From Lachnospiraceae bacterium GAM79 (GTDB taxonomy: Bacteria > Bacillota > Clostridia > Lachnospirales > Lachnospiraceae), in NCBI GenBank assembly GCA_003584705.1, contig AP018536.1, positions 868,001 to 932,000 of the forward strand: a stretch of 64,000 nt of DNA, given 5' to 3'. Shown here piece by piece: positions 1 through 64,000 of this stretch. Position 1 is the stretch's first letter, and every line of letters starts with the position of its first letter. The position numbers and the translations under genes are program-made. The notes beneath the pieces are model-generated. The model searched no databases and was not told the origin of the DNA. It was given only the letters and a program-made list of their open reading frames with translations.

Positions 1-3000
1 CGAAGATGCGGACCGGAAACTGGAAAAATTAAAGGCAGAGCATCAGGAGGCTGTGGATGGAGAGCAACGCTGGGAGAAAAAGATCGAAGATGGCAGGGAG
101 CGGATCCGGGAAGAAGAGATTGTACTGAAAAAGCTGGAGGAACAGCTGGAACTGCGTCGTGATACTTTAAAGGAAAAGCGGGAAGATCTGGAAGAACAAC
201 AGGAAATTCTGCAATGGGAACATCATGAGAAGGTAAAAGAGAAAATCGGACTGGAGGAATATGAAGAAAGAGACGAGATTGCGGAGCATCTGCAAATATG
301 GAAAAATCATCTGACGACAGGAAGAACAGCACTCAGTCAATATGAATTGATATCCGGACAATACGAGGAAGCCGCCAGCCGACTGGAGGAGACGAAGAAG
401 AAAAAAGCAGCGGAAGAGCAACGGCTGGAGATGGCAGAAGAACAGGTGGCCGACAGAATCGATGCATGGATCACGGAAGTCTTTCACAGAGCGGAAACAT
501 CTGAGGAATGGCATCCGGAACGTGAGGTTCTCCTGCAGGCGGAGCAGAAAGCAAGACGATACGATACCGTAGCGGATGGCGTGGAGATACAGGGGGATTT
601 CCGCGCAGATTATGAAAGACAGCGTCAACAGCTTACAGACGCAAAGAATGGGAAACAGTATCAGAGGGAAATTCAGGAAGGAATCCTAAAAGATGTCCGG
701 GAACAGCTTAAAAAGGTGCAGGAACAGCAGGAACTGGAGCCAGAACGGGATGAGACAGTCGAAAAATCCAGAGTATCCCTGGCACAGGCAGGAATCACAG
801 CCATTCCGTTCTACAGAACGGTAGAGTTTGCCAAGGATCTGGAGGAGAGTGCCTGTGCGAGACTGGAAGCACAAATGCAAATGACCGGAATGTTGGATGC
901 CCTGGTGGTGACACCGGAAGATTTTGTGAAAATAAAAGCAGACCATCCGGAGTTCCTGGATGCTGTCCTGCAGACGGACGGGCCGGGGAACAGCCATTTT
1001 TCCGGATTGACAGTAAGTGACGATCTACCGCAGGAATTAAGAACTCCGGTATTGGAAATCCTCAGCAATATTTATGAAGAGGAAGGAAAGACACAGGGAA
1101 TCTGTTTCGGTGCAGATGGCAGCTTCCGGCAGGGAATCTTAGCCGGTAAAGCGGACAAGCAGGCGGCAGAATATGTGGGATATCTGGCGAGGAAACGGAG
1201 AAAAGAGCAAAAGATCCGGGAATTGCAGGAGCAGATAGAAAGCATCAGCAGGACCATAGAAGAGTGGAACACCGGAATTGCACAACTGCAGGGACGTATG
1301 GACAGATTACAGGTGGAATATCAGGAGATTCCTGACTTTTCGGAGATTCAGATCGCATTGTCGGAGAAACGGGAGTTGGAACGTATTCTGGAGACGTTGG
1401 AAAACGAATATCTGAAACAACAGGATCAGGAACACAGACTTTCCGAGCAGAAGAACCGGCAATATCAGGAGGTATTGAAAGCTTGTAAAATGCTGCCCTA
1501 TAGCAGAACAGTGGCGGCTTATGAGGAAGCCTGCGGTGCAGCAGAAGAATACGGAAGGATATGGCAGAGCGCAAGGCAGGAACTGCTGCATATACAGACG
1601 GAACAGATCGGCTGTCTGGACAGAAAAGAACGGATAGAGCAATACCGGGAGAATCTGGAAGAAGCCTATACGGAAAAAAGAACTTACAGCACCCGGGCAA
1701 AAGCCAGTGAGATTCAGATCCGTCAGCTGGAAGAGTATCTGAGGAGTCCGGAATTGCTGGAAAAGGCAAACCGGCTGAAACGTTTGAAGGAAGAACTTTC
1801 GCAGATCGACAAGGAACTGGAGGATCTGAAACTTCTGGGAGCCACCCTCAAAGAAAGGTTACAGACATTACAGAAAGAACTGCCGGAACAAAAAGAAAAG
1901 CTGCAACAGTACATTATAGAAGAAACCACGCTCAGAAACTATTTTGAAGAGGAACTGGATCTGAAACTGATTCTGAACCGGGAAGGACGGACAGTCTATG
2001 AATGTGCCAGAGAAGCCTTAAAAATATTGCGGGAAAGCGATAAGAACAGAGAGCCCGGAGAACTGCTGCAGGCATTGCATACAGTATATCTGAAGCATAA
2101 CGGAAGTCTTGCAAGCTACGGAACTTCCATGGAAGAATGCTTCGGTGATACTGGGGACATCGATGCTGTGCGTAAACGGGTACGTATTATTTCTACCTGG
2201 AACGGGAAAAAGGTATATCTGGAGGAATTTTACAATATTCTGAAGACCGCAATCGAAGAGACGGAACTGCTGATACAGAAAAAGGATCGGGAACTTTTTG
2301 AAGACATTCTATCCCAGACGATCAGCCAGCAGCTTACGGACCGTATAGCAGAGAGCAGAAAGTGGGCAAAAGACATGTCAAAGCTCATGCAGGAGATCGA
2401 TACATCCATGGGACTTCGTTTTTCTCTAGAATGGAAGCCCTGCAAAGCTGACAACGAAAAAGAACTGGATACAGCGGATCTGGAGCAGATTCTTCTGCGT
2501 GACCGGGAGCTGCTTACCCTGGATGATATTGAAAAAGTAGCAGGGCATTTCCGCAGTAAAATACGTGCAGAAAAGGTAAAACTGGAAGAAACGGGAACGA
2601 TCATCAATTACATGGAACTGGTAAGAGATGCCCTGGATTACCGGAAATGGTTTGAATTCCAGATGTTTTTCCGGCGCGGCGAAGAGACGAAAAAGCCACT
2701 GACAAATGCCGCATTTAACCGTTTCAGCGGAGGCGAAAAAGCAATGGCCATGTATGTGCCGTTGTTCGGAGCGGTAAATGCACAGTATAAAAAGGCAGAC
2801 AATAAAGATCATCCCAGAATTATTGCACTGGATGAGGCATTTGCCGGTGTCGACGACAAGAATATCAAAAGTATGTTTGAACTGGTTCATAAGCTGGATT
2901 TCGACTATATCATGAATTCCCAGGCGCTGTGGGGATGCTTTGAGACGGTCAAAGGCCTTCGGATTGCGGAACTGCATCGTCCGGAGAACTCCCAGGTGGT

Positions 3001-3055
3001 ATCGGTGATCCGGTATACGTGGAACGGACATGAGAGGATTTTAGATGAACAATAA
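1..3055 (+). CDS. jetC: Wadjet type II subunit JetC (TIGR02680 family SMC/MukB-like ATPase), 5' end outside window
   Basis: The reading frame is already open at base 2, so this is the C-terminal part (about 1,017 residues) of a longer protein. The visible part is almost entirely Glu/Gln/Lys/Arg-rich coiled coil. It ends in an ABC-type head: the signature FSGGEKAMAMY lies near base 2725 and the Walker B segment IIALDEAFAGVDD near 2820. In the Wadjet family this SMC-like motor extrudes DNA loops and lets JetD cut small circular DNA. The Walker A half of the head must lie upstream. The stop overlaps the start of jetD by 11 bases, as expected of a jetABCD operon; jetA and jetB are not visible. 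The family call rests on domain order and on the JetD partner, and could be confirmed by a TIGR02680 profile search. Confidence 0.88.
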   Translation, partial: EDADRKLEKLKAEHQEAVDGEQRWEKKIEDGRERIREEEIVLKKLEEQLELRRDTLKEKREDLEEQQEILQWEHHEKVKEKIGLEEYEERDEIAEHLQIWKNHLTTGRTALSQYELISGQYEEAASRLEETKKKKAAEEQRLEMAEEQVADRIDAWITEVFHRAETSEEWHPEREVLLQAEQKARRYDTVADGVEIQGDFRADYERQRQQLTDAKNGKQYQREIQEGILKDVREQLKKVQEQQELEPERDETVEKSRVSLAQAGITAIPFYRTVEFAKDLEESACARLEAQMQMTGMLDALVVTPEDFVKIKADHPEFLDAVLQTDGPGNSHFSGLTVSDDLPQELRTPVLEILSNIYEEEGKTQGICFGADGSFRQGILAGKADKQAAEYVGYLARKRRKEQKIRELQEQIESISRTIEEWNTGIAQLQGRMDRLQVEYQEIPDFSEIQIALSEKRELERILETLENEYLKQQDQEHRLSEQKNRQYQEVLKACKMLPYSRTVAAYEEACGAAEEYGRIWQSARQELLHIQTEQIGCLDRKERIEQYRENLEEAYTEKRTYSTRAKASEIQIRQLEEYLRSPELLEKANRLKRLKEELSQIDKELEDLKLLGATLKERLQTLQKELPEQKEKLQQYIIEETTLRNYFEEELDLKLILNREGRTVYECAREALKILRESDKNREPGELLQALHTVYLKHNGSLASYGTSMEECFGDTGDIDAVRKRVRIISTWNGKKVYLEEFYNILKTAIEETELLIQKKDRELFEDILSQTISQQLTDRIAESRKWAKDMSKLMQEIDTSMGLRFSLEWKPCKADNEKELDTADLEQILLRDRELLTLDDIEKVAGHFRSKIRAEKVKLEETGTIINYMELVRDALDYRKWFEFQMFFRRGEETKKPLTNAAFNRFSGGEKAMAMYVPLFGAVNAQYKKADNKDHPRIIALDEAFAGVDDKNIKSMFELVHKLDFDYIMNSQALWGCFETVKGLRIAELHRPENSQVVSVIRYTWNGHERILDEQ

Positions 3056-4364
3056 TGAAGCATGTGCGGAATATTTTAGAGGAAATTCTGCGTACCGGAG
3101 ATGCTTTTCGGAATTTGAAAAGAAATGGAAAACTTACGGAAAAGTAACAGGGATCATTACACTGAAAAATACTTCCGAAGAAGAGCGGAGAGCCATCGGT
3201 GGGATACTTGGAAAGACATTTTATGAAAATACCATACGTTTTCCTTTTGCGGAATTTGAAAAGGGATTGCAATACACAAAATTTGCTCCTGTGGATTTTG
3301 AACAAGTACTGGAAGCATATTTCGGCAGAAAAACGCTGACCACGCAGGAGAGACAGAAGGAGGCAGAGCGGGGAAAGGCAGATTTTTTTGAAACTGTAGA
3401 GAGCTATCTGACAGAGTGTAAAGGTCCGGATTCCATTGCGGTCTCCTGGCTACAGGATATGTTTTCTCAAAAAAAGTATGGCTATCAGACAGTAATTAGA
3501 GAATATGGAAGGGACAGAGAAAAGACAGAAAAACTGTTGAAAACTGTGGGAAAGGCGATCCTTTTGCTGGAAGATATTCGAGAGACGGAAGAGGAATATC
3601 CCCTGGCGGTATTTTCCGCGGAAGTATCTGGAAATCCCCATTACTTTGATCAGGGAACAACCGGAGGACAATTATTGGTTCACGGGATGTGTTATGCCAC
3701 GGAAGAAGATTATCCGGCAAATGCCCATCAGTGGAGAGAATTACTGTTGTCCAACGGAATCGTACCGGATAATATTTCCTCTATCGTGCATATCTATGGA
3801 TTGCGATTACAGGTTGACGGTGACTGGCACCCGGCATACGACGCTTTTTGTAGACGACAGGAGCCCTGTGCGGTCACCATGGAAAATCTGCAGGAGCTGA
3901 CAGCGGTACACCCGACAGGAGATAGGGTCTATATTGTAGAAAATGAGATGGTGTTCAGCTACCTGTTGAAACATCTGGAACAAAGGAATGTGACGTTACT
4001 ATGTACTTCCGGCCAGCTGCGGAGCGCCGCTGTGAAACTGATTCCCTTTCTGCTGAATAGTGGAGCGGATATCTACTATAGCGGAGACATCGATCCGGAC
4101 GGGATCCGGATTGCCGACAGACTCTGGAGAAAATACGGTGACCGGATTCATGTGTGGAGAATGTCGGAGGAGGATTATGCGAAAAGTCTTTCGGAAGAAG
4201 AGATTGGGAAAATATCCATGAAAAAACTGGACGCTGTAGAGAATCCTGTTCTACGCGAGACAGCAAGAGAGGTAAGAAAGAAGAAAAAGGCGGGGTATCA
4301 GGAGAATATATTAAAAGATCTGTTGGAAGATATGAACCGGATAAAACCGGATAAAACCGGATAA
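3045..4364 (+). CDS. jetD: Wadjet type II nuclease subunit JetD (TIGR02679/DUF2399, TOPRIM domain)
   Basis: This 439-residue protein starts at an ATG inside the last codons of jetC. The C-terminal third carries a topoisomerase VI A/TOPRIM-like site: a glutamate in YIVENEM (near base 3935) and the acidic motif GDIDPDGIRIADR (near base 4083). In the Wadjet family this subunit is the metal-dependent nuclease that cleaves plasmid DNA held by the SMC motor. Length and architecture fit TIGR02679 proteins. The last codons lie in a 10-bp tandem repeat (unit ataaaaccgg) that encodes KPDKTG, and an IS30 element starts two bases after the stop. The gene looks intact, but its original terminator has been moved downstream of the IS. 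Confidence 0.88.
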   Translation: MNNNEACAEYFRGNSAYRRCFSEFEKKWKTYGKVTGIITLKNTSEEERRAIGGILGKTFYENTIRFPFAEFEKGLQYTKFAPVDFEQVLEAYFGRKTLTTQERQKEAERGKADFFETVESYLTECKGPDSIAVSWLQDMFSQKKYGYQTVIREYGRDREKTEKLLKTVGKAILLLEDIRETEEEYPLAVFSAEVSGNPHYFDQGTTGGQLLVHGMCYATEEDYPANAHQWRELLLSNGIVPDNISSIVHIYGLRLQVDGDWHPAYDAFCRRQEPCAVTMENLQELTAVHPTGDRVYIVENEMVFSYLLKHLEQRNVTLLCTSGQLRSAAVKLIPFLLNSGADIYYSGDIDPDGIRIADRLWRKYGDRIHVWRMSEEDYAKSLSEEEIGKISMKKLDAVENPVLRETAREVRKKKKAGYQENILKDLLEDMNRIKPDKTG

Positions 4365-4366
4365 AA
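4333..4366 (+). repeat. 10-bp tandem repeat at the 3' end of jetD
   Basis: The unit ataaaaccgg occurs at 4341-4350 and 4351-4360, with partial units on both sides. It encodes the end of JetD and forms the target of the adjacent IS30 insertion. Confidence 0.85.
4353..4366. repeat. Left copy of IS30 target-site duplication
   Basis: The 14 bases aaaaccggataaaa directly precede the inferred left end of the IS30 element. They recur at 6193-6206 directly after its right end. Because the target was itself repetitive, the duplication could be shorter than it looks. Confidence 0.6.
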
Positions 4367-6192
4367 CTCAATTGAAAAAGTAACTTCCAGTTACTAAGGT
4401 TTTTATATTTTATAAAACAGAAATAAGTCATACAAACATGAAGATGGAAGATAGTCTTGTAAATAGATGATCTTCCTTTTCTTTTTTGTGTAATAATGGT
4501 AATCACTTCAGTAGTGTCAGGAGATGGCAGCAAGACTAAGGAGGATAAATACATGTCATCCTATAAATATAAGCATCTGACACTGGATGATCGCATTACC
4601 ATACAGAAAGCTTTAAAAGAGGGGCAGACGTTCGTTGAAATAGGCGCTCTGATAGGCAAGGATCCATCAACTGTTTCTAAAGAAGTGAAAGCCCATCTTG
4701 ATTATCGAAATACTGGTACGCGTTCCAGAGGCTATAATCCATGCAGACACAGAAAGAGATGCACTAAGCAGTATATCTGTGGCGAAGATAGCTGTGGGTT
4801 TATTAATCGGTTATGGCACGGAAAAACATACTGTTCTGAGTGTGCTTTGTGCATGGTCAATTGTCCTGATTTTGAAGAGGAAAAATGTTCAAGTCTAAAG
4901 AAAGCACCCTATGTTTGCAATTCATGTAAACAGGTACGTTCCTGTACTCTTGCCAAACAGTTCTATGATGCAAAGGAAGCTCATAAAACATACGAAGAGA
5001 CACGTTCTGATTCCCGTAAGGGTATCGATATAACACCAGAAGAACTGGATCGGCTTGATGCCATCCTTTCGCCTCTTATCAGACAAGGCCAGTCGATTCA
5101 TCAAATTTGTATGAACAATGCAGCAGAAATCATGGTAGATGAAAGGACCATTTATAACTACATAGATGCCGGCATACTTTCTGCTGGAAATATAGATCTT
5201 CCAAGAAAAGTGCGTTATAAAAAACGCAAATCCAAAAAGGTTGTACGTGTCGATAAGAAATGCCATATCGGGCGTACCTACGAAGATTTTGAAGCTTTTA
5301 TGAAAGGACATCCTGATTTCAACGTGGTGGAAATGGATTCGGTAGAAGGCACCAGGGATTCCACAAAGGTGCTGCTTACAGTATTCTTTAGAAACTGTTC
5401 CCTTATGCTGGCATATCTTAGGGAAGCGAATACAGCCAAGTCGGTAACAGAAGCGGTGAACCATCTTTATGAGATACTTGGGCGGGAACAATTCTGTGAG
5501 ATGTTCCAGGTCATCTTAGCAGATCGCGGAAGCGAATTTACGGATCCGCTGGCAATAGAGTTTGATGAGGATGGAAGACGCAGAACCTATGTGTTTTACT
5601 GTGATCCGCAACGTCCTGATCAAAAAGGAAGTATTGAAGTAACTCATGAATTCATCAGAAGGATTGTTCCTAAGAAAACATCATTTGCTTTTCTTACACA
5701 GGATAAAGTCAACCTGATGATGAGTCACATTAACTCCTATACAAGAAAGAAGCTGAATAATCGATCCGCACATCAACTATTCAGCTTCTTTTATGGCGCG
5801 GATACAGCCTCTAAGCTTAACCTGGAAGCTGTTCCTGCTAATGAAATCATACTAAAACCTGAACTGCTGAAGTAAAACTGCCAATGTCATCTCCTGATCA
5901 TGTCACCCATATCCCAGAGGTGGAAGTTTCCCTTGCAAACATGCAAACGAAGCGACGACTTCTTATTTGCATACAGTAAAATATGACTTCAAGAGTATAG
6001 TAACATGCTAAAAAGCCCTATTTCAAGCGGTTTGTAATACTAAAGTCCACTCCTGCAATACTAATTTCCAGTTGGCGCTGTCTTCGCAATACTTATTTCT
6101 GTTTTCAAGGTGCTGATCCCGAAGTTAATCTTGCAAAAATAATTCAAGAAGAAGTTACCTTTGCAAAACGGAAGTTAAATTTGCTATTTACC
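4367..6192 (+). mobile_element. IS30-family insertion sequence
   Basis: The element is about 1.8 kb and bounded by 14-bp direct repeats. The first 22 bases and the reverse complement of the last 22 agree at about 16 positions, sharing the block taacttcc, so they are plausible imperfect terminal inverted repeats. It holds one transposase gene. The 300-base stretch after the transposase (5876-6192) has no gene, but repeats a degenerate motif of the form gaagttaNNNttgcaa at 5923, 6121, 6151 and 6171; related sequence occurs in reverse at the left end (4379-4395). Classic IS30 duplications are 2-3 bp, but some family members make longer ones. Confidence 0.75.
4553..5875 (+). CDS. IS30-family transposase
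   Basis: A 440-residue DDE transposase. The chosen ATG at 4553 follows a strong AAGGAGG site; an in-frame start further upstream has none. The N-terminus (residues 1-60) is the IS30-type helix-turn-helix, with YKHLTLDDRITIQKAL. A cysteine-rich middle section (residues 60-140, several CxxC pairs) looks like a zinc-binding module. The catalytic core shows VVEMDSVEGT, ILADRGSEF and an Asp-Pro-Gln-Arg segment followed by GSIEVTHEF, which together supply the D, D and E residues. The gene appears intact, so the element may be mobile. Confidence 0.93.
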   Translation: MSSYKYKHLTLDDRITIQKALKEGQTFVEIGALIGKDPSTVSKEVKAHLDYRNTGTRSRGYNPCRHRKRCTKQYICGEDSCGFINRLWHGKTYCSECALCMVNCPDFEEEKCSSLKKAPYVCNSCKQVRSCTLAKQFYDAKEAHKTYEETRSDSRKGIDITPEELDRLDAILSPLIRQGQSIHQICMNNAAEIMVDERTIYNYIDAGILSAGNIDLPRKVRYKKRKSKKVVRVDKKCHIGRTYEDFEAFMKGHPDFNVVEMDSVEGTRDSTKVLLTVFFRNCSLMLAYLREANTAKSVTEAVNHLYEILGREQFCEMFQVILADRGSEFTDPLAIEFDEDGRRRTYVFYCDPQRPDQKGSIEVTHEFIRRIVPKKTSFAFLTQDKVNLMMSHINSYTRKKLNNRSAHQLFSFFYGADTASKLNLEAVPANEIILKPELLK

Positions 6193-6206
6193 AAAACCGG
6201 ATAAAA
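6193..6206. repeat. Right copy of IS30 target-site duplication
   Basis: The sequence aaaaccggataaaa is identical to 4353-4366. Joining the flanks restores an uninterrupted run from the jetD tandem repeat into the DNA at 6207. Confidence 0.6.
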
Positions 6207-6321
6207 AGTGAGTATAAGCTCATAAAATGTGAGAATGCGTAGAAAAATGGCTCATGAAATGTGAAAAGTAGCATTGAATGAGCTATTTTTTTGTGATAGA
6301 CTAAAAACAGGAGGTGTTGCT

Positions 6322-7656
6322 ATGTATTTTAGAAGAAAAATAGATGATTTCCTCATTCAATGGAAACAGGACCCCTCACATAAGCCGTTGATTGTTAAAG
6401 GTGCGAGACAGATTGGTAAAACAGAATCTATTTTACATTTTGCAAACGAGCAATATAGTAGCGTAGTGTATATAAATTTTGTATTGGACAAGAAATTTCG
6501 AATGATAGTAAGTGACGGTTACGATGTAGACACGGTGATTAAAAATATTTCTTTGGCAAATCCTGCAATTCGGTTTGTTGCAGGGGAGACAATTATAATA
6601 TTTGATGAGATTCAGGAATATCCGGATGTTGCAACGACATTGAAGGCATTTCGACAGGATGGGAGATTTGATGTTATCTGTAGCGGATCTATGTTGGGGA
6701 TCAATTATAAAAAGATTCATAGTAACAGTGTAGGTAATAAGACAGATTATGAAATGTTTTCTATGGATTTTGAAGAGTTTCTATGGGCAAAAGGATATGG
6801 GGAGGAACAGATAGACAGCATTCGGAAACATATGATTGATCTAAAGCCGTTTAGCGAAACGGAGCTGAATATATACAAATCTTTGTTTTTGGACTACTGT
6901 GTGTTGGGCGGAATGCCGGAGGTAGTAAGGGGATATGTGGAAACAGGTACGTTCTCCGGATCGCTGGAAACACAGGAGCAGATCCGGTTGGATTATGAGG
7001 AAGATGTCAGAAAATATGCAGAAGGTCTGGATCAGGCAAAAATTATAAGTGTATATAGGAGTGTTCCGGCACAGCTAGCAAAGGAAAATAAAAAATTTCA
7101 GTTCAGTAAAATTGAAAAAAATGCCAGATCCAGAGAGTATACGGGATGTATTGAGTGGCTGATAGATGCCGGAGTTGTTACGGAATGCAATTGCCTGATT
7201 TTCCCGGAACTGCCGTTGAAGGGTAATATTGATGAAAGCAAGTATAAATTATATTATCCGGATACCGGCCTGCTGATATCTGCACTGGATGAGGAAGCCC
7301 AGGAAGATCTGAGGGTAAATAAGAACCTGGGTGTATATAAAGGGGCTCTATATGAAAATTTTGTGGCAGAAGCCTTTGTTAAACAGGGATTGGGATTATT
7401 TTATTACAAAAAAGACAATTCGACACTGGAAGAGGACTTCTTTGTAAGAACCCGGGATGAATTGATTCCGGTAGAGGTGAAATCTAACAATGACAGATCA
7501 AAGTCTCTGACAGCATTGATAAAGAACGAGAATTACAGCGATATAAAGCATGGAATTAAGCTTGGAGACTTTAACGTGGGATATGCAAATGGGATTTATA
7601 CTTTTCCTTACTTTTGTGCATTTATGATGAAGGCATATTTGAAAAGTTTGGACTGA
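6322..7656 (+). CDS. AAA-family ATPase with DUF4143 domain
   Basis: A 444-residue protein. The ATG at 6322 is chosen because an AGGAGG site lies seven bases upstream; the longer in-frame start at 6274 has none. Near the N-terminus the Walker A is KGARQIGKTES and the Walker B is IIIFDEIQE. The C-terminal half (DUF4143) ends in a PD-(D/E)XK-like stretch with EEDFFVR and IPVEVKS. Proteins of this COG1373 type are abundant in gut Firmicutes and are usually single genes. They are often found near mobile or defence DNA, and their biological role is not established. A strong terminator follows. Confidence 0.9.
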   Translation: MYFRRKIDDFLIQWKQDPSHKPLIVKGARQIGKTESILHFANEQYSSVVYINFVLDKKFRMIVSDGYDVDTVIKNISLANPAIRFVAGETIIIFDEIQEYPDVATTLKAFRQDGRFDVICSGSMLGINYKKIHSNSVGNKTDYEMFSMDFEEFLWAKGYGEEQIDSIRKHMIDLKPFSETELNIYKSLFLDYCVLGGMPEVVRGYVETGTFSGSLETQEQIRLDYEEDVRKYAEGLDQAKIISVYRSVPAQLAKENKKFQFSKIEKNARSREYTGCIEWLIDAGVVTECNCLIFPELPLKGNIDESKYKLYYPDTGLLISALDEEAQEDLRVNKNLGVYKGALYENFVAEAFVKQGLGLFYYKKDNSTLEEDFFVRTRDELIPVEVKSNNDRSKSLTALIKNENYSDIKHGIKLGDFNVGYANGIYTFPYFCAFMMKAYLKSLD

Positions 7657-7710
7657 GTTAGGGAAAATTGTTTTGCACACAATTTTTAGAGGCGTTCACA
7701 ATTATATCAA

Positions 7711-7748
7711 AAAACCGGCATTGGCTGAAACGAACCGATGCCGTTTTT
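7711..7748 (+). terminator. Rho-independent terminator after the DUF4143 ATPase
   Basis: The arms cggcattgg and ccgatgccg form a 9-bp stem (one G-U pair) around a 10-base loop, followed by a run of six T. A-rich sequence before the stem would let it work in both directions. Confidence 0.85.
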
Positions 7749-7850
7749 TATTTGGGAATAATTAAGTACGGAAAATTGGACGCAAAATATAGATAATAAA
7801 AATATCAGAAGGAATTAAAGGACGTCGAAAAGATGGGAAAGGAGCAACAG

Positions 7851-8468
7851 ATGGATATGAGAATTGTAAGCGCAGGATCTGCCGGTAAGGTATATCATCG
7901 CCCGGAATGCAGATATGCACGGAAGATTTACAGAAGGAATCGGGAACAAATGCTGTGGGAGAATGCAGAAGCAAAGGGATATCGACCATGTGCCTGTTGT
8001 AATGGGATGGAATTCCTCTATGGACTGGAGAGAGACAGCATTGAGAACTATAAAAATCTGTTTCATCTGGATGTAGATATAAAGGATCATAAAATCTATG
8101 TCAGGACAGATGCAGGCTGTTGGAAAATAATTTATAAGCGGGATAAACAGCACTTTATTTTGCTGCATCGTAATTATGCAAATGGGCGCACTTCATTGGA
8201 AGACGTGGAAAAGGTGCCTTATCACAGGCAGGGAGATATGGCGGAAGCCTCCACCATTATGAAGTATCTGAAGTATATTCGGGCACATGATGATTTTAAA
8301 CAGATGATGCCCAAGGATTATCATAAGATGCCTCGGAGTACAAAACGTCAGAAGGCATATTATAAAGCGGCAAAACAGCGGGAAGCAAGAAAAAGCGCCA
8401 GAAGAGTGGACAACCTGTTTACTATGATCGAGCGCAAAGAAGGAATCAGAGAGATTTCATTTTGTTAA
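7851..8468 (+). CDS. Uncharacterised protein with a His/Cys metal-site N-terminus
   Basis: 205 residues. The ATG at 7851 is preferred over one 18 bases upstream because AAAGGAG lies between them at good spacing. The N-terminus has VYHRPECRYARKI (residues 14-26), then GYRPCACC about 30 residues later. This pattern resembles the Ada-type zinc-binding element HxPxC...CxxC, and a structural metal site is inferred. The C-terminal 50 residues are strongly basic, so nucleic-acid binding is possible. It is followed 27 bases later by the broken HIRAN gene, with which it may have formed an operon. No function can be named. Confidence 0.7.
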   Translation: MDMRIVSAGSAGKVYHRPECRYARKIYRRNREQMLWENAEAKGYRPCACCNGMEFLYGLERDSIENYKNLFHLDVDIKDHKIYVRTDAGCWKIIYKRDKQHFILLHRNYANGRTSLEDVEKVPYHRQGDMAEASTIMKYLKYIRAHDDFKQMMPKDYHKMPRSTKRQKAYYKAAKQREARKSARRVDNLFTMIERKEGIREISFC

Positions 8469-8495
8469 CAGATAAGACGAGGAGGATATTAAAAT

Positions 8496-8786
8496 ATGGC
8501 AAAGATATATTTTACGGTTGCAGGAACAAATCACTATTTCGGACAGGATTTTTTCAAATCCGGAATGAAAGTAAAATTAATCAAAGAACCGGACAACACC
8601 TATGACAAAGAAGCAATCCGGGTGGAACTGGCAGGACTGGGTACGGTAGGATATGTGGCGAACAGCCCGTACACGGTCTAGGGCGAAAGCATGAGCGCCG
8701 GGCGGCTTTATGACCGCATGGAGGATACTGCCAAGGGGACGGTGAAATATGTTTTGCCGCAAGGGGTATTGTGTGAACTGAGTTGA
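8496..8786 (+). pseudogene. HIRAN-domain protein interrupted by an in-frame amber codon
   Basis: The ATG at 8496 follows a GGAGGATAT site. The first 61 codons encode a HIRAN-like fold (FGQDFFKSG, EPDNTYDKEAIRV, GTVGYVANSP). A TAG at 8679-8681 stops translation, but the same frame continues for 34 more codons (GESMSAGRLYD, VKYVLPQGVLCEL) to a TGA at 8784-8786. The full frame is about 96 codons, the usual size of stand-alone HIRAN proteins. HIRAN domains bind DNA ends or ssDNA. A single-base change from a Leu or Trp codon is the simplest explanation of the stop. A functional 61-residue product is unlikely, since the C-terminal strand would be lost. Confidence 0.85.
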
Positions 8787-9033
8787 TGTTGGGATGAAGG
8801 GTGGGTGAGTTCAGCCCATAGTCCCACAATAGGGTAACTCAACTTGAAATTTCTACTTAATTAGGTTCTGCTTAATTATCCTGATCTCCAAAAAATCTTT
8901 TGTAAGATTTTGTCATAAATTGTCATATATATAATGAGGGGCTTTTAGATTGTAAAATAAGTATAAATAGTACCACGGAAAATATTAAGAGGATGTTATA
9001 TACGAATTCTTAAAAACAGAGTTAGGAGAAGAG

Positions 9034-9564
9034 ATGAAGAAAAATTCACTGGATATATATTGGGAAAATAAATTAGATTTTAAATATGAAGAAGAAATAT
9101 TACGCTATAAAATGTTGTGTAATGATAAAATTTCAAAAAAATTAGTAAAAAAATACAATATTAATCCCAAATACAATACCTTTAGTGATTGGGAAAAATA
9201 TATAAAAGAAAAGATATTAAGAATATCAAACGAAGAATTGAAAGAATATCAAAAATATATTAATTTAAAAAGAATAAATGAAGATTCAATATCGGGAACA
9301 TTAAATAATTTCTTGATTCCTTTTTTGATTGCAGTGGTTGGTCAACTTGTGGTAGAGGGCATTAAATCATATCTACAAATTGAAAACGACAATATAATAG
9401 CTGATATAATATATTGGTTGGTGACATATTTTATGTTTGCGTATTTCGTATATTTTATGACAAGGAATATTATAAAAGAGGATAGAGAACAAAAAAGGGA
9501 TCAGCTTTTTTACAATGATATATATGAAATTGTGCAAAAGGAAATGGTAAAAAGAAACAATTAA
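9034..9564 (+). CDS. Small membrane protein, unrecognised
   Basis: 176 residues in very AT-rich DNA, with a GGAGAA site in front of the ATG. Residues 1-90 are charged and mainly helical. Two hydrophobic helices follow (about 94-112 and 125-147), then a short charged C-terminus. It ends 15 bases before the AbiH fragment, so it may have been the membrane partner of that abortive-infection gene. This is inferred from position only. Confidence 0.6.
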   Translation: MKKNSLDIYWENKLDFKYEEEILRYKMLCNDKISKKLVKKYNINPKYNTFSDWEKYIKEKILRISNEELKEYQKYINLKRINEDSISGTLNNFLIPFLIAVVGQLVVEGIKSYLQIENDNIIADIIYWLVTYFMFAYFVYFMTRNIIKEDREQKRDQLFYNDIYEIVQKEMVKRNN

Positions 9565-9579
9565 TAGAGGAAGGGCAAT

Positions 9580-9873
9580 ATGAAACGATTATATATTTTA
9601 GGAAATGGTTTTGATGTGGCACATAAATTACCTACAGCATATCTTGATTATCGTAAATTTTTGAAAGGCAGTATAGAAAATAAAGATTTCTGTATACGTA
9701 TGGAAGATACATATGGATTAGGGGAGAATACAGATTATTGGTGGAAAGAATTTGAAACAATGGCTGAATCTGTGATAGATACTATGATTTTAAGAATTAA
9801 CCAAAGGTACATCTCGAACTTATGGAATACTATAACTGTGTTACAAGCCAGTAAGAGTAATCAAGGCCGTTAG
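9580..9873 (+). pseudogene. AbiH-type abortive infection protein, N-terminal fragment
   Basis: The first 70 or so residues match the AbiH-family start: KRLYILGNGFDVAHKLPTAY, followed by TDYWWKEFETMAES. AbiH-type proteins are usually 250-400 residues, but this frame ends after 97. Its last 25 residues do not look like the family, so the gene is cut near base 9800 and joined to foreign sequence. A second, better preserved AbiH-type gene is present at 25261. The fragment is probably inactive. Confidence 0.75.
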
Positions 9874-10938
9874 TTTCTTTATTCAGTTTGCGATAGATGC
9901 GTTTGGCGGTGTTTTATTGCTTTCTTGGAATCTTTCTGTCTGCCACGGACGAGGTATCAATCAGGGATTTGCAAGGTTCTGGTTTAGGGTACATATCTTT
10001 TCGGTGATACAGGTTTAGAAGCATTAAAATCGGTCATGGTAAGATATTTCGTAATGGTCTTGCGACCATGAGCGGTTTTGAAAATAATTTCAGGTAAGTC
10101 ATGTTGGATGTATAATATTTAACAATATTGAGAAGAGTGACAAGATAAAAATGTCAGATAGTCCTATGAGGGAGCATATTCTATCCATACAGTCGGTAGA
10201 AAAGACGATTGCCGTTTGAACATACTACTCTAACATGGTATAATTTAAATATTAGGCATTGGGATATCGCAGAAATAGTTATATAAGGACTTTTGCTGGA
10301 AAATTGTATTTAGAAATATAAAGATTTTTTCTATGAAGAAGTATATGATGTTATAATATGAAATATGTATTAGTTTGAATTGACGATATAGGAAAAGACC
10401 TCGCATGATAAATTTTTACAGAGGATTTTGGAAAATAATGGTAGACCATAGAATGGAAAAATGAATATTTGATTGAAAGACATAGTATGGGATCTATAAT
10501 CGTTACAAAATGTGAGGGTGATAAAAAGTTTCATTGAATATAATAGAGGCAATTATTTATAGTTCAAACATGGTGTGGATGATGTTATTAGGTTTCAAAT
10601 GCCAGAGAAAGAATTGAGGAATAGAAAATGGATTTGTATTCTAAGGATAAAAACAAATTGGATTAATTGCGTCATATTATCTTTTGGGATACAATCTTAA
10701 TGCAGTAAAGCGTTGGGATATTCTGGGTGGAACAAAGCCTTTAAAGAGCTTGGGAAGCTACTGGACATCACTCGACATAATATTATAAATATAAGAGATA
10801 AATTTGATTCATATTTTAATAATCATAGAGTTTGATGCTATTATCAAAGAAGTCTATAATCTATTGAAATTTTGAGCAGATAGGGATATTGAACAGCCAG
10901 TCAGGAAATTGTTTAAATCTATAAAAGGAGTAGAGATA
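9874..10938. other. Decayed, gene-free DNA between the AbiH fragment and the defence operon
   Basis: No frame of useful length with a ribosome site is present. Scattered blocks look like worn coding sequence. Around 10653-10830 one frame, with breaks, reads like IGLIASYYL and, later, IRDKFDSYFNNHR. This resembles a short module found in some Firmicute restriction-type proteins (typically ...IKNMRDEFD...). Around 10140-10220 another short frame (KSDKIKMSDSPMREH) is unassigned. The stretch reads as a graveyard of earlier accessory genes. Confidence 0.5.
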
Positions 10939-11736
10939 TTGAATACAAACAATTGTATTTTAAAAGATTTATCGTCTTTGATTACACAAACAACTATACA
11001 TTATAATGAAGATTTTAAGTGGCAAGATGTTGAACTTACAAGTGAATTCAAGGATGCGTATGAGGAATATTTAGATCGTAATAACTGGAAGATTGAATTT
11101 TTTAATGCTACATCAGTAATAACAACTTCTACTTCAAAAAATATATTTGTTCCGAATCAATGGTTTGCTATGGCTTCATATGCCGTCGGTGTATATAGTG
11201 AACTTTTTAAATATAAAGAGTATTTTGAACACATTGCAGACAGAGGAAATAACAAGCGAGATGAGTACGCTAAACAATTAAGGGACAATGCTTCGGCTGC
11301 TGACAAAATAATATTTTTTGATAACGGGAAACAACTATTGACGGAGGACTTAGGCAATCAAAGCGGAGGTGATAAAGTAATAAGCAGGCTGTGGAGATTT
11401 GCAACAGATTATTCATGGTGGTCAGGTCAAAAAACAATAGATAGAGGAGACTTTTATTTGTCTGTTGTTTTGAGTATGCTTAACCTTGTAAATGCAAGCC
11501 AAGGGTATGTGGGGGAAATTGTTAATGCATATGGATCAGATGATCAGCTTAAACGATTAACAAGAAATCTTAGTTCGTTTACAACAAATATGGATGGAGA
11601 AACATATGATATCGCTTTTGAAGAAGAAATTATAAGTAGGAAAGGGGAAGATAAAGAGCCGGAATTAGTTAAAGGACCGACAAGAAGCAAGATTAGCATA
11701 TCACAAAACAGTATAACAAAGATTGGTGGTAAATAA
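10939..11736 (+). CDS. First gene of the SNF2/MORC/methyltransferase defence operon, unrecognised
   Basis: 265 residues. The start is taken as TTG at 10939, because AAAGGAG lies nine bases before it; another TTG at 10909 has no such site. The protein looks soluble, mostly helical and mildly charged. Visible stretches include WFAMASYAVGVYSELFKYKEYF and, in the C-terminal third, LWRFATDYSWWSGQ and LSMLNLVNASQGYVGEIV. No catalytic motif of a nuclease, helicase or methylase was seen. It ends two bases before the SNF2 helicase gene, so it is almost certainly co-translated with it and may be a targeting or scaffold subunit (inference). Confidence 0.75.
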   Translation: MNTNNCILKDLSSLITQTTIHYNEDFKWQDVELTSEFKDAYEEYLDRNNWKIEFFNATSVITTSTSKNIFVPNQWFAMASYAVGVYSELFKYKEYFEHIADRGNNKRDEYAKQLRDNASAADKIIFFDNGKQLLTEDLGNQSGGDKVISRLWRFATDYSWWSGQKTIDRGDFYLSVVLSMLNLVNASQGYVGEIVNAYGSDDQLKRLTRNLSSFTTNMDGETYDIAFEEEIISRKGEDKEPELVKGPTRSKISISQNSITKIGGK

Positions 11737-11738
11737 AA

Positions 11739-13640
11739 ATGAAAGGTGCTTGGAAGATAGAAAGTAATCATATAGTTTTTCAAACGGAAAATGAACTTTT
11801 GCATCCAAATGCAGAGGAACTTTTTGCGGTAGTTAATAGTCTTCCTAGCAATTTTTCTGAAGAATATGAGTGTGAAGATATACACTCTGCATTTCCAGAT
11901 GTTAGATTTTCTACGATTGGGAGCGATATTCGGGTGGATCTTTTTAGTGATGATAGAGGGGATATTTTTTTGGAATTGTATTGTTACAGGAGAAATAAAA
12001 GGGTGTCTGTAGACATCATTCAGGGGGTGATTGTAGATCAGTGTTGTACAAACTCGGAGTGGTTTTATGTTACCGGAGAAGTTCCTCAAATTGAAAAATT
12101 GTTTGCTAAATGTCAAATAAAGGAAAAGGGGAAAATATCGCTTTCTCAGTATATAAAATTACTAAGGGATGCGGACTCATTGATAGCATCGACATTGCAG
12201 AATAATGTTAGTTTTGATTCATTGAATAAATCAATTGATATGTCAGGTGATTTGCCGCATGGATTGAATGCAACATTATACAAGTATCAAAAAAAAGGTT
12301 TTTTTTGGATGATGTATATGCTCAATGAAAGTGGTGGGTGCATTTTAGGCGATGAAATGGGGCTCGGAAAAACACTTCAAGTTATTGCTGTGATACTTGA
12401 ATATAAACACCAATGCAAAACACCAGTGCTTGTTATTGCTCCGGTATCATTATTACAAAACTGGAAGAGAGAATGTGAAAAGTTTGCTCCAGAATTAAGA
12501 GTTGCTATTCATCACGGCCCATCAAGAACTGGAAGATATAAAGAGCTGCAAAAAAATGATGTTGTAATTATGTCATATAGTGCAGTGGTTACAGATAATT
12601 CTCTTTTAACAATGATTCATTGGAAACTTGTTGTTCTTGATGAAGCACAGAATATAAAAAATCCACATAGTGATAGAACAATATTTGTCAAAAAAATTCC
12701 AAGGGAAACTTGTATAGCAGTTACAGGAACGCCATTTGAAAATCATGTAACAGATATTTGGTCACTAATGGACTTTGTTCTGCCAGGAAGTCTGGGGAGC
12801 GAGTTGGAATATAAAGAGTATATTTCAGATGATATTTGTGGTGCAGATAAGGTGGAACCGTTGTTGTCTCCTATAATGCTTAGGAGGAGAGTATGTAATG
12901 TGGCAACAGATTTACCCGAGAAGGTAATTATACCACAACCGCTGGGTATGTCAGAAATAGAAGCAATAAAATATGAAGATTATCGAAAGGAAATATGGGA
13001 GCAGTCAGCGACGGGTGGATTGGAACTTGCGACTTTACAGAAATTGAGAATGTTTTGTACACACCCTGCAATTTGCAGAGAAGATTTCAAAGGAGATATA
13101 TATAGGAGTTCAATTAAATATCAAAGAATGTGTGAAATCGTTAATGAAATTGTTCAGTTAAAAGAAAAAGTTATTTTATTTACTTCATATCAAAAGATGT
13201 TTGAAATTTTAGAAAAGGATATTCCTGCTCGCTTTGGTATTCCTGTGAAAAAGATAAATGGTTCTACTTCGGTGGAAAAAAGACAAATTATTATTGATGA
13301 GTTTACAGAGTATGAGGGAAGCGCTCTTTTGATATTGAATCCAAGAGCTGCGGGAACCGGATTGAACATAACAGCAGCAAATCATGTTATTCATTATAAT
13401 TTGGAATGGAATCCGGCATTGGAGGATCAGGCATCTGCGAGAGCTTATCGCCGGGGACAGACAAAAAATGTTTTTATCTATCGTTTGTTTTATGAAAATA
13501 CAATTGAGCAAATTGTAAATGAAAGAATTGAGAAGAAAAGAGAAATGTCTGATGTGGCCGTAGTTGGTACAGAAGGAGAACAAAATAAAAAAGATTTGAT
13601 TGCTGCATTGGTAATATCACCAACGAGGAAGGGAGAATAG
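11739..13640 (+). CDS. SNF2-family DNA helicase/translocase
   Basis: 633 residues. The N-terminal 170 residues are family-specific. The ATPase core then begins with LYKYQKKGFFWMMYM (Q-like motif), Walker A GDEMGLGKTLQ (near base 12350) and Walker B DEAQ (near base 12640). It ends with the typical motif VI region, NLEWNPALEDQASARAYRRGQT. SNF2 proteins move along double-stranded DNA and remodel bound protein; they rarely unwind it. In R-M-like operons they are thought to supply the translocation motor. The gene sits between an unrecognised protein and the GHKL ATPase with gaps of 2 and 4 bases. Confidence 0.93.
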   Translation: MKGAWKIESNHIVFQTENELLHPNAEELFAVVNSLPSNFSEEYECEDIHSAFPDVRFSTIGSDIRVDLFSDDRGDIFLELYCYRRNKRVSVDIIQGVIVDQCCTNSEWFYVTGEVPQIEKLFAKCQIKEKGKISLSQYIKLLRDADSLIASTLQNNVSFDSLNKSIDMSGDLPHGLNATLYKYQKKGFFWMMYMLNESGGCILGDEMGLGKTLQVIAVILEYKHQCKTPVLVIAPVSLLQNWKRECEKFAPELRVAIHHGPSRTGRYKELQKNDVVIMSYSAVVTDNSLLTMIHWKLVVLDEAQNIKNPHSDRTIFVKKIPRETCIAVTGTPFENHVTDIWSLMDFVLPGSLGSELEYKEYISDDICGADKVEPLLSPIMLRRRVCNVATDLPEKVIIPQPLGMSEIEAIKYEDYRKEIWEQSATGGLELATLQKLRMFCTHPAICREDFKGDIYRSSIKYQRMCEIVNEIVQLKEKVILFTSYQKMFEILEKDIPARFGIPVKKINGSTSVEKRQIIIDEFTEYEGSALLILNPRAAGTGLNITAANHVIHYNLEWNPALEDQASARAYRRGQTKNVFIYRLFYENTIEQIVNERIEKKREMSDVAVVGTEGEQNKKDLIAALVISPTRKGE

Positions 13641-13644
13641 AAAT

Positions 13645-15285
13645 ATGATCAAAACTATAAGATCGATAAGTCCAATAGGGGGTATGGGAACCCAGGATCC
13701 GGTTGTATGTCCTCCAGATCCAGAAAGAGTTATTGAAGGACTTAGAGATACAGGTTATAACTTTAATACCGCAATGGCAGATATTATAGATAATTCAATT
13801 GCGGCTCATGCTACACAAATAGATATTCATATTAATATGAACCCTAAAGGAGAGATTACAGTTTATATCGCTGACAATGGTGATGGTATGAATATGGAGG
13901 GACTCATTAATGCGATGACATATGGATCTAAGGTCAGAGATGATTTAAGTAGTCTCGGCAAATTTGGATTAGGATTAAAAACGGCATCTACGGCATTTTG
14001 CCGAGCACTGTCAGTAGTGTCTAGAGCTGAGGATAACATTACAAGAAAAGCACAATGGGATTTAGATTTTGTAGCTTCTTCGCATGAGTGGAGTCTTAAA
14101 CTTCCGGAAGTTTCTGAAGAAGAACAGATTCTTTTAGATACAACATCGAAGAATGGAACGGGAACGCTGATTGTATGGGAACGCGTTGACCGACTGTTAA
14201 AAAGTTATAATGCGATTGGTTCAGCAAGAAATGCATTGAATAGAAAGATTGACCAATTGCAGTTTCATGTGTCTATGGTATATCAACGATTTCTTGATCA
14301 AGATGATAATCGGGCTGCTAATGTAAATATAACTATAAATGATGTGAATATTGAGGCGTGGGATCCGTTTGCAAGGAAAGAAGAATTAACGGAATTATTA
14401 GCAGAAGATACGGTTGAGGTTGATATGCCAGATGGAACATGTCCTTGTTTCACAATGCGTGCATTTATGCTGCCAAATAAAGATAGCTTTTCTACTTCGA
14501 AGGCGATGAAGGATGCTCGTATTAGCAATGATATGCAAGGATTTTATGTGTATCGTGAGAATAGACTAATTCACTATGGTGATTGGCTGGGAATGTTTAT
14601 TAATGAACCTCATGGATCATTATTGAGAGTGGAGTTTTCGTTTGATCATGAATTGGATGCTGCTTTTAATGTTGATATAAAAAAATCACGTATTCTTCCG
14701 GCTGAAGAAATAATGGATCATATAAAAACGAAATTTATTCCTGCACCCAGAAGAGCTGCTGAGGATAGATACAGACATGGAACTGCGAAGAATGTTTTGC
14801 AACGTGCTGAAAAGCGTGACGCACATGCTGAGTCTAATAGAAACATTGAGGAAAAGGCAAAAACAGTTGAAGGGGCAAAGGTAACTGAAACAGAGATTCC
14901 AAATGAAGTTCAGATTACAAATCCGAACGGAACATTTTCACATAAGTTAGCTGTTGTCCATTCACAGAAAACAGGACAAACACGAGTAATTCCGAAGGAT
15001 GACCTGGAGTATGGACAGCTGTGGATGCCGGCGTTAGTTGATGGAAAACATGCCGTATTGATAAATCAGAGTCATCCATATTATCAAAAGGTATATTCTC
15101 CTGTTTTAACACAGAATGTTATGGTGACAGGAATGGATGCTTTATTATGGGCATTATCAGAAGCTGAATTAAACACAATAAATGAACTTGATAAGGAACA
15201 TTATGAAGAAATGAGAATTATTGTTTCGAGGGTTCTAAAGAAATTAGTCGCTGATCTACCGGATCCGGAAGAGGATGATGAATAA
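13645..15285 (+). CDS. MORC/MutL-like GHKL ATPase
   Basis: 546 residues; the ATG follows GGGAGAATAG. The GHKL fold is clear at the N-terminus: MADIIDNSIAAHATQIDI (motif N), YIADNGDGMN (motif G1) and GKFGLGLKTAS (motif G2). The next 200 residues have the transducer-like pattern that follows the ATPase in MORC and MutL proteins. The C-terminal 150 residues are specific to this group. Aravind and colleagues described prokaryotic MORC/MutL-like ATPases inside R-M operons with superfamily II helicases and nucleases. Here the neighbours are exactly of those types. ATP-driven clamping on DNA is the expected role (inference). Confidence 0.88.
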   Translation: MIKTIRSISPIGGMGTQDPVVCPPDPERVIEGLRDTGYNFNTAMADIIDNSIAAHATQIDIHINMNPKGEITVYIADNGDGMNMEGLINAMTYGSKVRDDLSSLGKFGLGLKTASTAFCRALSVVSRAEDNITRKAQWDLDFVASSHEWSLKLPEVSEEEQILLDTTSKNGTGTLIVWERVDRLLKSYNAIGSARNALNRKIDQLQFHVSMVYQRFLDQDDNRAANVNITINDVNIEAWDPFARKEELTELLAEDTVEVDMPDGTCPCFTMRAFMLPNKDSFSTSKAMKDARISNDMQGFYVYRENRLIHYGDWLGMFINEPHGSLLRVEFSFDHELDAAFNVDIKKSRILPAEEIMDHIKTKFIPAPRRAAEDRYRHGTAKNVLQRAEKRDAHAESNRNIEEKAKTVEGAKVTETEIPNEVQITNPNGTFSHKLAVVHSQKTGQTRVIPKDDLEYGQLWMPALVDGKHAVLINQSHPYYQKVYSPVLTQNVMVTGMDALLWALSEAELNTINELDKEHYEEMRIIVSRVLKKLVADLPDPEEDDE

Positions 15286-15287
15286 GA

Positions 15288-16115
15288 ATGGATAATATTT
15301 GCCAAAAGATAAAAGAATCGCTTCAGGACTTGTATGATATTCCATTTAAAGTATCATGTAAAGATGTATTTACAGATCTTGTTTATACAATAATTCCAGA
15401 AAATGATTTGGAGGAATTATTTGAGATTACAATTACAATAAAACAGGCAGTAAGAATGATTATAGAGATTTTTCCTCAGAAATATGCAGCTCGTATGCTT
15501 TGTGAAATGAAAAATGCAGATGAAGCAAAAAGACATGTTTTTGTTGAATATGTTCATTTGTTTCAGAAAAAAGCAAAAACGGATTTTATTTTAAATCAAA
15601 TCCGTCGTAATGAAGCTGATTCTGATTTCTGGAGGGATGATTGGAAGCAGTTTAAATTAAGGGCAACACAGATTTTAGATGAAGGTGATAAGGCATCTGA
15701 AGATTATTTGATTGAATGGTCAAAACTTGCTGTGGGCTTAATGATGGCTTTGCTTACATTGGAGGACGTAGATAATGAACAAAAATATTTAGAAGGAAAA
15801 GTTTCACAGGTTTTAACAAACAAATACGAACGCAATCCGGCTAATAGAGAATTATGCTTGGCAGCAAATGGGTATTTATGCAAAATATGTGGGTTTGATT
15901 TTGAGGATAAATATGGAAAAATTGGATATAAATTTATACATGTGCATCACATACAAATGGTTTCATCATTTGGAAGAGAATATTATCTAGATCCCGTGAA
16001 GGATCTTATTCCGGTGTGTCCGAATTGTCATGCAATGTTACATAGAACAAATCCGCCTATGAAACCGGAAGAATTAAAAGAATTAATAAGAAAGCAACAG
16101 AACGGAGACAAATAA
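15288..16115 (+). CDS. HNH endonuclease
   Basis: 275 residues, start two bases after the GHKL gene. Residues 1-190 are helical and unrecognised. The C-terminal 80 residues form a McrA-type HNH site: LCKICGFDF, then HVHHIQMVSSF, then IPVCPNCHAMLH, giving two zinc CxxC pairs around the catalytic HH. This is the most likely DNA-cutting subunit of the operon. It ends one base before the methyltransferase gene. Confidence 0.9.
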   Translation: MDNICQKIKESLQDLYDIPFKVSCKDVFTDLVYTIIPENDLEELFEITITIKQAVRMIIEIFPQKYAARMLCEMKNADEAKRHVFVEYVHLFQKKAKTDFILNQIRRNEADSDFWRDDWKQFKLRATQILDEGDKASEDYLIEWSKLAVGLMMALLTLEDVDNEQKYLEGKVSQVLTNKYERNPANRELCLAANGYLCKICGFDFEDKYGKIGYKFIHVHHIQMVSSFGREYYLDPVKDLIPVCPNCHAMLHRTNPPMKPEELKELIRKQQNGDK

Positions 16116-17288
16116 ATGGTACAGGCTGAAAAAATAAGAGCACATAGAGAAGAGTTGGGGCTTTCTGTAAAAGAAATGTCTGATGCCATAGGCTTAGGAA
16201 AAGAAGGGGATAAACTTTGGAGAAAGTGGGAAGCGGGGGATGAGAAATTACCCAAAAGCCAGTATGAGAAGATAATGAATTTTGCAACATATACGCCATA
16301 TAGAAATGAAATAGAAGATCCTTGCTTTAGATACATTGATCTCTTTGCGGGAATTGGAGGAATTAGAATACCTTTTCAAGAATTGGGAGGGAAATGTGTA
16401 TTCACTTCAGAGTGGGATCCTTTTGCGCAAAAAACATATAAAATAAATTTTGGGGGAGAAATAGCAGGAGATATTACTGAAGTGGATGAAAAAACCATTC
16501 CAGATTTTGACATACTTCTTGGAGGATTTCCTTGTCAACCATTTTCTCAGGCAGGTTTGCATAAGGGATTTTCGGATACAAGGGGAACGCTTTTTTTTGA
16601 TATTGAACGTATTATTAGTGAAAAAAGACCGAAAGCCTTCCTTCTTGAAAACGTAAAACAATTAAAGGGGCATGATAATGGAAGAACATACTGGGTTATA
16701 GAAGAACATCTGAGAGCATTGGATTATTCGGTTTCTTCTGCCGTGCTAAGAGCTGGTGATTTTGGAGTTCCGCAGAATCGAGAAAGAATATATATTGTTG
16801 GTTTCGATAAAAGATATTATAACATACGGGGTGAATATGAGTTTAAATTCCCAGTTCCTCCAAAGACAAAAACATGTTTAGGGGATATATTGGAAAAAAA
16901 GGTTGATCCTAAATATACAATTAGTGAGAGACTGTATGAAGGACACAAAAGAAGAAAAGAGGAACACAAAAGGAAGGGCAATGGATTTGGATACTCATTG
17001 TTTACTTCAAAATCGGAGTATACAAATACATTAAGCGCGAGATATTACAAAGATGGAAGCGAAATTCTGATAGACCAAGGAAAGGGGATGAGACCACGTA
17101 AGCTTACTCCGAGAGAGTGTGCAAGATTACAGGGATTTCCGGAAGAATTTATTATTCCGGTATCAGATACAAGGGCATATAAGCAGTTTGGTAATTCGGT
17201 GGCAGTGCCAGTTATAAGAGCACTTGCTAATTCTATGATAAGCGAGTGCCTTCATTTAGAAGAAAAGAGGTGTGAGATTAATGAGTGA
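16116..17288 (+). CDS. DNA (cytosine-5-)methyltransferase with N-terminal HTH
   Basis: 390 residues; GGAG lies nine bases before the ATG. Residues 1-55 form an XRE-like helix-turn-helix (IRAHREELGLSVKEMSDAI). The catalytic domain has all key motifs: FAGIGGIR (I), GGFPCQPFSQAG (IV, catalytic Cys), LLENVKQL (VI), QNRERIYIVGF (VIII), RPRKLTPRECARLQGFP (IX) and QFGNSVAVPV (X). It should make 5-methylcytosine and mark host DNA as self. The target recognition part between VIII and IX is short (about 110 residues) and typical of single-specificity enzymes. The HTH may also repress its own promoter, as in other C5 methylases with this fusion (inference). Confidence 0.95.
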   Translation: MVQAEKIRAHREELGLSVKEMSDAIGLGKEGDKLWRKWEAGDEKLPKSQYEKIMNFATYTPYRNEIEDPCFRYIDLFAGIGGIRIPFQELGGKCVFTSEWDPFAQKTYKINFGGEIAGDITEVDEKTIPDFDILLGGFPCQPFSQAGLHKGFSDTRGTLFFDIERIISEKRPKAFLLENVKQLKGHDNGRTYWVIEEHLRALDYSVSSAVLRAGDFGVPQNRERIYIVGFDKRYYNIRGEYEFKFPVPPKTKTCLGDILEKKVDPKYTISERLYEGHKRRKEEHKRKGNGFGYSLFTSKSEYTNTLSARYYKDGSEILIDQGKGMRPRKLTPRECARLQGFPEEFIIPVSDTRAYKQFGNSVAVPVIRALANSMISECLHLEEKRCEINE

Positions 17289-18855
17289 TACAGGAGTATT
17301 TACTAAGAATTTATGTGATTTGTATTCTGTTTCGGCGGGGGCATATACAACTATTACTGAAAGTGAATTAAAGCGTGCAACCTTTAATGTAAAAAAAGAC
17401 ATTAGAGAATTACTGATTTTAATGATTGGGAAAGGAAACTTTTCAACGCCAGAAGATGAAATTAAACACAAGATAAAATTTAAAATCTTAAATGATAACC
17501 GTGAGGTTGAATTAGCATGCTATTATGCTAAACGCAATAAAGAGGAAATGTCTATATATTTCACATCTGAGATTATAAATAGATATAACATTGAACCGGA
17601 TGATATATGGTTCGTGTGTTCAGAAAATGATAATTCTATTCCGATTCTTGGTTTTGCAAAAAAAGAGAAGTGGAAAGCTAATTTTATGAATGTTGAGAAA
17701 CTAATAGAGGAATCATTGGGAATTGAAGGAAGTGGAGAATTAGAGGACGATTCAGATGATGATGTTGGGGGGAATGAACAGCCATTTGATGCTGATAAAA
17801 TTCGAATTGACCAGCAAATGTTATCGGTAAAATACATATATGAGTTATATCAATCAAAATTACTGGATACGAATCCAAATTTTCAAAGAAAACCTGTTTG
17901 GAACGAATTAAGGAGAAAGTCATTACTAATTGAATCCTTAATGCTACGAATCCCTATTCCTGCATTTTATTTTTATGAAAACGAAGACAGTCTATTTCAA
18001 GTAATAGATGGTCAGCAAAGACTATTGACGATTTTTGAGTACATAAATGATGGGTTTAGGCTTAGCAATTTGGAATATTTGAATGATATATGTGGAAAAA
18101 GAAAATTTAGTGAATTGGATATTAAGTATCAACAAAGAATATATAGGACTCAGCTTGCAATTAATATTTTGGATGCGAGATCTCCACATAGGGTAATTTA
18201 TGATATTTTTAGAAGGATTAACACTGGAGGAGTAAACCTGACTCTTCAAGAGATGAGAAATGCTATCTGTACACAGAGGATTCGAGATTATTTAGAGACA
18301 GGTGTAAGCAGTACGGAGTATTTGGAAGCAACAAGGCATAAAATAAATGACATCCGAATGGATTCACAAGAACTATTTTTGCGATTTATTGCATTATACA
18401 GATTATATGATTATCAGAAGGGATGTTTAAAGCCTTATTACTATTCCAAAATTTCAAAATTATTGGATGATGAAATAGGAGAATTAGCCAGACTGGATGA
18501 TAATCAGTTGGAAGAAATTTTTACAGCTTTTAAAACTTCTATGAAGCGATGTAAAGCATTGTTTGGAAAATATGCATTTGTGAAAATTTATGAAGAAAAC
18601 GGAGAAGTTCGTGTAAAAAAAGATTTAATTAATAAGGCTTTGTTTATGTCGGTTTCAGTTGTGCTGGCAAATGATAAGTATCAAAATATGAATTTAGACA
18701 TGTGCAGGGAGCGTGCAATAAAAACCTTAGCAGTTCAACTTCAAGATAAAAAATTTGATAAATCAATTTCTGGGGGAACAGGAGATAGATCAAATGTTTT
18801 GTTAAATTTTGAAATTATTCAAGAGGTGATCGATAGATGTGTAACGGAAGAATAG
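17281..18855 (+). CDS. DUF262-domain protein
   Basis: 524 residues. ATG at 17281 is chosen (AGAGG upstream); it overlaps the methyltransferase end by 8 bases. The N-terminal 160 residues are beta-rich with a Glu/Asp-rich linker (about 145-165) and may be a DNA- or effector-binding module (inference). The DUF262 core follows with FQRKPVWNELRRKSLLIES, the hallmark VIDGQQRLLTIFEY, and RRINTGGVNLTLQEMRNAI. DUF262 is the nucleotide-dependent half of GmrSD-type enzymes that attack modified DNA. No HNH/DUF1524 half is seen here, so cleavage may be left to the separate HNH protein. Confidence 0.88.
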   Translation: MSDTGVFTKNLCDLYSVSAGAYTTITESELKRATFNVKKDIRELLILMIGKGNFSTPEDEIKHKIKFKILNDNREVELACYYAKRNKEEMSIYFTSEIINRYNIEPDDIWFVCSENDNSIPILGFAKKEKWKANFMNVEKLIEESLGIEGSGELEDDSDDDVGGNEQPFDADKIRIDQQMLSVKYIYELYQSKLLDTNPNFQRKPVWNELRRKSLLIESLMLRIPIPAFYFYENEDSLFQVIDGQQRLLTIFEYINDGFRLSNLEYLNDICGKRKFSELDIKYQQRIYRTQLAINILDARSPHRVIYDIFRRINTGGVNLTLQEMRNAICTQRIRDYLETGVSSTEYLEATRHKINDIRMDSQELFLRFIALYRLYDYQKGCLKPYYYSKISKLLDDEIGELARLDDNQLEEIFTAFKTSMKRCKALFGKYAFVKIYEENGEVRVKKDLINKALFMSVSVVLANDKYQNMNLDMCRERAIKTLAVQLQDKKFDKSISGGTGDRSNVLLNFEIIQEVIDRCVTEE

Positions 18856-19922
18856 AGCATATTAAACTAAAGAATTATAAATGTCATAGATCGTTTGAAT
18901 CGGATTTGAAAAAACTAACTATATTGGCAGGGGAAAATAGTGCTGGAAAATCATCAGTTATACAGGCATTATTAATGCAATATCTTGTGTTGGGTAAAAA
19001 AATGTCAAGCATAAATACGTTAAATGTTATGGGGAATAACTTAGGGGTCGCATTGAATCTGATTTCTCCCGAAAGTGTTACCGGCGGCTTTTCTATTGAG
19101 ACAACGGTAGATGGTGTAGAAAGGATCTTAAATTACTCTGTAAATGAGACTGAAGAGATGGTGTTAGATGTCCAAGGCAATAAGGAATTAATTAAAACAG
19201 AATTGTATTATTTGAATGCAGAAAGAATTGGACCAAGACTCGCAAATCAAATATATAATGATTCATGTTATGTTGGAATACATGGAGAAAATGTAATATA
19301 TGTCATAGAGCAAATGGATAAAATGCTTATGAGCAATCCGGATATTTCATTACCGAGGGATGTCGAAATTGCCAAAATTAAGAGATTCTCAGCAAATGTT
19401 GAAGAGTGGTTGGGAATTATTGTTCCTGATACAAAGATTTCTACAAAAGTAAATGTATCTCAAGGGATTGCGTCTGTTGAATACAATACAGGGGGAGATT
19501 TTTTTGGGGCTACAGCGACTGGATTTGGCGTAACATATGTGCTCCCTATAATTGTCCAAGCGTTAATAGCGACCACCAAAAAAAATGCATTGATTATAAT
19601 AGAAAATCCGGAAGCACATCTTCATCCTTATAGTCAGTCAATGTTAGGAAAATTTTTAGCATTAATTGCAGAAAATGGTGTTCAAATTGTGATCGAAACA
19701 CATAGTGAACATATTATCGATGGATGCAGAATTGAGATGGCAAATACTGGTCATAATGAAGAGATGGGAATTATTTTTTTTAGTAGATCGGGTGGAAGAT
19801 ATGAGCATGAAAATATTACAGTAAATGATGTAGGGGAACTGTCAAGTTGGCCTGCTAAGTTTTTTGATCAATCGATGGAAGATTTAAGGGAGTTACTAAA
19901 GATAAAATTATGCAAACAGTAA
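18837..19922 (+). CDS. AAA ATPase, SMC/OLD-like (DUF3696-type)
   Basis: 361 residues, overlapping the DUF262 gene by 19 bases. The N-terminus is IEHIKLKNYKCHRSFESDL, followed by Walker A GENSAGKSSVIQALL. The C-terminus has ATGFGVTYVLPI (signature-like), Walker B IIIENPEAHLHP and a switch IETHSEHIIDG. This is the compact ATPase half of OLD-like proteins without a TOPRIM nuclease domain. Such ATPases commonly sit beside DUF262 proteins. It overlaps the next gene by 13 bases, so DUF262, ATPase and the following protein are probably one sub-complex. Confidence 0.9.
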   Translation: MCNGRIEHIKLKNYKCHRSFESDLKKLTILAGENSAGKSSVIQALLMQYLVLGKKMSSINTLNVMGNNLGVALNLISPESVTGGFSIETTVDGVERILNYSVNETEEMVLDVQGNKELIKTELYYLNAERIGPRLANQIYNDSCYVGIHGENVIYVIEQMDKMLMSNPDISLPRDVEIAKIKRFSANVEEWLGIIVPDTKISTKVNVSQGIASVEYNTGGDFFGATATGFGVTYVLPIIVQALIATTKKNALIIIENPEAHLHPYSQSMLGKFLALIAENGVQIVIETHSEHIIDGCRIEMANTGHNEEMGIIFFSRSGGRYEHENITVNDVGELSSWPAKFFDQSMEDLRELLKIKLCKQ

Positions 19923-20782
19923 AATTCGTTTTAAGCCCACTAAATAATATAGTAAGTTTAAATGAGGTTAATATTAATCATGTAGATCTGGTTATAGATA
20001 GGATCAAAAGTAATGGTGATAAATTTTTTATTCCGAATGATTTTTATACAACAAAGGACAGAAATGGAAAAACGATTTATGACTACTTGTTCGAACAGGG
20101 AAAGCATGAAATAGATTTGTTAAGGCAGATAGTATTGCAAACATCAGGTGTAGATGAATCTTATACAGAATTGTTTTCTCAAGATAAGGTTGGTTATGTA
20201 ACGTTTGATAAAAGTGGATTTCAAGAAGAGAAAAGAATGCTTTGTGCAGAAAAAATGGAGGACCTTCCCAAAGTATATTTACAAATGATAAATGATTTTA
20301 CATATAATGATTTGTATGAATGGAGTGAAAGATGCTTTCCCAATCTTATGTTTACGGAAGATTCATTTATACATGCTGAACAAATAGGATCTTTTCAGGA
20401 CAATAAACTTGATATAATAAATGCGTTAGAAACGTTAGATGAATTAATGGATGAGGAAAGAAAACAATATTCGGAACAGGAATTATTGGAGGTACTACAG
20501 GCAAAGTCTGGTGTTACGTGCTCGGGAAAAGGAAGTAATGAATCAGGAACATTCAAAAAGAAAATATTATTGAAAGACGAGAAAAACAGAGAGTTTCATA
20601 CAGAGATATCATGTATTCCGCATTTTAAGATTGAGAAGAAGCATAGTGACAAACGATTACATTTTTCGTGGGGGAAGGAAGAGATAAGAAAGAATGCAAT
20701 TATAGTTGTACATGTGGGACAGCATTGGTCATCCGAAAATGAAAAAGAAGCATTGATAAAAAATTATATTCATCATGCATAA
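19910..20782 (+). CDS. Partner protein of the AAA ATPase, unrecognised
   Basis: 290 residues, starting inside the ATPase gene. Residues 1-60 look like a small alpha/beta unit. The middle is acidic and helical (QDNKLDIINALETLDELMDE). The last 60 residues contain FHTEISCIPHFKIEK, RLHFSWGKEEIRKNAIIVVHVGQHW. A tail with basic, HFSWG and IIVxHVGxH patterns recalls small effector domains coded next to OLD-like ATPases, but I cannot assign a fold. It is the last gene of the tight operon, and an effector or nuclease role is only a guess from position. Confidence 0.75.
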   Translation: MQTVKFVLSPLNNIVSLNEVNINHVDLVIDRIKSNGDKFFIPNDFYTTKDRNGKTIYDYLFEQGKHEIDLLRQIVLQTSGVDESYTELFSQDKVGYVTFDKSGFQEEKRMLCAEKMEDLPKVYLQMINDFTYNDLYEWSERCFPNLMFTEDSFIHAEQIGSFQDNKLDIINALETLDELMDEERKQYSEQELLEVLQAKSGVTCSGKGSNESGTFKKKILLKDEKNREFHTEISCIPHFKIEKKHSDKRLHFSWGKEEIRKNAIIVVHVGQHWSSENEKEALIKNYIHHA

Positions 20783-21104
20783 GGTGAAAATAAATTTGCT
20801 GGGTATTGATTTCTTTCACTTCATTAGTATGCAGTTGGAAAGCGGACATTTTATTATTGATAAAGTAAAATATATAGAAATGGATAGTTTTAGACTATTA
20901 GAGATAATAAGACCTCAGCCCAAAATGAATGAAGAAGCTTAAAAGATAATGCCTGATAGGGAAGAAGCAGATTATTAAAATGTTCAAGGGGCAGCCGTGT
21001 TAACATCGCCGTTAAATGACGGTTTGTCGGAGAAAATTATGTAAGGAAATTAAGTTAGAAATAAAACTTGACACAGTTGACATTTGTTCATTGGGAGTGT
21101 TGTT
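20783..21104. other. Spacer between the defence operon and the Vsr gene
   Basis: No coding frame is supported. Close to the Vsr gene there are two TTGACA hexamers (near 21068 and 21077) that could serve as a -35 region, so vsr may have its own promoter. An imperfect hairpin around 21005-21030 (catcgccgttaaatgacggt) is visible. Confidence 0.4.
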
Positions 21105-21554
21105 ATGACGGACGTATTAACACCAGAACAGCGCAAAAAGAATATGCAGCATATCAAGTCGAATGATACAAAAATAGAGGTTATTCTTAGAAAAGCCTTG
21201 TGGGCGAGAGGATATCGGTACCGCAAAAATTACAAAGAGCTTCCAGGAAAGCCGGACATTGTATTAACCAAGTATAAGATTGCTGTTTTCTGCGATGGAG
21301 AATTTTTCCATGGAAAAGATTGGGAAGTTTTGAAACCGCGGTTAGAAAAAAGCAATAACAGTGACTTCTGGATCAGCAAAATATCTAGAAACCGTGAGAG
21401 GGATGACGAAATCAATAAGGAATTATTATTTCTCGGATGGACTGTGATTCGGTTCTGGGGCAATGAAATAAAGAAAGACACGGATGCTTGCATAAGGGTA
21501 ATTGAAGAAACAATTTTTGATGAGAAGATGAGAGCATGTGAAGAACACGATTAG
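21105..21554 (+). CDS. vsr: Very short patch repair (Vsr-type) endonuclease
   Basis: 149 residues; ATG at 21105 is used because GGGAG precedes it by seven bases. The sequence follows the Vsr family: LTPEQRKKNMQHIKSNDTKIE, RYRKNYKELPGKPDIVLTKYK with the catalytic Asp, and DGEFFHGKDW with the metal/His site. It ends in VIRFWGNEIKKD. Vsr nicks DNA at T:G mismatches produced by deamination of 5-methylcytosine. It is usually linked to a C5 methylase such as the one at 16116. The gene closes the defence locus. Confidence 0.9.
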   Translation: MTDVLTPEQRKKNMQHIKSNDTKIEVILRKALWARGYRYRKNYKELPGKPDIVLTKYKIAVFCDGEFFHGKDWEVLKPRLEKSNNSDFWISKISRNRERDDEINKELLFLGWTVIRFWGNEIKKDTDACIRVIEETIFDEKMRACEEHD

Positions 21555-22440
21555 ACAAAGAGAAGGGGGTTAGAAGCTAATATGACAAACTTTTTTTGAA
21601 TGCTGTCTACAGGAGCTAAGCCGGCACCCTGGATATGGATAGGCGGAACGAAGGAAGTTAGGACTCTCCGAAAGTGTGAGATGATCCTGGTAGACACGGG
21701 AGGTACGTCGCCGTAGAAGTAAGGGCATACACAAGGCCATGTAAAGCGAAAAAGGAAGACGTTTTATTTTGTATACCCTATAATTCTACTTTTGTACCAG
21801 ATACGGAAAAATATCCATTCCTATGGCTTATTCTGCTGAGAGTAACCCATAAAAATTTCCTTGATTTTAAAGGAAAAACACTTGATTATATAGGGAGGGA
21901 GATTTTTTATTATTAATATAGTTAAGAAACAAGGAGAACTATGCATGGAAGAAGACTGTATGGTAAAGAACCTAAAATATATAATCAACATATTTCACGG
22001 TTCTACTTGAAGATTTTTTGAAAACAACAGCATTAGAGTATCATTATAAATGAAATTTTACATACAGAAAATTTATTACAGAATACAGCAAAATATATAT
22101 ATTTACTTATGCATTTTATATATGAGAGGTGTTAGGGGGACGAAAATCACTGACAAGTTTCTTGGTTATAATTGTAAGAGTAAAAACATAAGAAAAATTT
22201 TAAATGTACATGGAAAAATTAAGGAAATGTTAAATTATGCGATGGTTGTTTGGTGATTACGTATGATCATCTAGAAATGCCATTTTTGGCCAGCCGTTGT
22301 TCGACTGTAGTATCTGCTCGTTTATTCCGATACTGTTGGATGGTGTTTATCCGGTTAGAACTGCGGTCAGTGTGAGGCAAATGATTGATGCGCTTTAAAT
22401 TGCTCTAAAAATTAATATTTTTTGGACCTTTTAGGGTGTA
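21555..22440. other. Non-coding stretch between Vsr and IS66
   Basis: No credible gene; the few short frames lack ribosome sites. 21610-21750 is GC-richer than its surroundings, and short self-complementary blocks give it the look of a structured RNA or the worn end of an intron or IS. The rest is AT-rich and featureless to me. Confidence 0.4.
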
Positions 22441-22448
22441 TCATAAAA
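22441..22448. repeat. Left 8-bp target duplication of IS66
   Basis: tcataaaa directly before the element; it is repeated at 25092-25099. Confidence 0.92.
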
Positions 22449-22529
22449 GTAAGCGCCAAATAATCCAACGGTAGCTATAAATTTGCCCCAACTCATTTTG
22501 AGTTGGAACACTTTACTACAAATTCATTC

Positions 22530-24140
22530 TCATATTTTTAGAGTTTGGAGTTTTTCGCTCCAGGGTGCCAGTTCTGCAAGCTGCTCATCACTCCAGGTTT
22601 CATCCGGCCTTTGCTCCAAAACATAGCTGAGGTAACCGTAGATATTTAAGTTGTGTGCCTTCGCCATCTCCACCATCGTGTATGTAATGGCACTGGCCTG
22701 TGCACCTTCCACAGAGTCACTGAACAGCCAGTTCTTGCGACCGACCGTGAACGGCTGGATGGTATTTTCACTGAGGTTATTGGTGAAGCTGCAGCGTCCG
22801 TCTTCCAGATAAGTCATGGAAGTCTCCCGACGGTTCTTCACATAGGTCAGCGCCTTGTCCAGGCGAGTGTTACGGGTGGGATTCTGACTGTCGACCCACG
22901 CCCAAAAGGCCTCGAGAACCGGCTTTTCCTTCTCGAGACTCATCTGTTTGCGTTTTTCATAATCCGTCCCGCATTTGCTGGTAATGGTGCTTTCCAGTCT
23001 TGCCAGACGGTCGCAGTAGTGGACACCCTGTACTGCCGGCTGGTTGTAATCCAGCTGTTTTCCTTTCGGAATGGCATCCACGAAGTATCTGCGGATATGT
23101 GCCCAGCAGGAACAGCGCTTTATGCCGGACACTTTATTGTAGCCCTGGTAGCCATCGGTTTCCAGATAACCCTGAAAGCCATCCAGGAAGTCTGCCGCAT
23201 TGTTTCCGCTTCTTGTCGGAGTGTATCCGTATAGAAGAATGACAGGCTGACCATCTTCCCCGGTGCGGAACAGCCACATGAATGACTGGCTTTCAGCACT
23301 CCGCCCGGGTTCCTTCAGGACCTGTACCCGGGTCTCGTCTGCCATGAGGAACTCCCTCTGTAGAAGCTGACGATGGAAGTAATCGTACAGTGGACGGAAA
23401 TAATGTTCCGCACTGTAGATGATCCAGTTTGCAAGGGTCGTACGGCTGATGGCTGCCCCGTATTCCTTCCAGTCCTTCTCCTGACGGTAAAGTGGCATGC
23501 CGTTCGCATACTTCTGGTAGATCGTCCATGCAACTGTAGAAAGGGAAGCAGGACCTTTCCCAATGAGTGCCGGTGCTGCTTTGGATTTGATGATCACAGC
23601 TTTTTCGGTATCACCTTTTCCATCCTTGCAGTTGGGACAGCCATAGCTTTCCGTATAGTACTCATAGATCTCACATCTGGCAGGTGTGAATACCAGCTCC
23701 CTGCGGACGTATTCTTCCCCGATGCGTTCCATGGGTGTACCGCATACCGGACAGATCTTATCTTCCTTTGCCAGAGGTATCACCTGTTTATGTACCGTAA
23801 GACCTTTGAAAAGTTCTGCATGGGTCGCCTTTTTCTTTCTGGGGCTGGGTTCCTCAATGCAGTCTTCTTCCGGAAGGGAAGGGTCCTGTTCTGCCTCTGC
23901 CTCGTTGAACAGATTGAGCTGTCCCGGGATGTCAGAGTGTGTCTTTTCACTGGAGGTGCCGAAAAGCTTCTTCGTCAGATAGTCCACCTGTTCCTGCAGC
24001 ACTGCTTCATGGGCAGTCTTTTCATCAATGACTGTTCTGAGGGAACGGATCAGCTCTGTCTGTTCAGCCATCATTGTCTTCAGTTGTGAAACGGTATCCA
24101 TCAGCTCTCGCAGCTGAATGTCCTTTGCACTGGAAGCCAT
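22530..24140 (-). CDS. tnpC: IS66 transposase (TnpC)
   Basis: 536 residues. The N-terminal 60 residues form a leucine-zipper-like coil (LRELMDTVSQLKTMMAEQTE). Next comes the CPVCGTP zinc-finger region, with YGCPNCKDGKG. The DDE core includes FLMADETRVQVL, LETDGYQGYNKV and the C-terminal helical SFTNNLSENTIQPFTVGRKN. Length and order are those of a complete IS66 transposase. Confidence 0.96.
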   Translation of the reverse strand: MASSAKDIQLRELMDTVSQLKTMMAEQTELIRSLRTVIDEKTAHEAVLQEQVDYLTKKLFGTSSEKTHSDIPGQLNLFNEAEAEQDPSLPEEDCIEEPSPRKKKATHAELFKGLTVHKQVIPLAKEDKICPVCGTPMERIGEEYVRRELVFTPARCEIYEYYTESYGCPNCKDGKGDTEKAVIIKSKAAPALIGKGPASLSTVAWTIYQKYANGMPLYRQEKDWKEYGAAISRTTLANWIIYSAEHYFRPLYDYFHRQLLQREFLMADETRVQVLKEPGRSAESQSFMWLFRTGEDGQPVILLYGYTPTRSGNNAADFLDGFQGYLETDGYQGYNKVSGIKRCSCWAHIRRYFVDAIPKGKQLDYNQPAVQGVHYCDRLARLESTITSKCGTDYEKRKQMSLEKEKPVLEAFWAWVDSQNPTRNTRLDKALTYVKNRRETSMTYLEDGRCSFTNNLSENTIQPFTVGRKNWLFSDSVEGAQASAITYTMVEMAKAHNLNIYGYLSYVLEQRPDETWSDEQLAELAPWSEKLQTLKI

Positions 24141-24260
24141 GCTTTTTCTCCTTGGTTCTGATACCTTTATTATACCAGAAAAAGCAGTTTTCCTAAAGGA
24201 TAATCACCCCTGAAAAATGCTGAAAATATGCTGTTTACAGGCATTTTTCTGTGCATGTTT

Positions 24261-24602
24261 TTATTCCGGTTTCAGAGCCTTTGGCTGGTCGATATCGATA
24301 CCGGACATGAGCCAGTCAAACTCTCTCCAGGTCAGATTTCTGACTTCGGACTGTTTCCTTGGCCACTGGTATCCTCCATGTACCGTCAGCTTTTTATAGA
24401 TCAGTACAAAACCGTCAGCATCACGGAACAGGGCTTTGATCCGGTCTCTGCGCCTGCCGCAGAACAGAAACAGCGCACTGGATGCCGGATCCAGTTTCAG
24501 CTGATCTTCCACCACGGCACAGAGGCCGTCAATGGATTTGCGCATATCGGTATAGCCGCAGACAATGTAGATCCGTTCCAGTCCGGAGATATCGCCTAAC
24601 AT
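24261..24602 (-). CDS. tnpB: IS66 accessory protein TnpB
   Basis: 113 residues with the family signature VCGYTDMRKSIDGLCAVV and LFLFCGRRRDRIKALFRDADG. Needed together with TnpA and TnpC for IS66 transposition in characterised members. It overlaps tnpA by 7 bases. Confidence 0.95.
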   Translation of the reverse strand: MLGDISGLERIYIVCGYTDMRKSIDGLCAVVEDQLKLDPASSALFLFCGRRRDRIKALFRDADGFVLIYKKLTVHGGYQWPRKQSEVRNLTWREFDWLMSGIDIDQPKALKPE

Positions 24603-25003
24603 ACAACTGCCTTCAGGATCTGCAGGGTTCGGGACAGCAGTTCCGGATCCGTCTTATCAGAGACCCGGATCGTAGCAGAGCCAAGAATTATCTCTAAAGT
24701 ATGGTAAGTATCAGGGAACGGATCGTTGTATTGCAGCGAAAAGTGTTCCGGTATGATATCAATGGGAACCACATCCAGTCTGGGACGGGGATTCTCAGAA
24801 TGACCATAAGCTGGTTCCGGGATCTGAGCTGATTCCTTGCGAAGCTGTTTTATCCAGTAATAAAAGGTGCTGACAGCGATGCCGTGCTCACGACACCAGT
24901 CGATATCTGTCATGCCGCTGGAGCGGCATTCATTGATAAGTTTCAGCTGTTCCTCTTTGGGAACACGGGGTTTACGGATATTTGCCATGATGTTGTCCTC
25001 CAT
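24596..25003 (-). CDS. tnpA: IS66 accessory protein TnpA
   Basis: 135 residues. The helix-turn-helix MTDIDWCREHGIAVSTFYYW is the standard IS66 TnpA/IS3-type DNA-binding element. The translation may begin five codons in (MANIRKPRV), where a better start context lies. It is the first gene of the element, reading from its right end. Confidence 0.93.
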   Translation of the reverse strand: MEDNIMANIRKPRVPKEEQLKLINECRSSGMTDIDWCREHGIAVSTFYYWIKQLRKESAQIPEPAYGHSENPRPRLDVVPIDIIPEHFSLQYNDPFPDTYHTLEIILGSATIRVSDKTDPELLSRTLQILKAVVC

Positions 25004-25091
25004 AATTGTAGTTGTTGTAGTGAAATAGTCTAACTATAATTATGGATTTAGAGGTGGTTCTGGGCTAGCCGCGGGAATATTTGGCGCTTAC

Positions 25092-25099
25092 TCATAAAA
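25092..25099. repeat. Right 8-bp target duplication of IS66
   Basis: tcataaaa, identical to 22441-22448. Confidence 0.92.
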
Positions 25100-25134
25100 A
25101 GTTAGTCAAGGCGTAAAATTTGACATTTACTTTT

Positions 25135-25242
25135 TTTGAGGCGGAAGCCGCCAGGTGGCTGACGAAGGAAGAACTGGATTCCGTACAGTGGCTTCCGGCG
25201 GATGTGACACTGATTGATAAGATCAAAAGCTGTATGTCTTGA
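25135..25242 (+). pseudogene. NUDIX hydrolase, C-terminal remnant
   Basis: One frame reads EAEAARWLTKEELDSVQWLP followed by ADVTLIDKIKSCMS and a stop at 25240-25242. This is the usual tail of small 8-oxo-dGTP-type NUDIX enzymes. The NUDIX box and all upstream parts are missing. The adjoining IS66 has intact target duplications, so the gene was already cut before that insertion. Confidence 0.75.
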
Positions 25243-25260
25243 GGATAAGAAGAATTATAT

Positions 25261-26803
25261 ATGACCAACGAAGAATTTCAAAGCAGTCAAAATTTTGAAG
25301 AGAATCTGAAAGAATGGAATCTGTTATCTCTGGAAGAGATGGGGGAATCTGTTAAGGAGGGTTCTCTTTATGTGATTGGCAACGGATTTGATATGCTACA
25401 TGGCGTCAGATCCAGCTATTACGATTTCAGCAGGACTCTGGGAAAAAGAAGTACGGTCCGGTTTTATCTGGAAAAATATCTGAAAACCGATGACCTGTGG
25501 GCGGATTTTGAAGGGGCATTGGGGAAAATCAACATAGAGGCTATGTGTCAGCCGTATATCATAGATAATTTTCTGGACATAAATGGGGCATACGATGAGG
25601 ATGCAGGTGCGGCCGAGATCTATATGTCCGCAGAAATGGTGGTGGAGCCGATTATTTCCATGTCAACGGAATTAATGGACCGGTTCCGTAAATGGATCGG
25701 CAGTCTGCATACCAATACGAATGACAGACCGTTATGCAATGTGATCAAAGACGGGAAAGTATTAAATTTTAATTATACGGAATTCGTGGAAGATTTGTAT
25801 GGCGCGGATGCCGGGAATATTTGCTATATCCATGGCTGTCGGAAGAAGACCGGAAGGGGACGGCAAAGGTTGATTCTGGGGCATATTCCGGGAGCTAATG
25901 ATGCGGCCTATGAATTTGAAGATGATTACTCTGCAGTCGATAATCTGGATGAGCATGCCCAGCTATTATACGATGTGCAGCAGATCGCTTTGCAGATGGT
26001 CGTGGAGGCTGATGATACATTGACGAAAAAATGTAAGGAGATCATTCAGAGCAATCAGCCTTTTTTTTGATGGATTAGCGGATATCCGGCAGATAGTCAC
26101 CATAGGGCATTCGCTGTATCCGGTGGACTGGGATTATTTTGCAGAGATCATAAAGTGTAATAAAGACAGGAACCGGATGCAATGGTTCTTTGGCTGTTAT
26201 GGAACCGGAGATCTGGAGCGGGTACAGACTTTTATCAATACCTTTGGGATAAATAAAGATCAAGTCATGATTTTTCGGACGGATACGATTCCTGTAACAT
26301 TATTGGCGGATAATAAGGGGGAAAAGCCCAAGGCAAATGTTAAGCATCGGAAGGTACTGGCTTCCTCTGAGGATGGAAAGTGGCAGGTTGTCCGCGAGGG
26401 CAGGAAGGTCAATATTATTGATAGAACAGCAAACAGTTGCAGCTGTTCCAGAATGTTTTTGACATACATGAGCGGGGCTGTTTTTGACTGCAGCGGTATG
26501 GTGTTAGTTTTGGTGGCAAGAGGACTGAGGGCCGGGGTATTTTTATTTCGGTTCGCCAACGGAGAGTGGCAATATAGAGGGGAATTGGAACCTATTCCAC
26601 ATCAGGGAGTGATTACCAAACGCTTGCAAAAAATATTATTGAGGGGCAATCGGCTGGTCTTCGTATATAACAGCAGAATCCGAAAATATGATGTCGAAAC
26701 GGGGAAACTGGTATATAATAAGGCCGTAAGGCATGCTTTCGAGACGGAAGGCGAAGACTTGACGCAAAAGTTTAAAAGAATATACAGAACAGGTTTTTAT
26801 TAA
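25261..26803 (+). pseudogene. AbiH-type protein with a frameshift in a T8 tract
   Basis: The first frame (25261-26070) encodes an AbiH-type N-terminus: SLYVIGNGFDMLHGVRSSYY, ending with KVLNFNYTEFVEDLYG and ICYIHG. It stops right after a run of eight T at 26062-26069. With seven T the reading continues as QPFFDGLADIRQIVTIGHSL in the other frame. This restores the AbiH motif GHSL and runs on to 26803. The total would be about 513 residues. The last 170 residues form an extra beta-rich domain unlike typical AbiH. It could be a true pseudogene or a phase-variable switch. AbiH proteins act in abortive phage defence. Confidence 0.8.
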
Positions 26804-26851
26804 GTTTTTCTGGAATAAAAGTGTGAATTTCAGGAGTATGGAGATGGCATT

Positions 26852-26997
26852 ATGACCCACGAACAATTTGAACAGGCAGCTCAATACTGGAACAAAAAGG
26901 AAAAGATCACCATGCCGGAGGGGACGCAGACAAGATTGCAACATTAGATGATCCGGAAGTAATGAATGCAATGCAGGAGAAGTATGGAATAAGATAG
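26852..26997 (+). pseudogene. Flavoprotein (pyridoxamine-phosphate-oxidase-like) remnant
   Basis: An ATG after CAGGAG starts MTHEQFEQAAQYWNKKEKIT, a start seen in small FMN-binding proteins of Clostridia. The frame ends after 31 codons. A second frame then gives DPEVMNAMQEKYGIR to a stop at 26995. The gene appears to have lost its middle. Confidence 0.55.
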
Positions 26998-27009
26998 CAG
27001 GAGATTCAA

Positions 27010-27351
27010 ATGAACATCCAGATTTTTGGCACAAAAAAGTGCAACGATACAAAGAAGGCCGAGCGTTTTTTCAAGGAGCGCGGCATCAAATACCAATTCA
27101 TCGACATGAAGGAAAAAGGCATGAGCAAGGGAGAGTTTACTTCCGTTGCGCAGGCGAACGGCGGCCTGGAGAACATGGTCAACTGGGAAGGGAAGGATCA
27201 GGACACCTTGGCGCTTATTAAGTACATTGCGGAAGAGGACAAGCTGGCAAAGGTGTTGGAGAATCCATCGGTGATCCGCACACCGATTGTCAGAAACGGA
27301 AAACAGTCTACGATTGGTTACTGCCCGGAGGTATGGAAGGGCTGGAACTGA
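27010..27351 (+). CDS. ArsC/Spx-family thioredoxin-fold protein
   Basis: 113 residues; CAGGAG precedes the ATG. The thioredoxin-like start IQIFGTKKCNDTKKAERFF has a single active Cys (CxxT), as in Spx-like arsenate-reductase-family proteins. TPIVRNGKQSTIGY follows in the second half. It is probably a thiol-disulfide or stress-response protein. No arsenic genes are nearby, so true arsenate reduction is not indicated. The peptide deformylase follows 22 bases later. Confidence 0.88.
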   Translation: MNIQIFGTKKCNDTKKAERFFKERGIKYQFIDMKEKGMSKGEFTSVAQANGGLENMVNWEGKDQDTLALIKYIAEEDKLAKVLENPSVIRTPIVRNGKQSTIGYCPEVWKGWN

Positions 27352-27373
27352 GGAAACGTGAAGGAATATGACG

Positions 27374-27784
27374 ATGATTAGAACAATTATGAGAGACCCG
27401 ATGTTTCTTGCACAGAAATCCGAGAATGCCATGGAGGCGGACGCACAGGTAGTGACAGATCTGCTGGATACTCTGAGAGCGAATCTGGATCATTGTGTCG
27501 GAATGGCGGCAAATATGATAGGGGTTCGGAAAAATATTATTGCAGTGGCAGCAGGCCCGTTTCAGTTTGCCATGATCAATCCGGTGATCACGAAAAAGCT
27601 GCGTCCGTACCAGACAGAGGAAGGATGTCTGTCACTGGAAGGTGTGAGACCCTGCACGAGATACGAAGAGATTGAAGTGGATTACCTGGATAGCAATTTC
27701 AGGAAACAGCATGGCAAATACACCGGCTGGACAGCCCAGATCATCCAGCATGAAGTAGATCACTGCAACGGAATCGTTATATAA
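27374..27784 (+). CDS. Peptide deformylase-family protein
   Basis: 136 residues. ATG at 27374 is used because AAGGA lies eight bases away; the ATG at 27368 is too close to it. Motif 2 EEGCLSLEG and motif 3 QHEVDHCNGI (metal Cys and two His plus Glu) are intact. Motif 1 reads VGMAANMIG, so the Gln of the usual GxGxAAxQ is replaced. It is shorter than housekeeping Def and is probably a secondary enzyme of the short Clostridial type. Removal of the formyl group from N-terminal Met is the expected reaction; activity without the Gln is uncertain. Confidence 0.85.
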   Translation: MIRTIMRDPMFLAQKSENAMEADAQVVTDLLDTLRANLDHCVGMAANMIGVRKNIIAVAAGPFQFAMINPVITKKLRPYQTEEGCLSLEGVRPCTRYEEIEVDYLDSNFRKQHGKYTGWTAQIIQHEVDHCNGIVI

Positions 27785-27790
27785 AAGGGA

Positions 27791-27841
27791 TAATATTTTA
27801 TCTATTTCTTGCTATTTTGATGGAAAATGGATAAAATATTA
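27791..27841. promoter_or_regulatory. Inverted-repeat operator in front of hipB
   Basis: A perfect 12-base inverted repeat, taatattttatc (27791-27802) and gataaaatatta (27830-27841), ends two bases before the hipB ATG. Spacing of 27 bases between arms fits two dimers of a HipB-like repressor covering the promoter. Autoregulation is the normal arrangement for hipBA. Confidence 0.75.
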
Positions 27842-27843
27842 GC

Positions 27844-28125
27844 ATGGTTAATTTATATCAAAAAACATGGGCAGAAATAAATATGGAACTTGCAAAGCGA
27901 ATAGTACAGCTTCGAAAGAGAAAGAAAATTTCCCAAAAGGAATTTGCGGTCAGATCAGGTGTAAGTCTCGGATCGTTGAAGCGTTTTGAGCAGACCGGAG
28001 AGATTTCACTGCAGTCTTTTACAAAACTTGCAATAGCTCTTGGAGTGGAGGGAGAGCTGGAAGCTTTATTTGAGGAGGTACCATTTGATTCCATAGAGGA
28101 GATACTTCATGGACAGACTGAATAA
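27844..28125 (+). CDS. hipB: XRE-family antitoxin/regulator, HipB-like
   Basis: 93 residues. The helix-turn-helix covers about residues 19-70: RIVQLRKRKKISQKEFAVRSGVSLGSLKRFEQTG. The stop overlaps the hipA start by 17 bases, as usual in this family. ATG at 27844 has no clear ribosome site; a later ATG at 27883 is no better, and the family normally has these N-terminal residues. The gene is intact although its toxin partner is broken, so it may persist as a solitary repressor. Confidence 0.85.
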   Translation: MVNLYQKTWAEINMELAKRIVQLRKRKKISQKEFAVRSGVSLGSLKRFEQTGEISLQSFTKLAIALGVEGELEALFEEVPFDSIEEILHGQTE

Positions 28126-28685
28126 GCTGGATGTATATTATCATGACCGGAAGGTCGGAACAATGGCATTATATCAAAACCGGCTTGCGGCGTTTGCGTA
28201 TAGTGATGAATGGTTACAGGAGGGATTCTCGATCAGCCCATTTTCTCTTCCTTTCGGCAGCGGCAATTCTTGAGACGTCTCACAGAATTCCCAATCTGGA
28301 CTATGATATTCTTATGAAACTAACTCTTCAGCTTACGAAATCCATGGAGGAGTGCGAGAAACTTTACCGTCTTATGTGTTTCAATGTTTTCGCACATAAC
28401 AGAGATGATCATTCCAAGAATTTTTCCTATATATACAGGGATAGGGAGAAGCGATGGATACTTTCTCCAGCATATGATCTCACGTATTCCAATTCTATTG
28501 GTGGAGAGCATGCAACAACAGTAAATGGAAATGGTGTAGATCCTGGAATGGAGGATCTTCTTTCGGTAGCGAAAAAGATAGGCATTGGAATGGCAAAGGC
28601 AAGAAAAACGGCAGCAAAGATTCAGGAATGTGTGCATGAACGATTGCGGGACTATTTATCCGATACGGAAATAGAAAATGATTGA
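28109..28685 (+). pseudogene. hipA: HipA-type toxin kinase with internal deletion
   Basis: The ATG at 28109 overlaps hipB. The first 55 codons give the HipA N-terminus (DRLNKLDVYYHDRKVGTMAL, FSISPFSLPF). A stop at 28271 ends this frame. From about 28260 a different frame carries the HipA C-terminus: ILETSHRIPNLDYDIL, the kinase motif AHNRDDHSKNF and WILSPAYDLTYS, to 28685. Roughly half of a normal HipA (about 400 residues) is missing between the two parts. The deletion also shifted the frame, so the toxin should be dead. Confidence 0.88.
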
Positions 28686-28693
28686 GAGGTTTA

Positions 28694-30793
28694 ATGAATA
28701 AAAATACATTAGAGACCTTAAAAAAATACTTTGGCTATGCGTCCTTCCGGGAAGGGCAGGAGCGCATTGTGAATACGATCCTGAGTGGGCGGGATGCTCT
28801 GGCGATTATGCCCACCGGTGCGGGCAAGTCCATCTGTTACCAGCTGCCGGCATTGATGCTGCCGGGGATTACGATTGTGGTCTCCCCGCTGATCTCGTTG
28901 ATGCAGGATCAGGTAAAAGCATTGAATGCGGCAGGAATCCGGGCTGCATATATCAATTCCTCCCTTACGGAATCGCAGATTTCCAAGGCATTGAATTATG
29001 CGGCACAAGGGGCATATAAGATTGTCTACGTGGCACCGGAGCGATTGGAAACATGGGAGTTTGGGCAGTTTGCAGCAAGAGCAGAGATTTCCATGGTCAC
29101 GGTGGATGAAGCTCATTGTATTTCCCAATGGGGACAGGATTTCCGCCCAAGCTATCTGAAGATAGTTGACTTTGTGAACAGACTGGAGCCCCGGCCGATC
29201 CTCAGTGCATTTACAGCTACGGCTACGGAAGAAGTCAAGGAGGATATTGTCTGTGTCTTAGGACTGCAGAACCCGGAGATCGTTGTGACGGGATTTGACA
29301 GGGAAAACCTGTATTACAGGGTCGAAAGTATTCGGAAGAAAGATAATTTTATCATAGAATATGTGGAAAAGCATGCGGAGGAGAGTGGGATCATCTATTG
29401 TGCCACAAGAAAGAATGTGGACGAAGTGTATGAACTTCTGTGGAAGAGAGGGGTTCCGGTAGCAAAATACCATGCGGGAATGGACACAGAGGCAAGGAAG
29501 AAAAGTCAGGAGGATTTTATCTATGACAGACTTCCGGTGATCGTGGCCACGAATGCCTTTGGTATGGGAATCGATAAATCCAATGTCCGATATGTCATTC
29601 ACTACAATATGCCCCAGAGTATGGAGAATTACTATCAGGAGGCCGGGCGTGCCGGAAGAGATGGGGAGCCTCCTCAATGCATTTTGCTGTTCTCGGCCAG
29701 GGATGTTATGATCGATAAGTTTCTGTTGGAACATAAGGATTTCTCGGAAGTTCCACCGGAGGATATCGAGCCGATCCGGCAGAGGGATGCCAGACGCCTT
29801 CAGATCATGGAGGGATATTGCCAGACCACTTCCTGTTTTAGAAATTATATTCTCACCTACTTCGGAGAAAAGGTGACGTCCCCCTGTGATAACTGTGGAA
29901 ACTGCCATAGAGAGTATCACGAGGTGGATATGACTGCGGAGGCAAAGGCGGTACTCGATTGCGTCAGCGAGACGAAGGGAAGATACGGGCAGGCGGTAGT
30001 CGTCGGGACACTGTTGGGAGCGAACAGGGCACGGCTGAAAGAACTGGGGACGATACATTACAAATCTTACGGAAGTCTTAAAGATCTGGGCGAAAAAGAA
30101 ATCAAGTCGCTGATCCATCAGATGATCGTGGAGGGATATTTATATCAGACAGACGACCAGTACAGTGTCCTGAAAATCGGCAACAAGACCTTAGCAGAGC
30201 TTGAAAATGCCACAATTTTGGTGAAAATGTATGAGGAAAAAGAACCTTCCCGTAGACAGCAGAGAGGCAGCAGACGTAGAAACACAGATATGCTTACCGG
30301 GGAGGGTTTTGAATTGTTTGAACTTCTGCGGGGACTACGGCTTGAGATCGCGAGAGAAGAGGCAGTGCCTCCCTACATTATATTCAGTGATAAAACGTTA
30401 ATAGATATGTGTGTAAAATTGCCCGAAGACCGCGGAACCATGTTGGACGTATCCGGTGTGGGACAGGCAAAATATGAGAAATATGGACAGCGTTTTCTTA
30501 CAGCAATCAGGGAATACCGGGAGAAACAAGGAGACATGGAGATCTGTGAGACGGCAGAAGAGGCTGCAGGATTACCAGAAGCAGAATCGCAGAAAGGTAC
30601 CTTCGATCGCACAGAATATAACCGAGCCCACAATAGACCGGAGGGAGCCAGCCGCACCTGGGATGCTGCGGAAGACGAGGAACTTAAGCGGGAATTTGGT
30701 TTCGGGATGAAAATAGCAGAAATTGCAAGACAGCATGACAGGACCTATGGTGCCATACGGGCCCGGTTGAAAAAGCAGGGGATGATAGAATAA
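28694..30793 (+). CDS. recQ: RecQ-family ATP-dependent DNA helicase
   Basis: 699 residues from the ATG at 28694. Motif 0 is GYASFREGQERIVNTIL, Walker A MPTGAGKSICYQLPAL, the box DEAHCISQWGQDFRPSY, and motif VI YYQEAGRAGRDG. The RecQ zinc site follows (CQTTSCFRNYIL, PCDNCGNC), then an RQC winged helix. An HRDC domain appears near residue 525-605. The tail adds a linker and a Myb/SANT-like helix-turn-helix (WDAAEDEELKREFGFGMKI, EIARQHDRTYGAIRARLKK), common in Clostridial RecQ. It unwinds recombination and repair intermediates. Confidence 0.95.
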   Translation: MNKNTLETLKKYFGYASFREGQERIVNTILSGRDALAIMPTGAGKSICYQLPALMLPGITIVVSPLISLMQDQVKALNAAGIRAAYINSSLTESQISKALNYAAQGAYKIVYVAPERLETWEFGQFAARAEISMVTVDEAHCISQWGQDFRPSYLKIVDFVNRLEPRPILSAFTATATEEVKEDIVCVLGLQNPEIVVTGFDRENLYYRVESIRKKDNFIIEYVEKHAEESGIIYCATRKNVDEVYELLWKRGVPVAKYHAGMDTEARKKSQEDFIYDRLPVIVATNAFGMGIDKSNVRYVIHYNMPQSMENYYQEAGRAGRDGEPPQCILLFSARDVMIDKFLLEHKDFSEVPPEDIEPIRQRDARRLQIMEGYCQTTSCFRNYILTYFGEKVTSPCDNCGNCHREYHEVDMTAEAKAVLDCVSETKGRYGQAVVVGTLLGANRARLKELGTIHYKSYGSLKDLGEKEIKSLIHQMIVEGYLYQTDDQYSVLKIGNKTLAELENATILVKMYEEKEPSRRQQRGSRRRNTDMLTGEGFELFELLRGLRLEIAREEAVPPYIIFSDKTLIDMCVKLPEDRGTMLDVSGVGQAKYEKYGQRFLTAIREYREKQGDMEICETAEEAAGLPEAESQKGTFDRTEYNRAHNRPEGASRTWDAAEDEELKREFGFGMKIAEIARQHDRTYGAIRARLKKQGMIE

Positions 30794-30911
30794 CTCCTGT
30801 AAACTTTACCTGAAACAGTATTTCTTTCCATGCAGTATGCTAATATTATCCTACAGCAAGGAGAGAGCAAGAGAGCCCATAGGATGAGGAACAAAAATGT
30901 AGGTATGTGAA

Positions 30912-31127
30912 GTGATTTGTCCTTCCTGCAGCCATCGTTTCATGTGGATGGATGTCGAAGAGGGACCGACGATCAAAAAATACCGGTCTGTAGAGACCGG
31001 AGAGACATTCCATACGGCGGTATGCCCTCAGTGCGGGAAACGCGTGATATTGTTACCGGACAGGATACGCGCAGTGTTGCCCGGAACGGAAGATAACCTG
31101 GAAATGATGTGGGAGAGAGGACTATGA
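30912..31127 (+). CDS. Small zinc-ribbon protein
   Basis: 71 residues with two CxxC pairs (CPSCSHRF and CPQCGKRV) separated by about 35 residues, forming a zinc ribbon. The start is a GTG at 30912 with only a weak ribosome site. Its stop overlaps the next gene (ctATGa), so the two are co-translated. No function is known to me. Confidence 0.6.
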   Translation: MICPSCSHRFMWMDVEEGPTIKKYRSVETGETFHTAVCPQCGKRVILLPDRIRAVLPGTEDNLEMMWERGL

Positions 31128-31423
31128 AACTATGGCTGGATGACCTTCGCCCGGTGCCCTACGGGTACGAAGGTGCAAGATCGGTAAACGAGGCAAAACA
31201 GTTGATCCCGGAAGCGGAGCACAATGGGATCGAAATAGAGGCTCTGGATCTGGATCATGATCTGGGAGATTATGCGGATCAGGGCGGCGATGCCATCCGG
31301 CTGCTGGACTGGCTGGCAGAACGTGAGACCTTTTATCCGGTGGAGATCCATACGGCCAACCCGGTGGGGAGAGCCAACATGGAGAGGATTCTGGCCAGAT
31401 ACTGGGGAGAACAGTACTGGTAG
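31124..31423 (+). CDS. Receiver-like protein (cyclic-phosphate-processing receiver type)
   Basis: 99 residues; GGAGAG precedes the ATG at 31124. It begins MKLWLDDLRPVP and has EALDLDHDLGDYADQGG, the pattern of the short receiver-like domain predicted by sequence analysis to act with cyclic-phosphate processing. No kinase or output domain is attached. It shares a transcript with the zinc-ribbon gene. Confidence 0.8.
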   Translation: MKLWLDDLRPVPYGYEGARSVNEAKQLIPEAEHNGIEIEALDLDHDLGDYADQGGDAIRLLDWLAERETFYPVEIHTANPVGRANMERILARYWGEQYW

Positions 31424-31545
31424 GAAATTTTGTGATAATTTAACCAACGGTTAATAGGCAAAAGAGATTCTTTGTGTTATAGTAAAAGTCTACGGAAAGA
31501 CTGATATGCAACTGGATGCTGTACGGCATCGGAAGGAGGCGTATG

Positions 31546-31812
31546 ATGGAAAGACCGCATTTTGACATTGTGGCCAGCGGCGCACGGATGAGAGCAATCC
31601 GTCAGGAGCGGAAGATCTCCGTGAAGCAGGTCATGGAATACATGGGATTTGAATCCACGCAGGCCGTGTATAAATGGGAAGCCGGAAAGTGCTTTCCCCA
31701 GGCCGACAATTTGATTGCTTTAGCTATTTTGTATCGTGTAAGCCCGATGGAGCTTTTGGTAGAAGAGGACCTGGTGCCCTCTTCTAGTCATATCTGGGGA
31801 AATGTCGCATAG
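31546..31812 (+). CDS. XRE-family helix-turn-helix regulator
   Basis: 88 residues from the second of two adjacent ATG codons; GGAAGGAGG lies six bases upstream of 31546. The HTH is ASGARMRAIRQERKISVKQV, YMGFESTQAVYKWEAGKCFP. A single-domain regulator of unknown target. It lies just upstream of the phosphoesterase remnant. Confidence 0.85.
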   Translation: MERPHFDIVASGARMRAIRQERKISVKQVMEYMGFESTQAVYKWEAGKCFPQADNLIALAILYRVSPMELLVEEDLVPSSSHIWGNVA

Positions 31813-31848
31813 TGCGGAATGGAAGAGAAGGTGCACAGGGAGAGCAGT

Positions 31849-32477
31849 ATGATTTACATAACGGGAGATACCCACGGGGATTTCACAAGATTTTCCGCGA
31901 AAAGATTACGGAGAACCGGTATGGAACTGACAATAGAAGATTACATCATTATCTGCGGAGATTTTGGACTGTGCTGGGCGAAGGATAAAACTTTTGAGTA
32001 TCATTGTAAAAATTTTGCGGAGAAACCTTACACCATTCTGTGGGTACAGGGAAACCATGAAAACTATGATATGATCGGGGAATATCCGCTGGAAGAATGG
32101 CATGGCGGGAAAGCTGGTGGCCCCAGGAGCTGCCGACAGAGGGAGAACTGCAGGAGGGCCTGCGCAATCTGGAACGATATCACTACGAGGTAGATTATGT
32201 GATCACACACTGTTGTGCCAGCACGCTGCAGGACCGGATCAATGCCGGGACGGGACGCTCCTGTGCTCCGGATCTGCTGACAGACTATCTGGAGACTTTG
32301 GAGCAGAAGCTGCATTACAGGCATTGGTATTTCGGCCATTATCACCGGGACTGTCAGCCGGATGACAAGCACACGCTGGTATACTATGCGATACTGCTGC
32401 TGGAGCAGAAAGAAAGTGCATCTGCGGTGCCGGTACCGGACCAGACGGAAGGAGAAATGGATCATGGCAAGGGATGA
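31849..32477 (+). pseudogene. Metallophosphoesterase with internal deletion and frameshift
   Basis: The first part (from ATG 31849) has the calcineurin-like start IYITGDTHGDFTRF, IIICGDFGLCW and WVQGNHENYD. After EEWHGGK near 32110 the frame changes. The C-terminal part continues as SWWPQELPTEGELQEGLRNL, VDYVITHCCAS and HWYFGHYH to 32477. In intact relatives about 60 residues separate these two parts, including a metal-site His region. The protein is therefore broken by a deletion that also shifted the frame. It overlaps the start of the PARG-like gene. Confidence 0.85.
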
Positions 32478-33330
32478 GAATGTCAGAATTTTTCAGGATA
32501 CAGAAAAAAGAGTAAAGGAAGATCCGGGACTGCAGGAGGCAGTGAAGCGCTCTGTGGCAGAACAGGTGCTGATTCCGGAGATGATGGAAGTCATAGATCT
32601 GATGCCGGAGGCTGTACAGAATTTTGACAGATATGAGCAGGATGCGGAAATTATCGTGTCGAAAAAGCGAAGCTATGAAGCGGCTGCGGGATATCCGGGA
32701 GAACGGGTGTGTGTGCACAATTTTGCCTCAGCGACGAATCCCGGAGGTGGTGTGACCAAGGGAAGCTCTGCCCAGGAGGAATGTCTGTGCCGTTGTTCTA
32801 CGCTGTATTTCTGCCTGAATACGAAGGAAATGTGGGCTGGATTTTATTCTCCGCACAGATATATGCAGGATCCGATCCACAATGATGACTGCATCTATAC
32901 GCCGGGAGTCATTGTATTCAAATCCGATACCGCAGCACCGGCACCGCTTCCGGAATCAGATTGGTATTCTGTGAATGTGATCACCTGTGCAGCACCGAAT
33001 CTGCGTCTGCTTCCGGCCAATGGGATGAATCCCGGAGACGGTAATAATGCTGTTAAGATGACGAGAGCACAGCAGCAGGCATTGCATGAGAAACGCCTGA
33101 CCAGGATCCTGGATGTGGCTGTGGCGGGCGGCAATGAAGTGGTTATTCTGGGAGCGTTCGGCTGTGGAGCTTTTGAGAATGATCCGGAGGCTGTGGCAGC
33201 TGCGTTTTCCCATGTGATCGCTCGATACAGAAGGTGTTTCAAGACGATAGAGCTGGCCATTTATTGTTCCCCCCGGGATGAGCGGAATTACAATATTTTC
33301 AAACATGAGATTGATACGACCCTGTGTTGA
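32464..33330 (+). CDS. TIGR02452-family microbial poly(ADP-ribose) glycohydrolase-like protein
   Basis: 288 residues; ATG at 32464 follows GGAAGGAG. The macro-domain motif NFASATNPGGGVTKGSSAQE, with the QEE triad continuing after it, is the GGG-X-QEE signature of bacterial-type PARG. VILGAFGCGAFENDP and an N-terminal helical DUF2263 segment complete the family. It is expected to remove ADP-ribose from proteins or other targets. The gene begins within the end of the broken phosphoesterase. Confidence 0.9.
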   Translation: MARDENVRIFQDTEKRVKEDPGLQEAVKRSVAEQVLIPEMMEVIDLMPEAVQNFDRYEQDAEIIVSKKRSYEAAAGYPGERVCVHNFASATNPGGGVTKGSSAQEECLCRCSTLYFCLNTKEMWAGFYSPHRYMQDPIHNDDCIYTPGVIVFKSDTAAPAPLPESDWYSVNVITCAAPNLRLLPANGMNPGDGNNAVKMTRAQQQALHEKRLTRILDVAVAGGNEVVILGAFGCGAFENDPEAVAAAFSHVIARYRRCFKTIELAIYCSPRDERNYNIFKHEIDTTLC

Positions 33331-33386
33331 CAAATGGTAAGAAAGCTAGTACCATAGTACTAAACAGTTGGATATCGAGGGAAGTA

Positions 33387-34964
33387 ATGGAGAAGGAACA
33401 GGGAAAGCTTATTATAATCGTATCAGTGGTATTTGCTATGGTGCTTCTGTGCATGATCTGTACATCAGGCAGTGTGCCCGAGGTAAAGTCATTACAGGCA
33501 TGTACGCCGGAAGCAGTCAGCGTCCTGGATGACGGCAGGGAGCTGTATGATTTTATATTGGATCAGGACGATGATGAGACGAACTCGATCGTGTTCTATT
33601 CGGCACATCAGGAGATTGCGGTGTATGCAGATGGGAAGCTGATTTACCGGCTGGATGCTGTGCCCGGCATATGGGGAAATACTCCGGGATGGACCTGGAA
33701 TATTGTCAGGTTTTCAAGTAATGTGAGCAGCTTGCAGGTACAGTTCACCCCCTGTTATCCGGAAGCGGCAGGTCAGCAGAAGACGTTTTATATCGGTGGC
33801 GGCTATAATATTTATCGTGGGGTGATGCGCCGGGCAATGCCTGCCTTTCTCATCAGCATGATGGTGATACTGATAGGATTGTATATTAGTATTTATTGGA
33901 TCGTTATCCGCTGCGGAAGCCGGATCGACGGAACCTTATTGTATCTGGGTATTTTTTCCATCCTGCTGGGAACATGGTCGGCCAATGAGACGGATGTGGC
34001 AACGCTGCTCCTGGCCAACAGGCAGGGATGCTCTTATCTGGCATTTGCTACGCTCATGCTGTTGCCGATGTCCTGTATCCTGTTTGTGAAGAGCTTTCTG
34101 GAGATCAGGGATGACTGGTTTTGTAGAATTATCTGTAATGCTAATCTGGCATTGATCGTCCTGACGCATATACTGAATGCAACAGAGATATATGAGTTCC
34201 GGAGAAGCCTGTGGATGACGCATGCGTTGATTATTCTGATGATTCTATACCTGCTGGTGGTCATCTGTAGCAAAATTGCCAGAAGGCAGCTGGATCAGAG
34301 GCTGAAGGCATGTGTAGGGGCACTGCTGCTTGTATTTTTTGCTACCATTGTAGATGTGAGTGGTTATTATAAAACCAGCAATGATGTAGGTGTCTTTGGC
34401 AGAATCTCTTTCTTGATCTTTATTGTGGTGCTGGGAATAGAATCCGCCAGACAGACGGTTGCCCGGCTGAAAAAAGGTCGCAGGGTGGAGGAGCTGGAAC
34501 AGTTTGCCCTGAATGATTCCATGACCGGCATGTACAATCGAAATGCTTATGATTATTTTGTGAAAAATGAGAAGGATTTTGAAGGGTATGTCATAGTGAC
34601 CTTTGACCTGAATAATCTTAAGCAGTGTAACGATCAATATGGCCATAGGGTAGGGGATGAGTATATTATCAACGCGGCACATATCATAGAGGACAATTTT
34701 GAACGCTATGGGAAATGTTATCGCATTGGCGGAGATGAATTCTGCTGTATCATTCCGAAGGGAAGATATTTTAAGATAGAACGTGTGATGCATAAGATCG
34801 ATCAGGATGTAGAGATCTTGAATCATAAGAACATCATTCCCGTTCCTGTGGGAATTGCCTATGGGTATGCTGTATTCACGGCGGATGATACGGATCCGGA
34901 GAAGGTGCGTGAGCGTGCAGATGAGGATATGTACCGGAATAAGAAGGCGATGAAGCAGTCCTGA
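33387..34964 (+). CDS. Membrane diguanylate cyclase (GGDEF)
   Basis: 525 residues; GAGGGA lies four bases before the ATG at 33387. A signal-anchor helix (about 8-27) is followed by an outside domain of about 120 residues. Seven or so membrane helices then cover about 155-360. The C-terminal GGDEF domain has NDSMTGMYNRNAYD and YRIGGDEFCCIIP. No RxxD inhibitory site stands in front of GGDEF. The architecture resembles 7TM-DISM receptors joined to a c-di-GMP synthase. The sensed ligand is unknown. Confidence 0.9.
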   Translation: MEKEQGKLIIIVSVVFAMVLLCMICTSGSVPEVKSLQACTPEAVSVLDDGRELYDFILDQDDDETNSIVFYSAHQEIAVYADGKLIYRLDAVPGIWGNTPGWTWNIVRFSSNVSSLQVQFTPCYPEAAGQQKTFYIGGGYNIYRGVMRRAMPAFLISMMVILIGLYISIYWIVIRCGSRIDGTLLYLGIFSILLGTWSANETDVATLLLANRQGCSYLAFATLMLLPMSCILFVKSFLEIRDDWFCRIICNANLALIVLTHILNATEIYEFRRSLWMTHALIILMILYLLVVICSKIARRQLDQRLKACVGALLLVFFATIVDVSGYYKTSNDVGVFGRISFLIFIVVLGIESARQTVARLKKGRRVEELEQFALNDSMTGMYNRNAYDYFVKNEKDFEGYVIVTFDLNNLKQCNDQYGHRVGDEYIINAAHIIEDNFERYGKCYRIGGDEFCCIIPKGRYFKIERVMHKIDQDVEILNHKNIIPVPVGIAYGYAVFTADDTDPEKVRERADEDMYRNKKAMKQS

Positions 34965-34981
34965 CCAGAGAATCTACTCGA

Positions 34982-35033
34982 TTGTTAACCATATTATAAA
35001 AAGGTTGACAATTGAAAAACACCATGCTATTCT
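34982..35033 (+). promoter_or_regulatory. BirA-type operator overlapping the bioY promoter
   Basis: TTGTTAACC (34982-34990), 12 bases, then GGTTGACAA (35003-35011) form an inverted repeat with one mismatch, the arrangement of Firmicute biotin-repressor sites. The right arm contains a perfect -35 TTGACA (35005-35010). A -10 TATTCT lies 17 bases further (35028-35033). Bound BirA would block the promoter when biotin is plentiful. Confidence 0.88.
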
Positions 35034-35083
35034 AACAGAGGTTTTTACAAAAGACATCTGACAGAAAGGCATGGTTTTTTATT

Positions 35084-35650
35084 ATGACAACACAGACAAC
35101 AACTCGTAGCAAGACTTATGACATGGTGTACATTGCGGTATTTGCGGTTCTGATCGCGATCTGCTCCTGGATCTCCATCCCGATGACGGTTCCTTTTACG
35201 TTACAGACTTTTGCGGTATTCCTGGCAGTCGGCGTACTGGGCGGTAAGAGAGGAAGCCTTGCGGTATTGATCTATATTTTACTGGGTGCAGTAGGAATTC
35301 CCGTATTTGCCGGTTTCTCCGGTGGTATCGGTCAGTTACTGGGCAACACCGGCGGTTACATTATCGGATTTTTATTCTCTGCACTGCTGATGTGGCTGAT
35401 CGAGAAGCTGTTCGGACGTAAGACATGGGTGCTGGGTATCTCCATGGTACTGGGTCTGATCGTGTGCTATGCTATCGGAACGGTGTGGTTCATGGTTGTA
35501 TATGCGCAGAATTCCGGAGCTGTCGGTCTGGCTACCGTACTGGGCTGGTGTGTAATTCCTTTCATCATTCCGGATCTGGTGAAGATCGCACTGGCACTGA
35601 CACTGAGCAAGAGACTGTCTAAGGCTCTGAAGCTGAACGGACAGGAATAA
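35084..35650 (+). CDS. bioY: Biotin transporter substrate-binding subunit BioY
   Basis: 188 residues with about six membrane helices. The BioY pattern IPMTVPFTLQTFAVFLAVG and the glycine-rich GAVGIPVFAGFSGGIGQLLG are present. BioY is the S component of the ECF biotin transporter; no EcfA/T genes are nearby, so it would use a shared module. The BirA-type operator in front supports biotin as substrate. Confidence 0.95.
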   Translation: MTTQTTTRSKTYDMVYIAVFAVLIAICSWISIPMTVPFTLQTFAVFLAVGVLGGKRGSLAVLIYILLGAVGIPVFAGFSGGIGQLLGNTGGYIIGFLFSALLMWLIEKLFGRKTWVLGISMVLGLIVCYAIGTVWFMVVYAQNSGAVGLATVLGWCVIPFIIPDLVKIALALTLSKRLSKALKLNGQE

Positions 35651-35664
35651 AGGATACACCGGAT

Positions 35665-36054
35665 ATGGAAGTAACAACAACTTACCGGATCCGTCCGCAC
35701 CACGGCATGTGCCTGTATTTTTTCGAAGGGAAGGGATACAGTGAAGGGTTCACTAAGCATATGGCGGAGGTGAAGGAATGGCTTCTGGGGAAAAACGGAC
35801 CGGCATCCCTGCAGCTGGTCGGAGCGACGGATGAGATCTGCAGCGCCTGCCCCCATAATAAGGGTGGCAGCTGCGAGTCTGCGGAGAAGGTAGACCGGTA
35901 TGATGCGGGTGTATTGAAATACACCGGATTAAAGGCAGGGCAGGAAATGACTTTTGCGGAATTTGAGCGGATTGTGGAAGAGAAGATTCTGCAGCCGGGA
36001 TATGGCAAGGTCATCTGTGGCGACTGCCAGTGGAGAGATATCTGCCACAAATAA
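35665..36054 (+). CDS. DUF1284-domain protein
   Basis: 129 residues. RIRPHHGMCLYFFEGKGYS at the start and cysteine pairs (CSACPHNKGG, CGDCQWRDIC) match the DUF1284 family, which probably binds metal or an iron-sulfur cluster. It lies 14 bases after bioY and ends at a strong terminator, so it may share the biotin-controlled transcript. The function is unknown. Confidence 0.85.
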   Translation: MEVTTTYRIRPHHGMCLYFFEGKGYSEGFTKHMAEVKEWLLGKNGPASLQLVGATDEICSACPHNKGGSCESAEKVDRYDAGVLKYTGLKAGQEMTFAEFERIVEEKILQPGYGKVICGDCQWRDICHK

Positions 36055-36058
36055 TGAA

Positions 36059-36086
36059 GAGCATTCCCATGCGGGAGTGCTCTTTT
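36059..36086 (+). terminator. Terminator after the bioY-DUF1284 unit
   Basis: GAGCATTCCC and GGGAGTGCTC pair around a 4-base loop (one G-U or mismatch), followed by TTTT. Confidence 0.88.
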
Positions 36087-36223
36087 GTATTACATGAGAT
36101 CTGAATTCAGTGATTATATGTTGATTAAACGTGAAGAGTCGGATATAATAAAATCGGAATGTGTGAGAATACCGTTGAACATATTAGACCGGATTTGATT
36201 TTAAGGTAAGGAGGATGTAGGCT

Positions 36224-36394
36224 ATGGAAGTATTGGCTCAAGGGAACAGACATATTGTCGATTCGGATAGCAAAGTAGATAATAATGTAGTTCGCCAAAA
36301 AGTAATGGATAGCTATCAAGATATGTTGAGCGGAAAAGGTAGAGATTACAAAGTTTTTTTCGCAGAGTTGGAAAGCAGGTATAACGGAAAATAA
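36224..36394 (+). CDS. Small antitoxin-like protein (RelB/ParD type position)
   Basis: 56 residues; AAGGAGG is placed ten bases before the ATG. Charged and helical, with a C-terminus YKVFFAELESRYNGK. Its stop overlaps the ATG of a RelE/ParE-like fragment (taATG). The role as antitoxin is inferred from that overlap. Confidence 0.6.
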   Translation: MEVLAQGNRHIVDSDSKVDNNVVRQKVMDSYQDMLSGKGRDYKVFFAELESRYNGK

Positions 36395-36486
36395 TGTATA
36401 AAGTGCAAATTCTTCCCAAGGCGGAAGAGGATATTAGCACGAAAAAGCGCACCTCCCCCAGGTGCGCTTTTTGTGTGCGTCTATAG
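36394..36486 (+). pseudogene. RelE/ParE-type toxin, N-terminal fragment
   Basis: The frame begins MYKVQILPKAEEDI, a typical RelE/ParE start. After about 15 codons it runs into a terminator hairpin and ends at 36484. Normal toxins have about 90-110 residues, so most of the gene is lost and the antitoxin is orphaned. Confidence 0.7.
36442..36472. terminator. Bidirectional terminator between toxin remnant and antiporter
   Basis: AAAAAGCGCACCT and AGGTGCGCTTTTT are a perfect 13-base inverted repeat around a 5-base C loop. It can end the minus-strand antiporter transcript as well as plus-strand transcripts. Confidence 0.93.
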
Positions 36487-36494
36487 CCGCACTG

Positions 36495-37412
36495 TTACCT
36501 CACGAAGAGGTAAGCCGTATATGCAACATACAGAAGCACGCACGCAGCCCCCTCACTGCGGGTCATGCGTCTGCCGGTACGGGCGAATACGAAGAGCAGA
36601 ATGGCACTGCCAAGGAGCAGTACGGTGTCGATGACGGACTCTCCGAGGACATGCAGAGGGCTGATCACCGCGGACATTCCGAGGATAAACAGGATGTTGA
36701 ACAGGTTGGAGCCGATGGCATTGCCCAGCGCCAGCCCGCTGTCTCCCTTTTTCGTGGCAACGATGGAGGTCACCAGCTCAGGCAGGGAGGTGCCGATGGC
36801 GATAATGGTCAGTCCGATGAAATTCTGGCTGACACCAAAATTCGTAGCTATGATGCAGGCTTTATCTACCACCAGATCCCCACCGAAGATAACGGCAGCG
36901 AGACCTCCGGCAATATACAAAAGGCTGCGGGGAAGAGAGAGGATCTTGCCGGGTTCGCCCTCTTCTCTGTTTTTCCGGGCAGAATAGATCATAAATCCCA
37001 GATATACGATCATGCCAAGCAGCAGGACTGCACCCTCAATGCGGCTTAAGCTGCCATCTAAAAACATCAGACATAATACGACGGTTACCAGGATATTTAA
37101 CGGCATATCCCGCTTCAGGATCTCTCCGTGGGGCATAAAGCTGTGCAGGAATGCGCAGATACCTACCACCACCAGCCCGTTGAAGATATTCGAGCCGACG
37201 ACATTACTGATGGCGATATCATTACTGCCAGCCAGGGCAGCATTGATGCTGACGGAAGCCTCCGGCGCGCTGGTGCCCATGGCCACGATGGTCAGTCCGA
37301 TGATGACGCTGGGGACCTTCAGGATCCCCGCCAGGGAGGAGCTTCCCTCCACGAAAAAGTCTGCACCTTTGATCAGAAGTATAAATCCTACGAGTAACAA
37401 TATGTATTCCAT
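36495..37412 (-). CDS. CaCA-family cation/Ca2+ antiporter (YrbG type)
   Basis: 305 residues, about ten membrane helices. Two inverted alpha-repeat motifs are clear: GLTIVAMGTSAPEASVSINA with SNVVGSNIFNGLVVVG, and GLTIIAIGTSLPELVTSIVA with GNAIGSNLFNILFILG. These are the ion-binding GTSxPE and GSNxFN elements of Na+/Ca2+ exchangers. The leader contains an apparent yybP-ykoY RNA, a manganese sensor in known cases, so this protein may export Mn2+ or keep Ca2+/Mn2+ balance (inference). Confidence 0.93.
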   Translation of the reverse strand: MEYILLLVGFILLIKGADFFVEGSSSLAGILKVPSVIIGLTIVAMGTSAPEASVSINAALAGSNDIAISNVVGSNIFNGLVVVGICAFLHSFMPHGEILKRDMPLNILVTVVLCLMFLDGSLSRIEGAVLLLGMIVYLGFMIYSARKNREEGEPGKILSLPRSLLYIAGGLAAVIFGGDLVVDKACIIATNFGVSQNFIGLTIIAIGTSLPELVTSIVATKKGDSGLALGNAIGSNLFNILFILGMSAVISPLHVLGESVIDTVLLLGSAILLFVFARTGRRMTRSEGAACVLLYVAYTAYLFVR

Positions 37413-37467
37413 AAGCTGTCCTTTCCTGCAGCAAGCGTCTGTATTCTTAGAAAAAAGTATAAAAATA

Positions 37468-37636
37468 GAGACTTTTACCGCATCAAAAATGATCGATAAA
37501 AGTCTCGTTGCTTACAATAATAACCGGTCCGACGGACGTGATGACGATTATCATTCCGGACAGCTGCCTGTATCATTCGATTACCATTCCAGGCTACCAT
37601 TCTATCAGAAACCATCCGGGAACTACTCCCTCTTAA
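37468..37636 (-). promoter_or_regulatory. yybP-ykoY (manganese) riboswitch with terminator platform
   Basis: Read on the minus strand, the leader begins with AGAGGGAGTAGTTCCC (37622-37636 region). It later holds GTCGTCATCACG-like sequence (aatcgtcatcacgtcc) and closes with AGCAACGAGAC (37502-37513). These are the conserved loop elements of the yybP-ykoY aptamer. GAGACTTTTA then pairs perfectly with TAAAAGTCTC 19 bases later, followed by a T-rich run: a terminator that competes with the aptamer's last stem. Metal binding would therefore favour read-through. A covariance-model search (Rfam RF00080) would settle it. Confidence 0.82.
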
Positions 37637-37646
37637 CTGTGCCCTC

Positions 37647-37675
37647 ATTCTACAAAAAAGGACAAGCACTGTCAA
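37647..37675 (-). promoter_or_regulatory. Promoter of the riboswitch-antiporter transcript
   Basis: On the minus strand TTGACA (37670-37675), a 17-base spacer and TAGAAT (37647-37652) make a near-consensus vegetative promoter. Transcription would start near 37640, just before the aptamer. Confidence 0.85.
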
Positions 37676-37696
37676 CAGACTTTGTAAATCTTGACA

Positions 37697-38803
37697 CTAT
37701 TTTAACATGAACTCCACCTTCACGGGATCATGGTCGGAGTAGGAATAGCCGGTGTTTACATTCTCGTAGGACAGGCACTCGATATTGTCGGAGATAATGA
37801 ATCCGTCCAGTGTCACAGTATAAGTAACACCCGGAACATATTCCATATCTGCATTACGGGCGCTGTTCCAAAGGGCTGCCTGCTCCTCTTCGGTCAACAG
37901 ATCCAGACAGAAGGTAAAATGTTCTGGAAGATCACTTCTGGGAAAAGGAAATGCCCAGGACTCACAGCTCTCCGCATCCTCTTCGGAAGCCTTCAGGTCG
38001 TGGTTAAAGTCGCCGCCGCAGAGCACATAATTGCCGGCTTCGTATTCTTTTGCCATATCATTGCACAGCATCTCAATCTGTCCCTTGCGGATCTCATCGC
38101 TGTTGCCGTAAGCGGACATATGCAGATTGAAGATCACCAGCTTTTTCCCGTTGTCCACCGGGATCCGGGAGACACTGTAGCAACGGTCCAGATCGAAGAA
38201 CTTGCTGAAGGAAGTGGATATGGGGAAGCTTCTGCGCAGGGCGGAAGACACCGGATATTTCGAGAACAGTCCGAGTCCTGCCCTGCTGCTGCCGTGGGGC
38301 TGTGTAAACGGATAGAACAGGAAGGCGGAATCATAATTCTGCGCAAATACAGTAGTATATTCCGGCAGAATGTTGCGCAGCATCTCGTACTCATCCGTAT
38401 GATAGCTTCTGGTGGCATCCAGATCGATCTCCTGGATCAGTGCAAAATCCGGGTCTAATGACTTCACCAGCTCTCCCGCACCGTTTATGGCATACTGTAC
38501 GGTCTCAGGGCTCTCCGCCCAGGAGGAGGTACCGCCGTCCATGAAGAAGCTATAATCCGGCAGATAAGCACCGAAACCGATGTTGTAGGTCACTGCGGAA
38601 TATTCCGTATCCGTAGCCAGCACCGCAGCCGCACCTGTGGTGGTATCGTCGACCGGTGCCTCCACCACCAGTTCCTGATTGTCCTCGATCCTGTAATAAC
38701 TGGCATAGAGGTAGACGATGTAAGCCAACAGTGCGAGGATGAGGATCCCCAGCACGATACACATGGTTTTTAATAACGTTTTACATAAATTTTTCTTTTT
38801 CAT
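37697..38803 (-). CDS. Membrane-anchored endonuclease/exonuclease/phosphatase-family protein
   Basis: 368 residues. One N-terminal membrane helix (about 12-34) anchors an outside domain. The EEP fold shows AVTYNIGFGAY, ALIQEIDLDATRSYHTDEY, IFNLHMSAYG, VLCGGDFNHDL and the final YSDHDPVKVEF. These supply the Mg2+ and His residues of the DNase I/sphingomyelinase superfamily. An outside location suggests a phosphodiesterase or nuclease acting at the cell surface; the substrate is unknown. Confidence 0.9.
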   Translation of the reverse strand: MKKKNLCKTLLKTMCIVLGILILALLAYIVYLYASYYRIEDNQELVVEAPVDDTTTGAAAVLATDTEYSAVTYNIGFGAYLPDYSFFMDGGTSSWAESPETVQYAINGAGELVKSLDPDFALIQEIDLDATRSYHTDEYEMLRNILPEYTTVFAQNYDSAFLFYPFTQPHGSSRAGLGLFSKYPVSSALRRSFPISTSFSKFFDLDRCYSVSRIPVDNGKKLVIFNLHMSAYGNSDEIRKGQIEMLCNDMAKEYEAGNYVLCGGDFNHDLKASEEDAESCESWAFPFPRSDLPEHFTFCLDLLTEEEQAALWNSARNADMEYVPGVTYTVTLDGFIISDNIECLSYENVNTGYSYSDHDPVKVEFMLK

Positions 38804-39084
38804 ATCCTTATTTTAACAAGCCTTGCGGGAAATGGCAAATGTTAAAATTTCTATGAGAAATAGGCACTCGCATGCTGTTTTTGCATTTAATATACGAATG
38901 GGACTTGTACCTGTCATTATAGTGAATAATGTTTCAGTAATGTTGTAATAATGTTTATATAATGTCATATATTATTTAAAGTCCTTATCCTAGTGTATCA
39001 TAGGCAGAAATGCAAATAAATTTTCACCTATGATGTAATTGTAATGTTGTTGTAATGTTTAGTAATGTTTGATATAGTTATCGG
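38804..39084. other. AT-rich spacer left of the IS1634 element
   Basis: No gene. It includes one copy of a 31-bp direct repeat (38810-38840) and several variants of the string gtaatgtt between about 38935 and 39070, giving an irregular short-repeat tract. The promoter of the minus-strand EEP gene probably lies at its left edge. Confidence 0.5.
38810..38840 (+). repeat. 31-bp direct repeat, left copy
   Basis: Starts attttaacaagcctt and ends aaatggcaaat. The copy at 41074-41104 has the same ends and differs at three positions in the middle. The two copies flank the IS1634 element at unequal distances. Confidence 0.8.
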
Positions 39085-39230
39085 GAGTTTGACACTTCTT
39101 TTTTTTAGCGTTCTGATGTAAATCCTTTATTTAAGCCATTTATGGCTTATTTTTTTGTCAAATTTTATGATTTTATACGTGCTTTTTTGTACTGGTTATA
39201 GTTAGCTAGAATTAACTGGGAGGTTCACTT

Positions 39231-40982
39231 ATGTATATCAATATTACAGGCAGTAAAGATAACAAGGATGTTTACATTACACAGTCCTACTGCAAAGACA
39301 ACGGTAAAACTTCTTCCCGCATCTACAAAAAACTCGGAAAATACAATGATCTTCTGGCACGGTTTTCCGGAAACGAAGCCGCCATGATGGACTGGGCGAA
39401 AAAAGAAGCGAAAAAAACTCTGCTCTACAACCAACGCAGGGAAAAAGTTACGGTTTCCTTTTCCTCGCTTGCCCGTATCCCACTGGACGAAGAGCGGCTC
39501 TTCAACGTCGGCTATCTGTTCCTGCAGCAGCTCTGCACCGAACTGCGGCTCGACAACATCTGCAGAAATATCCGTAACCATCACAGGTTTACTTACGATT
39601 TCCATGCTATCCTTACGGATCTGATCTATGCAAGGATCCTTTCCCCTTCCAGCAAGCTCAGCAGTTTCTCTTACTGCCAGTCCCTTCTGGAAGCGCCAAA
39701 GTATTCCCTGCAGAATCTTTACCGTTCCCTTTCCGTTCTCGCAGAAGAATCGGATTACATTCAGGAAGAGCTTTACCAGAACTCCAACTTTGTCCATCCG
39801 CGTAACTCAAAAATTCTTTACTACGACTGCACCAACTATTATTTTGAGATTGAAGCGGAAGATGGCATGAAAAAGTATGGAAAAAGCAAGGAACACAGAC
39901 CAAATCCTATCGTGACCATGGGACTTTTCATGGATGCAGACGGCATCCCCCTTTCCGTTGACCTATATCCCGGAAACCAGAACGAGCAGCTTACCCTGAA
40001 GCCTCTGGAGACGAAAGTGATCCGGGATTTTAACTGCAGCGAGTTTATCTTCTGCTCCGATGCCGGGCTTGGCAGTAAGGGCAACCGCTTTTTTAACAGC
40101 TTTGGAAACAGGTCTTATGTGATCACGTATTCCCTGAAAAAAATGAAAAAGGAAGAACGTGAACTGGCGCTCCTTCCAACACAGTTCAAGGTTCCGGGAT
40201 CAGACAAGTTCATAGACATATCCACGCTGGATGAAACCGACCCCGAAGTATATAACACCGTTTATTACAAAGAATACCCCATTGTCACGGGAGATATGGA
40301 CGAAACTGTTATCATCACCTACTCTCCGAAATACAAAGCATACCAGCAGAGAATCCGGGCCGGTCAGATTGAACGCGCCATCAGGATCATGCAGTCCCCG
40401 GATAAAGCCAGAAAAGGGAAAAATCCAAACGATCCTTCCCGTTTCATTCAAAAAACAGCAGTTACCAACGATGGTGAAATCGCACAGAAGCAGGTTTACC
40501 AGTTGGATGAGGAACGCATTCGTGAAGAGGCCATGTATGATGGTTTCTATGCTGTTGTAACAAACCTGGACGGTGATGTCCGAGAGATTATCAACATCAA
40601 CAAACGCCGCTGGGAGATTGAAGAAAACTTCCGGATCATGAAAACAGAATTCGAAGCAAGACCTGTTTTTGTAAGGCGGGAAGACAGTATAAAAGCCCAC
40701 TTTATAACCTGTTACATTAGCCTTCTGGTTTACCGTCTGCTGGAAAAGAAACTGGGAGAAGGATTCACCTGCAGCGAAATTTTGAAAGCCCTCCGGGAAA
40801 TGAATGTAACCCTGCTGTCCAAAGACAGTGGCTACATTCCCTCCTACAAACGCACGAAACTGACAGACGCCCTGCACACAGCCTTCGGGTTCCGAACGGA
40901 TTACGAATTCATCTCAAAGGCAGATATGCGGGCGATTATCAAAGAAACGAAACAGAAAAAAATAGCACAATTTCAAAAATAG
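39231..40982 (+). CDS. IS1634-family transposase
   Basis: 583 residues, GGGAGG before the ATG. The DDE core is of the IS4/IS1634 type: ILYYDCTNYYFEIE (first D), FIFCSDAGLGSKGNR (second D) and the Y-2-R-3-E-6-K-like box near RRWEIEENFRIMKTEFEARP (Glu). It appears complete and uninterrupted. Confidence 0.93.
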   Translation: MYINITGSKDNKDVYITQSYCKDNGKTSSRIYKKLGKYNDLLARFSGNEAAMMDWAKKEAKKTLLYNQRREKVTVSFSSLARIPLDEERLFNVGYLFLQQLCTELRLDNICRNIRNHHRFTYDFHAILTDLIYARILSPSSKLSSFSYCQSLLEAPKYSLQNLYRSLSVLAEESDYIQEELYQNSNFVHPRNSKILYYDCTNYYFEIEAEDGMKKYGKSKEHRPNPIVTMGLFMDADGIPLSVDLYPGNQNEQLTLKPLETKVIRDFNCSEFIFCSDAGLGSKGNRFFNSFGNRSYVITYSLKKMKKEERELALLPTQFKVPGSDKFIDISTLDETDPEVYNTVYYKEYPIVTGDMDETVIITYSPKYKAYQQRIRAGQIERAIRIMQSPDKARKGKNPNDPSRFIQKTAVTNDGEIAQKQVYQLDEERIREEAMYDGFYAVVTNLDGDVREIININKRRWEIEENFRIMKTEFEARPVFVRREDSIKAHFITCYISLLVYRLLEKKLGEGFTCSEILKALREMNVTLLSKDSGYIPSYKRTKLTDALHTAFGFRTDYEFISKADMRAIIKETKQKKIAQFQK

Positions 40983-41000
40983 TACATATCGATGCAAAAA

Positions 41001-41050
41001 CCAAAACAGCCATACCACAGATAAACACTGGGGGGCATGGCTGTTTTTGG
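41001..41050 (+). terminator. Terminator inside the IS1634 right end
   Basis: ccaaaacagccat pairs with atggctgtttttgg around a 23-base loop, just after the transposase stop. Confidence 0.7.
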
Positions 41051-41073
41051 CTCTATAAAGTGTCAAAGATGGG

Positions 41074-41104
41074 ATTTTAACAAGCCTTTCAGAAAATGGC
41101 AAAT
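41074..41104 (+). repeat. 31-bp direct repeat, right copy
   Basis: Matches 38810-38840 at 28 of 31 positions; lies directly outside the right end of the IS. Confidence 0.8.
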
Positions 41105-41223
41105 AGGAATATTTTATTTGTTATTTGTGTGGTCTTATGCTAAACTGATGCTGGACGATATTTGGCATCAAAGCTTATAAAAGGAATCATTTCGTATCGG
41201 AAAGATACAGAAGGAGGAATTTT

Positions 41224-42438
41224 ATGAGTGAAATTGTAATCAGAGATGTGAAAACTTTTGTCACCGCCCCCAGGGGGATCAACCTGGTGGTTGTGAAGGT
41301 AGAAACATCGGAGCCGGAGCTGTACGGCTATGGCTGTGCCACTTTTACGTGGAGACACAAAGCGGTGGTAACCGCAGTGGAGGAGTATCTGAAGCCTCTG
41401 TTTGTGGGAAAAAACGTACAGAACATCCAGGAAATCTGGCAGTCTATGATGGGCAGCTCCTATTGGAGAAACAGTGCGGTATTGAACAACGCTATGTCCG
41501 GAGTAGATGAGGCATTGTGGGACATCAAGGGCAAACTGGCGGGAATGCCGGTCTATGATCTGCTCGGGGGAAAATGCAGAGAAGGAATTGCCCTGTACCG
41601 GCATGCCGACGGAAAAAACTGGGAAGAAGTCAGAGAATGTATTTATGGTTATGTGGAAGAGGGATATCGATATATTCGTTGTCACATGGGGCTCTATGGT
41701 GGTAACCTTGACAGCAGACAGGTGCTGGTAAAGCCGGAAAATGCACCGGAAGGCGCCTATTATAACCCGAGACTGTATATGCAGAGCGTTGTAGAGCTTA
41801 TGGACAAGGTTCGAACGGAATTCGGATGGAATCTGGAGATCATGCATGATGTCCATGAGAGACTATCTCTGGCAGATACTCTGACATTTGCCAGAGAGAT
41901 GGAAGCATTCAAATTGTTCTTCCTGGAGGATTGCGTGAGACCAGATCAGGGAGAATATCTTAGATATCTGAGAGAACAGACAAGTGTACCGCTGGCAATC
42001 GGGGAACTGTTCACTAACCAGACGGAATGGCGGACGATCATTCAGAACCAGTGGATCGACTTTATCCGGGTACACTTAAGTGATATCGGAGGCATCACTC
42101 CTGCTGTCAGACTGGCTCATTTTGCAGATGTATATCAGGTGCGTACTGCATGGCATGGTCCCAATGATCTGTCGCCGATCGGAATGGCGGCGCAGATGCA
42201 CTTGGATCTTGCGATGCCTAATTTTGGTATTCAGGAATTCTCCGGCTTTGAGGATGCGGAGCGGGAAGTATTCCCCGGCTGTCCCGAAGTCCGGAACGGT
42301 TACGCTTATTTAAGCGGTGCGCCTGGAATCGGAACCGGATTTGATGAGAAATTAGCAAAAAAATATCCTGCAAACGAAAATGTGAATTTTGGCTGGCTGT
42401 TCAGCCGTCTGCCGGATGGCACGCCGGTCAGACCGTGA
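41224..42438 (+). CDS. manD: Enolase-superfamily sugar-acid dehydratase, ManD/RspA type
   Basis: 404 residues; AGAAGGAGG before the ATG. The ManD pattern is complete: EIMHDVHER (metal Asp and His), FFLEDCVRP (Glu), IGELFTN (Glu) and TAWHGPNDLSPIG (His). Family members dehydrate D-mannonate (some D-gluconate) to 2-keto-3-deoxy sugar acid; others have little activity. It is the first gene of a locus with a sugar ABC transporter and a GH1 enzyme, which suggests catabolism of a glycoside or sugar acid. The exact substrate cannot be read from sequence. Confidence 0.88.
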   Translation: MSEIVIRDVKTFVTAPRGINLVVVKVETSEPELYGYGCATFTWRHKAVVTAVEEYLKPLFVGKNVQNIQEIWQSMMGSSYWRNSAVLNNAMSGVDEALWDIKGKLAGMPVYDLLGGKCREGIALYRHADGKNWEEVRECIYGYVEEGYRYIRCHMGLYGGNLDSRQVLVKPENAPEGAYYNPRLYMQSVVELMDKVRTEFGWNLEIMHDVHERLSLADTLTFAREMEAFKLFFLEDCVRPDQGEYLRYLREQTSVPLAIGELFTNQTEWRTIIQNQWIDFIRVHLSDIGGITPAVRLAHFADVYQVRTAWHGPNDLSPIGMAAQMHLDLAMPNFGIQEFSGFEDAEREVFPGCPEVRNGYAYLSGAPGIGTGFDEKLAKKYPANENVNFGWLFSRLPDGTPVRP

Positions 42439-42469
42439 TGAGAAGATAAAAGTATAAAATTATAAAGAA

Positions 42470-44185
42470 ATGAAAAGAGTAAGAAAACGTTTAATGCTGA
42501 CCGTATGCGCTATGGTACTGCCTCTTGCGGTGACGCTGATCATATATAATATTTATTCTATGACAGCGCTGAACCGGCAGGCTGCCCAGAGCGCAGCCGG
42601 TACCGGCTATATTTACGAACAGTTTTATGAGAAAGATATTAAAACGGTCGAGTCTTATATGATTTCGGAAATGGTGGGAAATGATTTCCGGAGACTCAAT
42701 TATCCGTTGGAGTCATTACAGGCCTATCTGTGTGGGCAGAGCATTCTGGAAGATTTTACAAAATATCTGACTTCGGATGTGGATGGACTGGTGGCATTGG
42801 AATTCTATTCGGAGAGTAATGATCTGGTCCGGATCAAGCATGCCACAGGTACTCGCTATGAGCAGACCAAACAGTCCAGAATACGCCGGGCCGTATATGA
42901 GGAGATGAAGCAGGGGGAACTGAATAATGACTGGTATGTGATTCCGGTGGGGGATGATTATTTCCTGATCCGGATTCTGAAATACGGTTCTGTGTATGTC
43001 GGTGCGGTCATGGATTTTGACCAGTTTATGAAGCCCTCCGCGGAAGATGGGGGAAGCACGTCTTATCTGGTCTATGCAACGCAGGACGGACAGGCGTTGA
43101 ATCAGGAAAATCTGCTGGAAGAAAAACAGATCGATCTGAAACAGAATTCCAAGGGCTATTACATTACGGGAAAAGGAATGGAACGATACCTTGTGGTGTA
43201 TGAGCAGCTGCCTTATGGAGACCTGCTGCAGTATTACATCAGTCCCTATGGAAGCTTCTGGAGTTATATGGGAGCTTTGCAGTGGTTCCTGCTTTTTTGC
43301 AGCTTTATTTTTATTCTGCTGATCCCGATCTTGTATTTTTATATGTACCGTTTCTTCGTAGCACCCTTAGAGGGACTGAAGGCTACTATGGAAGAAATCG
43401 CCGAGGGTGACCTGAACGCTCATGCGGAGGAAAACAGCGATGTGGAGGAATTCCGCCTGATGGCGACCACCTTTAATCACATGATGGATCAGATCCAGAA
43501 GCTGAAGATCGATGCCTATGAGCAGGAGCGCAGGATTCAGAATGCTACGATTCAGTATTTACAGATTCAGATCCGCCCACACTTTTTCCTGAACTGCCTG
43601 AAGAATTTCTATGCGCTGGCGGAGCAGAAGGAATACCGCTCCATTCAGGAACTGACTCTGGCGCTGTCTTCTTATCTCAGAAAAGTGATCGCTTATGAGG
43701 AAGATACCATCAGTGTCCGGAAAGAGATGGAGAGCGTGGAATCCTACCTGAAACTGTCACAGCTGGGATTGTCCGTACCGGTGAATTACAGCATCGCCGT
43801 GGACGAAAAACTGGAAGAATTTCAGATCCTGCCGTTGTCGGTGCTGACTTTCGTGGAGAATGCAGTGAAATATGGTGTACAGTCCCAAAAAACACTGCTC
43901 ATCAGTATCCGGGTATCGCTACTCCCTGGAGAGACGCCGGAGGATACGTATGTGTGTATTACGATTCTGGACAACGGTCCCGGTTTCCCGGAAGATGTGC
44001 TGCATGTTCTGAACAAGGGAGAATTCGCGGAAGAGAAGAGCTCGGGGATCGGTATTCAGAATGTCTGGAAACGTATGAAAATACGTTATGAGGAAAAAGC
44101 AACAATATTATACAGCAACTCGAACGGAGCTTGCGTGGAGATGTATTTACCCTATGGAAAAGATGAATGTATTAATAGTAGATGA
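42470..44185 (+). CDS. Sensor histidine kinase, YesM/LytS type
   Basis: 571 residues. An N-terminal membrane helix (about 9-28), an outside sensor of about 230 residues, a second helix (about 265-290) and a HAMP segment come first. The His-kinase domain has QIRPHFFLNCLKNFYALAE with the phospho-His. The ATP site has FVENAVKYG, ILDNGPGFPED and SSGIGIQNVW. The ribosome site is weak, so translation may depend on coupling. It overlaps the response regulator by 32 bases. It is probably the sensor that controls the sugar transporter downstream. Confidence 0.93.
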   Translation: MKRVRKRLMLTVCAMVLPLAVTLIIYNIYSMTALNRQAAQSAAGTGYIYEQFYEKDIKTVESYMISEMVGNDFRRLNYPLESLQAYLCGQSILEDFTKYLTSDVDGLVALEFYSESNDLVRIKHATGTRYEQTKQSRIRRAVYEEMKQGELNNDWYVIPVGDDYFLIRILKYGSVYVGAVMDFDQFMKPSAEDGGSTSYLVYATQDGQALNQENLLEEKQIDLKQNSKGYYITGKGMERYLVVYEQLPYGDLLQYYISPYGSFWSYMGALQWFLLFCSFIFILLIPILYFYMYRFFVAPLEGLKATMEEIAEGDLNAHAEENSDVEEFRLMATTFNHMMDQIQKLKIDAYEQERRIQNATIQYLQIQIRPHFFLNCLKNFYALAEQKEYRSIQELTLALSSYLRKVIAYEEDTISVRKEMESVESYLKLSQLGLSVPVNYSIAVDEKLEEFQILPLSVLTFVENAVKYGVQSQKTLLISIRVSLLPGETPEDTYVCITILDNGPGFPEDVLHVLNKGEFAEEKSSGIGIQNVWKRMKIRYEEKATILYSNSNGACVEMYLPYGKDECINSR

Positions 44186-45755
44186 CCAGATCAATGTGGT
44201 AAGCGGTGTCATGTTTGGGGTGCATTGGGACCGTCTGGGGATTTCGCAGGTATACAAGGCATATAATGCCTATGAAGCAAAACAGGTACTGCTGGAGAAG
44301 CAGGTGGATATCATGCTGTGCGACATTGAAATGCCGGTGGAAAACGGGCTGAGCCTGTTGGCTTGGTGCAGAAAGCAGGAAATGGATGTGGAGACCATTT
44401 TTCTGACGGCACATGCGGACTTCCTGTATGCCAAGGAGGCCGTGGCGCTGGGGAGCTTTGACTATATTTTACAGCCAGCGAGATATGAAGAGATCGAGGA
44501 TGCCGTCGGAAGAGCGGTGGAGAAGATCCGGATGAAACAGCGGGTCAACGAGGACTCCCGCTACGGACAGCTGCTGAAGAACAAAAAGGGATTTGTCCTG
44601 GGGGCAATGTTAGCGGATCTGTTCTCGGAGGAGAAGGATGACGTGGAAATAGCAATGCGGAACCTTGGAGAAATGGGGATCCGTGTGGCGGAAAATTCCA
44701 GACTGTGCCTGATGGATGTGGTTCGTTGGGGAAAGGGACTGGAGAACTGGGATCAGACGTTGTTATATGATACGATCTCCAATGTGCTGGAGGAACTGTT
44801 CTACCCTTACGCATGGAAAGCACTCCTTTGTCAGCAGGAAAAGGGAATCTATTATGTGCTTCTGTGCACTGACAGTGCGGCAGAGTTGAATGAAGAATCC
44901 ATGTATCATCAGATGGAGCGTTTTCAGATCATGTTTCAGAAATTTTTCGATTGTGGCTTTGCCATATATTACGGCGCATTGGAGAATCGGCAGGCGGTCC
45001 GGGAGCTAGTGCGGGCCCTGAAAAAAGCCGACCAGAACAATGTGGGACGCAAAGAAGGAATCTACAATGTGCAGGAGAGTAAGCAGAAGGAACGGGAAGC
45101 CGAGGAACACTACTGCGGGAACTGGGTACAACTTCTGGAAAATGAACTGTACGATACCGTGGTAAAGGATGCTTCGGATACCTTACAGAGACTGGCGGCG
45201 GAGGATCAGCTGAATTCCAAAAATCTAATGCGGTTTTACCAGAAGATCATGGGTGTGATCTATCTGGTACTCCAGAAATTAAATATGGATATGGAGCAGT
45301 TGTTTCCGGAGGAAGAGACCATGCAGCGTGTCATGTCCGCCTATACATACACGGAAGATACGTTATGGCTGGTAAAATATGTAACGGCGAGACTACATGA
45401 ACTGCGGAATACGGAGTCGGGGAAGGAGACTCAGATCGATGAGATATTCCAATACATCCGCAGCCACATGGATGAGGATATCAAGAGGGATGATATTGCC
45501 GATGCGGTGCACCTGAATGCCAATTATATTTCTGCGTTGTTTAAAAACAAAACGGGAATGTCATTAAAAGAATATATTATCTCAGAGAAAATGACGCTTG
45601 CCCGGAACATGGTCCGGGAGACGGCGTTACCCATCAGTGTGATCGCCATGAAAGTGGGATATACCAACTTTTCCCATTTTTCCCAGAGCTATAAGAAGAT
45701 CAACGGGGTCTCACCTACGGAGGATCGGGAAGAGACTGGGCACACAACCGAATAG
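44154..45755 (+). CDS. AraC-type response regulator, YesN-like
   Basis: 533 residues from ATG 44154 (44163 is an alternative). The receiver domain has VLIVDDQ, the phospho-acceptor Asp in IMLCDIEMPVENG and FLTAHADF. The usual Lys of the LKP motif is Gln here (YILQPARY). A long middle region of about 280 residues follows. The C-terminal AraC domain reads IDEIFQYIRSHMDEDI, LHLNANYISALFKN-like and VGYTNFSHFSQSYKK. It likely activates the binding-protein operon that begins 180 bases downstream. Confidence 0.92.
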   Translation: MEKMNVLIVDDQINVVSGVMFGVHWDRLGISQVYKAYNAYEAKQVLLEKQVDIMLCDIEMPVENGLSLLAWCRKQEMDVETIFLTAHADFLYAKEAVALGSFDYILQPARYEEIEDAVGRAVEKIRMKQRVNEDSRYGQLLKNKKGFVLGAMLADLFSEEKDDVEIAMRNLGEMGIRVAENSRLCLMDVVRWGKGLENWDQTLLYDTISNVLEELFYPYAWKALLCQQEKGIYYVLLCTDSAAELNEESMYHQMERFQIMFQKFFDCGFAIYYGALENRQAVRELVRALKKADQNNVGRKEGIYNVQESKQKEREAEEHYCGNWVQLLENELYDTVVKDASDTLQRLAAEDQLNSKNLMRFYQKIMGVIYLVLQKLNMDMEQLFPEEETMQRVMSAYTYTEDTLWLVKYVTARLHELRNTESGKETQIDEIFQYIRSHMDEDIKRDDIADAVHLNANYISALFKNKTGMSLKEYIISEKMTLARNMVRETALPISVIAMKVGYTNFSHFSQSYKKINGVSPTEDREETGHTTE

Positions 45756-45761
45756 TTTTTC

Positions 45762-45799
45762 AAAATGTCACATTTTTTACAATAGAATGTGACATTTTT
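45762..45799 (+). terminator. Terminator after the two-component genes
   Basis: aaatgtcacatt and aatgtgacattt pair around an 11-base loop and end in TTTTT. Confidence 0.85.
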
Positions 45800-45934
45800 G
45801 ATATTCTGGAAGGCGGAAAGTAAAAAAACATATTTTTTTGACACAAACAACATTTTTAACAGATAGATACGATCGTGGGATTTTTTTATAATGAATTCAT
45901 CATCAACGAAGACCTACGAAAGGAGAGGAAATTT

Positions 45935-47467
45935 ATGAAAATGAAAAAGTTATTGGCAACAGGATTTGCTACCGCGATGGCAGTAACGACTCTTGCAGGA
46001 TGCGGATCTGCCGCAGATAACAACGCTTCACAGAGCGCAGGCACAGACAGTGCGGCAGGAAGCACACAGGTAGCAGCGTCAAATGACGATGTGACCACCA
46101 TTACCATTTATGCGTACAACAATTCCACCACGGAGGCTGCGGAAAAGGTTGCAGCAGCGGTAAGCGAGATCACAGAGCCCGCCATTGGCGTAAAAGTAAA
46201 CCTTCTGACCGGCGTAAGCTCAGAGCAACTGAATCTGGCACTGGCTTCCGGAGAAGACCTGGATCTGTTCTTTGCAATGCCTTGGCAGGTATCAATGTCC
46301 ACCATGGCAGCTACGAACCAGATCATTGCACTGGACGACCTGTTAGCAGAATATGCACCGGATGTATTGTCCGGTATCTCCGAGGATGACTGGCGGTGTT
46401 CTACCGTATCCGGAAGTATCTACGGAGTGCCAATGAATAAGGATAAGGCACAGGGCCGTGGTTTTGAAATGGTAAAATCCATTGCGGATGAACTGGGAAT
46501 CGACTACTCCACTCCCTGGACCTACGAAGATCTGGATGCCAACCTGAGAAAAGTAAAAGAAGCATATCCGGATATGTATCCCCTGGTTCCCAACGGCGGA
46601 ACAATGATCTATCCGGCATGGGCATGTGACGTGCTGAGCGATGATCTGGGCGTACTGGAAAATGCACTTTCCGACAGTACCCAGGTAGTGAATTTCTACG
46701 ATACAGATTCCTTCAAGGAATATTGCAAGTGGGTATACCAATGGGCACAGGAAGGTCTGATGATGCCGGATGCAGTCAATACCACAGAAGGGTATCAGGA
46801 ATTCTTCAACTCAGGTGTCGGTTTTGGTACTTTCACTTCCTTCAAGGCAGGATTTGAAGCAGAAGAGACCAGAAAATGCGGTAAAGACATCGTAGTAGTA
46901 CAGATGGAGAACGGTGCACCCCATTCTACCACAAGCATGGTAAATGCAAGCTGGTGTATTGCTAATAACAGCAAGAACCCCGAAAAAGCAATGCAGATGC
47001 TGAATCTGATGTACACCAACCCCGAAGTATCCAACCTGTTAGTCAACGGTATCGAAGGCGACAACTGGGTATTTGCAGATGAGAGCAAGGGTGTGATCAC
47101 CTATCCAGAAGGTGTGGATTCTTCCAATACTTCATACTCTTCCGTAGGTTGGGCTTGGCCTAATGAACAGATTACCTATGTATGGGAAGGTGATGAGCCC
47201 GATGTATGGGAACAGCTGGGTGAGTTCAACAAAAACGCACAGTCCTCTCCTGCAAAAGGATTTGTATGGGATAACTCCGGAGTACTGAATGAAGTAACCG
47301 CATGCAACAACGTAGTAGAGAAATATCGTGCAGGTCTGCTGACCGGATGTCTGGATCCTGAGACAGCTATCCCCCAGATGAATCAGGAACTGGAAGCAGC
47401 AGGCATCAACACCATCATTGAAGCAAAACAGGCACAGCTGGATGCATGGCTTGCAGAGCAGAACTAA
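45935..47467 (+). CDS. Sugar ABC transporter binding lipoprotein (LplA-like)
   Basis: 510 residues; the ATG at 45935 follows AAAGGAGAGG. A lipoprotein signal ends in TTLAGC (Cys at residue 21). The mature part has a Ser/Ala/Gln-rich linker and then the extracellular binding fold, with VYGVPMNKDKA-like text (IYGVPMNKDKAQGRGFEMV). Size and neighbours match LplA-type proteins with the LplB/YtcP permeases. No ATPase gene is present, so a shared MsmX-like ATPase is likely. Confidence 0.92.
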   Translation: MKMKKLLATGFATAMAVTTLAGCGSAADNNASQSAGTDSAAGSTQVAASNDDVTTITIYAYNNSTTEAAEKVAAAVSEITEPAIGVKVNLLTGVSSEQLNLALASGEDLDLFFAMPWQVSMSTMAATNQIIALDDLLAEYAPDVLSGISEDDWRCSTVSGSIYGVPMNKDKAQGRGFEMVKSIADELGIDYSTPWTYEDLDANLRKVKEAYPDMYPLVPNGGTMIYPAWACDVLSDDLGVLENALSDSTQVVNFYDTDSFKEYCKWVYQWAQEGLMMPDAVNTTEGYQEFFNSGVGFGTFTSFKAGFEAEETRKCGKDIVVVQMENGAPHSTTSMVNASWCIANNSKNPEKAMQMLNLMYTNPEVSNLLVNGIEGDNWVFADESKGVITYPEGVDSSNTSYSSVGWAWPNEQITYVWEGDEPDVWEQLGEFNKNAQSSPAKGFVWDNSGVLNEVTACNNVVEKYRAGLLTGCLDPETAIPQMNQELEAAGINTIIEAKQAQLDAWLAEQN

Positions 47468-47523
47468 AGCACTACAAATCATAAAAATAATCGTCCAAAC
47501 CTAAAATATAAGCTTTGAAGCCA

Positions 47524-47559
47524 AAAGAGGTCCCGCCAGTTCTTTAGTGGGACCTCTTT
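47524..47559 (+). terminator. Hairpin between binding protein and permeases
   Basis: AAAGAGGTCCC and GGGACCTCTTT form a perfect 11-bp stem with a 14-base loop. Only a short C-A-A-A run follows, so partial termination or mRNA protection giving more binding protein than permease is likely. Confidence 0.75.
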
Positions 47560-47584
47560 CAAAAGAAAGGAACAGGTAATACTC

Positions 47585-48508
47585 ATGAATAAGAAGAGTA
47601 CTTTCGTAAAATGGAGACGTTATCTTCCTTTATATCTCATGTTGATCCCCGGTGTTGTATACATTTTTATCAACAACTATATCCCCATGGCGGGACTAAT
47701 CATGGCATTTGAAAAATATGATTACAAACTGGGAATGTTTAAGAGCCCGAAGATCGGACTTGACAACTTTACTTATCTATTTGCCACAAAAGATGCACTG
47801 AATATTACCAGAAACACATTATTATATAATGCAGTATTTATTATCCTGGGGAATATCTTGGCCATTACGGTAGCAGTTCTGTTAAATGACGTGAGATCCA
47901 AGACGAAGAAAAAAATATATCAGACGCTGATTCTGATCCCTTATCTGATCTCCACAGTCATCGTCAGCTATATTGTATATGGCTTTTTAAATACACAGAA
48001 CGGATTCATTAATAACTCTATTTTGGAGCCTTTGGGCAAGAATGGTATCGCCTGGTATTCACAGCCAAAGTATTGGCCTTTTATTATTACATTTGTCTAT
48101 CTATGGAAAAATTTCGGCTACAGCAGCATCATCTATTTCGCAACGGTGGTGGGAATCGACAAGACCTATTATGAAGCGGCGGTGATTGACGGAGCTACCA
48201 GATGGCAGCAGGTCAGATATGTGACACTATCCAGTCTGAAACCCACAATCATCACGCTGGTGCTGATGTCCATCGGACGTATTTTCTATTCAGACTTCGG
48301 CCTGTTTTATCAGGTACCCATGAACAGCGGAGCCTTGATCGATGTGACTAATACGATCGACACTTATGTATATCGTGGACTAACAACACTGAACAACGTG
48401 GGTATGTCGGCGGCAGCAGGCTTCTATCAGTCCATCGTTGGATTCATTCTGGTACTGACCGCCAATATGATCGTCCGCAAGGTCAGCCGTGAAAATGCAC
48501 TGTTTTAA
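47585..48508 (+). CDS. Sugar ABC transporter permease, LplB type
   Basis: 307 residues with six membrane helices. The N-terminus KWRRYLPLYLMLIPGVVYIF and the EAA loop YYEAAVIDGATRWQQ (ATPase contact) are standard. It sits 12 bases before the second permease. Confidence 0.93.
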   Translation: MNKKSTFVKWRRYLPLYLMLIPGVVYIFINNYIPMAGLIMAFEKYDYKLGMFKSPKIGLDNFTYLFATKDALNITRNTLLYNAVFIILGNILAITVAVLLNDVRSKTKKKIYQTLILIPYLISTVIVSYIVYGFLNTQNGFINNSILEPLGKNGIAWYSQPKYWPFIITFVYLWKNFGYSSIIYFATVVGIDKTYYEAAVIDGATRWQQVRYVTLSSLKPTIITLVLMSIGRIFYSDFGLFYQVPMNSGALIDVTNTIDTYVYRGLTTLNNVGMSAAAGFYQSIVGFILVLTANMIVRKVSRENALF

Positions 48509-48520
48509 GGAGATGAGATT

Positions 48521-49399
48521 ATGGTTATAAAAGATACCAAATACCAGGTCGTGATCAATACCGTATTAATTATATTGTCTCTGATGTGTGTCATGCCGTT
48601 TATACTGTTGCTCAGTTCTTCCATCACTTCAGAGACAGCACTGGTGAAGACAGGCTACCGGTTCTGGCCCACGGAGATCGACCTGTCCGCCTATAAATAT
48701 TTGCTGATGGACAGTACCTCCATTGTCAGAGGCTACGCAATATCCTTTTTCGTGACAATTGTGGGAACACTGACGAGCCTGATGCTGACTACTTTATACG
48801 CTTACCCGTTGTCCAGAAAAAATCTGCCAGGAAGAAATATTTTTGCCTTTTATATTTTCTTTACCATGTTGTTCAACGGTGGACTAGTGCCTGGCTACAT
48901 GATGTGGACACAGATGTTCCATATTAAAAATACGATATTTGCTCTGATCGTTCCCGGTTTGTTGTTAAACGCATTTAATGTCATTATGATGCGTACATAC
49001 TTTACGACAAACATCCCGGAGGAAGTCCTCGAAGCGGCAAGGATCGACGGTGGCGGAGAACTCTACATCCTCACTAAAGTAGTGCTTCCTATGTCAAAAC
49101 CCATTATCGTGACGTTGGTACTGCTGATCGGACTGTCTTACTGGAATGACTGGCTGAATGGTCTGTACTATGTGAACCGGGATAATCTGTACAGTATTCA
49201 GGTATTGCTGAAGAAGATGATGGATGATATTGAGATGATAAAAAAGGCTTCCGCAGCCGGAGCAAGTACCATGAAGATGCCCTCCATTTCCATTCGTATG
49301 GCAGTGGCGGTTATGGGAGCACTGCCTATCATGTGTGTCTACCCATTCTTCCAGAAGTACTTTGTCAAAGGTATTGTCATCGGAGCAGTAAAAGGATAA
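48521..49399 (+). CDS. Sugar ABC transporter permease, YtcP/AraQ type
   Basis: 292 residues, six membrane helices, EAA loop EEVLEAARIDGGGELYI. AAGGAG lies ahead of the ATG. It forms the channel with the preceding permease. Confidence 0.93.
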   Translation: MVIKDTKYQVVINTVLIILSLMCVMPFILLLSSSITSETALVKTGYRFWPTEIDLSAYKYLLMDSTSIVRGYAISFFVTIVGTLTSLMLTTLYAYPLSRKNLPGRNIFAFYIFFTMLFNGGLVPGYMMWTQMFHIKNTIFALIVPGLLLNAFNVIMMRTYFTTNIPEEVLEAARIDGGGELYILTKVVLPMSKPIIVTLVLLIGLSYWNDWLNGLYYVNRDNLYSIQVLLKKMMDDIEMIKKASAAGASTMKMPSISIRMAVAVMGALPIMCVYPFFQKYFVKGIVIGAVKG

Positions 49400-49415
49400 A
49401 TAAGGAGGAAACGGA

Positions 49416-50795
49416 ATGAGCTTTCGCAAAGATTTTGTTTGGGGCGCGGCAACAGCAGCTTACCAGATTGAAGGAGCCGCTTATGAGGACGGCAGAGGAG
49501 AATCCGTTTGGGATGTGCATTGCCATGACACGCGTAAGAACCCAGAAGGAAAACAGAATATTTTAGACGGAGAGACAGGTGATGTGTCTTGTGATTTTTA
49601 CCATCATTATGAGGAAGACATTCAGAGAATGAAGAATATGGGACTGAAAGCATTCCGCTTTTCCATCAGCTGGTCCAGAGTATTGCCAGACGGTACGGGA
49701 CGGGTGAATGAAAAAGGACTGCAGTTTTACAGTGATTTGGTGGATGCTTTGCTAGAGGCGGAAATTGAACCCTGGGTTACTTTATTTCACTGGGATTTTC
49801 CCCAGCAATTACAGATTCGCGGGGGATGGCAGAATCCCGAGAGCCCCGAGTGGTTTGCAGAATATACGAAGGTAATCGTGGACAGACTCTCCGACAGAGT
49901 GTCCCACTGGATGACGTTAAATGAGCCCCAGTGCCATCTGATTATCGGACACGTGCAGGGAAGCTGTGCTCCGAAGTTACGGCTCACCGAGCCGGAGTAT
50001 CTGCTGGCAATCCATAATCACCTGAAAGCCCACGGCAGAGCGGTGCAGGTCATCCGAAAATACGCGAAGAAAAAGCCCGAGATCGGTGTGGCATTCTGCT
50101 TCGGAAGTTCGGTGCCTGTAAGCAACCAACCTGAGGATGTGAAAGCAGCAAGAATTGCCACCCTGCGGGAAGATACGAAGGACCTGTGGGCAGTCTCCTG
50201 GTGGCTGGATCCCGTCATTTTAGGACATTATCCGGAGAAAGGCATGGAAGCCTATGGCGAGAATTGCCCGGAGGAGTTACGGAATCCGGAAGACCTGAAA
50301 CTGATCTCGGAACCGTTGGATTTCCTGGGAATCAATGTCTACCAGAGCGGACGAGTGGAATCGGATGGTCAGGGGGGATATCGCGAGGCGAAGAATCCCT
50401 GCGGAGCACCGGTGACTGCAATGAAGTGGCAGGTGACACCGGAGAGTCTGTATTATGTACCGAAGTTCCTGCAGGAAAAATACAAACTTCCCATCGTAAT
50501 TACGGAGAACGGACTGTCCTGTCCCGACTGGGTATTCCTGGACGGTAAGGTTCATGATCCTATGCGAATCGACTTTATGCACCGCTATTTAAGCTGTCTG
50601 AAAAAAGCGGCAGAGGAGGGAACTGATATCTGGGGTTATTTTGCCTGGTCAGCTATCGATAACATGGAGTGGAACAACGGTTATACGGAGAGATTCGGAC
50701 TAATCTATGTGGATTACACCACTCAAAAGAGGATCCTTAAGGACTCCGCATACTGGTACCGCGAGGTGATTGAATCGAACGGTGAAAATCTGTAA
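49416..50795 (+). CDS. Glycoside hydrolase family 1 beta-glucosidase
   Basis: 459 residues, AAGGAGG ahead of the ATG. The family signature FVWGAATAAYQIEGA is at the N-terminus. The acid/base Glu is in WMTLNEPQC and the nucleophile Glu in IVITENGLS. It is of bacterial (BglA-like) length and has no signal peptide, so it hydrolyses imported unphosphorylated or phosphorylated beta-glucosides in the cytoplasm. It is the last gene of the transporter operon. Confidence 0.95.
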   Translation: MSFRKDFVWGAATAAYQIEGAAYEDGRGESVWDVHCHDTRKNPEGKQNILDGETGDVSCDFYHHYEEDIQRMKNMGLKAFRFSISWSRVLPDGTGRVNEKGLQFYSDLVDALLEAEIEPWVTLFHWDFPQQLQIRGGWQNPESPEWFAEYTKVIVDRLSDRVSHWMTLNEPQCHLIIGHVQGSCAPKLRLTEPEYLLAIHNHLKAHGRAVQVIRKYAKKKPEIGVAFCFGSSVPVSNQPEDVKAARIATLREDTKDLWAVSWWLDPVILGHYPEKGMEAYGENCPEELRNPEDLKLISEPLDFLGINVYQSGRVESDGQGGYREAKNPCGAPVTAMKWQVTPESLYYVPKFLQEKYKLPIVITENGLSCPDWVFLDGKVHDPMRIDFMHRYLSCLKKAAEEGTDIWGYFAWSAIDNMEWNNGYTERFGLIYVDYTTQKRILKDSAYWYREVIESNGENL

Positions 50796-50803
50796 ACGAA
50801 CAT

Positions 50804-50842
50804 AAAAAAGAGACTGCTATTTTGATATGCAGTCTCTTTTTT
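50804..50842 (+). terminator. Terminator of the transporter-GH1 operon
   Basis: AAAAAAGAGACTGC and GCAGTCTCTTTTTT form a perfect 14-bp inverted repeat around an 11-base loop. Confidence 0.95.
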
Positions 50843-50917
50843 GATGCACCAGACACTTGCCATATTTATTGGAAAAGGGGTATTATGATAAATATAAATA
50901 ATAAGGAGGCTGATCCC

Positions 50918-51625
50918 ATGAGGCCGATACCGGTGATCGGGGATCCGGAGCGCTATATAGACAGTGCGTTTGTGGATTCCGCGTTTATAGAATTGAAAAG
51001 TTGTGATCTGTGGGATGTGAAAATGCTGTATCCGATCCTGCATATGGACCATGCGGAAGAGAAGTGCTTCGTCCGTAAGGAGATGTATGAGAGGCTGGTG
51101 AAGGCGGCGGGGAATCTGCCGGATGGTTACCGGTTCCGCATCTGGGATGCCTGGCGCCCCTTTGCGCTGCAGCATGAATTGTTTGAAAAGTATTCTGTGG
51201 ACATCATCCGGGATTTTCATTTAGAAGAGTTGCCGGAGGCAAAAAGGAGAGCTGCGATCTGCAAATTTGTCTCGGACCCGGTACCGGATACAAAGGTGCC
51301 TCCCGCCCATACCACCGGAGGAGCCATTGATCTGACGCTTCTGGATCCGGAGGGCAGAGAGCTTCCTATGGGATGTGGATTCGATGCTTTTACGGATAAG
51401 ACCTGTGCAGCGTATTTTGAGGCACCGGAGCATGTACAGAGTGCTTTGGACGAGCAGGTTCGTGAAAACCGCCGTCTGCTTTATTATGCTATGATAGATG
51501 CGGGATTTACCAATCTGCCGTCGGAATGGTGGCATTATGATTACGGTGACCGGTTCTGGGCATATTACATGCGGAAGCCCGCAATCTATGAGGGCGTATT
51601 TACGAGGGAGGAAATTCATGGATAA
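50918..51625 (+). CDS. D-alanyl-D-alanine dipeptidase (VanX-like, M15D)
   Basis: 235 residues; ATG 50918 is chosen for the AAGGAGG eight bases upstream. The zinc motifs are PPAHTTGGAIDLTL (SxHxxGxAxD type, with Ala for Ser) and SEWWHYDYG (ExxH). RFRIWDAWRPFALQHEL is the usual substrate-arginine region. Without vanH or vanA nearby it is more likely a peptidoglycan dipeptide recycling enzyme than a resistance gene. Confidence 0.9.
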   Translation: MRPIPVIGDPERYIDSAFVDSAFIELKSCDLWDVKMLYPILHMDHAEEKCFVRKEMYERLVKAAGNLPDGYRFRIWDAWRPFALQHELFEKYSVDIIRDFHLEELPEAKRRAAICKFVSDPVPDTKVPPAHTTGGAIDLTLLDPEGRELPMGCGFDAFTDKTCAAYFEAPEHVQSALDEQVRENRRLLYYAMIDAGFTNLPSEWWHYDYGDRFWAYYMRKPAIYEGVFTREEIHG

Positions 51626-52781
51626 TCAGAAACAAAAGAAGAAAAAAAGTGTGATGGACACGCTGTCCGCCACTATGGTACTGGTGCTGATCGCACTGTT
51701 GCTGGTGTTTGTTGGATATACGTATCTGGCACTGAAGAACGGTTACACGCTGGATGACCTGATCGACAATATCGTGGGGAATCTCATCGGTGTGCTGGCG
51801 GCATTTCTGTTATTCGATATACTGAACAACAAGCTGACCCAGGATGCCTACGCCAGAGAGACCTCCCAGCAGATCACCAAGACGCTGATGGGAGAGCCGG
51901 AGATCCTGGATTCTTTCAGCGATGAAGATAAAAAGACTTTCCTGAAATCCACCATTACCTCCATGATAAAGGATGAAGATGCGGTGGATATGCTATCTAC
52001 CAATATGGAGAAATATTTTGACAGGGCAAGAGGCGCCAGGATTCGGAAAATGTTCGATTACACGATCAATCTGGAGCCGAATCTGACAGAGGAATATGTA
52101 AAAGCCGGTTTCCCCGGAGCCATAGACGGAAAGTATTACCTGATCGATGAGGAATTGAAGTTCAGCGTAAAGTGTCTGGGAGGAACAGACGAGAACTACA
52201 CGGGCGATGTGATCAGACTCGGTTTCGCCTATGATAAAAAGAGTCTGGATGGTGGATTGCTGGAGACCGGACAGGATGCGGATTTCACCAAGAGCATTTT
52301 CAATGAGGATCTGGTGGTGGAACCGGAAGCCGTGGACTTCATCAACAGTATTCCCGCGGACAAGGTCCGGGATGTGATCAATGACCTGTTCATGCCGATT
52401 TTGCGAATTGACAACAGCGGAGATAATGACGACGAAGCGCAGTTCGAAGTAGAGCGAAAGAGCAACGGATTTATCCTGAAATTCAAGTTGGATTTTGACC
52501 GGAATGAGGCAAGCGGGGAGCATCTGGTCAGCATCTATTTCAAGATGCCCCGGGTATGGAACTCTATTTTCGAGGTGACTCTGGTGGATCCGACCAAGGA
52601 GCCCCATATCAAGCTGAAATACAAGAATGGAATGGATGTCACTATGTATTCCTATCTCAATAAGGAAAGCACTGCCAATGTCGGAGCCTGCATCCAGAGA
52701 GCCGGACTCTATGACATTGCGATCAAGGACGAGTGGATCTACCCCAAGAGCGGCGTGATCTTTCATATTAAAAAGGCATAA
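51618..52781 (+). CDS. Membrane protein with large soluble domain, unrecognised
   Basis: 387 residues. GGGAGG precedes the ATG at 51618, which overlaps the dipeptidase by 8 bases. Two helices near the N-terminus (about 15-36 and 44-66) are followed by about 320 soluble residues with mixed beta character (VRDVINDLFMPILRIDNSG, GEHLVSIYFKMPRVWNSIF). I do not recognise the family. The overlap implies coupling with the dipeptidase and perhaps an envelope role. Confidence 0.75.
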   Translation: MDNQKQKKKKSVMDTLSATMVLVLIALLLVFVGYTYLALKNGYTLDDLIDNIVGNLIGVLAAFLLFDILNNKLTQDAYARETSQQITKTLMGEPEILDSFSDEDKKTFLKSTITSMIKDEDAVDMLSTNMEKYFDRARGARIRKMFDYTINLEPNLTEEYVKAGFPGAIDGKYYLIDEELKFSVKCLGGTDENYTGDVIRLGFAYDKKSLDGGLLETGQDADFTKSIFNEDLVVEPEAVDFINSIPADKVRDVINDLFMPILRIDNSGDNDDEAQFEVERKSNGFILKFKLDFDRNEASGEHLVSIYFKMPRVWNSIFEVTLVDPTKEPHIKLKYKNGMDVTMYSYLNKESTANVGACIQRAGLYDIAIKDEWIYPKSGVIFHIKKA

Positions 52782-52810
52782 TTTGCCAATAAATGTAATT
52801 GCAATCAAAG

Positions 52811-52852
52811 AACTTCTATGCTATTGTGGATATAAAGCATAGAAGTTTTTTT
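52811..52852 (+). terminator. Terminator after the membrane protein
   Basis: aacttctatgct and agcatagaagtt pair perfectly around a 13-base loop, followed by T6-T7. Confidence 0.93.
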
Positions 52853-53008
52853 ATGCATCTAATTAATTCTTATATATGTATGATTCGAGTTTTTAATCCC
52901 AACTTTTATTGAAAAATGACCTTATTTGACCGGAAGCAATATTTGTAAGAATTACAGATATTCAGCCATAAATATTATATAAGTACATTAACGAAGGAGG
53001 AAAATTTA

Positions 53009-53629
53009 ATGCAAAGCAGAATGAACAATACTGGTTATTTTGTGGCAGTAGATGGACCTAATGGAAGTGGAAAGACCACAGTAATTAATGCAATAGCAGA
53101 AAAACTGGGTTTGATGGGGTATAAAGTAAAAGTGACGAGGGAACCGACAAATTCTATATTGGGAGAATTTGTGCGAAAATATGCAGAAGGACACAAGGGA
53201 TTAAGCACTGCATGTATGGTAACGGCAGATCGATACGAACATATTAAAAATGAAATTGAACCTATGCTTTATGATGGCAACATTGTCATTACAGACCGTT
53301 ATATTTTATCATCATTGATATTGCAAAGAATGGATGGAGTGAATGCTGATTATATAATGGATTTAAACGCACTGATAATACGTCCGGATCTTCAAGTTAC
53401 GATTATGGCTGATGTGGGGACTCTTCAGAAAAGATTATCTGATCGTGCTGAACTAACAAGGTTTGAAAAGAATAATCGATCGGATGAAGAACTGTATTAT
53501 ATGGAAAAAGGAATAGAAATATTGAAGAAAAATGGAATATCGGTTTTAGAAATAAATAACTGTACCGAATTGGATAAAAATGTAGATACTATCGTTGAAC
53601 ATATTGTAAAAGAGGTGAAAAGGAAATGA
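53009..53629 (+). CDS. Thymidylate-kinase-like nucleotide kinase
   Basis: 206 residues; GAAGGAGG ahead of the ATG. P-loop VDGPNGSGKTT, TREPTNSILGEF, the DRY motif IVITDRYILSS and the LID-like RLSDRAELTRFEKNN fit dTMP kinases. The DNA is more AT-rich than its neighbours, and the gene overlaps the radical SAM gene by 4 bases. It is unlikely to be the housekeeping tmk, given this setting, and may act on a special nucleotide made by the cassette (inference). Confidence 0.88.
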   Translation: MQSRMNNTGYFVAVDGPNGSGKTTVINAIAEKLGLMGYKVKVTREPTNSILGEFVRKYAEGHKGLSTACMVTADRYEHIKNEIEPMLYDGNIVITDRYILSSLILQRMDGVNADYIMDLNALIIRPDLQVTIMADVGTLQKRLSDRAELTRFEKNNRSDEELYYMEKGIEILKKNGISVLEINNCTELDKNVDTIVEHIVKEVKRK

Positions 53630-54961
53630 AAAAATGTATTCTTATTAATTCGCCTATATTTTGGGATGCTGCCGCAGAAGGAGAAAACTATCTTTCACCG
53701 CTTGGACTTGGATATATAGCTACATATGTAGAGAAGGCCGGGATTCAGGTTGAAATACTGGATGCTGTGAAACAAAGAAAGTCGGTAGAAGATATTGTTA
53801 AATATATAGAGGAGAAACAGCCGGATTATGTCGGAATAAATATTTTTACCCAAAACTATAAATTGGTAAAGGCTATTTGCGAGCAGACCAAGGTGAAATG
53901 TGAGTGGTTTATTGGTGGACTGGTAGTGGGCAGCATTTATGAGGAAATTGTAAAATGGAATCTTAAGAACAGAATGAATATTATTATAGGTGATGGCGAA
54001 TATATTATTCCAACAATTATTTTAGATAACAAAAAGGTAGAACCAATTAAAAAAATTGAAAATATAAAAGTTTTTAGAGTAGATGCAGAATCAGAATTTT
54101 TTCCAAGAGATATTTCAGATATTGTATTGAATAGAAAATTTTTCCACGATGAAATAATAAAAAATCATTATGGCGAAAGAGAAATAGCAATGGTAACATC
54201 GAGAGGATGCATTTACAACTGTGCTTTTTGCGGAGGGGCAAGAAGTGTGAACGGAGGGATTCCTGTCAGAATTAGATCAGAACAAAGCATTGTGAATGAA
54301 ATCAACGATATATTAAAGATGTATCCGGAGGTGAAAAGTATCAGGGTTTTGGATGATTTATTTCTGAGTAATAAACAGCGTATTAAACAGGCAATACATG
54401 TATTTTCAAAATATCCGCAGTTGAGTTGGAGAGGAATGGCGCATGTGCTTTCTTTAAAGCCAAATTTAGATGATATAGAAAAACTGAAAGGGGCTAATTG
54501 CAGAGAACTATTTATGGGAATAGAATCCGGATCAGAATCCATGAGAAAAAAAGATCAACAAAGTAGGAAGTATTGGAGATGTTATAGAAGTGGCTCAAAA
54601 AATTTTGCAGGAGGGTATTGACTTAAAAGGATATTTCATTTATGGTTTTCCACAAGAGACGGAATGTGATTTCCAACAAACATTTGAACTGGCAAGAAAA
54701 ATTAGCAATATTTCACAGACAACAGAGGGCAATTTTAGGACGAGTGTTTTTCAATTCAGACCATATCATGGAACAAAGTTGTATAATGACATTGTGTCTG
54801 AGAAGGGAATTGTCCATGAATGTGAATTTAATGACATAATAAGTAAATTCAAGGGAAGAAACCAATTTAACTTTGATTTTGGTAACTATAGCGAAGTTTC
54901 AGATGAAATTTTGAACCAATATATTATCAAAACACAAGAGATAGGGGAAGGAAATGCTTGA
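53626..54961 (+). pseudogene. B12-type radical SAM protein split by a +1 shift at an A7 tract
   Basis: The first frame (53626-54621) has a Rossmann-like N-terminus (YLSPLGLGYIATYVEKAGI) and the radical SAM cluster site SRGCIYNCAFCGGARS. At 54543-54551 the DNA reads gagaaaaaaagatc. With seven A the frame soon ends; with six A it continues as MRKKINKVGSIGDVIEVAQK, then KGYFIYGFPQETE, to 54961. The joined protein would be about 445 residues, normal for the family. It could be a dead gene, a sequencing slip or a slippage-controlled gene. Both neighbours overlap it and are intact, which argues that the cassette is otherwise kept. Confidence 0.85.
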
Positions 54962-55502
54962 AGATATACGGATGTGTAGTAAATGCGGATTATGCAATAA
55001 TCAAAGACCATTGTTGGATTCGGAAAGACCGTGTCAGGTTTTTTGGGTTGGACTGTCTGCTAAAAAAATTACATCTGAAGAGGAAACACCTTTATCAGAG
55101 CAGACAAATACTGGAAAACTGATACAAAAGATAGAAGAGATGTGTAATGAAGTGAGTACTTATAAAACCAATCTGGTAAAGTGTCTTCCGCTTACGGAAC
55201 AACAGAAATTGCGTTATCCCAGCAAAAAAGAAATGGATAAATGTTTTGACAATTTAGTAAGTGAAATTAATGCGATGTCACCTAAAATTGTATTTTTGTT
55301 GGGAGAAAAAGTTTATTCTTCTGTCGCAAGGCATTTACATTTAGATTTTGAAAAGTGGAATGATTTCGAATATCATTATACAGAATGTAATGGAACCTAT
55401 TATGTTCCAATTCATCATCCATCATATATATGTGTCTATAAGAGAAAACAAATGGACGATTATATCGCAGCAGTTGAAAAAATGATTAATGAATTGTTAT
55501 GA
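54954..55502 (+). CDS. Uracil-DNA-glycosylase-superfamily protein
   Basis: 182 residues, overlapping the radical SAM frame by 8 bases. An N-terminal CSKCGLCNNQRPL may bind a metal or iron-sulfur cluster. STYKTNLVKCLPL, MSPKIVFLLGEKV and VPIHHPSYI follow the order of family 4/5 UDGs, with the HPS motif near the end. The usual catalytic GxxPG-D segment at the start is altered (FWVGLSAKK), so glycosylase activity on uracil is uncertain. It is the third gene of the cassette. Confidence 0.82.
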   Translation: MLEDIRMCSKCGLCNNQRPLLDSERPCQVFWVGLSAKKITSEEETPLSEQTNTGKLIQKIEEMCNEVSTYKTNLVKCLPLTEQQKLRYPSKKEMDKCFDNLVSEINAMSPKIVFLLGEKVYSSVARHLHLDFEKWNDFEYHYTECNGTYYVPIHHPSYICVYKRKQMDDYIAAVEKMINELL

Positions 55503-55541
55503 AATTGATATTAAGTATAGGATGCAAAGGGTAAAGGCAGA

Positions 55542-55868
55542 ATGAAACCAAGATCTCCCCAAAGTATGCAATTATATAAAATGCTCCTATCCCGCGGCTA
55601 CCCGGAATCGTTCTGTGATCTGGTGACGAAGAATCTGAATACGGATTTTACGGCGAGCCGTATGATCGGTTATCTGTGTCATTATTCTGATCTGCCGCCG
55701 GAGGAGATCGCGGACGAAATGCTGTCGATCTTAAGTGACCGCAATCGCATTATGCAGAAGAAAGAACTGGAAAGCAATAATGCAGAGTGGAATCGTATTC
55801 TGATGCAGGGACTGGGGATTGATACAGAAGAGGATGATGGCGACATGGTAGATCCGACAGATTTTTGA
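55542..55868 (+). CDS. Conserved small protein, unrecognised
   Basis: 108 residues, acidic C-terminus (DTEEDDGDMVDPTDF), helical N-terminus (MQLYKMLLSRGYPESFCDL). Base use returns to that of the wider region, so it is probably not part of the AT-rich cassette. Similar short proteins are familiar from Lachnospiraceae genomes, but no role is known to me. Confidence 0.65.
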   Translation: MKPRSPQSMQLYKMLLSRGYPESFCDLVTKNLNTDFTASRMIGYLCHYSDLPPEEIADEMLSILSDRNRIMQKKELESNNAEWNRILMQGLGIDTEEDDGDMVDPTDF

Positions 55869-55917
55869 CGGTGATTACGGCTGCGAGGAACGCTTGCCCG
55901 GACAGGGAGGTAATAAC

Positions 55918-55995
55918 ATGGAATACATTACAAGAGACGAAGCATTCCTCACTGCTTCCGGAAATCCCTCGGAGCACAGCCGTATACCTGCTTAA
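55918..55995 (+). pseudogene. Truncated start of an unknown gene
   Basis: An excellent GGGAGG site precedes the ATG at 55918. The frame (MEYITRDEAFLTASG) ends after 25 codons inside the 3' end of the minus-strand regulator gene. It looks like the start of a gene that was cut off. Confidence 0.45.
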
Positions 55996-56767
55996 AGGTG
56001 CGCAGGAATAATTTATAGTTCGTGACTCCGTGCCGATCCAGTATTTCGCTGATGCTCAGATCGGTGTCTTTTAAATCCTTGCAGACATGCGTCAGACGCA
56101 CGCTGTTGATATAGGAAGTGAGGGTGGTTCCCATGTTCCGTCGGAAAAAACGGCAGAAATATTCTGGGTTCAGATGAGCCAGGGAGGCTGCATTTTCCAG
56201 AGAAATGGCTTCGGCGTAATGGGATTGGATGTACTGAATCACCGGTTCGAGGCGATGCAGATTTTTCTGACTCTGAATCCGGGAAGTATTGTCGACGGTG
56301 ACCTTATAGTGGGTCATAAGGATGTATAAAAAATCATAAAGCAGACCGGAAAACCGCAAAGTATAGCTTTGCGGTTTTTTTGTATAGAGATCGCCCATGG
56401 AAGTCAGAATCTCCTGAATCTGCGCATCGGCAGAAAAATCCCTGCGGGAGAACAGAAAACGGATGCTTTCATATTCTGGGATGGCACCTATGAGAAACGC
56501 ATAAGGAATCTGTAATAACAGAACCCGGGACGGTGTCGTGGTCCGGGTAGCATGGACGGCGGCGGAATTTACCACATGATAATCTCCGGCATGCAGCAAC
56601 AGAACCCGCTGTCCCTCAATGAGTTCCATGGAACCCTCATAGATATAGATAACTTCCATGCTTCGATGCCAGTGTTCCGGTATGTAATCGTTATTGCTGT
56701 TATAGATTGCAAAACGGACGTTGATTCCGCTTTCAAAAGCAACCTCTTCGTGTGGAAATTGCGGCAT
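55949..56767 (-). CDS. AraC-family transcriptional regulator
   Basis: 272 residues. The N-terminal cupin (residues 15-110: NDYIPEHWHRSMEVIYIYEG, HAGDYHVVNS) is a sugar-binding type. The C-terminal two-HTH AraC domain has ISLENAASLAHLNPEYFCRF and the end GVTNYKLFLRTFKQVYG. It is transcribed away from the GH3 gene and probably controls it. A palindrome lies between the two genes. Confidence 0.92.
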   Translation of the reverse strand: MPQFPHEEVAFESGINVRFAIYNSNNDYIPEHWHRSMEVIYIYEGSMELIEGQRVLLLHAGDYHVVNSAAVHATRTTTPSRVLLLQIPYAFLIGAIPEYESIRFLFSRRDFSADAQIQEILTSMGDLYTKKPQSYTLRFSGLLYDFLYILMTHYKVTVDNTSRIQSQKNLHRLEPVIQYIQSHYAEAISLENAASLAHLNPEYFCRFFRRNMGTTLTSYINSVRLTHVCKDLKDTDLSISEILDRHGVTNYKLFLRTFKQVYGCAPRDFRKQ

Positions 56768-56839
56768 CGCAAAGCCTCCTTCTGAAATTATATTATTTCC
56801 CGCGATATATTTATATCATAGAATAAAAAGAAGGAAAAA

Positions 56840-56851
56840 GTCAATATTGAC
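56840..56851. promoter_or_regulatory. Palindrome between araC-type gene and GH3 gene
   Basis: GTCAATATTGAC is a perfect 12-base palindrome about 70 bases from the regulator start and 107 from the GH3 start. It is a candidate operator for the divergent pair. Confidence 0.45.
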
Positions 56852-56957
56852 CTAAAAAGAAGTCATAATCAGATATAGGAATCAATGTGAAAAATTGCTA
56901 AACTGGTAAACAGAAAGAGCAAGTGGACAAGGTTGAATGACAGGAGGTTATAGCAAC

Positions 56958-59246
56958 ATGACAAAGAAAAAAATCAAAGATCTGATAGCAAAAATGACAT
57001 TGGAGGAAAAGGCGGCAATGTGTTCCGGAGCAGATTTCTGGCATACTGAAAGCTGCGAGCGACTGGGGATTCCCGCAAGTATGGTATCCGACGGTCCTCA
57101 CGGTCTGCGCAAGCAGGATGACAAGGCGGATCATCTTGGAGTAAATGAGAGTATTAAAGCAGTATGTTTCCCGGCAGGATGCGGAACCGCTGCATCCTTT
57201 AACAGAGATCTGTTGTATCATATGGGCGAGACACTGGGCAATGAGTGTCAGGCAGAAGGCGTCAGTGTCATTCTGGGGCCGGCTGTGAACATCAAACGAT
57301 CTCCTCTGTGCGGTCGTAATTTTGAATACTATTCAGAGGATCCCCTGGTGGCGAGTGAGATTGCAGGCTCTCTGATCCGCGGTGTGCAGAGCAAGCATGT
57401 GGGAACCAGTTTAAAGCATTTTCTGGCGAATAATCAGGAGACCCGCAGAATGTCCGTGAATGAGATCATTGACGAGAGAACACTGAACGAGATCTATCTG
57501 GCAGCATTTGAGGGAGCGGTGAAGAAGGCAAAACCCTGGACAGTTATGTGCTCTTATAACAGGATCAACGGTACTTATGCCGCGGCTCATCACAAATATC
57601 TCACAGAGACCCTGAGAGATAAGTGGGGATTTGACGGTTATGTCATGAGTGACTGGGGCGCAGTCAATGACCGTGTGGAAGACTTAAAAGCAGGTCTCGA
57701 TCTGGAGATGCCTTCCTCTATGGGAGTCAATGATAAGCTGATCGTAGAAGCGGTACAGAACGGAACACTGGAGGAACAGGTACTGGATACCGCAGTGGAA
57801 CGTATTCTGAACATCGTATATCGTTATACCGAGAACCGAGATACCGAAGCGGTGTTTAATCTGGATCACGACCATGAGGCGGCGAAGAAAGTGGCGGAAG
57901 AGACCATTGTATTGTTGAAGAATGAGAATGTGCTGCCGCTGACAGAGGGCGAAGAGATCGCCTTTATCGGAAAATATGCGAAAAAGCCCAGATATCAGGG
58001 CGGCGGCAGTTCCCATATCAACAGTCATAAGATCACAGGAGCCCTGGATGCGGCAGAGGCAGCAGGCAATACACATATTGTGTATGCCCAGGGATTTGAT
58101 GACAAAGAAGACAAGACGGATGAGGTACTACTGGCAGAAGCCGTGGAGACAGCTAAAAAGGCAAAGGCAGCCGTGATTTTCGCAGGACTGCCGGATGCAT
58201 TTGAATCCGAAGGCTTTGATCGTAAACATATGCGGATGCCGGATTGCCAGAACGAATTGATCGAAAGAGTGGAAGCGGTACAGCCTAACACCATAGTCGT
58301 ATTGCACAACGGTGCACCGGTGGAGATGCCCTGGGCAGATCGTGTGAAAGGTATTCTGGAAGCCTATCTTGGAGGACAGGCTGTGGGAGGTGCCGAGTAT
58401 GACATCCTCTTCGGCAAGGTGAATCCCAGTGCGAAGCTTCCGGAGACATTCCCGAAGCAGTTGGAAGATAATCCTTCTTATCTTGCCGGCTTCGGTGAGG
58501 GCGACCACGTGGAATACCGGGAAGGCATTTTCGTGGGATACCGCTATTATGATAAGAAGAAAATGGATGTATTGTTCCCCTTCGGCTACGGATTGTCCTA
58601 TACCACATTTGCCTACAGCAATCTGTGTTTGGACAAAAAGACAATGAAAGACACAGAAGAACTGACGGTGTCTGTGGATGTGACCAATACCGGAGACAGA
58701 ACAGGTAAGGAAGTTGTACAGCTCTATGTGGCGGATAAAGATAGCACTGTGATCCGACCGGTGAAAGAGCTGCGGGATTTTGTCAAGATCGAACTGGCAC
58801 CCGGAGAGACAAAGACAGTAACTTTTACGCTTGGAAAGCGAGCCTTTGCTTACTATGATGTACAGATCCATGACTGGCAGGTGGAGACCGGAGAGTTCGA
58901 GATCCTTATAGGAGCATCTTCCAGAGACATTGCTCTCAGAGATACCGTGACTGTAGAATCCACCGTGAAGATTCCCTTCCACTATACCACAGATACGACA
59001 ATGGGCGACATCATGAGCCGCCCGGAGGCCTGGAAACTGGTACAGAGTGTTCTGAGCAAAGGAATGTTCGGTCATGACAGCGAGGTCAGCGAAGGCGGCG
59101 ATGCCGCGAAGGAAGCCATCAGCGATGAGATGAATGCAGCGATGCTTCAGTATATGCCCCTGCGCGGACCGGTCAGTTTCGGCGGCGGAGTCAGCATGGC
59201 AGATGTACAGAAGTTGGTGGACCGCCTGAATGCCATGGAAGAATAA
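56958..59246 (+). CDS. Glycoside hydrolase family 3 beta-glucosidase
   Basis: 762 residues; CAGGAGG precedes the ATG at 56958. The N-terminal barrel holds the nucleophile Asp in GYVMSDWGAV and the substrate-binding GTSLKHFLANNQE. The C-terminal alpha/beta sandwich has the KPRYQGGGSSHI region, and a fibronectin-III-like domain follows (SVDVTNTGDRTGKEVVQLY). A further tail of about 70 residues is present. No signal peptide, so it acts on imported sugars. Confidence 0.95.
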   Translation: MTKKKIKDLIAKMTLEEKAAMCSGADFWHTESCERLGIPASMVSDGPHGLRKQDDKADHLGVNESIKAVCFPAGCGTAASFNRDLLYHMGETLGNECQAEGVSVILGPAVNIKRSPLCGRNFEYYSEDPLVASEIAGSLIRGVQSKHVGTSLKHFLANNQETRRMSVNEIIDERTLNEIYLAAFEGAVKKAKPWTVMCSYNRINGTYAAAHHKYLTETLRDKWGFDGYVMSDWGAVNDRVEDLKAGLDLEMPSSMGVNDKLIVEAVQNGTLEEQVLDTAVERILNIVYRYTENRDTEAVFNLDHDHEAAKKVAEETIVLLKNENVLPLTEGEEIAFIGKYAKKPRYQGGGSSHINSHKITGALDAAEAAGNTHIVYAQGFDDKEDKTDEVLLAEAVETAKKAKAAVIFAGLPDAFESEGFDRKHMRMPDCQNELIERVEAVQPNTIVVLHNGAPVEMPWADRVKGILEAYLGGQAVGGAEYDILFGKVNPSAKLPETFPKQLEDNPSYLAGFGEGDHVEYREGIFVGYRYYDKKKMDVLFPFGYGLSYTTFAYSNLCLDKKTMKDTEELTVSVDVTNTGDRTGKEVVQLYVADKDSTVIRPVKELRDFVKIELAPGETKTVTFTLGKRAFAYYDVQIHDWQVETGEFEILIGASSRDIALRDTVTVESTVKIPFHYTTDTTMGDIMSRPEAWKLVQSVLSKGMFGHDSEVSEGGDAAKEAISDEMNAAMLQYMPLRGPVSFGGGVSMADVQKLVDRLNAMEE

Positions 59247-59265
59247 TTAACTGTTTATATATAGC

Positions 59266-59307
59266 AATCCCTAAAAGTTAGGCAAAAACTAACTTTTAGG
59301 GATTTTT
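59266..59307 (+). terminator. Terminator after the GH3 gene
   Basis: aatccctaaaagttag and ctaacttttagggatt form a perfect 16-bp stem around a 7-base loop, followed by TTT. Confidence 0.95.
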
Positions 59308-59320
59308 ATATATACCGCTG

Positions 59321-59380
59321 AGTGACATTTTTAAGTCGGATGAATGCAAGAAAGAATGTGGAGAATTGTTATAATTAGAA
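59321..59380 (+). promoter_or_regulatory. Promoter/operator of the AtuA operon (copy 1 of a duplicated motif)
   Basis: The block agtgacatt...aagtcg...tgaatgcaagaaagaat leads to TATAAT at 59370-59375. gaatgcaagaaagaat starts 28 bases before TATAAT. No good -35 hexamer is present, so an activator is likely. Nearly the same block with the same 28-base spacing is found at 62405-62464. Confidence 0.7.
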
Positions 59381-59439
59381 TATGAAAAATAAACAGACAT
59401 AGAAAGCCGCATTACCAAGGCACGTTAAGGAGGAAACGG

Positions 59440-60807
59440 ATGAAAAAAATAGCAATTGGCGGAGGACAGGGATTTTGGGGAGATTCTCCAGATGCTGCTA
59501 TCCATATGATTCACAATGCAGATATTCAATATCTTGCATGTGACTATCTGGCAGAACTGACGCTGTCCATTATGGCAAAGCAACAACTAAAAGATCCATC
59601 AAAAGGTTATGCTCCTGATTTTGTGACAAGATTGTTGAAAGCAGCAGGAAAAACTGCTTGGGAAAGAAATATTAAAATTTTGACAAATGCAGGTGGCATG
59701 AATATTTCAGGATGTGTAGATGCTATTCGACAGTATGCAACTGAAGAAAATATGAAAGGGTATAAAATCGGTTATGTAACAGGGGACGACATTAAATCAA
59801 AAATCCCGCAGCTGTTAAAGGATGGATGGACATTTCCGAATTTTGACTACGAAGGCGATTTCACGGATATTGTTGATAAAATATATAATTGCAATGCCTA
59901 CATTGGTCATGAAGGCATTCAAAGTGCAATTGAAGACGGAGCAGATGTTGTAGTCACCGGAAGAGCAGCTGATAGCGCACTTTTCCTGGCTCCGTTGGCT
60001 TATGAATTTGGTTGGAAAGACAATGACTGGGATAACCTTGCAAGAGGAATTATGGCAGGACATTTACTGGAATGTGGTGGACAGGGAGCAGGCGGCAATT
60101 ATATGTATGATTGGCGTAGCGTACCTCAGATGGAAAATCTCGGATTTCCTATTGCAGAGTTGACAGATAAAACATTTGAAATTACTAAGGCCCCTGATTG
60201 TGGAGGAGTCATTTGCGAGCAAAGTTGTAAGGAACAATTTTTATATGAAGTGCTAGATCCGGCAAATTATCTGACTCCTGATGTAAATGTGGATATTAGT
60301 AATGCTACTATTACACAGGTTGGTGATAATCGCGTCAGAATTGATCATATTCATGGTAAAGAGAAACCGGATACTTTGAAATTGTGTGTTGGGTATCATA
60401 AAGGGTGGAAGACGGTTTCAATGTTGAGCTTTGCATGGCCTGATGCTTATGAAAAAGCCCGATATTGTGCAGACATTATCATGAAGAAAATGAAGCAAAA
60501 GGGAATGAAAGCGGATGATGTTCATATCAGTTTTATTGGTCTGAACAGCCTTCATCTTAATGTGGCTGATATGAGTGAAGAAGCATTGAAAAATCTGAAC
60601 GAGTGTGTAATGCGCATTGCTGTATTTTCAGAGGATAAGAATGAATGTGCGAAGATCATCCCGGAAATCAGCCCTATGCAGTTAAACGGACCTCCCGGAG
60701 CATCTTTCTTCGGAGGAAGGGCTCGTGTGCAGGAAGTTATGGCACTGTGGCCGACATCTGTTCCACGAGAGGCAGTAGAGATCAAGAGCCATATTATTAC
60801 AATATAG
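59440..60807 (+). CDS. AtuA-family (DUF1446) protein
   Basis: 455 residues, AAGGAGG ahead of the ATG. AIGGGQGFWGDSPDAA at the start, ILTNAGGMNISGCVDAI, VVVTGRAADSALFLAPL and HLLECGGQGAGGNY are typical of the AtuA family, named from terpene-acid degradation in Pseudomonas. It is followed by the small AtuA-related gene and a CoA-transferase. In anaerobes this trio probably handles a carboxylic acid as CoA thioester; the substrate is unknown. Confidence 0.88.
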   Translation: MKKIAIGGGQGFWGDSPDAAIHMIHNADIQYLACDYLAELTLSIMAKQQLKDPSKGYAPDFVTRLLKAAGKTAWERNIKILTNAGGMNISGCVDAIRQYATEENMKGYKIGYVTGDDIKSKIPQLLKDGWTFPNFDYEGDFTDIVDKIYNCNAYIGHEGIQSAIEDGADVVVTGRAADSALFLAPLAYEFGWKDNDWDNLARGIMAGHLLECGGQGAGGNYMYDWRSVPQMENLGFPIAELTDKTFEITKAPDCGGVICEQSCKEQFLYEVLDPANYLTPDVNVDISNATITQVGDNRVRIDHIHGKEKPDTLKLCVGYHKGWKTVSMLSFAWPDAYEKARYCADIIMKKMKQKGMKADDVHISFIGLNSLHLNVADMSEEALKNLNECVMRIAVFSEDKNECAKIIPEISPMQLNGPPGASFFGGRARVQEVMALWPTSVPREAVEIKSHIITI

Positions 60808-60830
60808 TTTTGCATAGAGAGGACAAGATT

Positions 60831-61160
60831 ATGAGAGAAATATTATTGAATGATATCGCTCATGGAAGAAGCGGTGACAAGGGAGATACCAGCAATATCT
60901 GTGTATTTGCCAGAAAACCTGAATATTATGAAATTATTAAAAGAGAAGTAACGCCCGAAAGACTACACAATTTTTTCGGCGACATGGTAAAGGGCGAAAT
61001 TATAAGATATGAAGTTCCCAGCCTTGGTGGATTTAATTTTGTACTCAAACATGCACTTGGAGGTGGTGCAACCATGAGCTTGCGGTTGGACAGCCTTGGA
61101 AAATCTATGGGGAGTGCCATTATGAGATTAAAGATTCACGTAAAAGATGAGGAATTATAA
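60831..61160 (+). CDS. AtuA-related small protein
   Basis: 109 residues; GAGAGGA site. LNDIAHGRSGDKGDTSNICV and VLKHALGGGATMSLRLDSLGK match the small partner that in other genomes is fused to AtuA at its C-terminus. It probably forms one enzyme with the preceding protein. Confidence 0.9.
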   Translation: MREILLNDIAHGRSGDKGDTSNICVFARKPEYYEIIKREVTPERLHNFFGDMVKGEIIRYEVPSLGGFNFVLKHALGGGATMSLRLDSLGKSMGSAIMRLKIHVKDEEL

Positions 61161-61181
61161 GGGGATCGGAGGTGAGACCTT

Positions 61182-62387
61182 ATGGGATTAGAAAAAGTGG
61201 AAGCACTACAGAATTTGGTAGTTCTTGACTTGACCCGGGTAGTAGCAGGACCCTATGCAGGCTCTATATTGGGAGACTTCGGTGCTGAAGTAATAAAAAT
61301 CGAAGTGCCGGAAAAAGGTGATGATGCCAGAAGCTATGGTCCTTACAGAAATGGAGAAAGTGTTTACTATGCGAACCTGAATCGCAATAAAAAAGGAATT
61401 ACATTGAATTTGAAGACGGAAGAAGGGAAAAAAATCTTCCTGGAACTGGTGAATAAGGCAGATATTCTCTTGGAAAATTATCGACCTGGGGTTATGGAAC
61501 GATTGGGATTGGGATATGAAGTTTTGAGAGAAAAAAACCCACGCCTTATTTACGGAGCAGTGTCAGGCTTTGGCTGCTATGGATCGTACTCTGACAGACC
61601 GGGTTATGATATTATTTCACAGGCAATGGGAGGTCTTATGAGCGTTACCGGTGCAAAAAACGGAGATCCTACGCGTTCCGGAAATGCCATGGGTGATATA
61701 CTGGGCGGTATGAATCTTGTGATTGGTGTTTTAATGGCTTTGAACGTAAGAACACTCACCGGAAAAGGACAAAAGGTAGATGTATCATTGGTAGATTCTG
61801 TAGTGGCCAGCCTGGAGAATGCATATACAAGATATTTTGAGTCGGGGCAACTTCCTGTAAGAAATGGAAATGCGTATGCATCTATTGCACCCTATGATAG
61901 TTATCAGGCGAAGGATGGTCAGGTTATTATAGCATGTGGAAATCAAAAGCTATATGAGAAGCTTTGCAACGAAGTTCTTCATATGCCATGGATGATAACG
62001 GATGAACGTTTTCTTACGGTTTCTTTGAGAGTACAGAATAACGAAATACAAAAGAAATATATTGAAGAGTGGACAACGCAATATACTGTGAATGAAATTG
62101 TAGAAAATGTATTGGCAAAAGGAATTCCGGCAGGCCCCATCTATAATGTAAGGCAGATCACAGAAGATAAACATATCGCCATAGAACGTGAAATGTTTGT
62201 GGAGATAGAACACCCTGTGATTGGGAAAATGAAAGTAAATGGCAATCCTATTAAGTTGATGGATAATATGCCTGAGATCAGTAAACCGGCACCAACACTC
62301 GGACAACATAATGAGGAAATATTCTGTGGGTTACTGAAACATTCCGAGGAACAGATTAAGGAATGGAGGAAACATAACATTATATGA
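61182..62387 (+). CDS. CaiB/BaiF-family CoA-transferase (type III)
   Basis: 401 residues; GGAGGTGAG before the ATG. VLDLTRVVAGPYAGSILGDF, EVIKIEVPEKGDDARSYGPY and NRNKKGITLNLKTEEGKKIF are the family N-terminus. The catalytic Asp is expected in GNAMGDILGGM. It moves CoA between carboxylic acids and would activate the substrate of the AtuA pair. Confidence 0.93.
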   Translation: MGLEKVEALQNLVVLDLTRVVAGPYAGSILGDFGAEVIKIEVPEKGDDARSYGPYRNGESVYYANLNRNKKGITLNLKTEEGKKIFLELVNKADILLENYRPGVMERLGLGYEVLREKNPRLIYGAVSGFGCYGSYSDRPGYDIISQAMGGLMSVTGAKNGDPTRSGNAMGDILGGMNLVIGVLMALNVRTLTGKGQKVDVSLVDSVVASLENAYTRYFESGQLPVRNGNAYASIAPYDSYQAKDGQVIIACGNQKLYEKLCNEVLHMPWMITDERFLTVSLRVQNNEIQKKYIEEWTTQYTVNEIVENVLAKGIPAGPIYNVRQITEDKHIAIEREMFVEIEHPVIGKMKVNGNPIKLMDNMPEISKPAPTLGQHNEEIFCGLLKHSEEQIKEWRKHNII

Positions 62388-62404
62388 TGGAAGATATACC
62401 ATTC

Positions 62405-62464
62405 AGTGCCATTATGAAGTCGCCTGAATGCAAGAAAGAATCTTGAAAACTGATATAATGGAAA
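62405..62464 (+). promoter_or_regulatory. Promoter/operator of the interrupted permease gene (copy 2 of the motif)
   Basis: agtgccatt...aagtcg...tgaatgcaagaaagaat with TATAAT at 62454-62459, again 28 bases after the start of gaatgcaagaaagaat. It lies 24 bases before the ATG region of the broken permease. Confidence 0.7.
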
Positions 62465-62487
62465 TACATAGAAAAGGTGGTGGAGAG

Positions 62488-62571
62488 ATGAAAACAAAAA
62501 AACACAATTGGAAAAGATGGCTACCGCTCTACTTGATGATGGCACCTGGATTAATCTATATTTTTATGTAA
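62488..62571 (+). pseudogene. ABC transporter permease (LplB type) cut by an insertion
   Basis: GGAGAG precedes the ATG. The 27 codons KTKKHNWKRWLPLYLMMAPG and LIYIFM match the first residues of LplB-type permeases, including the one at 47585. The frame then hits the GTAA end of an IS66-type element, which supplies the stop. The rest of the operon must lie beyond the window. Confidence 0.85.
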
Positions 62572-64000
62572 CTATTCAGCACCCCGTTTAGGGTACATAA
62601 ATTTTTGGTCAAAACAGAGAAAATATAATTTCTGTTTTATCATTGCTTTATTGCGAAAAGTGGATAACTTTTCAATGTGACTGCCAAATACTTTTTGTCT
62701 GTGAATTACTAAACAATAAGGCCTTGATTACAGCCAAATAACGTTTTATTTGTGGATTTTATCTGAGTGTTATCGGCAGTTATTTTCTGATTTTTACTGT
62801 TTATCCACCGTCATTTTGACAGTACATCCAAACTTTACAATTCGCTTTTTAGCACATTTTCCGTTAAAATAGATGTATCAAATCTTAACGGAAGAAGGTG
62901 GTCTGATTGACAAAAGATGAAATGATCAAGCAGTTATTACAGCAGGTTAATTCCTTAACATCAACTGTAGATTCCTTGAATGCTACAATCAATGCGCAAA
63001 CACAGTTGATCGCTCAACTCAATCAGACGATACAGGGACTAAAGGAACAGCTTAATAAAAACTCCAAAAACAGTTCCAAACCACCTTCAAGTGATGGCTA
63101 TAAAAAACCTGCTCCTAAGAGTCTCCGCAAACTATCCGGAAAAAAGGTTGGTGGACAGGACGGACATCAGGGGACACATTTAGCGGTAATAACAGCTCCG
63201 GATGAAATCGTCATACATATGCCATCCGCATGTAAAGGATGCCGACATTACCAGATGTGCAAAGGCACCGCCTGCATTGCTGAGAAACGACATGTCATCG
63301 ATGCGGTTGTCACAGTAAATGTAACAGAACATCAAGTTCTGGAACTTCCAATCTGTATGCTGCACGGGGATACCCGCAGAGGTGAGTTCCCTGCTGATGT
63401 AAAAGCAGCCGTACAGTATGGCGAAAACCTTCAGTCATTAGCTGTTGCGTTGAATACCGTAGGTGCAGTCAGCATCAAACGCACCCATGAGATCCTTTCC
63501 GGAGTATTTAACATTCCGATTGCAACAGGAACAATCAGCAGCATGGTAAAAAGATGCGCTGACAGTCTGAGTGAAACAGTAGGTAAGATCAAGAATAAAA
63601 TGATCGATTCCGCACTTGGACATTTCGATGAAACAGGAACCAGAGTGGATAAAAAACTCTGGTGGGTTCATGATGCCTCAAACTGTGAATACACCTATCT
63701 TGATATCAGTCCCAAACGTGGAAATGCGGGCATGGAACAATGCGGTGTTCTCCCGGAATTCAAAGGGATTGCCATGCATGACTGCTGGGCTTCCTACTGG
63801 AATTATCCGGATATTCAGCATGCAGTCTGCTGTGCTCATCTTCTCCGTGAATTAACGGGGATTGATGAAAATCATCCTGAACAGAAGTGGGCATCTGCAT
63901 TTATAGACCTTTTACTGGAAATGAAAAAGGTCAAAGACAAAGCTGTAGAGAAAGGTAAGGACTTTCTGAGCTATTATCACTATCATAAGTTCGATAAAAA
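62568..64000 (+). mobile_element. IS66-family (ISBst12-like) element, right end outside window
   Basis: The left end is put at GTAACTATTCAGCACC (62568), since coding similarity to permeases ends there and IS66 ends begin with GTAA. 62572-62906 is a non-coding left arm of about 335 bases with no gene. One transposase gene follows. The right end and the target duplication (expected atttttat, as at 62560-62567) lie outside. Confidence 0.75.
62907..64000 (+). CDS. IS66-family transposase, 3' end outside window
   Basis: The start is a TTG at 62907 (GAAGGTGG upstream); the frame is open to the window end (364 codons). A coiled-coil start (STVDSLNATINAQTQLIAQL) is followed by the NSKNSSKPPSSDG linker, a Cys-rich site (CKGCRHYQMCKG) and the DDE core start, with FDETGTRVDKKLWWVH and IAMHDCWASYWNY. 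It has the single-gene layout of ISBst12-like elements, without tnpA/tnpB. Confidence 0.9.
   Translation, partial: MTKDEMIKQLLQQVNSLTSTVDSLNATINAQTQLIAQLNQTIQGLKEQLNKNSKNSSKPPSSDGYKKPAPKSLRKLSGKKVGGQDGHQGTHLAVITAPDEIVIHMPSACKGCRHYQMCKGTACIAEKRHVIDAVVTVNVTEHQVLELPICMLHGDTRRGEFPADVKAAVQYGENLQSLAVALNTVGAVSIKRTHEILSGVFNIPIATGTISSMVKRCADSLSETVGKIKNKMIDSALGHFDETGTRVDKKLWWVHDASNCEYTYLDISPKRGNAGMEQCGVLPEFKGIAMHDCWASYWNYPDIQHAVCCAHLLRELTGIDENHPEQKWASAFIDLLLEMKKVKDKAVEKGKDFLSYYHYHKFDK

Follow-up and report, generated by a model that had tools for sequence, protein, structure and literature searches.

Menshen (NsnA-NsnB-NsnC) reportedly goes back to Millman et al. 2022. The system is covered in a review (PMC10952713), and an operon class that combines SWI2/SNF2, MORC, HNH, C5 methylase and Vsr genes was predicted in 2008 (Iyer, Abhiman, Aravind; PMC2292703). 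Here we examine a locus in a 64,000-nucleotide stretch of DNA (the window, by which we mean the whole stretch) where genes of both kinds stand together. We propose that it is probably a MORC-class restriction-modification operon whose extra restriction effector has been swapped, the N-domain of that effector being kept and its nuclease replaced by Menshen. Both halves are known; what appears to be new, judging from the sequences, is their joining via the NsnA N-domain at the effector slot, for which we infer a mechanism below.

Organization of the locus

The eight plus-strand reading frames and Vsr are all open in a direct reading of the window, and their coordinates bear out the original prediction of eight packed genes, with gaps of at most four bases or overlaps, followed by Vsr. 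The gaps from gene 1 to gene 5 are 2, 4, 2 and 0 bases, and the overlaps from gene 5 to gene 8 are 8, 19 and 13 bases. Vsr, which stops at 21554, lies about 320 bases past gene 8 when counted from the ATG at 21105 and 300 bases past it from a TTG at 21084. Families were assigned by Pfam, NCBIfam and PADLOC profile searches, and these, together with motifs, agree with the domains as first named: SNF2, GHKL (MORC), HNH, C5-methyltransferase, DUF262, AAA and Vsr. Direct reading of motifs also located the SNF2 box LDEAQN and the NsnB Walker A motif GENSAGKSS. The surroundings of the locus are a defence island with Wadjet II JetC/JetD, PDC-S01 and AbiH genes, and a truncated AbiH fragment lies directly upstream of the operon.

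Table 1 Features of the locus, in window positions, with the profile matches (E-values) and motifs behind each assignment.
Feature	Position	Strand	Evidence or remark
Gene 1 N-domain remnant, split over several frames	10650-10930	+	tblastn match to P0003
Gene 1	10939-11736	+	uncharacterised helical protein core, found in one MORC operon subtype
Gene 2, SWI2/SNF2 ATPase	11739-13640	+	Pfam SNF2-rel_dom 3.3e-56
Gene 3, prokaryotic MORC (GHKL + S5) ATPase	13645-15285	+	HATPase_c_3 8.1e-31
Gene 4, HNH nuclease	15288-16115	+	Pfam HNH 1.3e-06; HVHHI and CPNCH motifs
Gene 5, C5-cytosine methyltransferase	16116-17288	+	DNA_methylase 2.9e-109; PCQ and ENV motifs
Gene 6, NsnA (DUF262)	17281-18855	+	N-domain 17281-17706 and NsnA body 17707-18855
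Gene 6 N-domain	17281-17706	+	homologous to the N-domain of the sister-operon NOV_C protein; proposed recognition domain
NsnA body, DUF262 (ParB/Srx-like NTPase)	17707-18855	+	PADLOC NsnA 1.4e-104; GmrSD_N 3.7e-21; IDGQQR 18004-18021
Gene 7, NsnB, OLD/ABC-type ATPase with DUF3696	18837-19922	+	PADLOC NsnB 1.7e-87; AAA_15 1.2e-27; DUF3696 8.6e-09
Gene 8, NsnC, presumed Menshen effector	19910-20782	+	PADLOC NsnC 5.8e-36
Vsr mismatch endonuclease	21105-21554	+	Pfam Vsr 8.2e-34; TIGR00632 1.5e-42

A restriction core and a Menshen module

By their sequences, genes 1-5 and Vsr are assigned, as a MORC-type restriction-modification operon, to the second of the operon classes predicted by Iyer et al. 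2008 (PMC2292703). The sequence features of this class, in which the nuclease is HNH or EcoRII-like and a cytosine methylase and Vsr are frequent, are all found: the MORC S5 motif (GFYVYRENRLI at 14539-14571, read directly along with the Bergerat motifs), the SWI2/SNF2 helicase, HNH, the methylase and Vsr. Among 80 MORC loci, where gene presence was scored by single-sequence phmmer, SNF2 occurs in 77, HNH in 76, Vsr in 43 and the methylase in 70, or in 46 of the 47 loci whose flanks both reach at least 6 kb. The N-terminus of the window methylase gives a weak HTH match (HTH_19, 0.0035), which is below the cut-off.

Genes 6-8 are assigned by their profile matches to Menshen, its three genes NsnA, NsnB and NsnC following one another directly. 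The C-terminus of NsnC has the pattern C-x2-H-x-K ... G-x-H, common to the window protein and four other NsnC. The locus had originally been proposed as a candidate undescribed system, yet its first arm belongs to the 2008 class, and the profile check against a defence collection found its second arm already named as Menshen, with strong PADLOC matches for all three proteins (Table 1). What stands of that description is a methylase-centred operon with a SNF2 motor, a MORC ATPase and HNH, plus a DUF262-AAA-unknown second arm; an undescribed eight-gene set is not supported.

An N-domain shared with sister restriction operons

The first ~145 residues of the window NsnA form an extra N-domain, which is absent from the eight ordinary NsnA proteins aligned. 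Single-sequence phmmer matches this N-domain (64-100 bits) to a protein in the loci L002, L003, L004, L005 and L019; further matches came from L104/L137 (phmmer; 7.2e-24 for L137) and from profile searches. The N-domain protein adjoins the methylase and Vsr in 5 of the 80 MORC loci, with L005 cut by its contig end. All three of the proteins scanned (L002, L003 and L019) have a putative NOV_C nuclease domain at the C-terminus, and a GYD...EVK signature is present in four of the five sister-operon N-domain proteins. These sister operons come from the same genus and family and have the same gene-1/SNF2/MORC/HNH/methylase/Vsr core, with methylases 75-78% identical to that of the window. The Blautia operon L019, whose genome belongs to the window's genus, carries the N-domain protein between methylase and Vsr, exactly the position of NsnABC in the window, and its Vsr is 80% identical to the window Vsr. 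The slot beside the methylase is occupied by the N-domain and a NOV_C part in the sister operons, and by the N-domain and the Menshen DUF262, followed by NsnB and NsnC, in the window. The original prediction had missed this link between NsnA and sister restriction operons, as well as the shortening of gene 1.

The window N-domain shares only 31-41% identity with its relatives and sits on a very long branch (4.66). This divergence, given how similar the methylases are, is hard to square with N-domain and methylase both recognising one site; it may reflect relaxed constraint, and it counts against the swap. In the tree, the fused NsnA proteins cluster together (support 83/45), which lends weak support to a single origin of the fusion. 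No printed account of the fusion was found in the literature searched; Li et al. 2025 (NAR gkaf357), on Menshen domain polymorphism, may describe it.

Co-occurrence of the two halves

NsnB is present in none of the 80 MORC loci (single-sequence phmmer, E below 1e-10). Weaker NsnB matches in L011 (1.3e-05) and L062 (7.1e-07) are longer ATPases and were set aside. NsnC is found in 0/80 MORC loci as well, a weak result, as phmmer found NsnC in only 4 of 18 Menshen loci. Conversely, MORC, SNF2, HNH, methylase and Vsr are all missing, again by single-sequence phmmer, from the 18 Menshen loci examined, a non-random set made up of 10 family loci with an NsnB match after NsnA (from 12 such; G205 and G140, with partial NsnB, were left out) and the 8 best genus matches (of 9 besides the window's). 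The complete eight-gene layout was seen only in the window among the genomes examined; the fused proteins P0243-P0245 were covered as protein sequences.

The absence of a restriction core from those 18 Menshen loci would suit another reading, in which the MORC restriction operon and Menshen are independent defence systems that came to lie side by side in a defence island and whose fusion is a junction accident with no joint function. The island genes around the locus, the divergence of the window N-domain and the empty effector slot of some gene-1-type MORC operons (e.g., Fibrobacter L015) point the same way. We nevertheless consider this unlikely: the fusion is in frame and free of stops, with 25 invariant columns (alignment A6), and it is repeated in three further protein clusters, P0243-P0245 (531-532 aa), at 57-59% identity and 99% coverage. 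One of these, P0245, is probably on the same contig as the gene-1 homologue P0023, since both list one 408,420-base NCBI contig. At the level of sequence, it is the gene 6 N-domain, common to the nuclease-like protein of the sister operons, that rescues a joint reading of both halves.

A single undescribed eight-gene system would also explain the domain fusion that links gene 6 to the restriction core, as well as the close spacing and overlaps across all eight genes. It is improbable, however, as each half is already described and as a rule the genes do not occur together, so that what the original prediction had named as its own refutation largely holds; on those counts (NsnB in 0/80, core genes in none of 18) the eight-gene unit was set aside.

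Gene 1 lacks its N-domain

Gene 1 starts at a TTG, with a ribosome site (AAAAGGAG) upstream at 10923. It is shortened, most of its closest homologues among the matches listed being ~375 aa long. In P0003, one of several homologues of ~376 aa, the stretch from residue 28 to 76 aligns with 10707-10856 at 60% (tblastn 2.4e-16), with adjoining pieces in other frames, and gene 1 is without the N-domain that most close relatives keep. The order gene 1-SNF2-MORC-HNH is repeated in other genera and is therefore not due to chance. This gene marks out a MORC operon subtype: its product is uncharacterised and takes the place that an EcoRII-N (B3) domain reader holds in the sister subtype. Profile comparison with EcoRII-N gave hhalign probabilities below 1% for gene 1 and for the NsnA N-domain, so that we infer a DNA-reading role for either from position only.

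The least probable reading is a partly decayed copy, perhaps methylase-active but restriction-poor, with the NsnA N-domain drifting; the broken gene 1 N-domain, the long N-domain branch and the AbiH fragment directly upstream would agree with it, but all nine genes are open and keep recognisable motifs, save for gene 1, for which no motif is known. In addition, homologues of gene 1 that lack the N-domain exist at ~270 aa, and an ATG or TTG stands at the equivalent internal start in 6/6 long relatives examined.

A proposed effector swap

If the effector was swapped, as we favour, the methylase would mark host DNA and Vsr would repair T:G mismatches arising from deaminated 5mC. Unmarked target DNA would be read by gene 1 or the N-domain; SNF2 would move on DNA, MORC would close as an ATP-driven clamp and HNH would cut. 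In parallel, the N-domain, rather than steering a nuclease domain, may hand a non-self signal on to DUF262 as the NTPase switch, and NsnB could relay this signal, with NsnC as the effector. More tentatively, Menshen here might be gated by restriction: a recognition domain governed by the methylase would have moved from a restriction nuclease onto the DUF262 NTPase, and target DNA that lacks methylation, which ordinarily prompts cutting, would instead set off a separate effector cascade that may kill the cell. In that case the slot next to the methylase would serve MORC restriction operons as a bay for interchangeable effectors, holding NOV_C, Mrr-like, EcoRII or Menshen parts. If functional, the swap would show that restriction systems can exchange their recognition and effector parts with recently discovered defence systems. 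It would also offer a handle on Menshen sensing, the trigger being whatever the N-domain reads, which is testable against the methylase.

Comparison with known systems

The locus resembles the 2008 class in its operon of SWI2/SNF2, HNH, cytosine methylase and Vsr genes together with a MORC that bears the GhXhhpXXRhl motif. It differs in two respects: gene 1 stands at the place held in most relatives by an EcoRII-N (VP1/RAV-type) protein, and Menshen at that of an EcoRII-like or NOV_C nuclease. The likeness to MZA lies in the GHKL ATPase, which is related to MzaB (PADLOC 2e-48; NCBIfam 5.8e-58) but reaches 196 bits against an NCBIfam MzaB cut-off of 850; further Mza components are absent from the matches listed, which are complete for NCBIfam and the best 25 per protein for PADLOC, where three proteins had more. 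The type IV enzymes GmrSD and BrxU share the DUF262 NTPase domain of gene 6, in which, however, Pfam finds GmrSD_N only and no DUF1524. As in Menshen, the ATPase gene follows that of the DUF262 protein and NsnC comes last, each overlapping the next. Because the window NsnA, at 524 aa against 389-434 aa for unfused NsnA among the clusters listed, has an additional N-domain common to restriction-operon proteins, and because its nsn genes are located inside a restriction operon, genes 6-8 are a Menshen module and not a stand-alone Menshen.

The MORC restriction core and gene 1

We scanned a genome collection with the MORC protein as hub, keeping the best 80 of 205 relatives and counting a gene as present at E < 1e-5. 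These loci span Bacillota, Bacteroidota, Pseudomonadota and further groups, one of them being archaeal, and contain SNF2 (77/80), HNH (76/80), methylase (70/80) and Vsr (43/80); for the 47 loci flanked by 6 kb or more on both sides, the respective counts are 47, 46, 46 and 30. The operons form two subtypes, marked either by gene 1, a helical protein (18/80), or by an EcoRII-N domain protein that usually lies between SNF2 and MORC (58/80); none has both. Four loci have neither (L043, L057, L061 and L081), and in L081, from Eggerthellaceae, two tandem MORC genes flank one HNH gene (7485-11593). In PLSDB, one Rhizobium and one Fuscovulum plasmid carry the EcoRII-N subtype; their annotation lists a helicase, EcoRII-N, an ATP-binding protein that is the MORC match, HNH, dcm and Vsr.

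The window's genome is a single 4.08-Mb contig. A 100-base probe showed that part of locus L019 (Blautia sp.) has an identical copy in a genome of the window's genus, so a Blautia-like member of the Lachnospiraceae is the probable host. The tight packing of eight genes with a trailing Vsr, as described in the original prediction, was confirmed, and all ORFs are open with recognisable motifs kept. Gene 1 has 265 codons, compared with about 375 in most of its closest listed homologues. Its start codon is a TTG preceded by a good ribosome site, and remnants of its lost N-terminal domain are spread over several frames upstream. Since gene-1 homologues of about 270 aa lacking this domain exist too, and all six long relatives inspected have ATG or TTG at the internal start position, the restriction core may still be working despite the short gene 1. 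A short ORF of 55 residues begins at the 3' end of nsnC, overlapping its stop, and has no match in the loci compared. Defence genes lie around the operon, and putative transposon genes lie downstream.

Features of the window operon and its surroundings
Feature	Position	Strand	Remark
Wadjet type II JetC and JetD	53-4364		JetC cut by window start; PADLOC 0 and 3e-145
AAA_14/DUF4143 ATPase	6274-7656		PADLOC candidate PDC-S01, 9.3e-154
AbiH-type gene, upstream of operon	9580-9873		97-codon fragment
Eight-gene run	10939-20782		genes overlap or lie no more than 4 bases apart; Vsr next
MORC signature	14539-14571
N-domain of NsnA	17281-17706	+
NsnA body	17707-18855	+
55-residue ORF	20775-20942
Three ORFs resembling IS66-type transposon	22530-25003	-	judged by eye; just downstream of Vsr
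AbiH-type gene, downstream of operon	25261-26070
DDE transposase match	39231-40982

Menshen genes in the effector slot

Genes 6-8 match the Menshen proteins NsnA, NsnB and NsnC in PADLOC. We compared 18 NsnA-NsnB loci from the same family or genus, 10 picked because NsnB follows and 8 as best genus matches. SNF2, MORC, HNH, methylase, Vsr and the N-domain (the first ~145 residues of window NsnA) occur in 0/18, over stretches of 4 to 18 kb, and no other complete eight-gene locus was seen among the loci examined; the eight genes do not normally occur together. NsnC is detectable with the window protein in only 4/18 loci, in line with variable effectors, so its absence at the others is weak evidence. 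Two Arthrobacter MORC operons have a DUF262 gene with an unknown partner shortly downstream (L072, 14812-16083, PADLOC NsnA 5e-64; L078, 13628-14947, 7e-60), perhaps an independent DUF262 association.

Several MORC operons contain an extra gene adjoining the methylase or Vsr, encoding EcoRII (L011, L023), Mrr_N proteins (L020, L022), unknown proteins (L006, L007) or a protein with ~150 N-terminal residues that match window gene 6. The gene for this N-domain protein comes after Vsr in L002, L003, L004 and L005, running off the contig in L005; in Blautia (L019) it sits between methylase and Vsr, the slot of NsnABC in the window. All four complete N-domain proteins carry GYD...EVK, which we take to be a PD-(D/E)XK nuclease signature, and Pfam NOV_C was found in all three that were scanned (4.5e-19 to 2.5e-18). 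Another N-domain protein (locus G081; 415 aa, no Pfam match) adjoins Vsr; its operon also encodes a methylase and an EcoRII-N-like protein.

The N-domain fusion

Window NsnA is 524 aa long, and its N-domain is missing from eight aligned unfused NsnA; NsnA ORFs of the family loci reach 501 codons, stop to stop. Of 1534 homologues, the 120 listed as best include four clusters with the long form, P0241 (the window's own), P0243, P0244 and P0245. A further candidate cluster, P0242, was dropped as chimeric. No DUF262 ORF in the other loci compared has an N-domain match. In a tree of 33 NsnA C-parts, the fused forms make up one group (support 83/45, 82% of bootstrap trees), indicating that the fusion likely, if not firmly, arose once. 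An NCBI contig of 408,420 bases is given for P0245 as well as for the gene-1 homologue P0023, which suggests that the P0245 fusion may also lie within a gene-1-type operon.

The window N-domain is 31-41% identical to each of eight compared relatives; identity is 46-59% between the P0243-P0245 N-domains and NOV_C proteins, and 75-78% between the window methylase and that of operons with an N-domain. If N-domain and methylase read the same site, higher N-domain conservation would be expected than is seen, and the window N-domain may be drifting or may have acquired another partner or specificity. Neither the NsnA N-domain nor gene 1 showed similarity to EcoRII-N by hhalign, and no DNA-binding fold emerged for either.

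Relation to known systems

We infer an effector swap, in which the putative NOV_C nuclease of a MORC restriction operon would have been replaced by Menshen with the N-domain kept; the restriction recognition step would then fire Menshen via the fusion. The fused locus is of interest as this model is directly testable. The proposal of an undescribed system is not supported, as its restriction class was already predicted and Menshen is already known. In Iyer, Abhiman and Aravind 2008 (PMC2292703), the second operon class brings together SWI2/SNF2, nucleases of the HNH or EcoRII-like type, a DNA-binding protein of the VP1/RAV type, cytosine methylases and Vsr; the MORC signature reported there is present in the window, and the window core and its relatives correspond to this class. 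The anatomy is that of a known predicted restriction class and a known defence module, tied by domain fusion at the effector slot.
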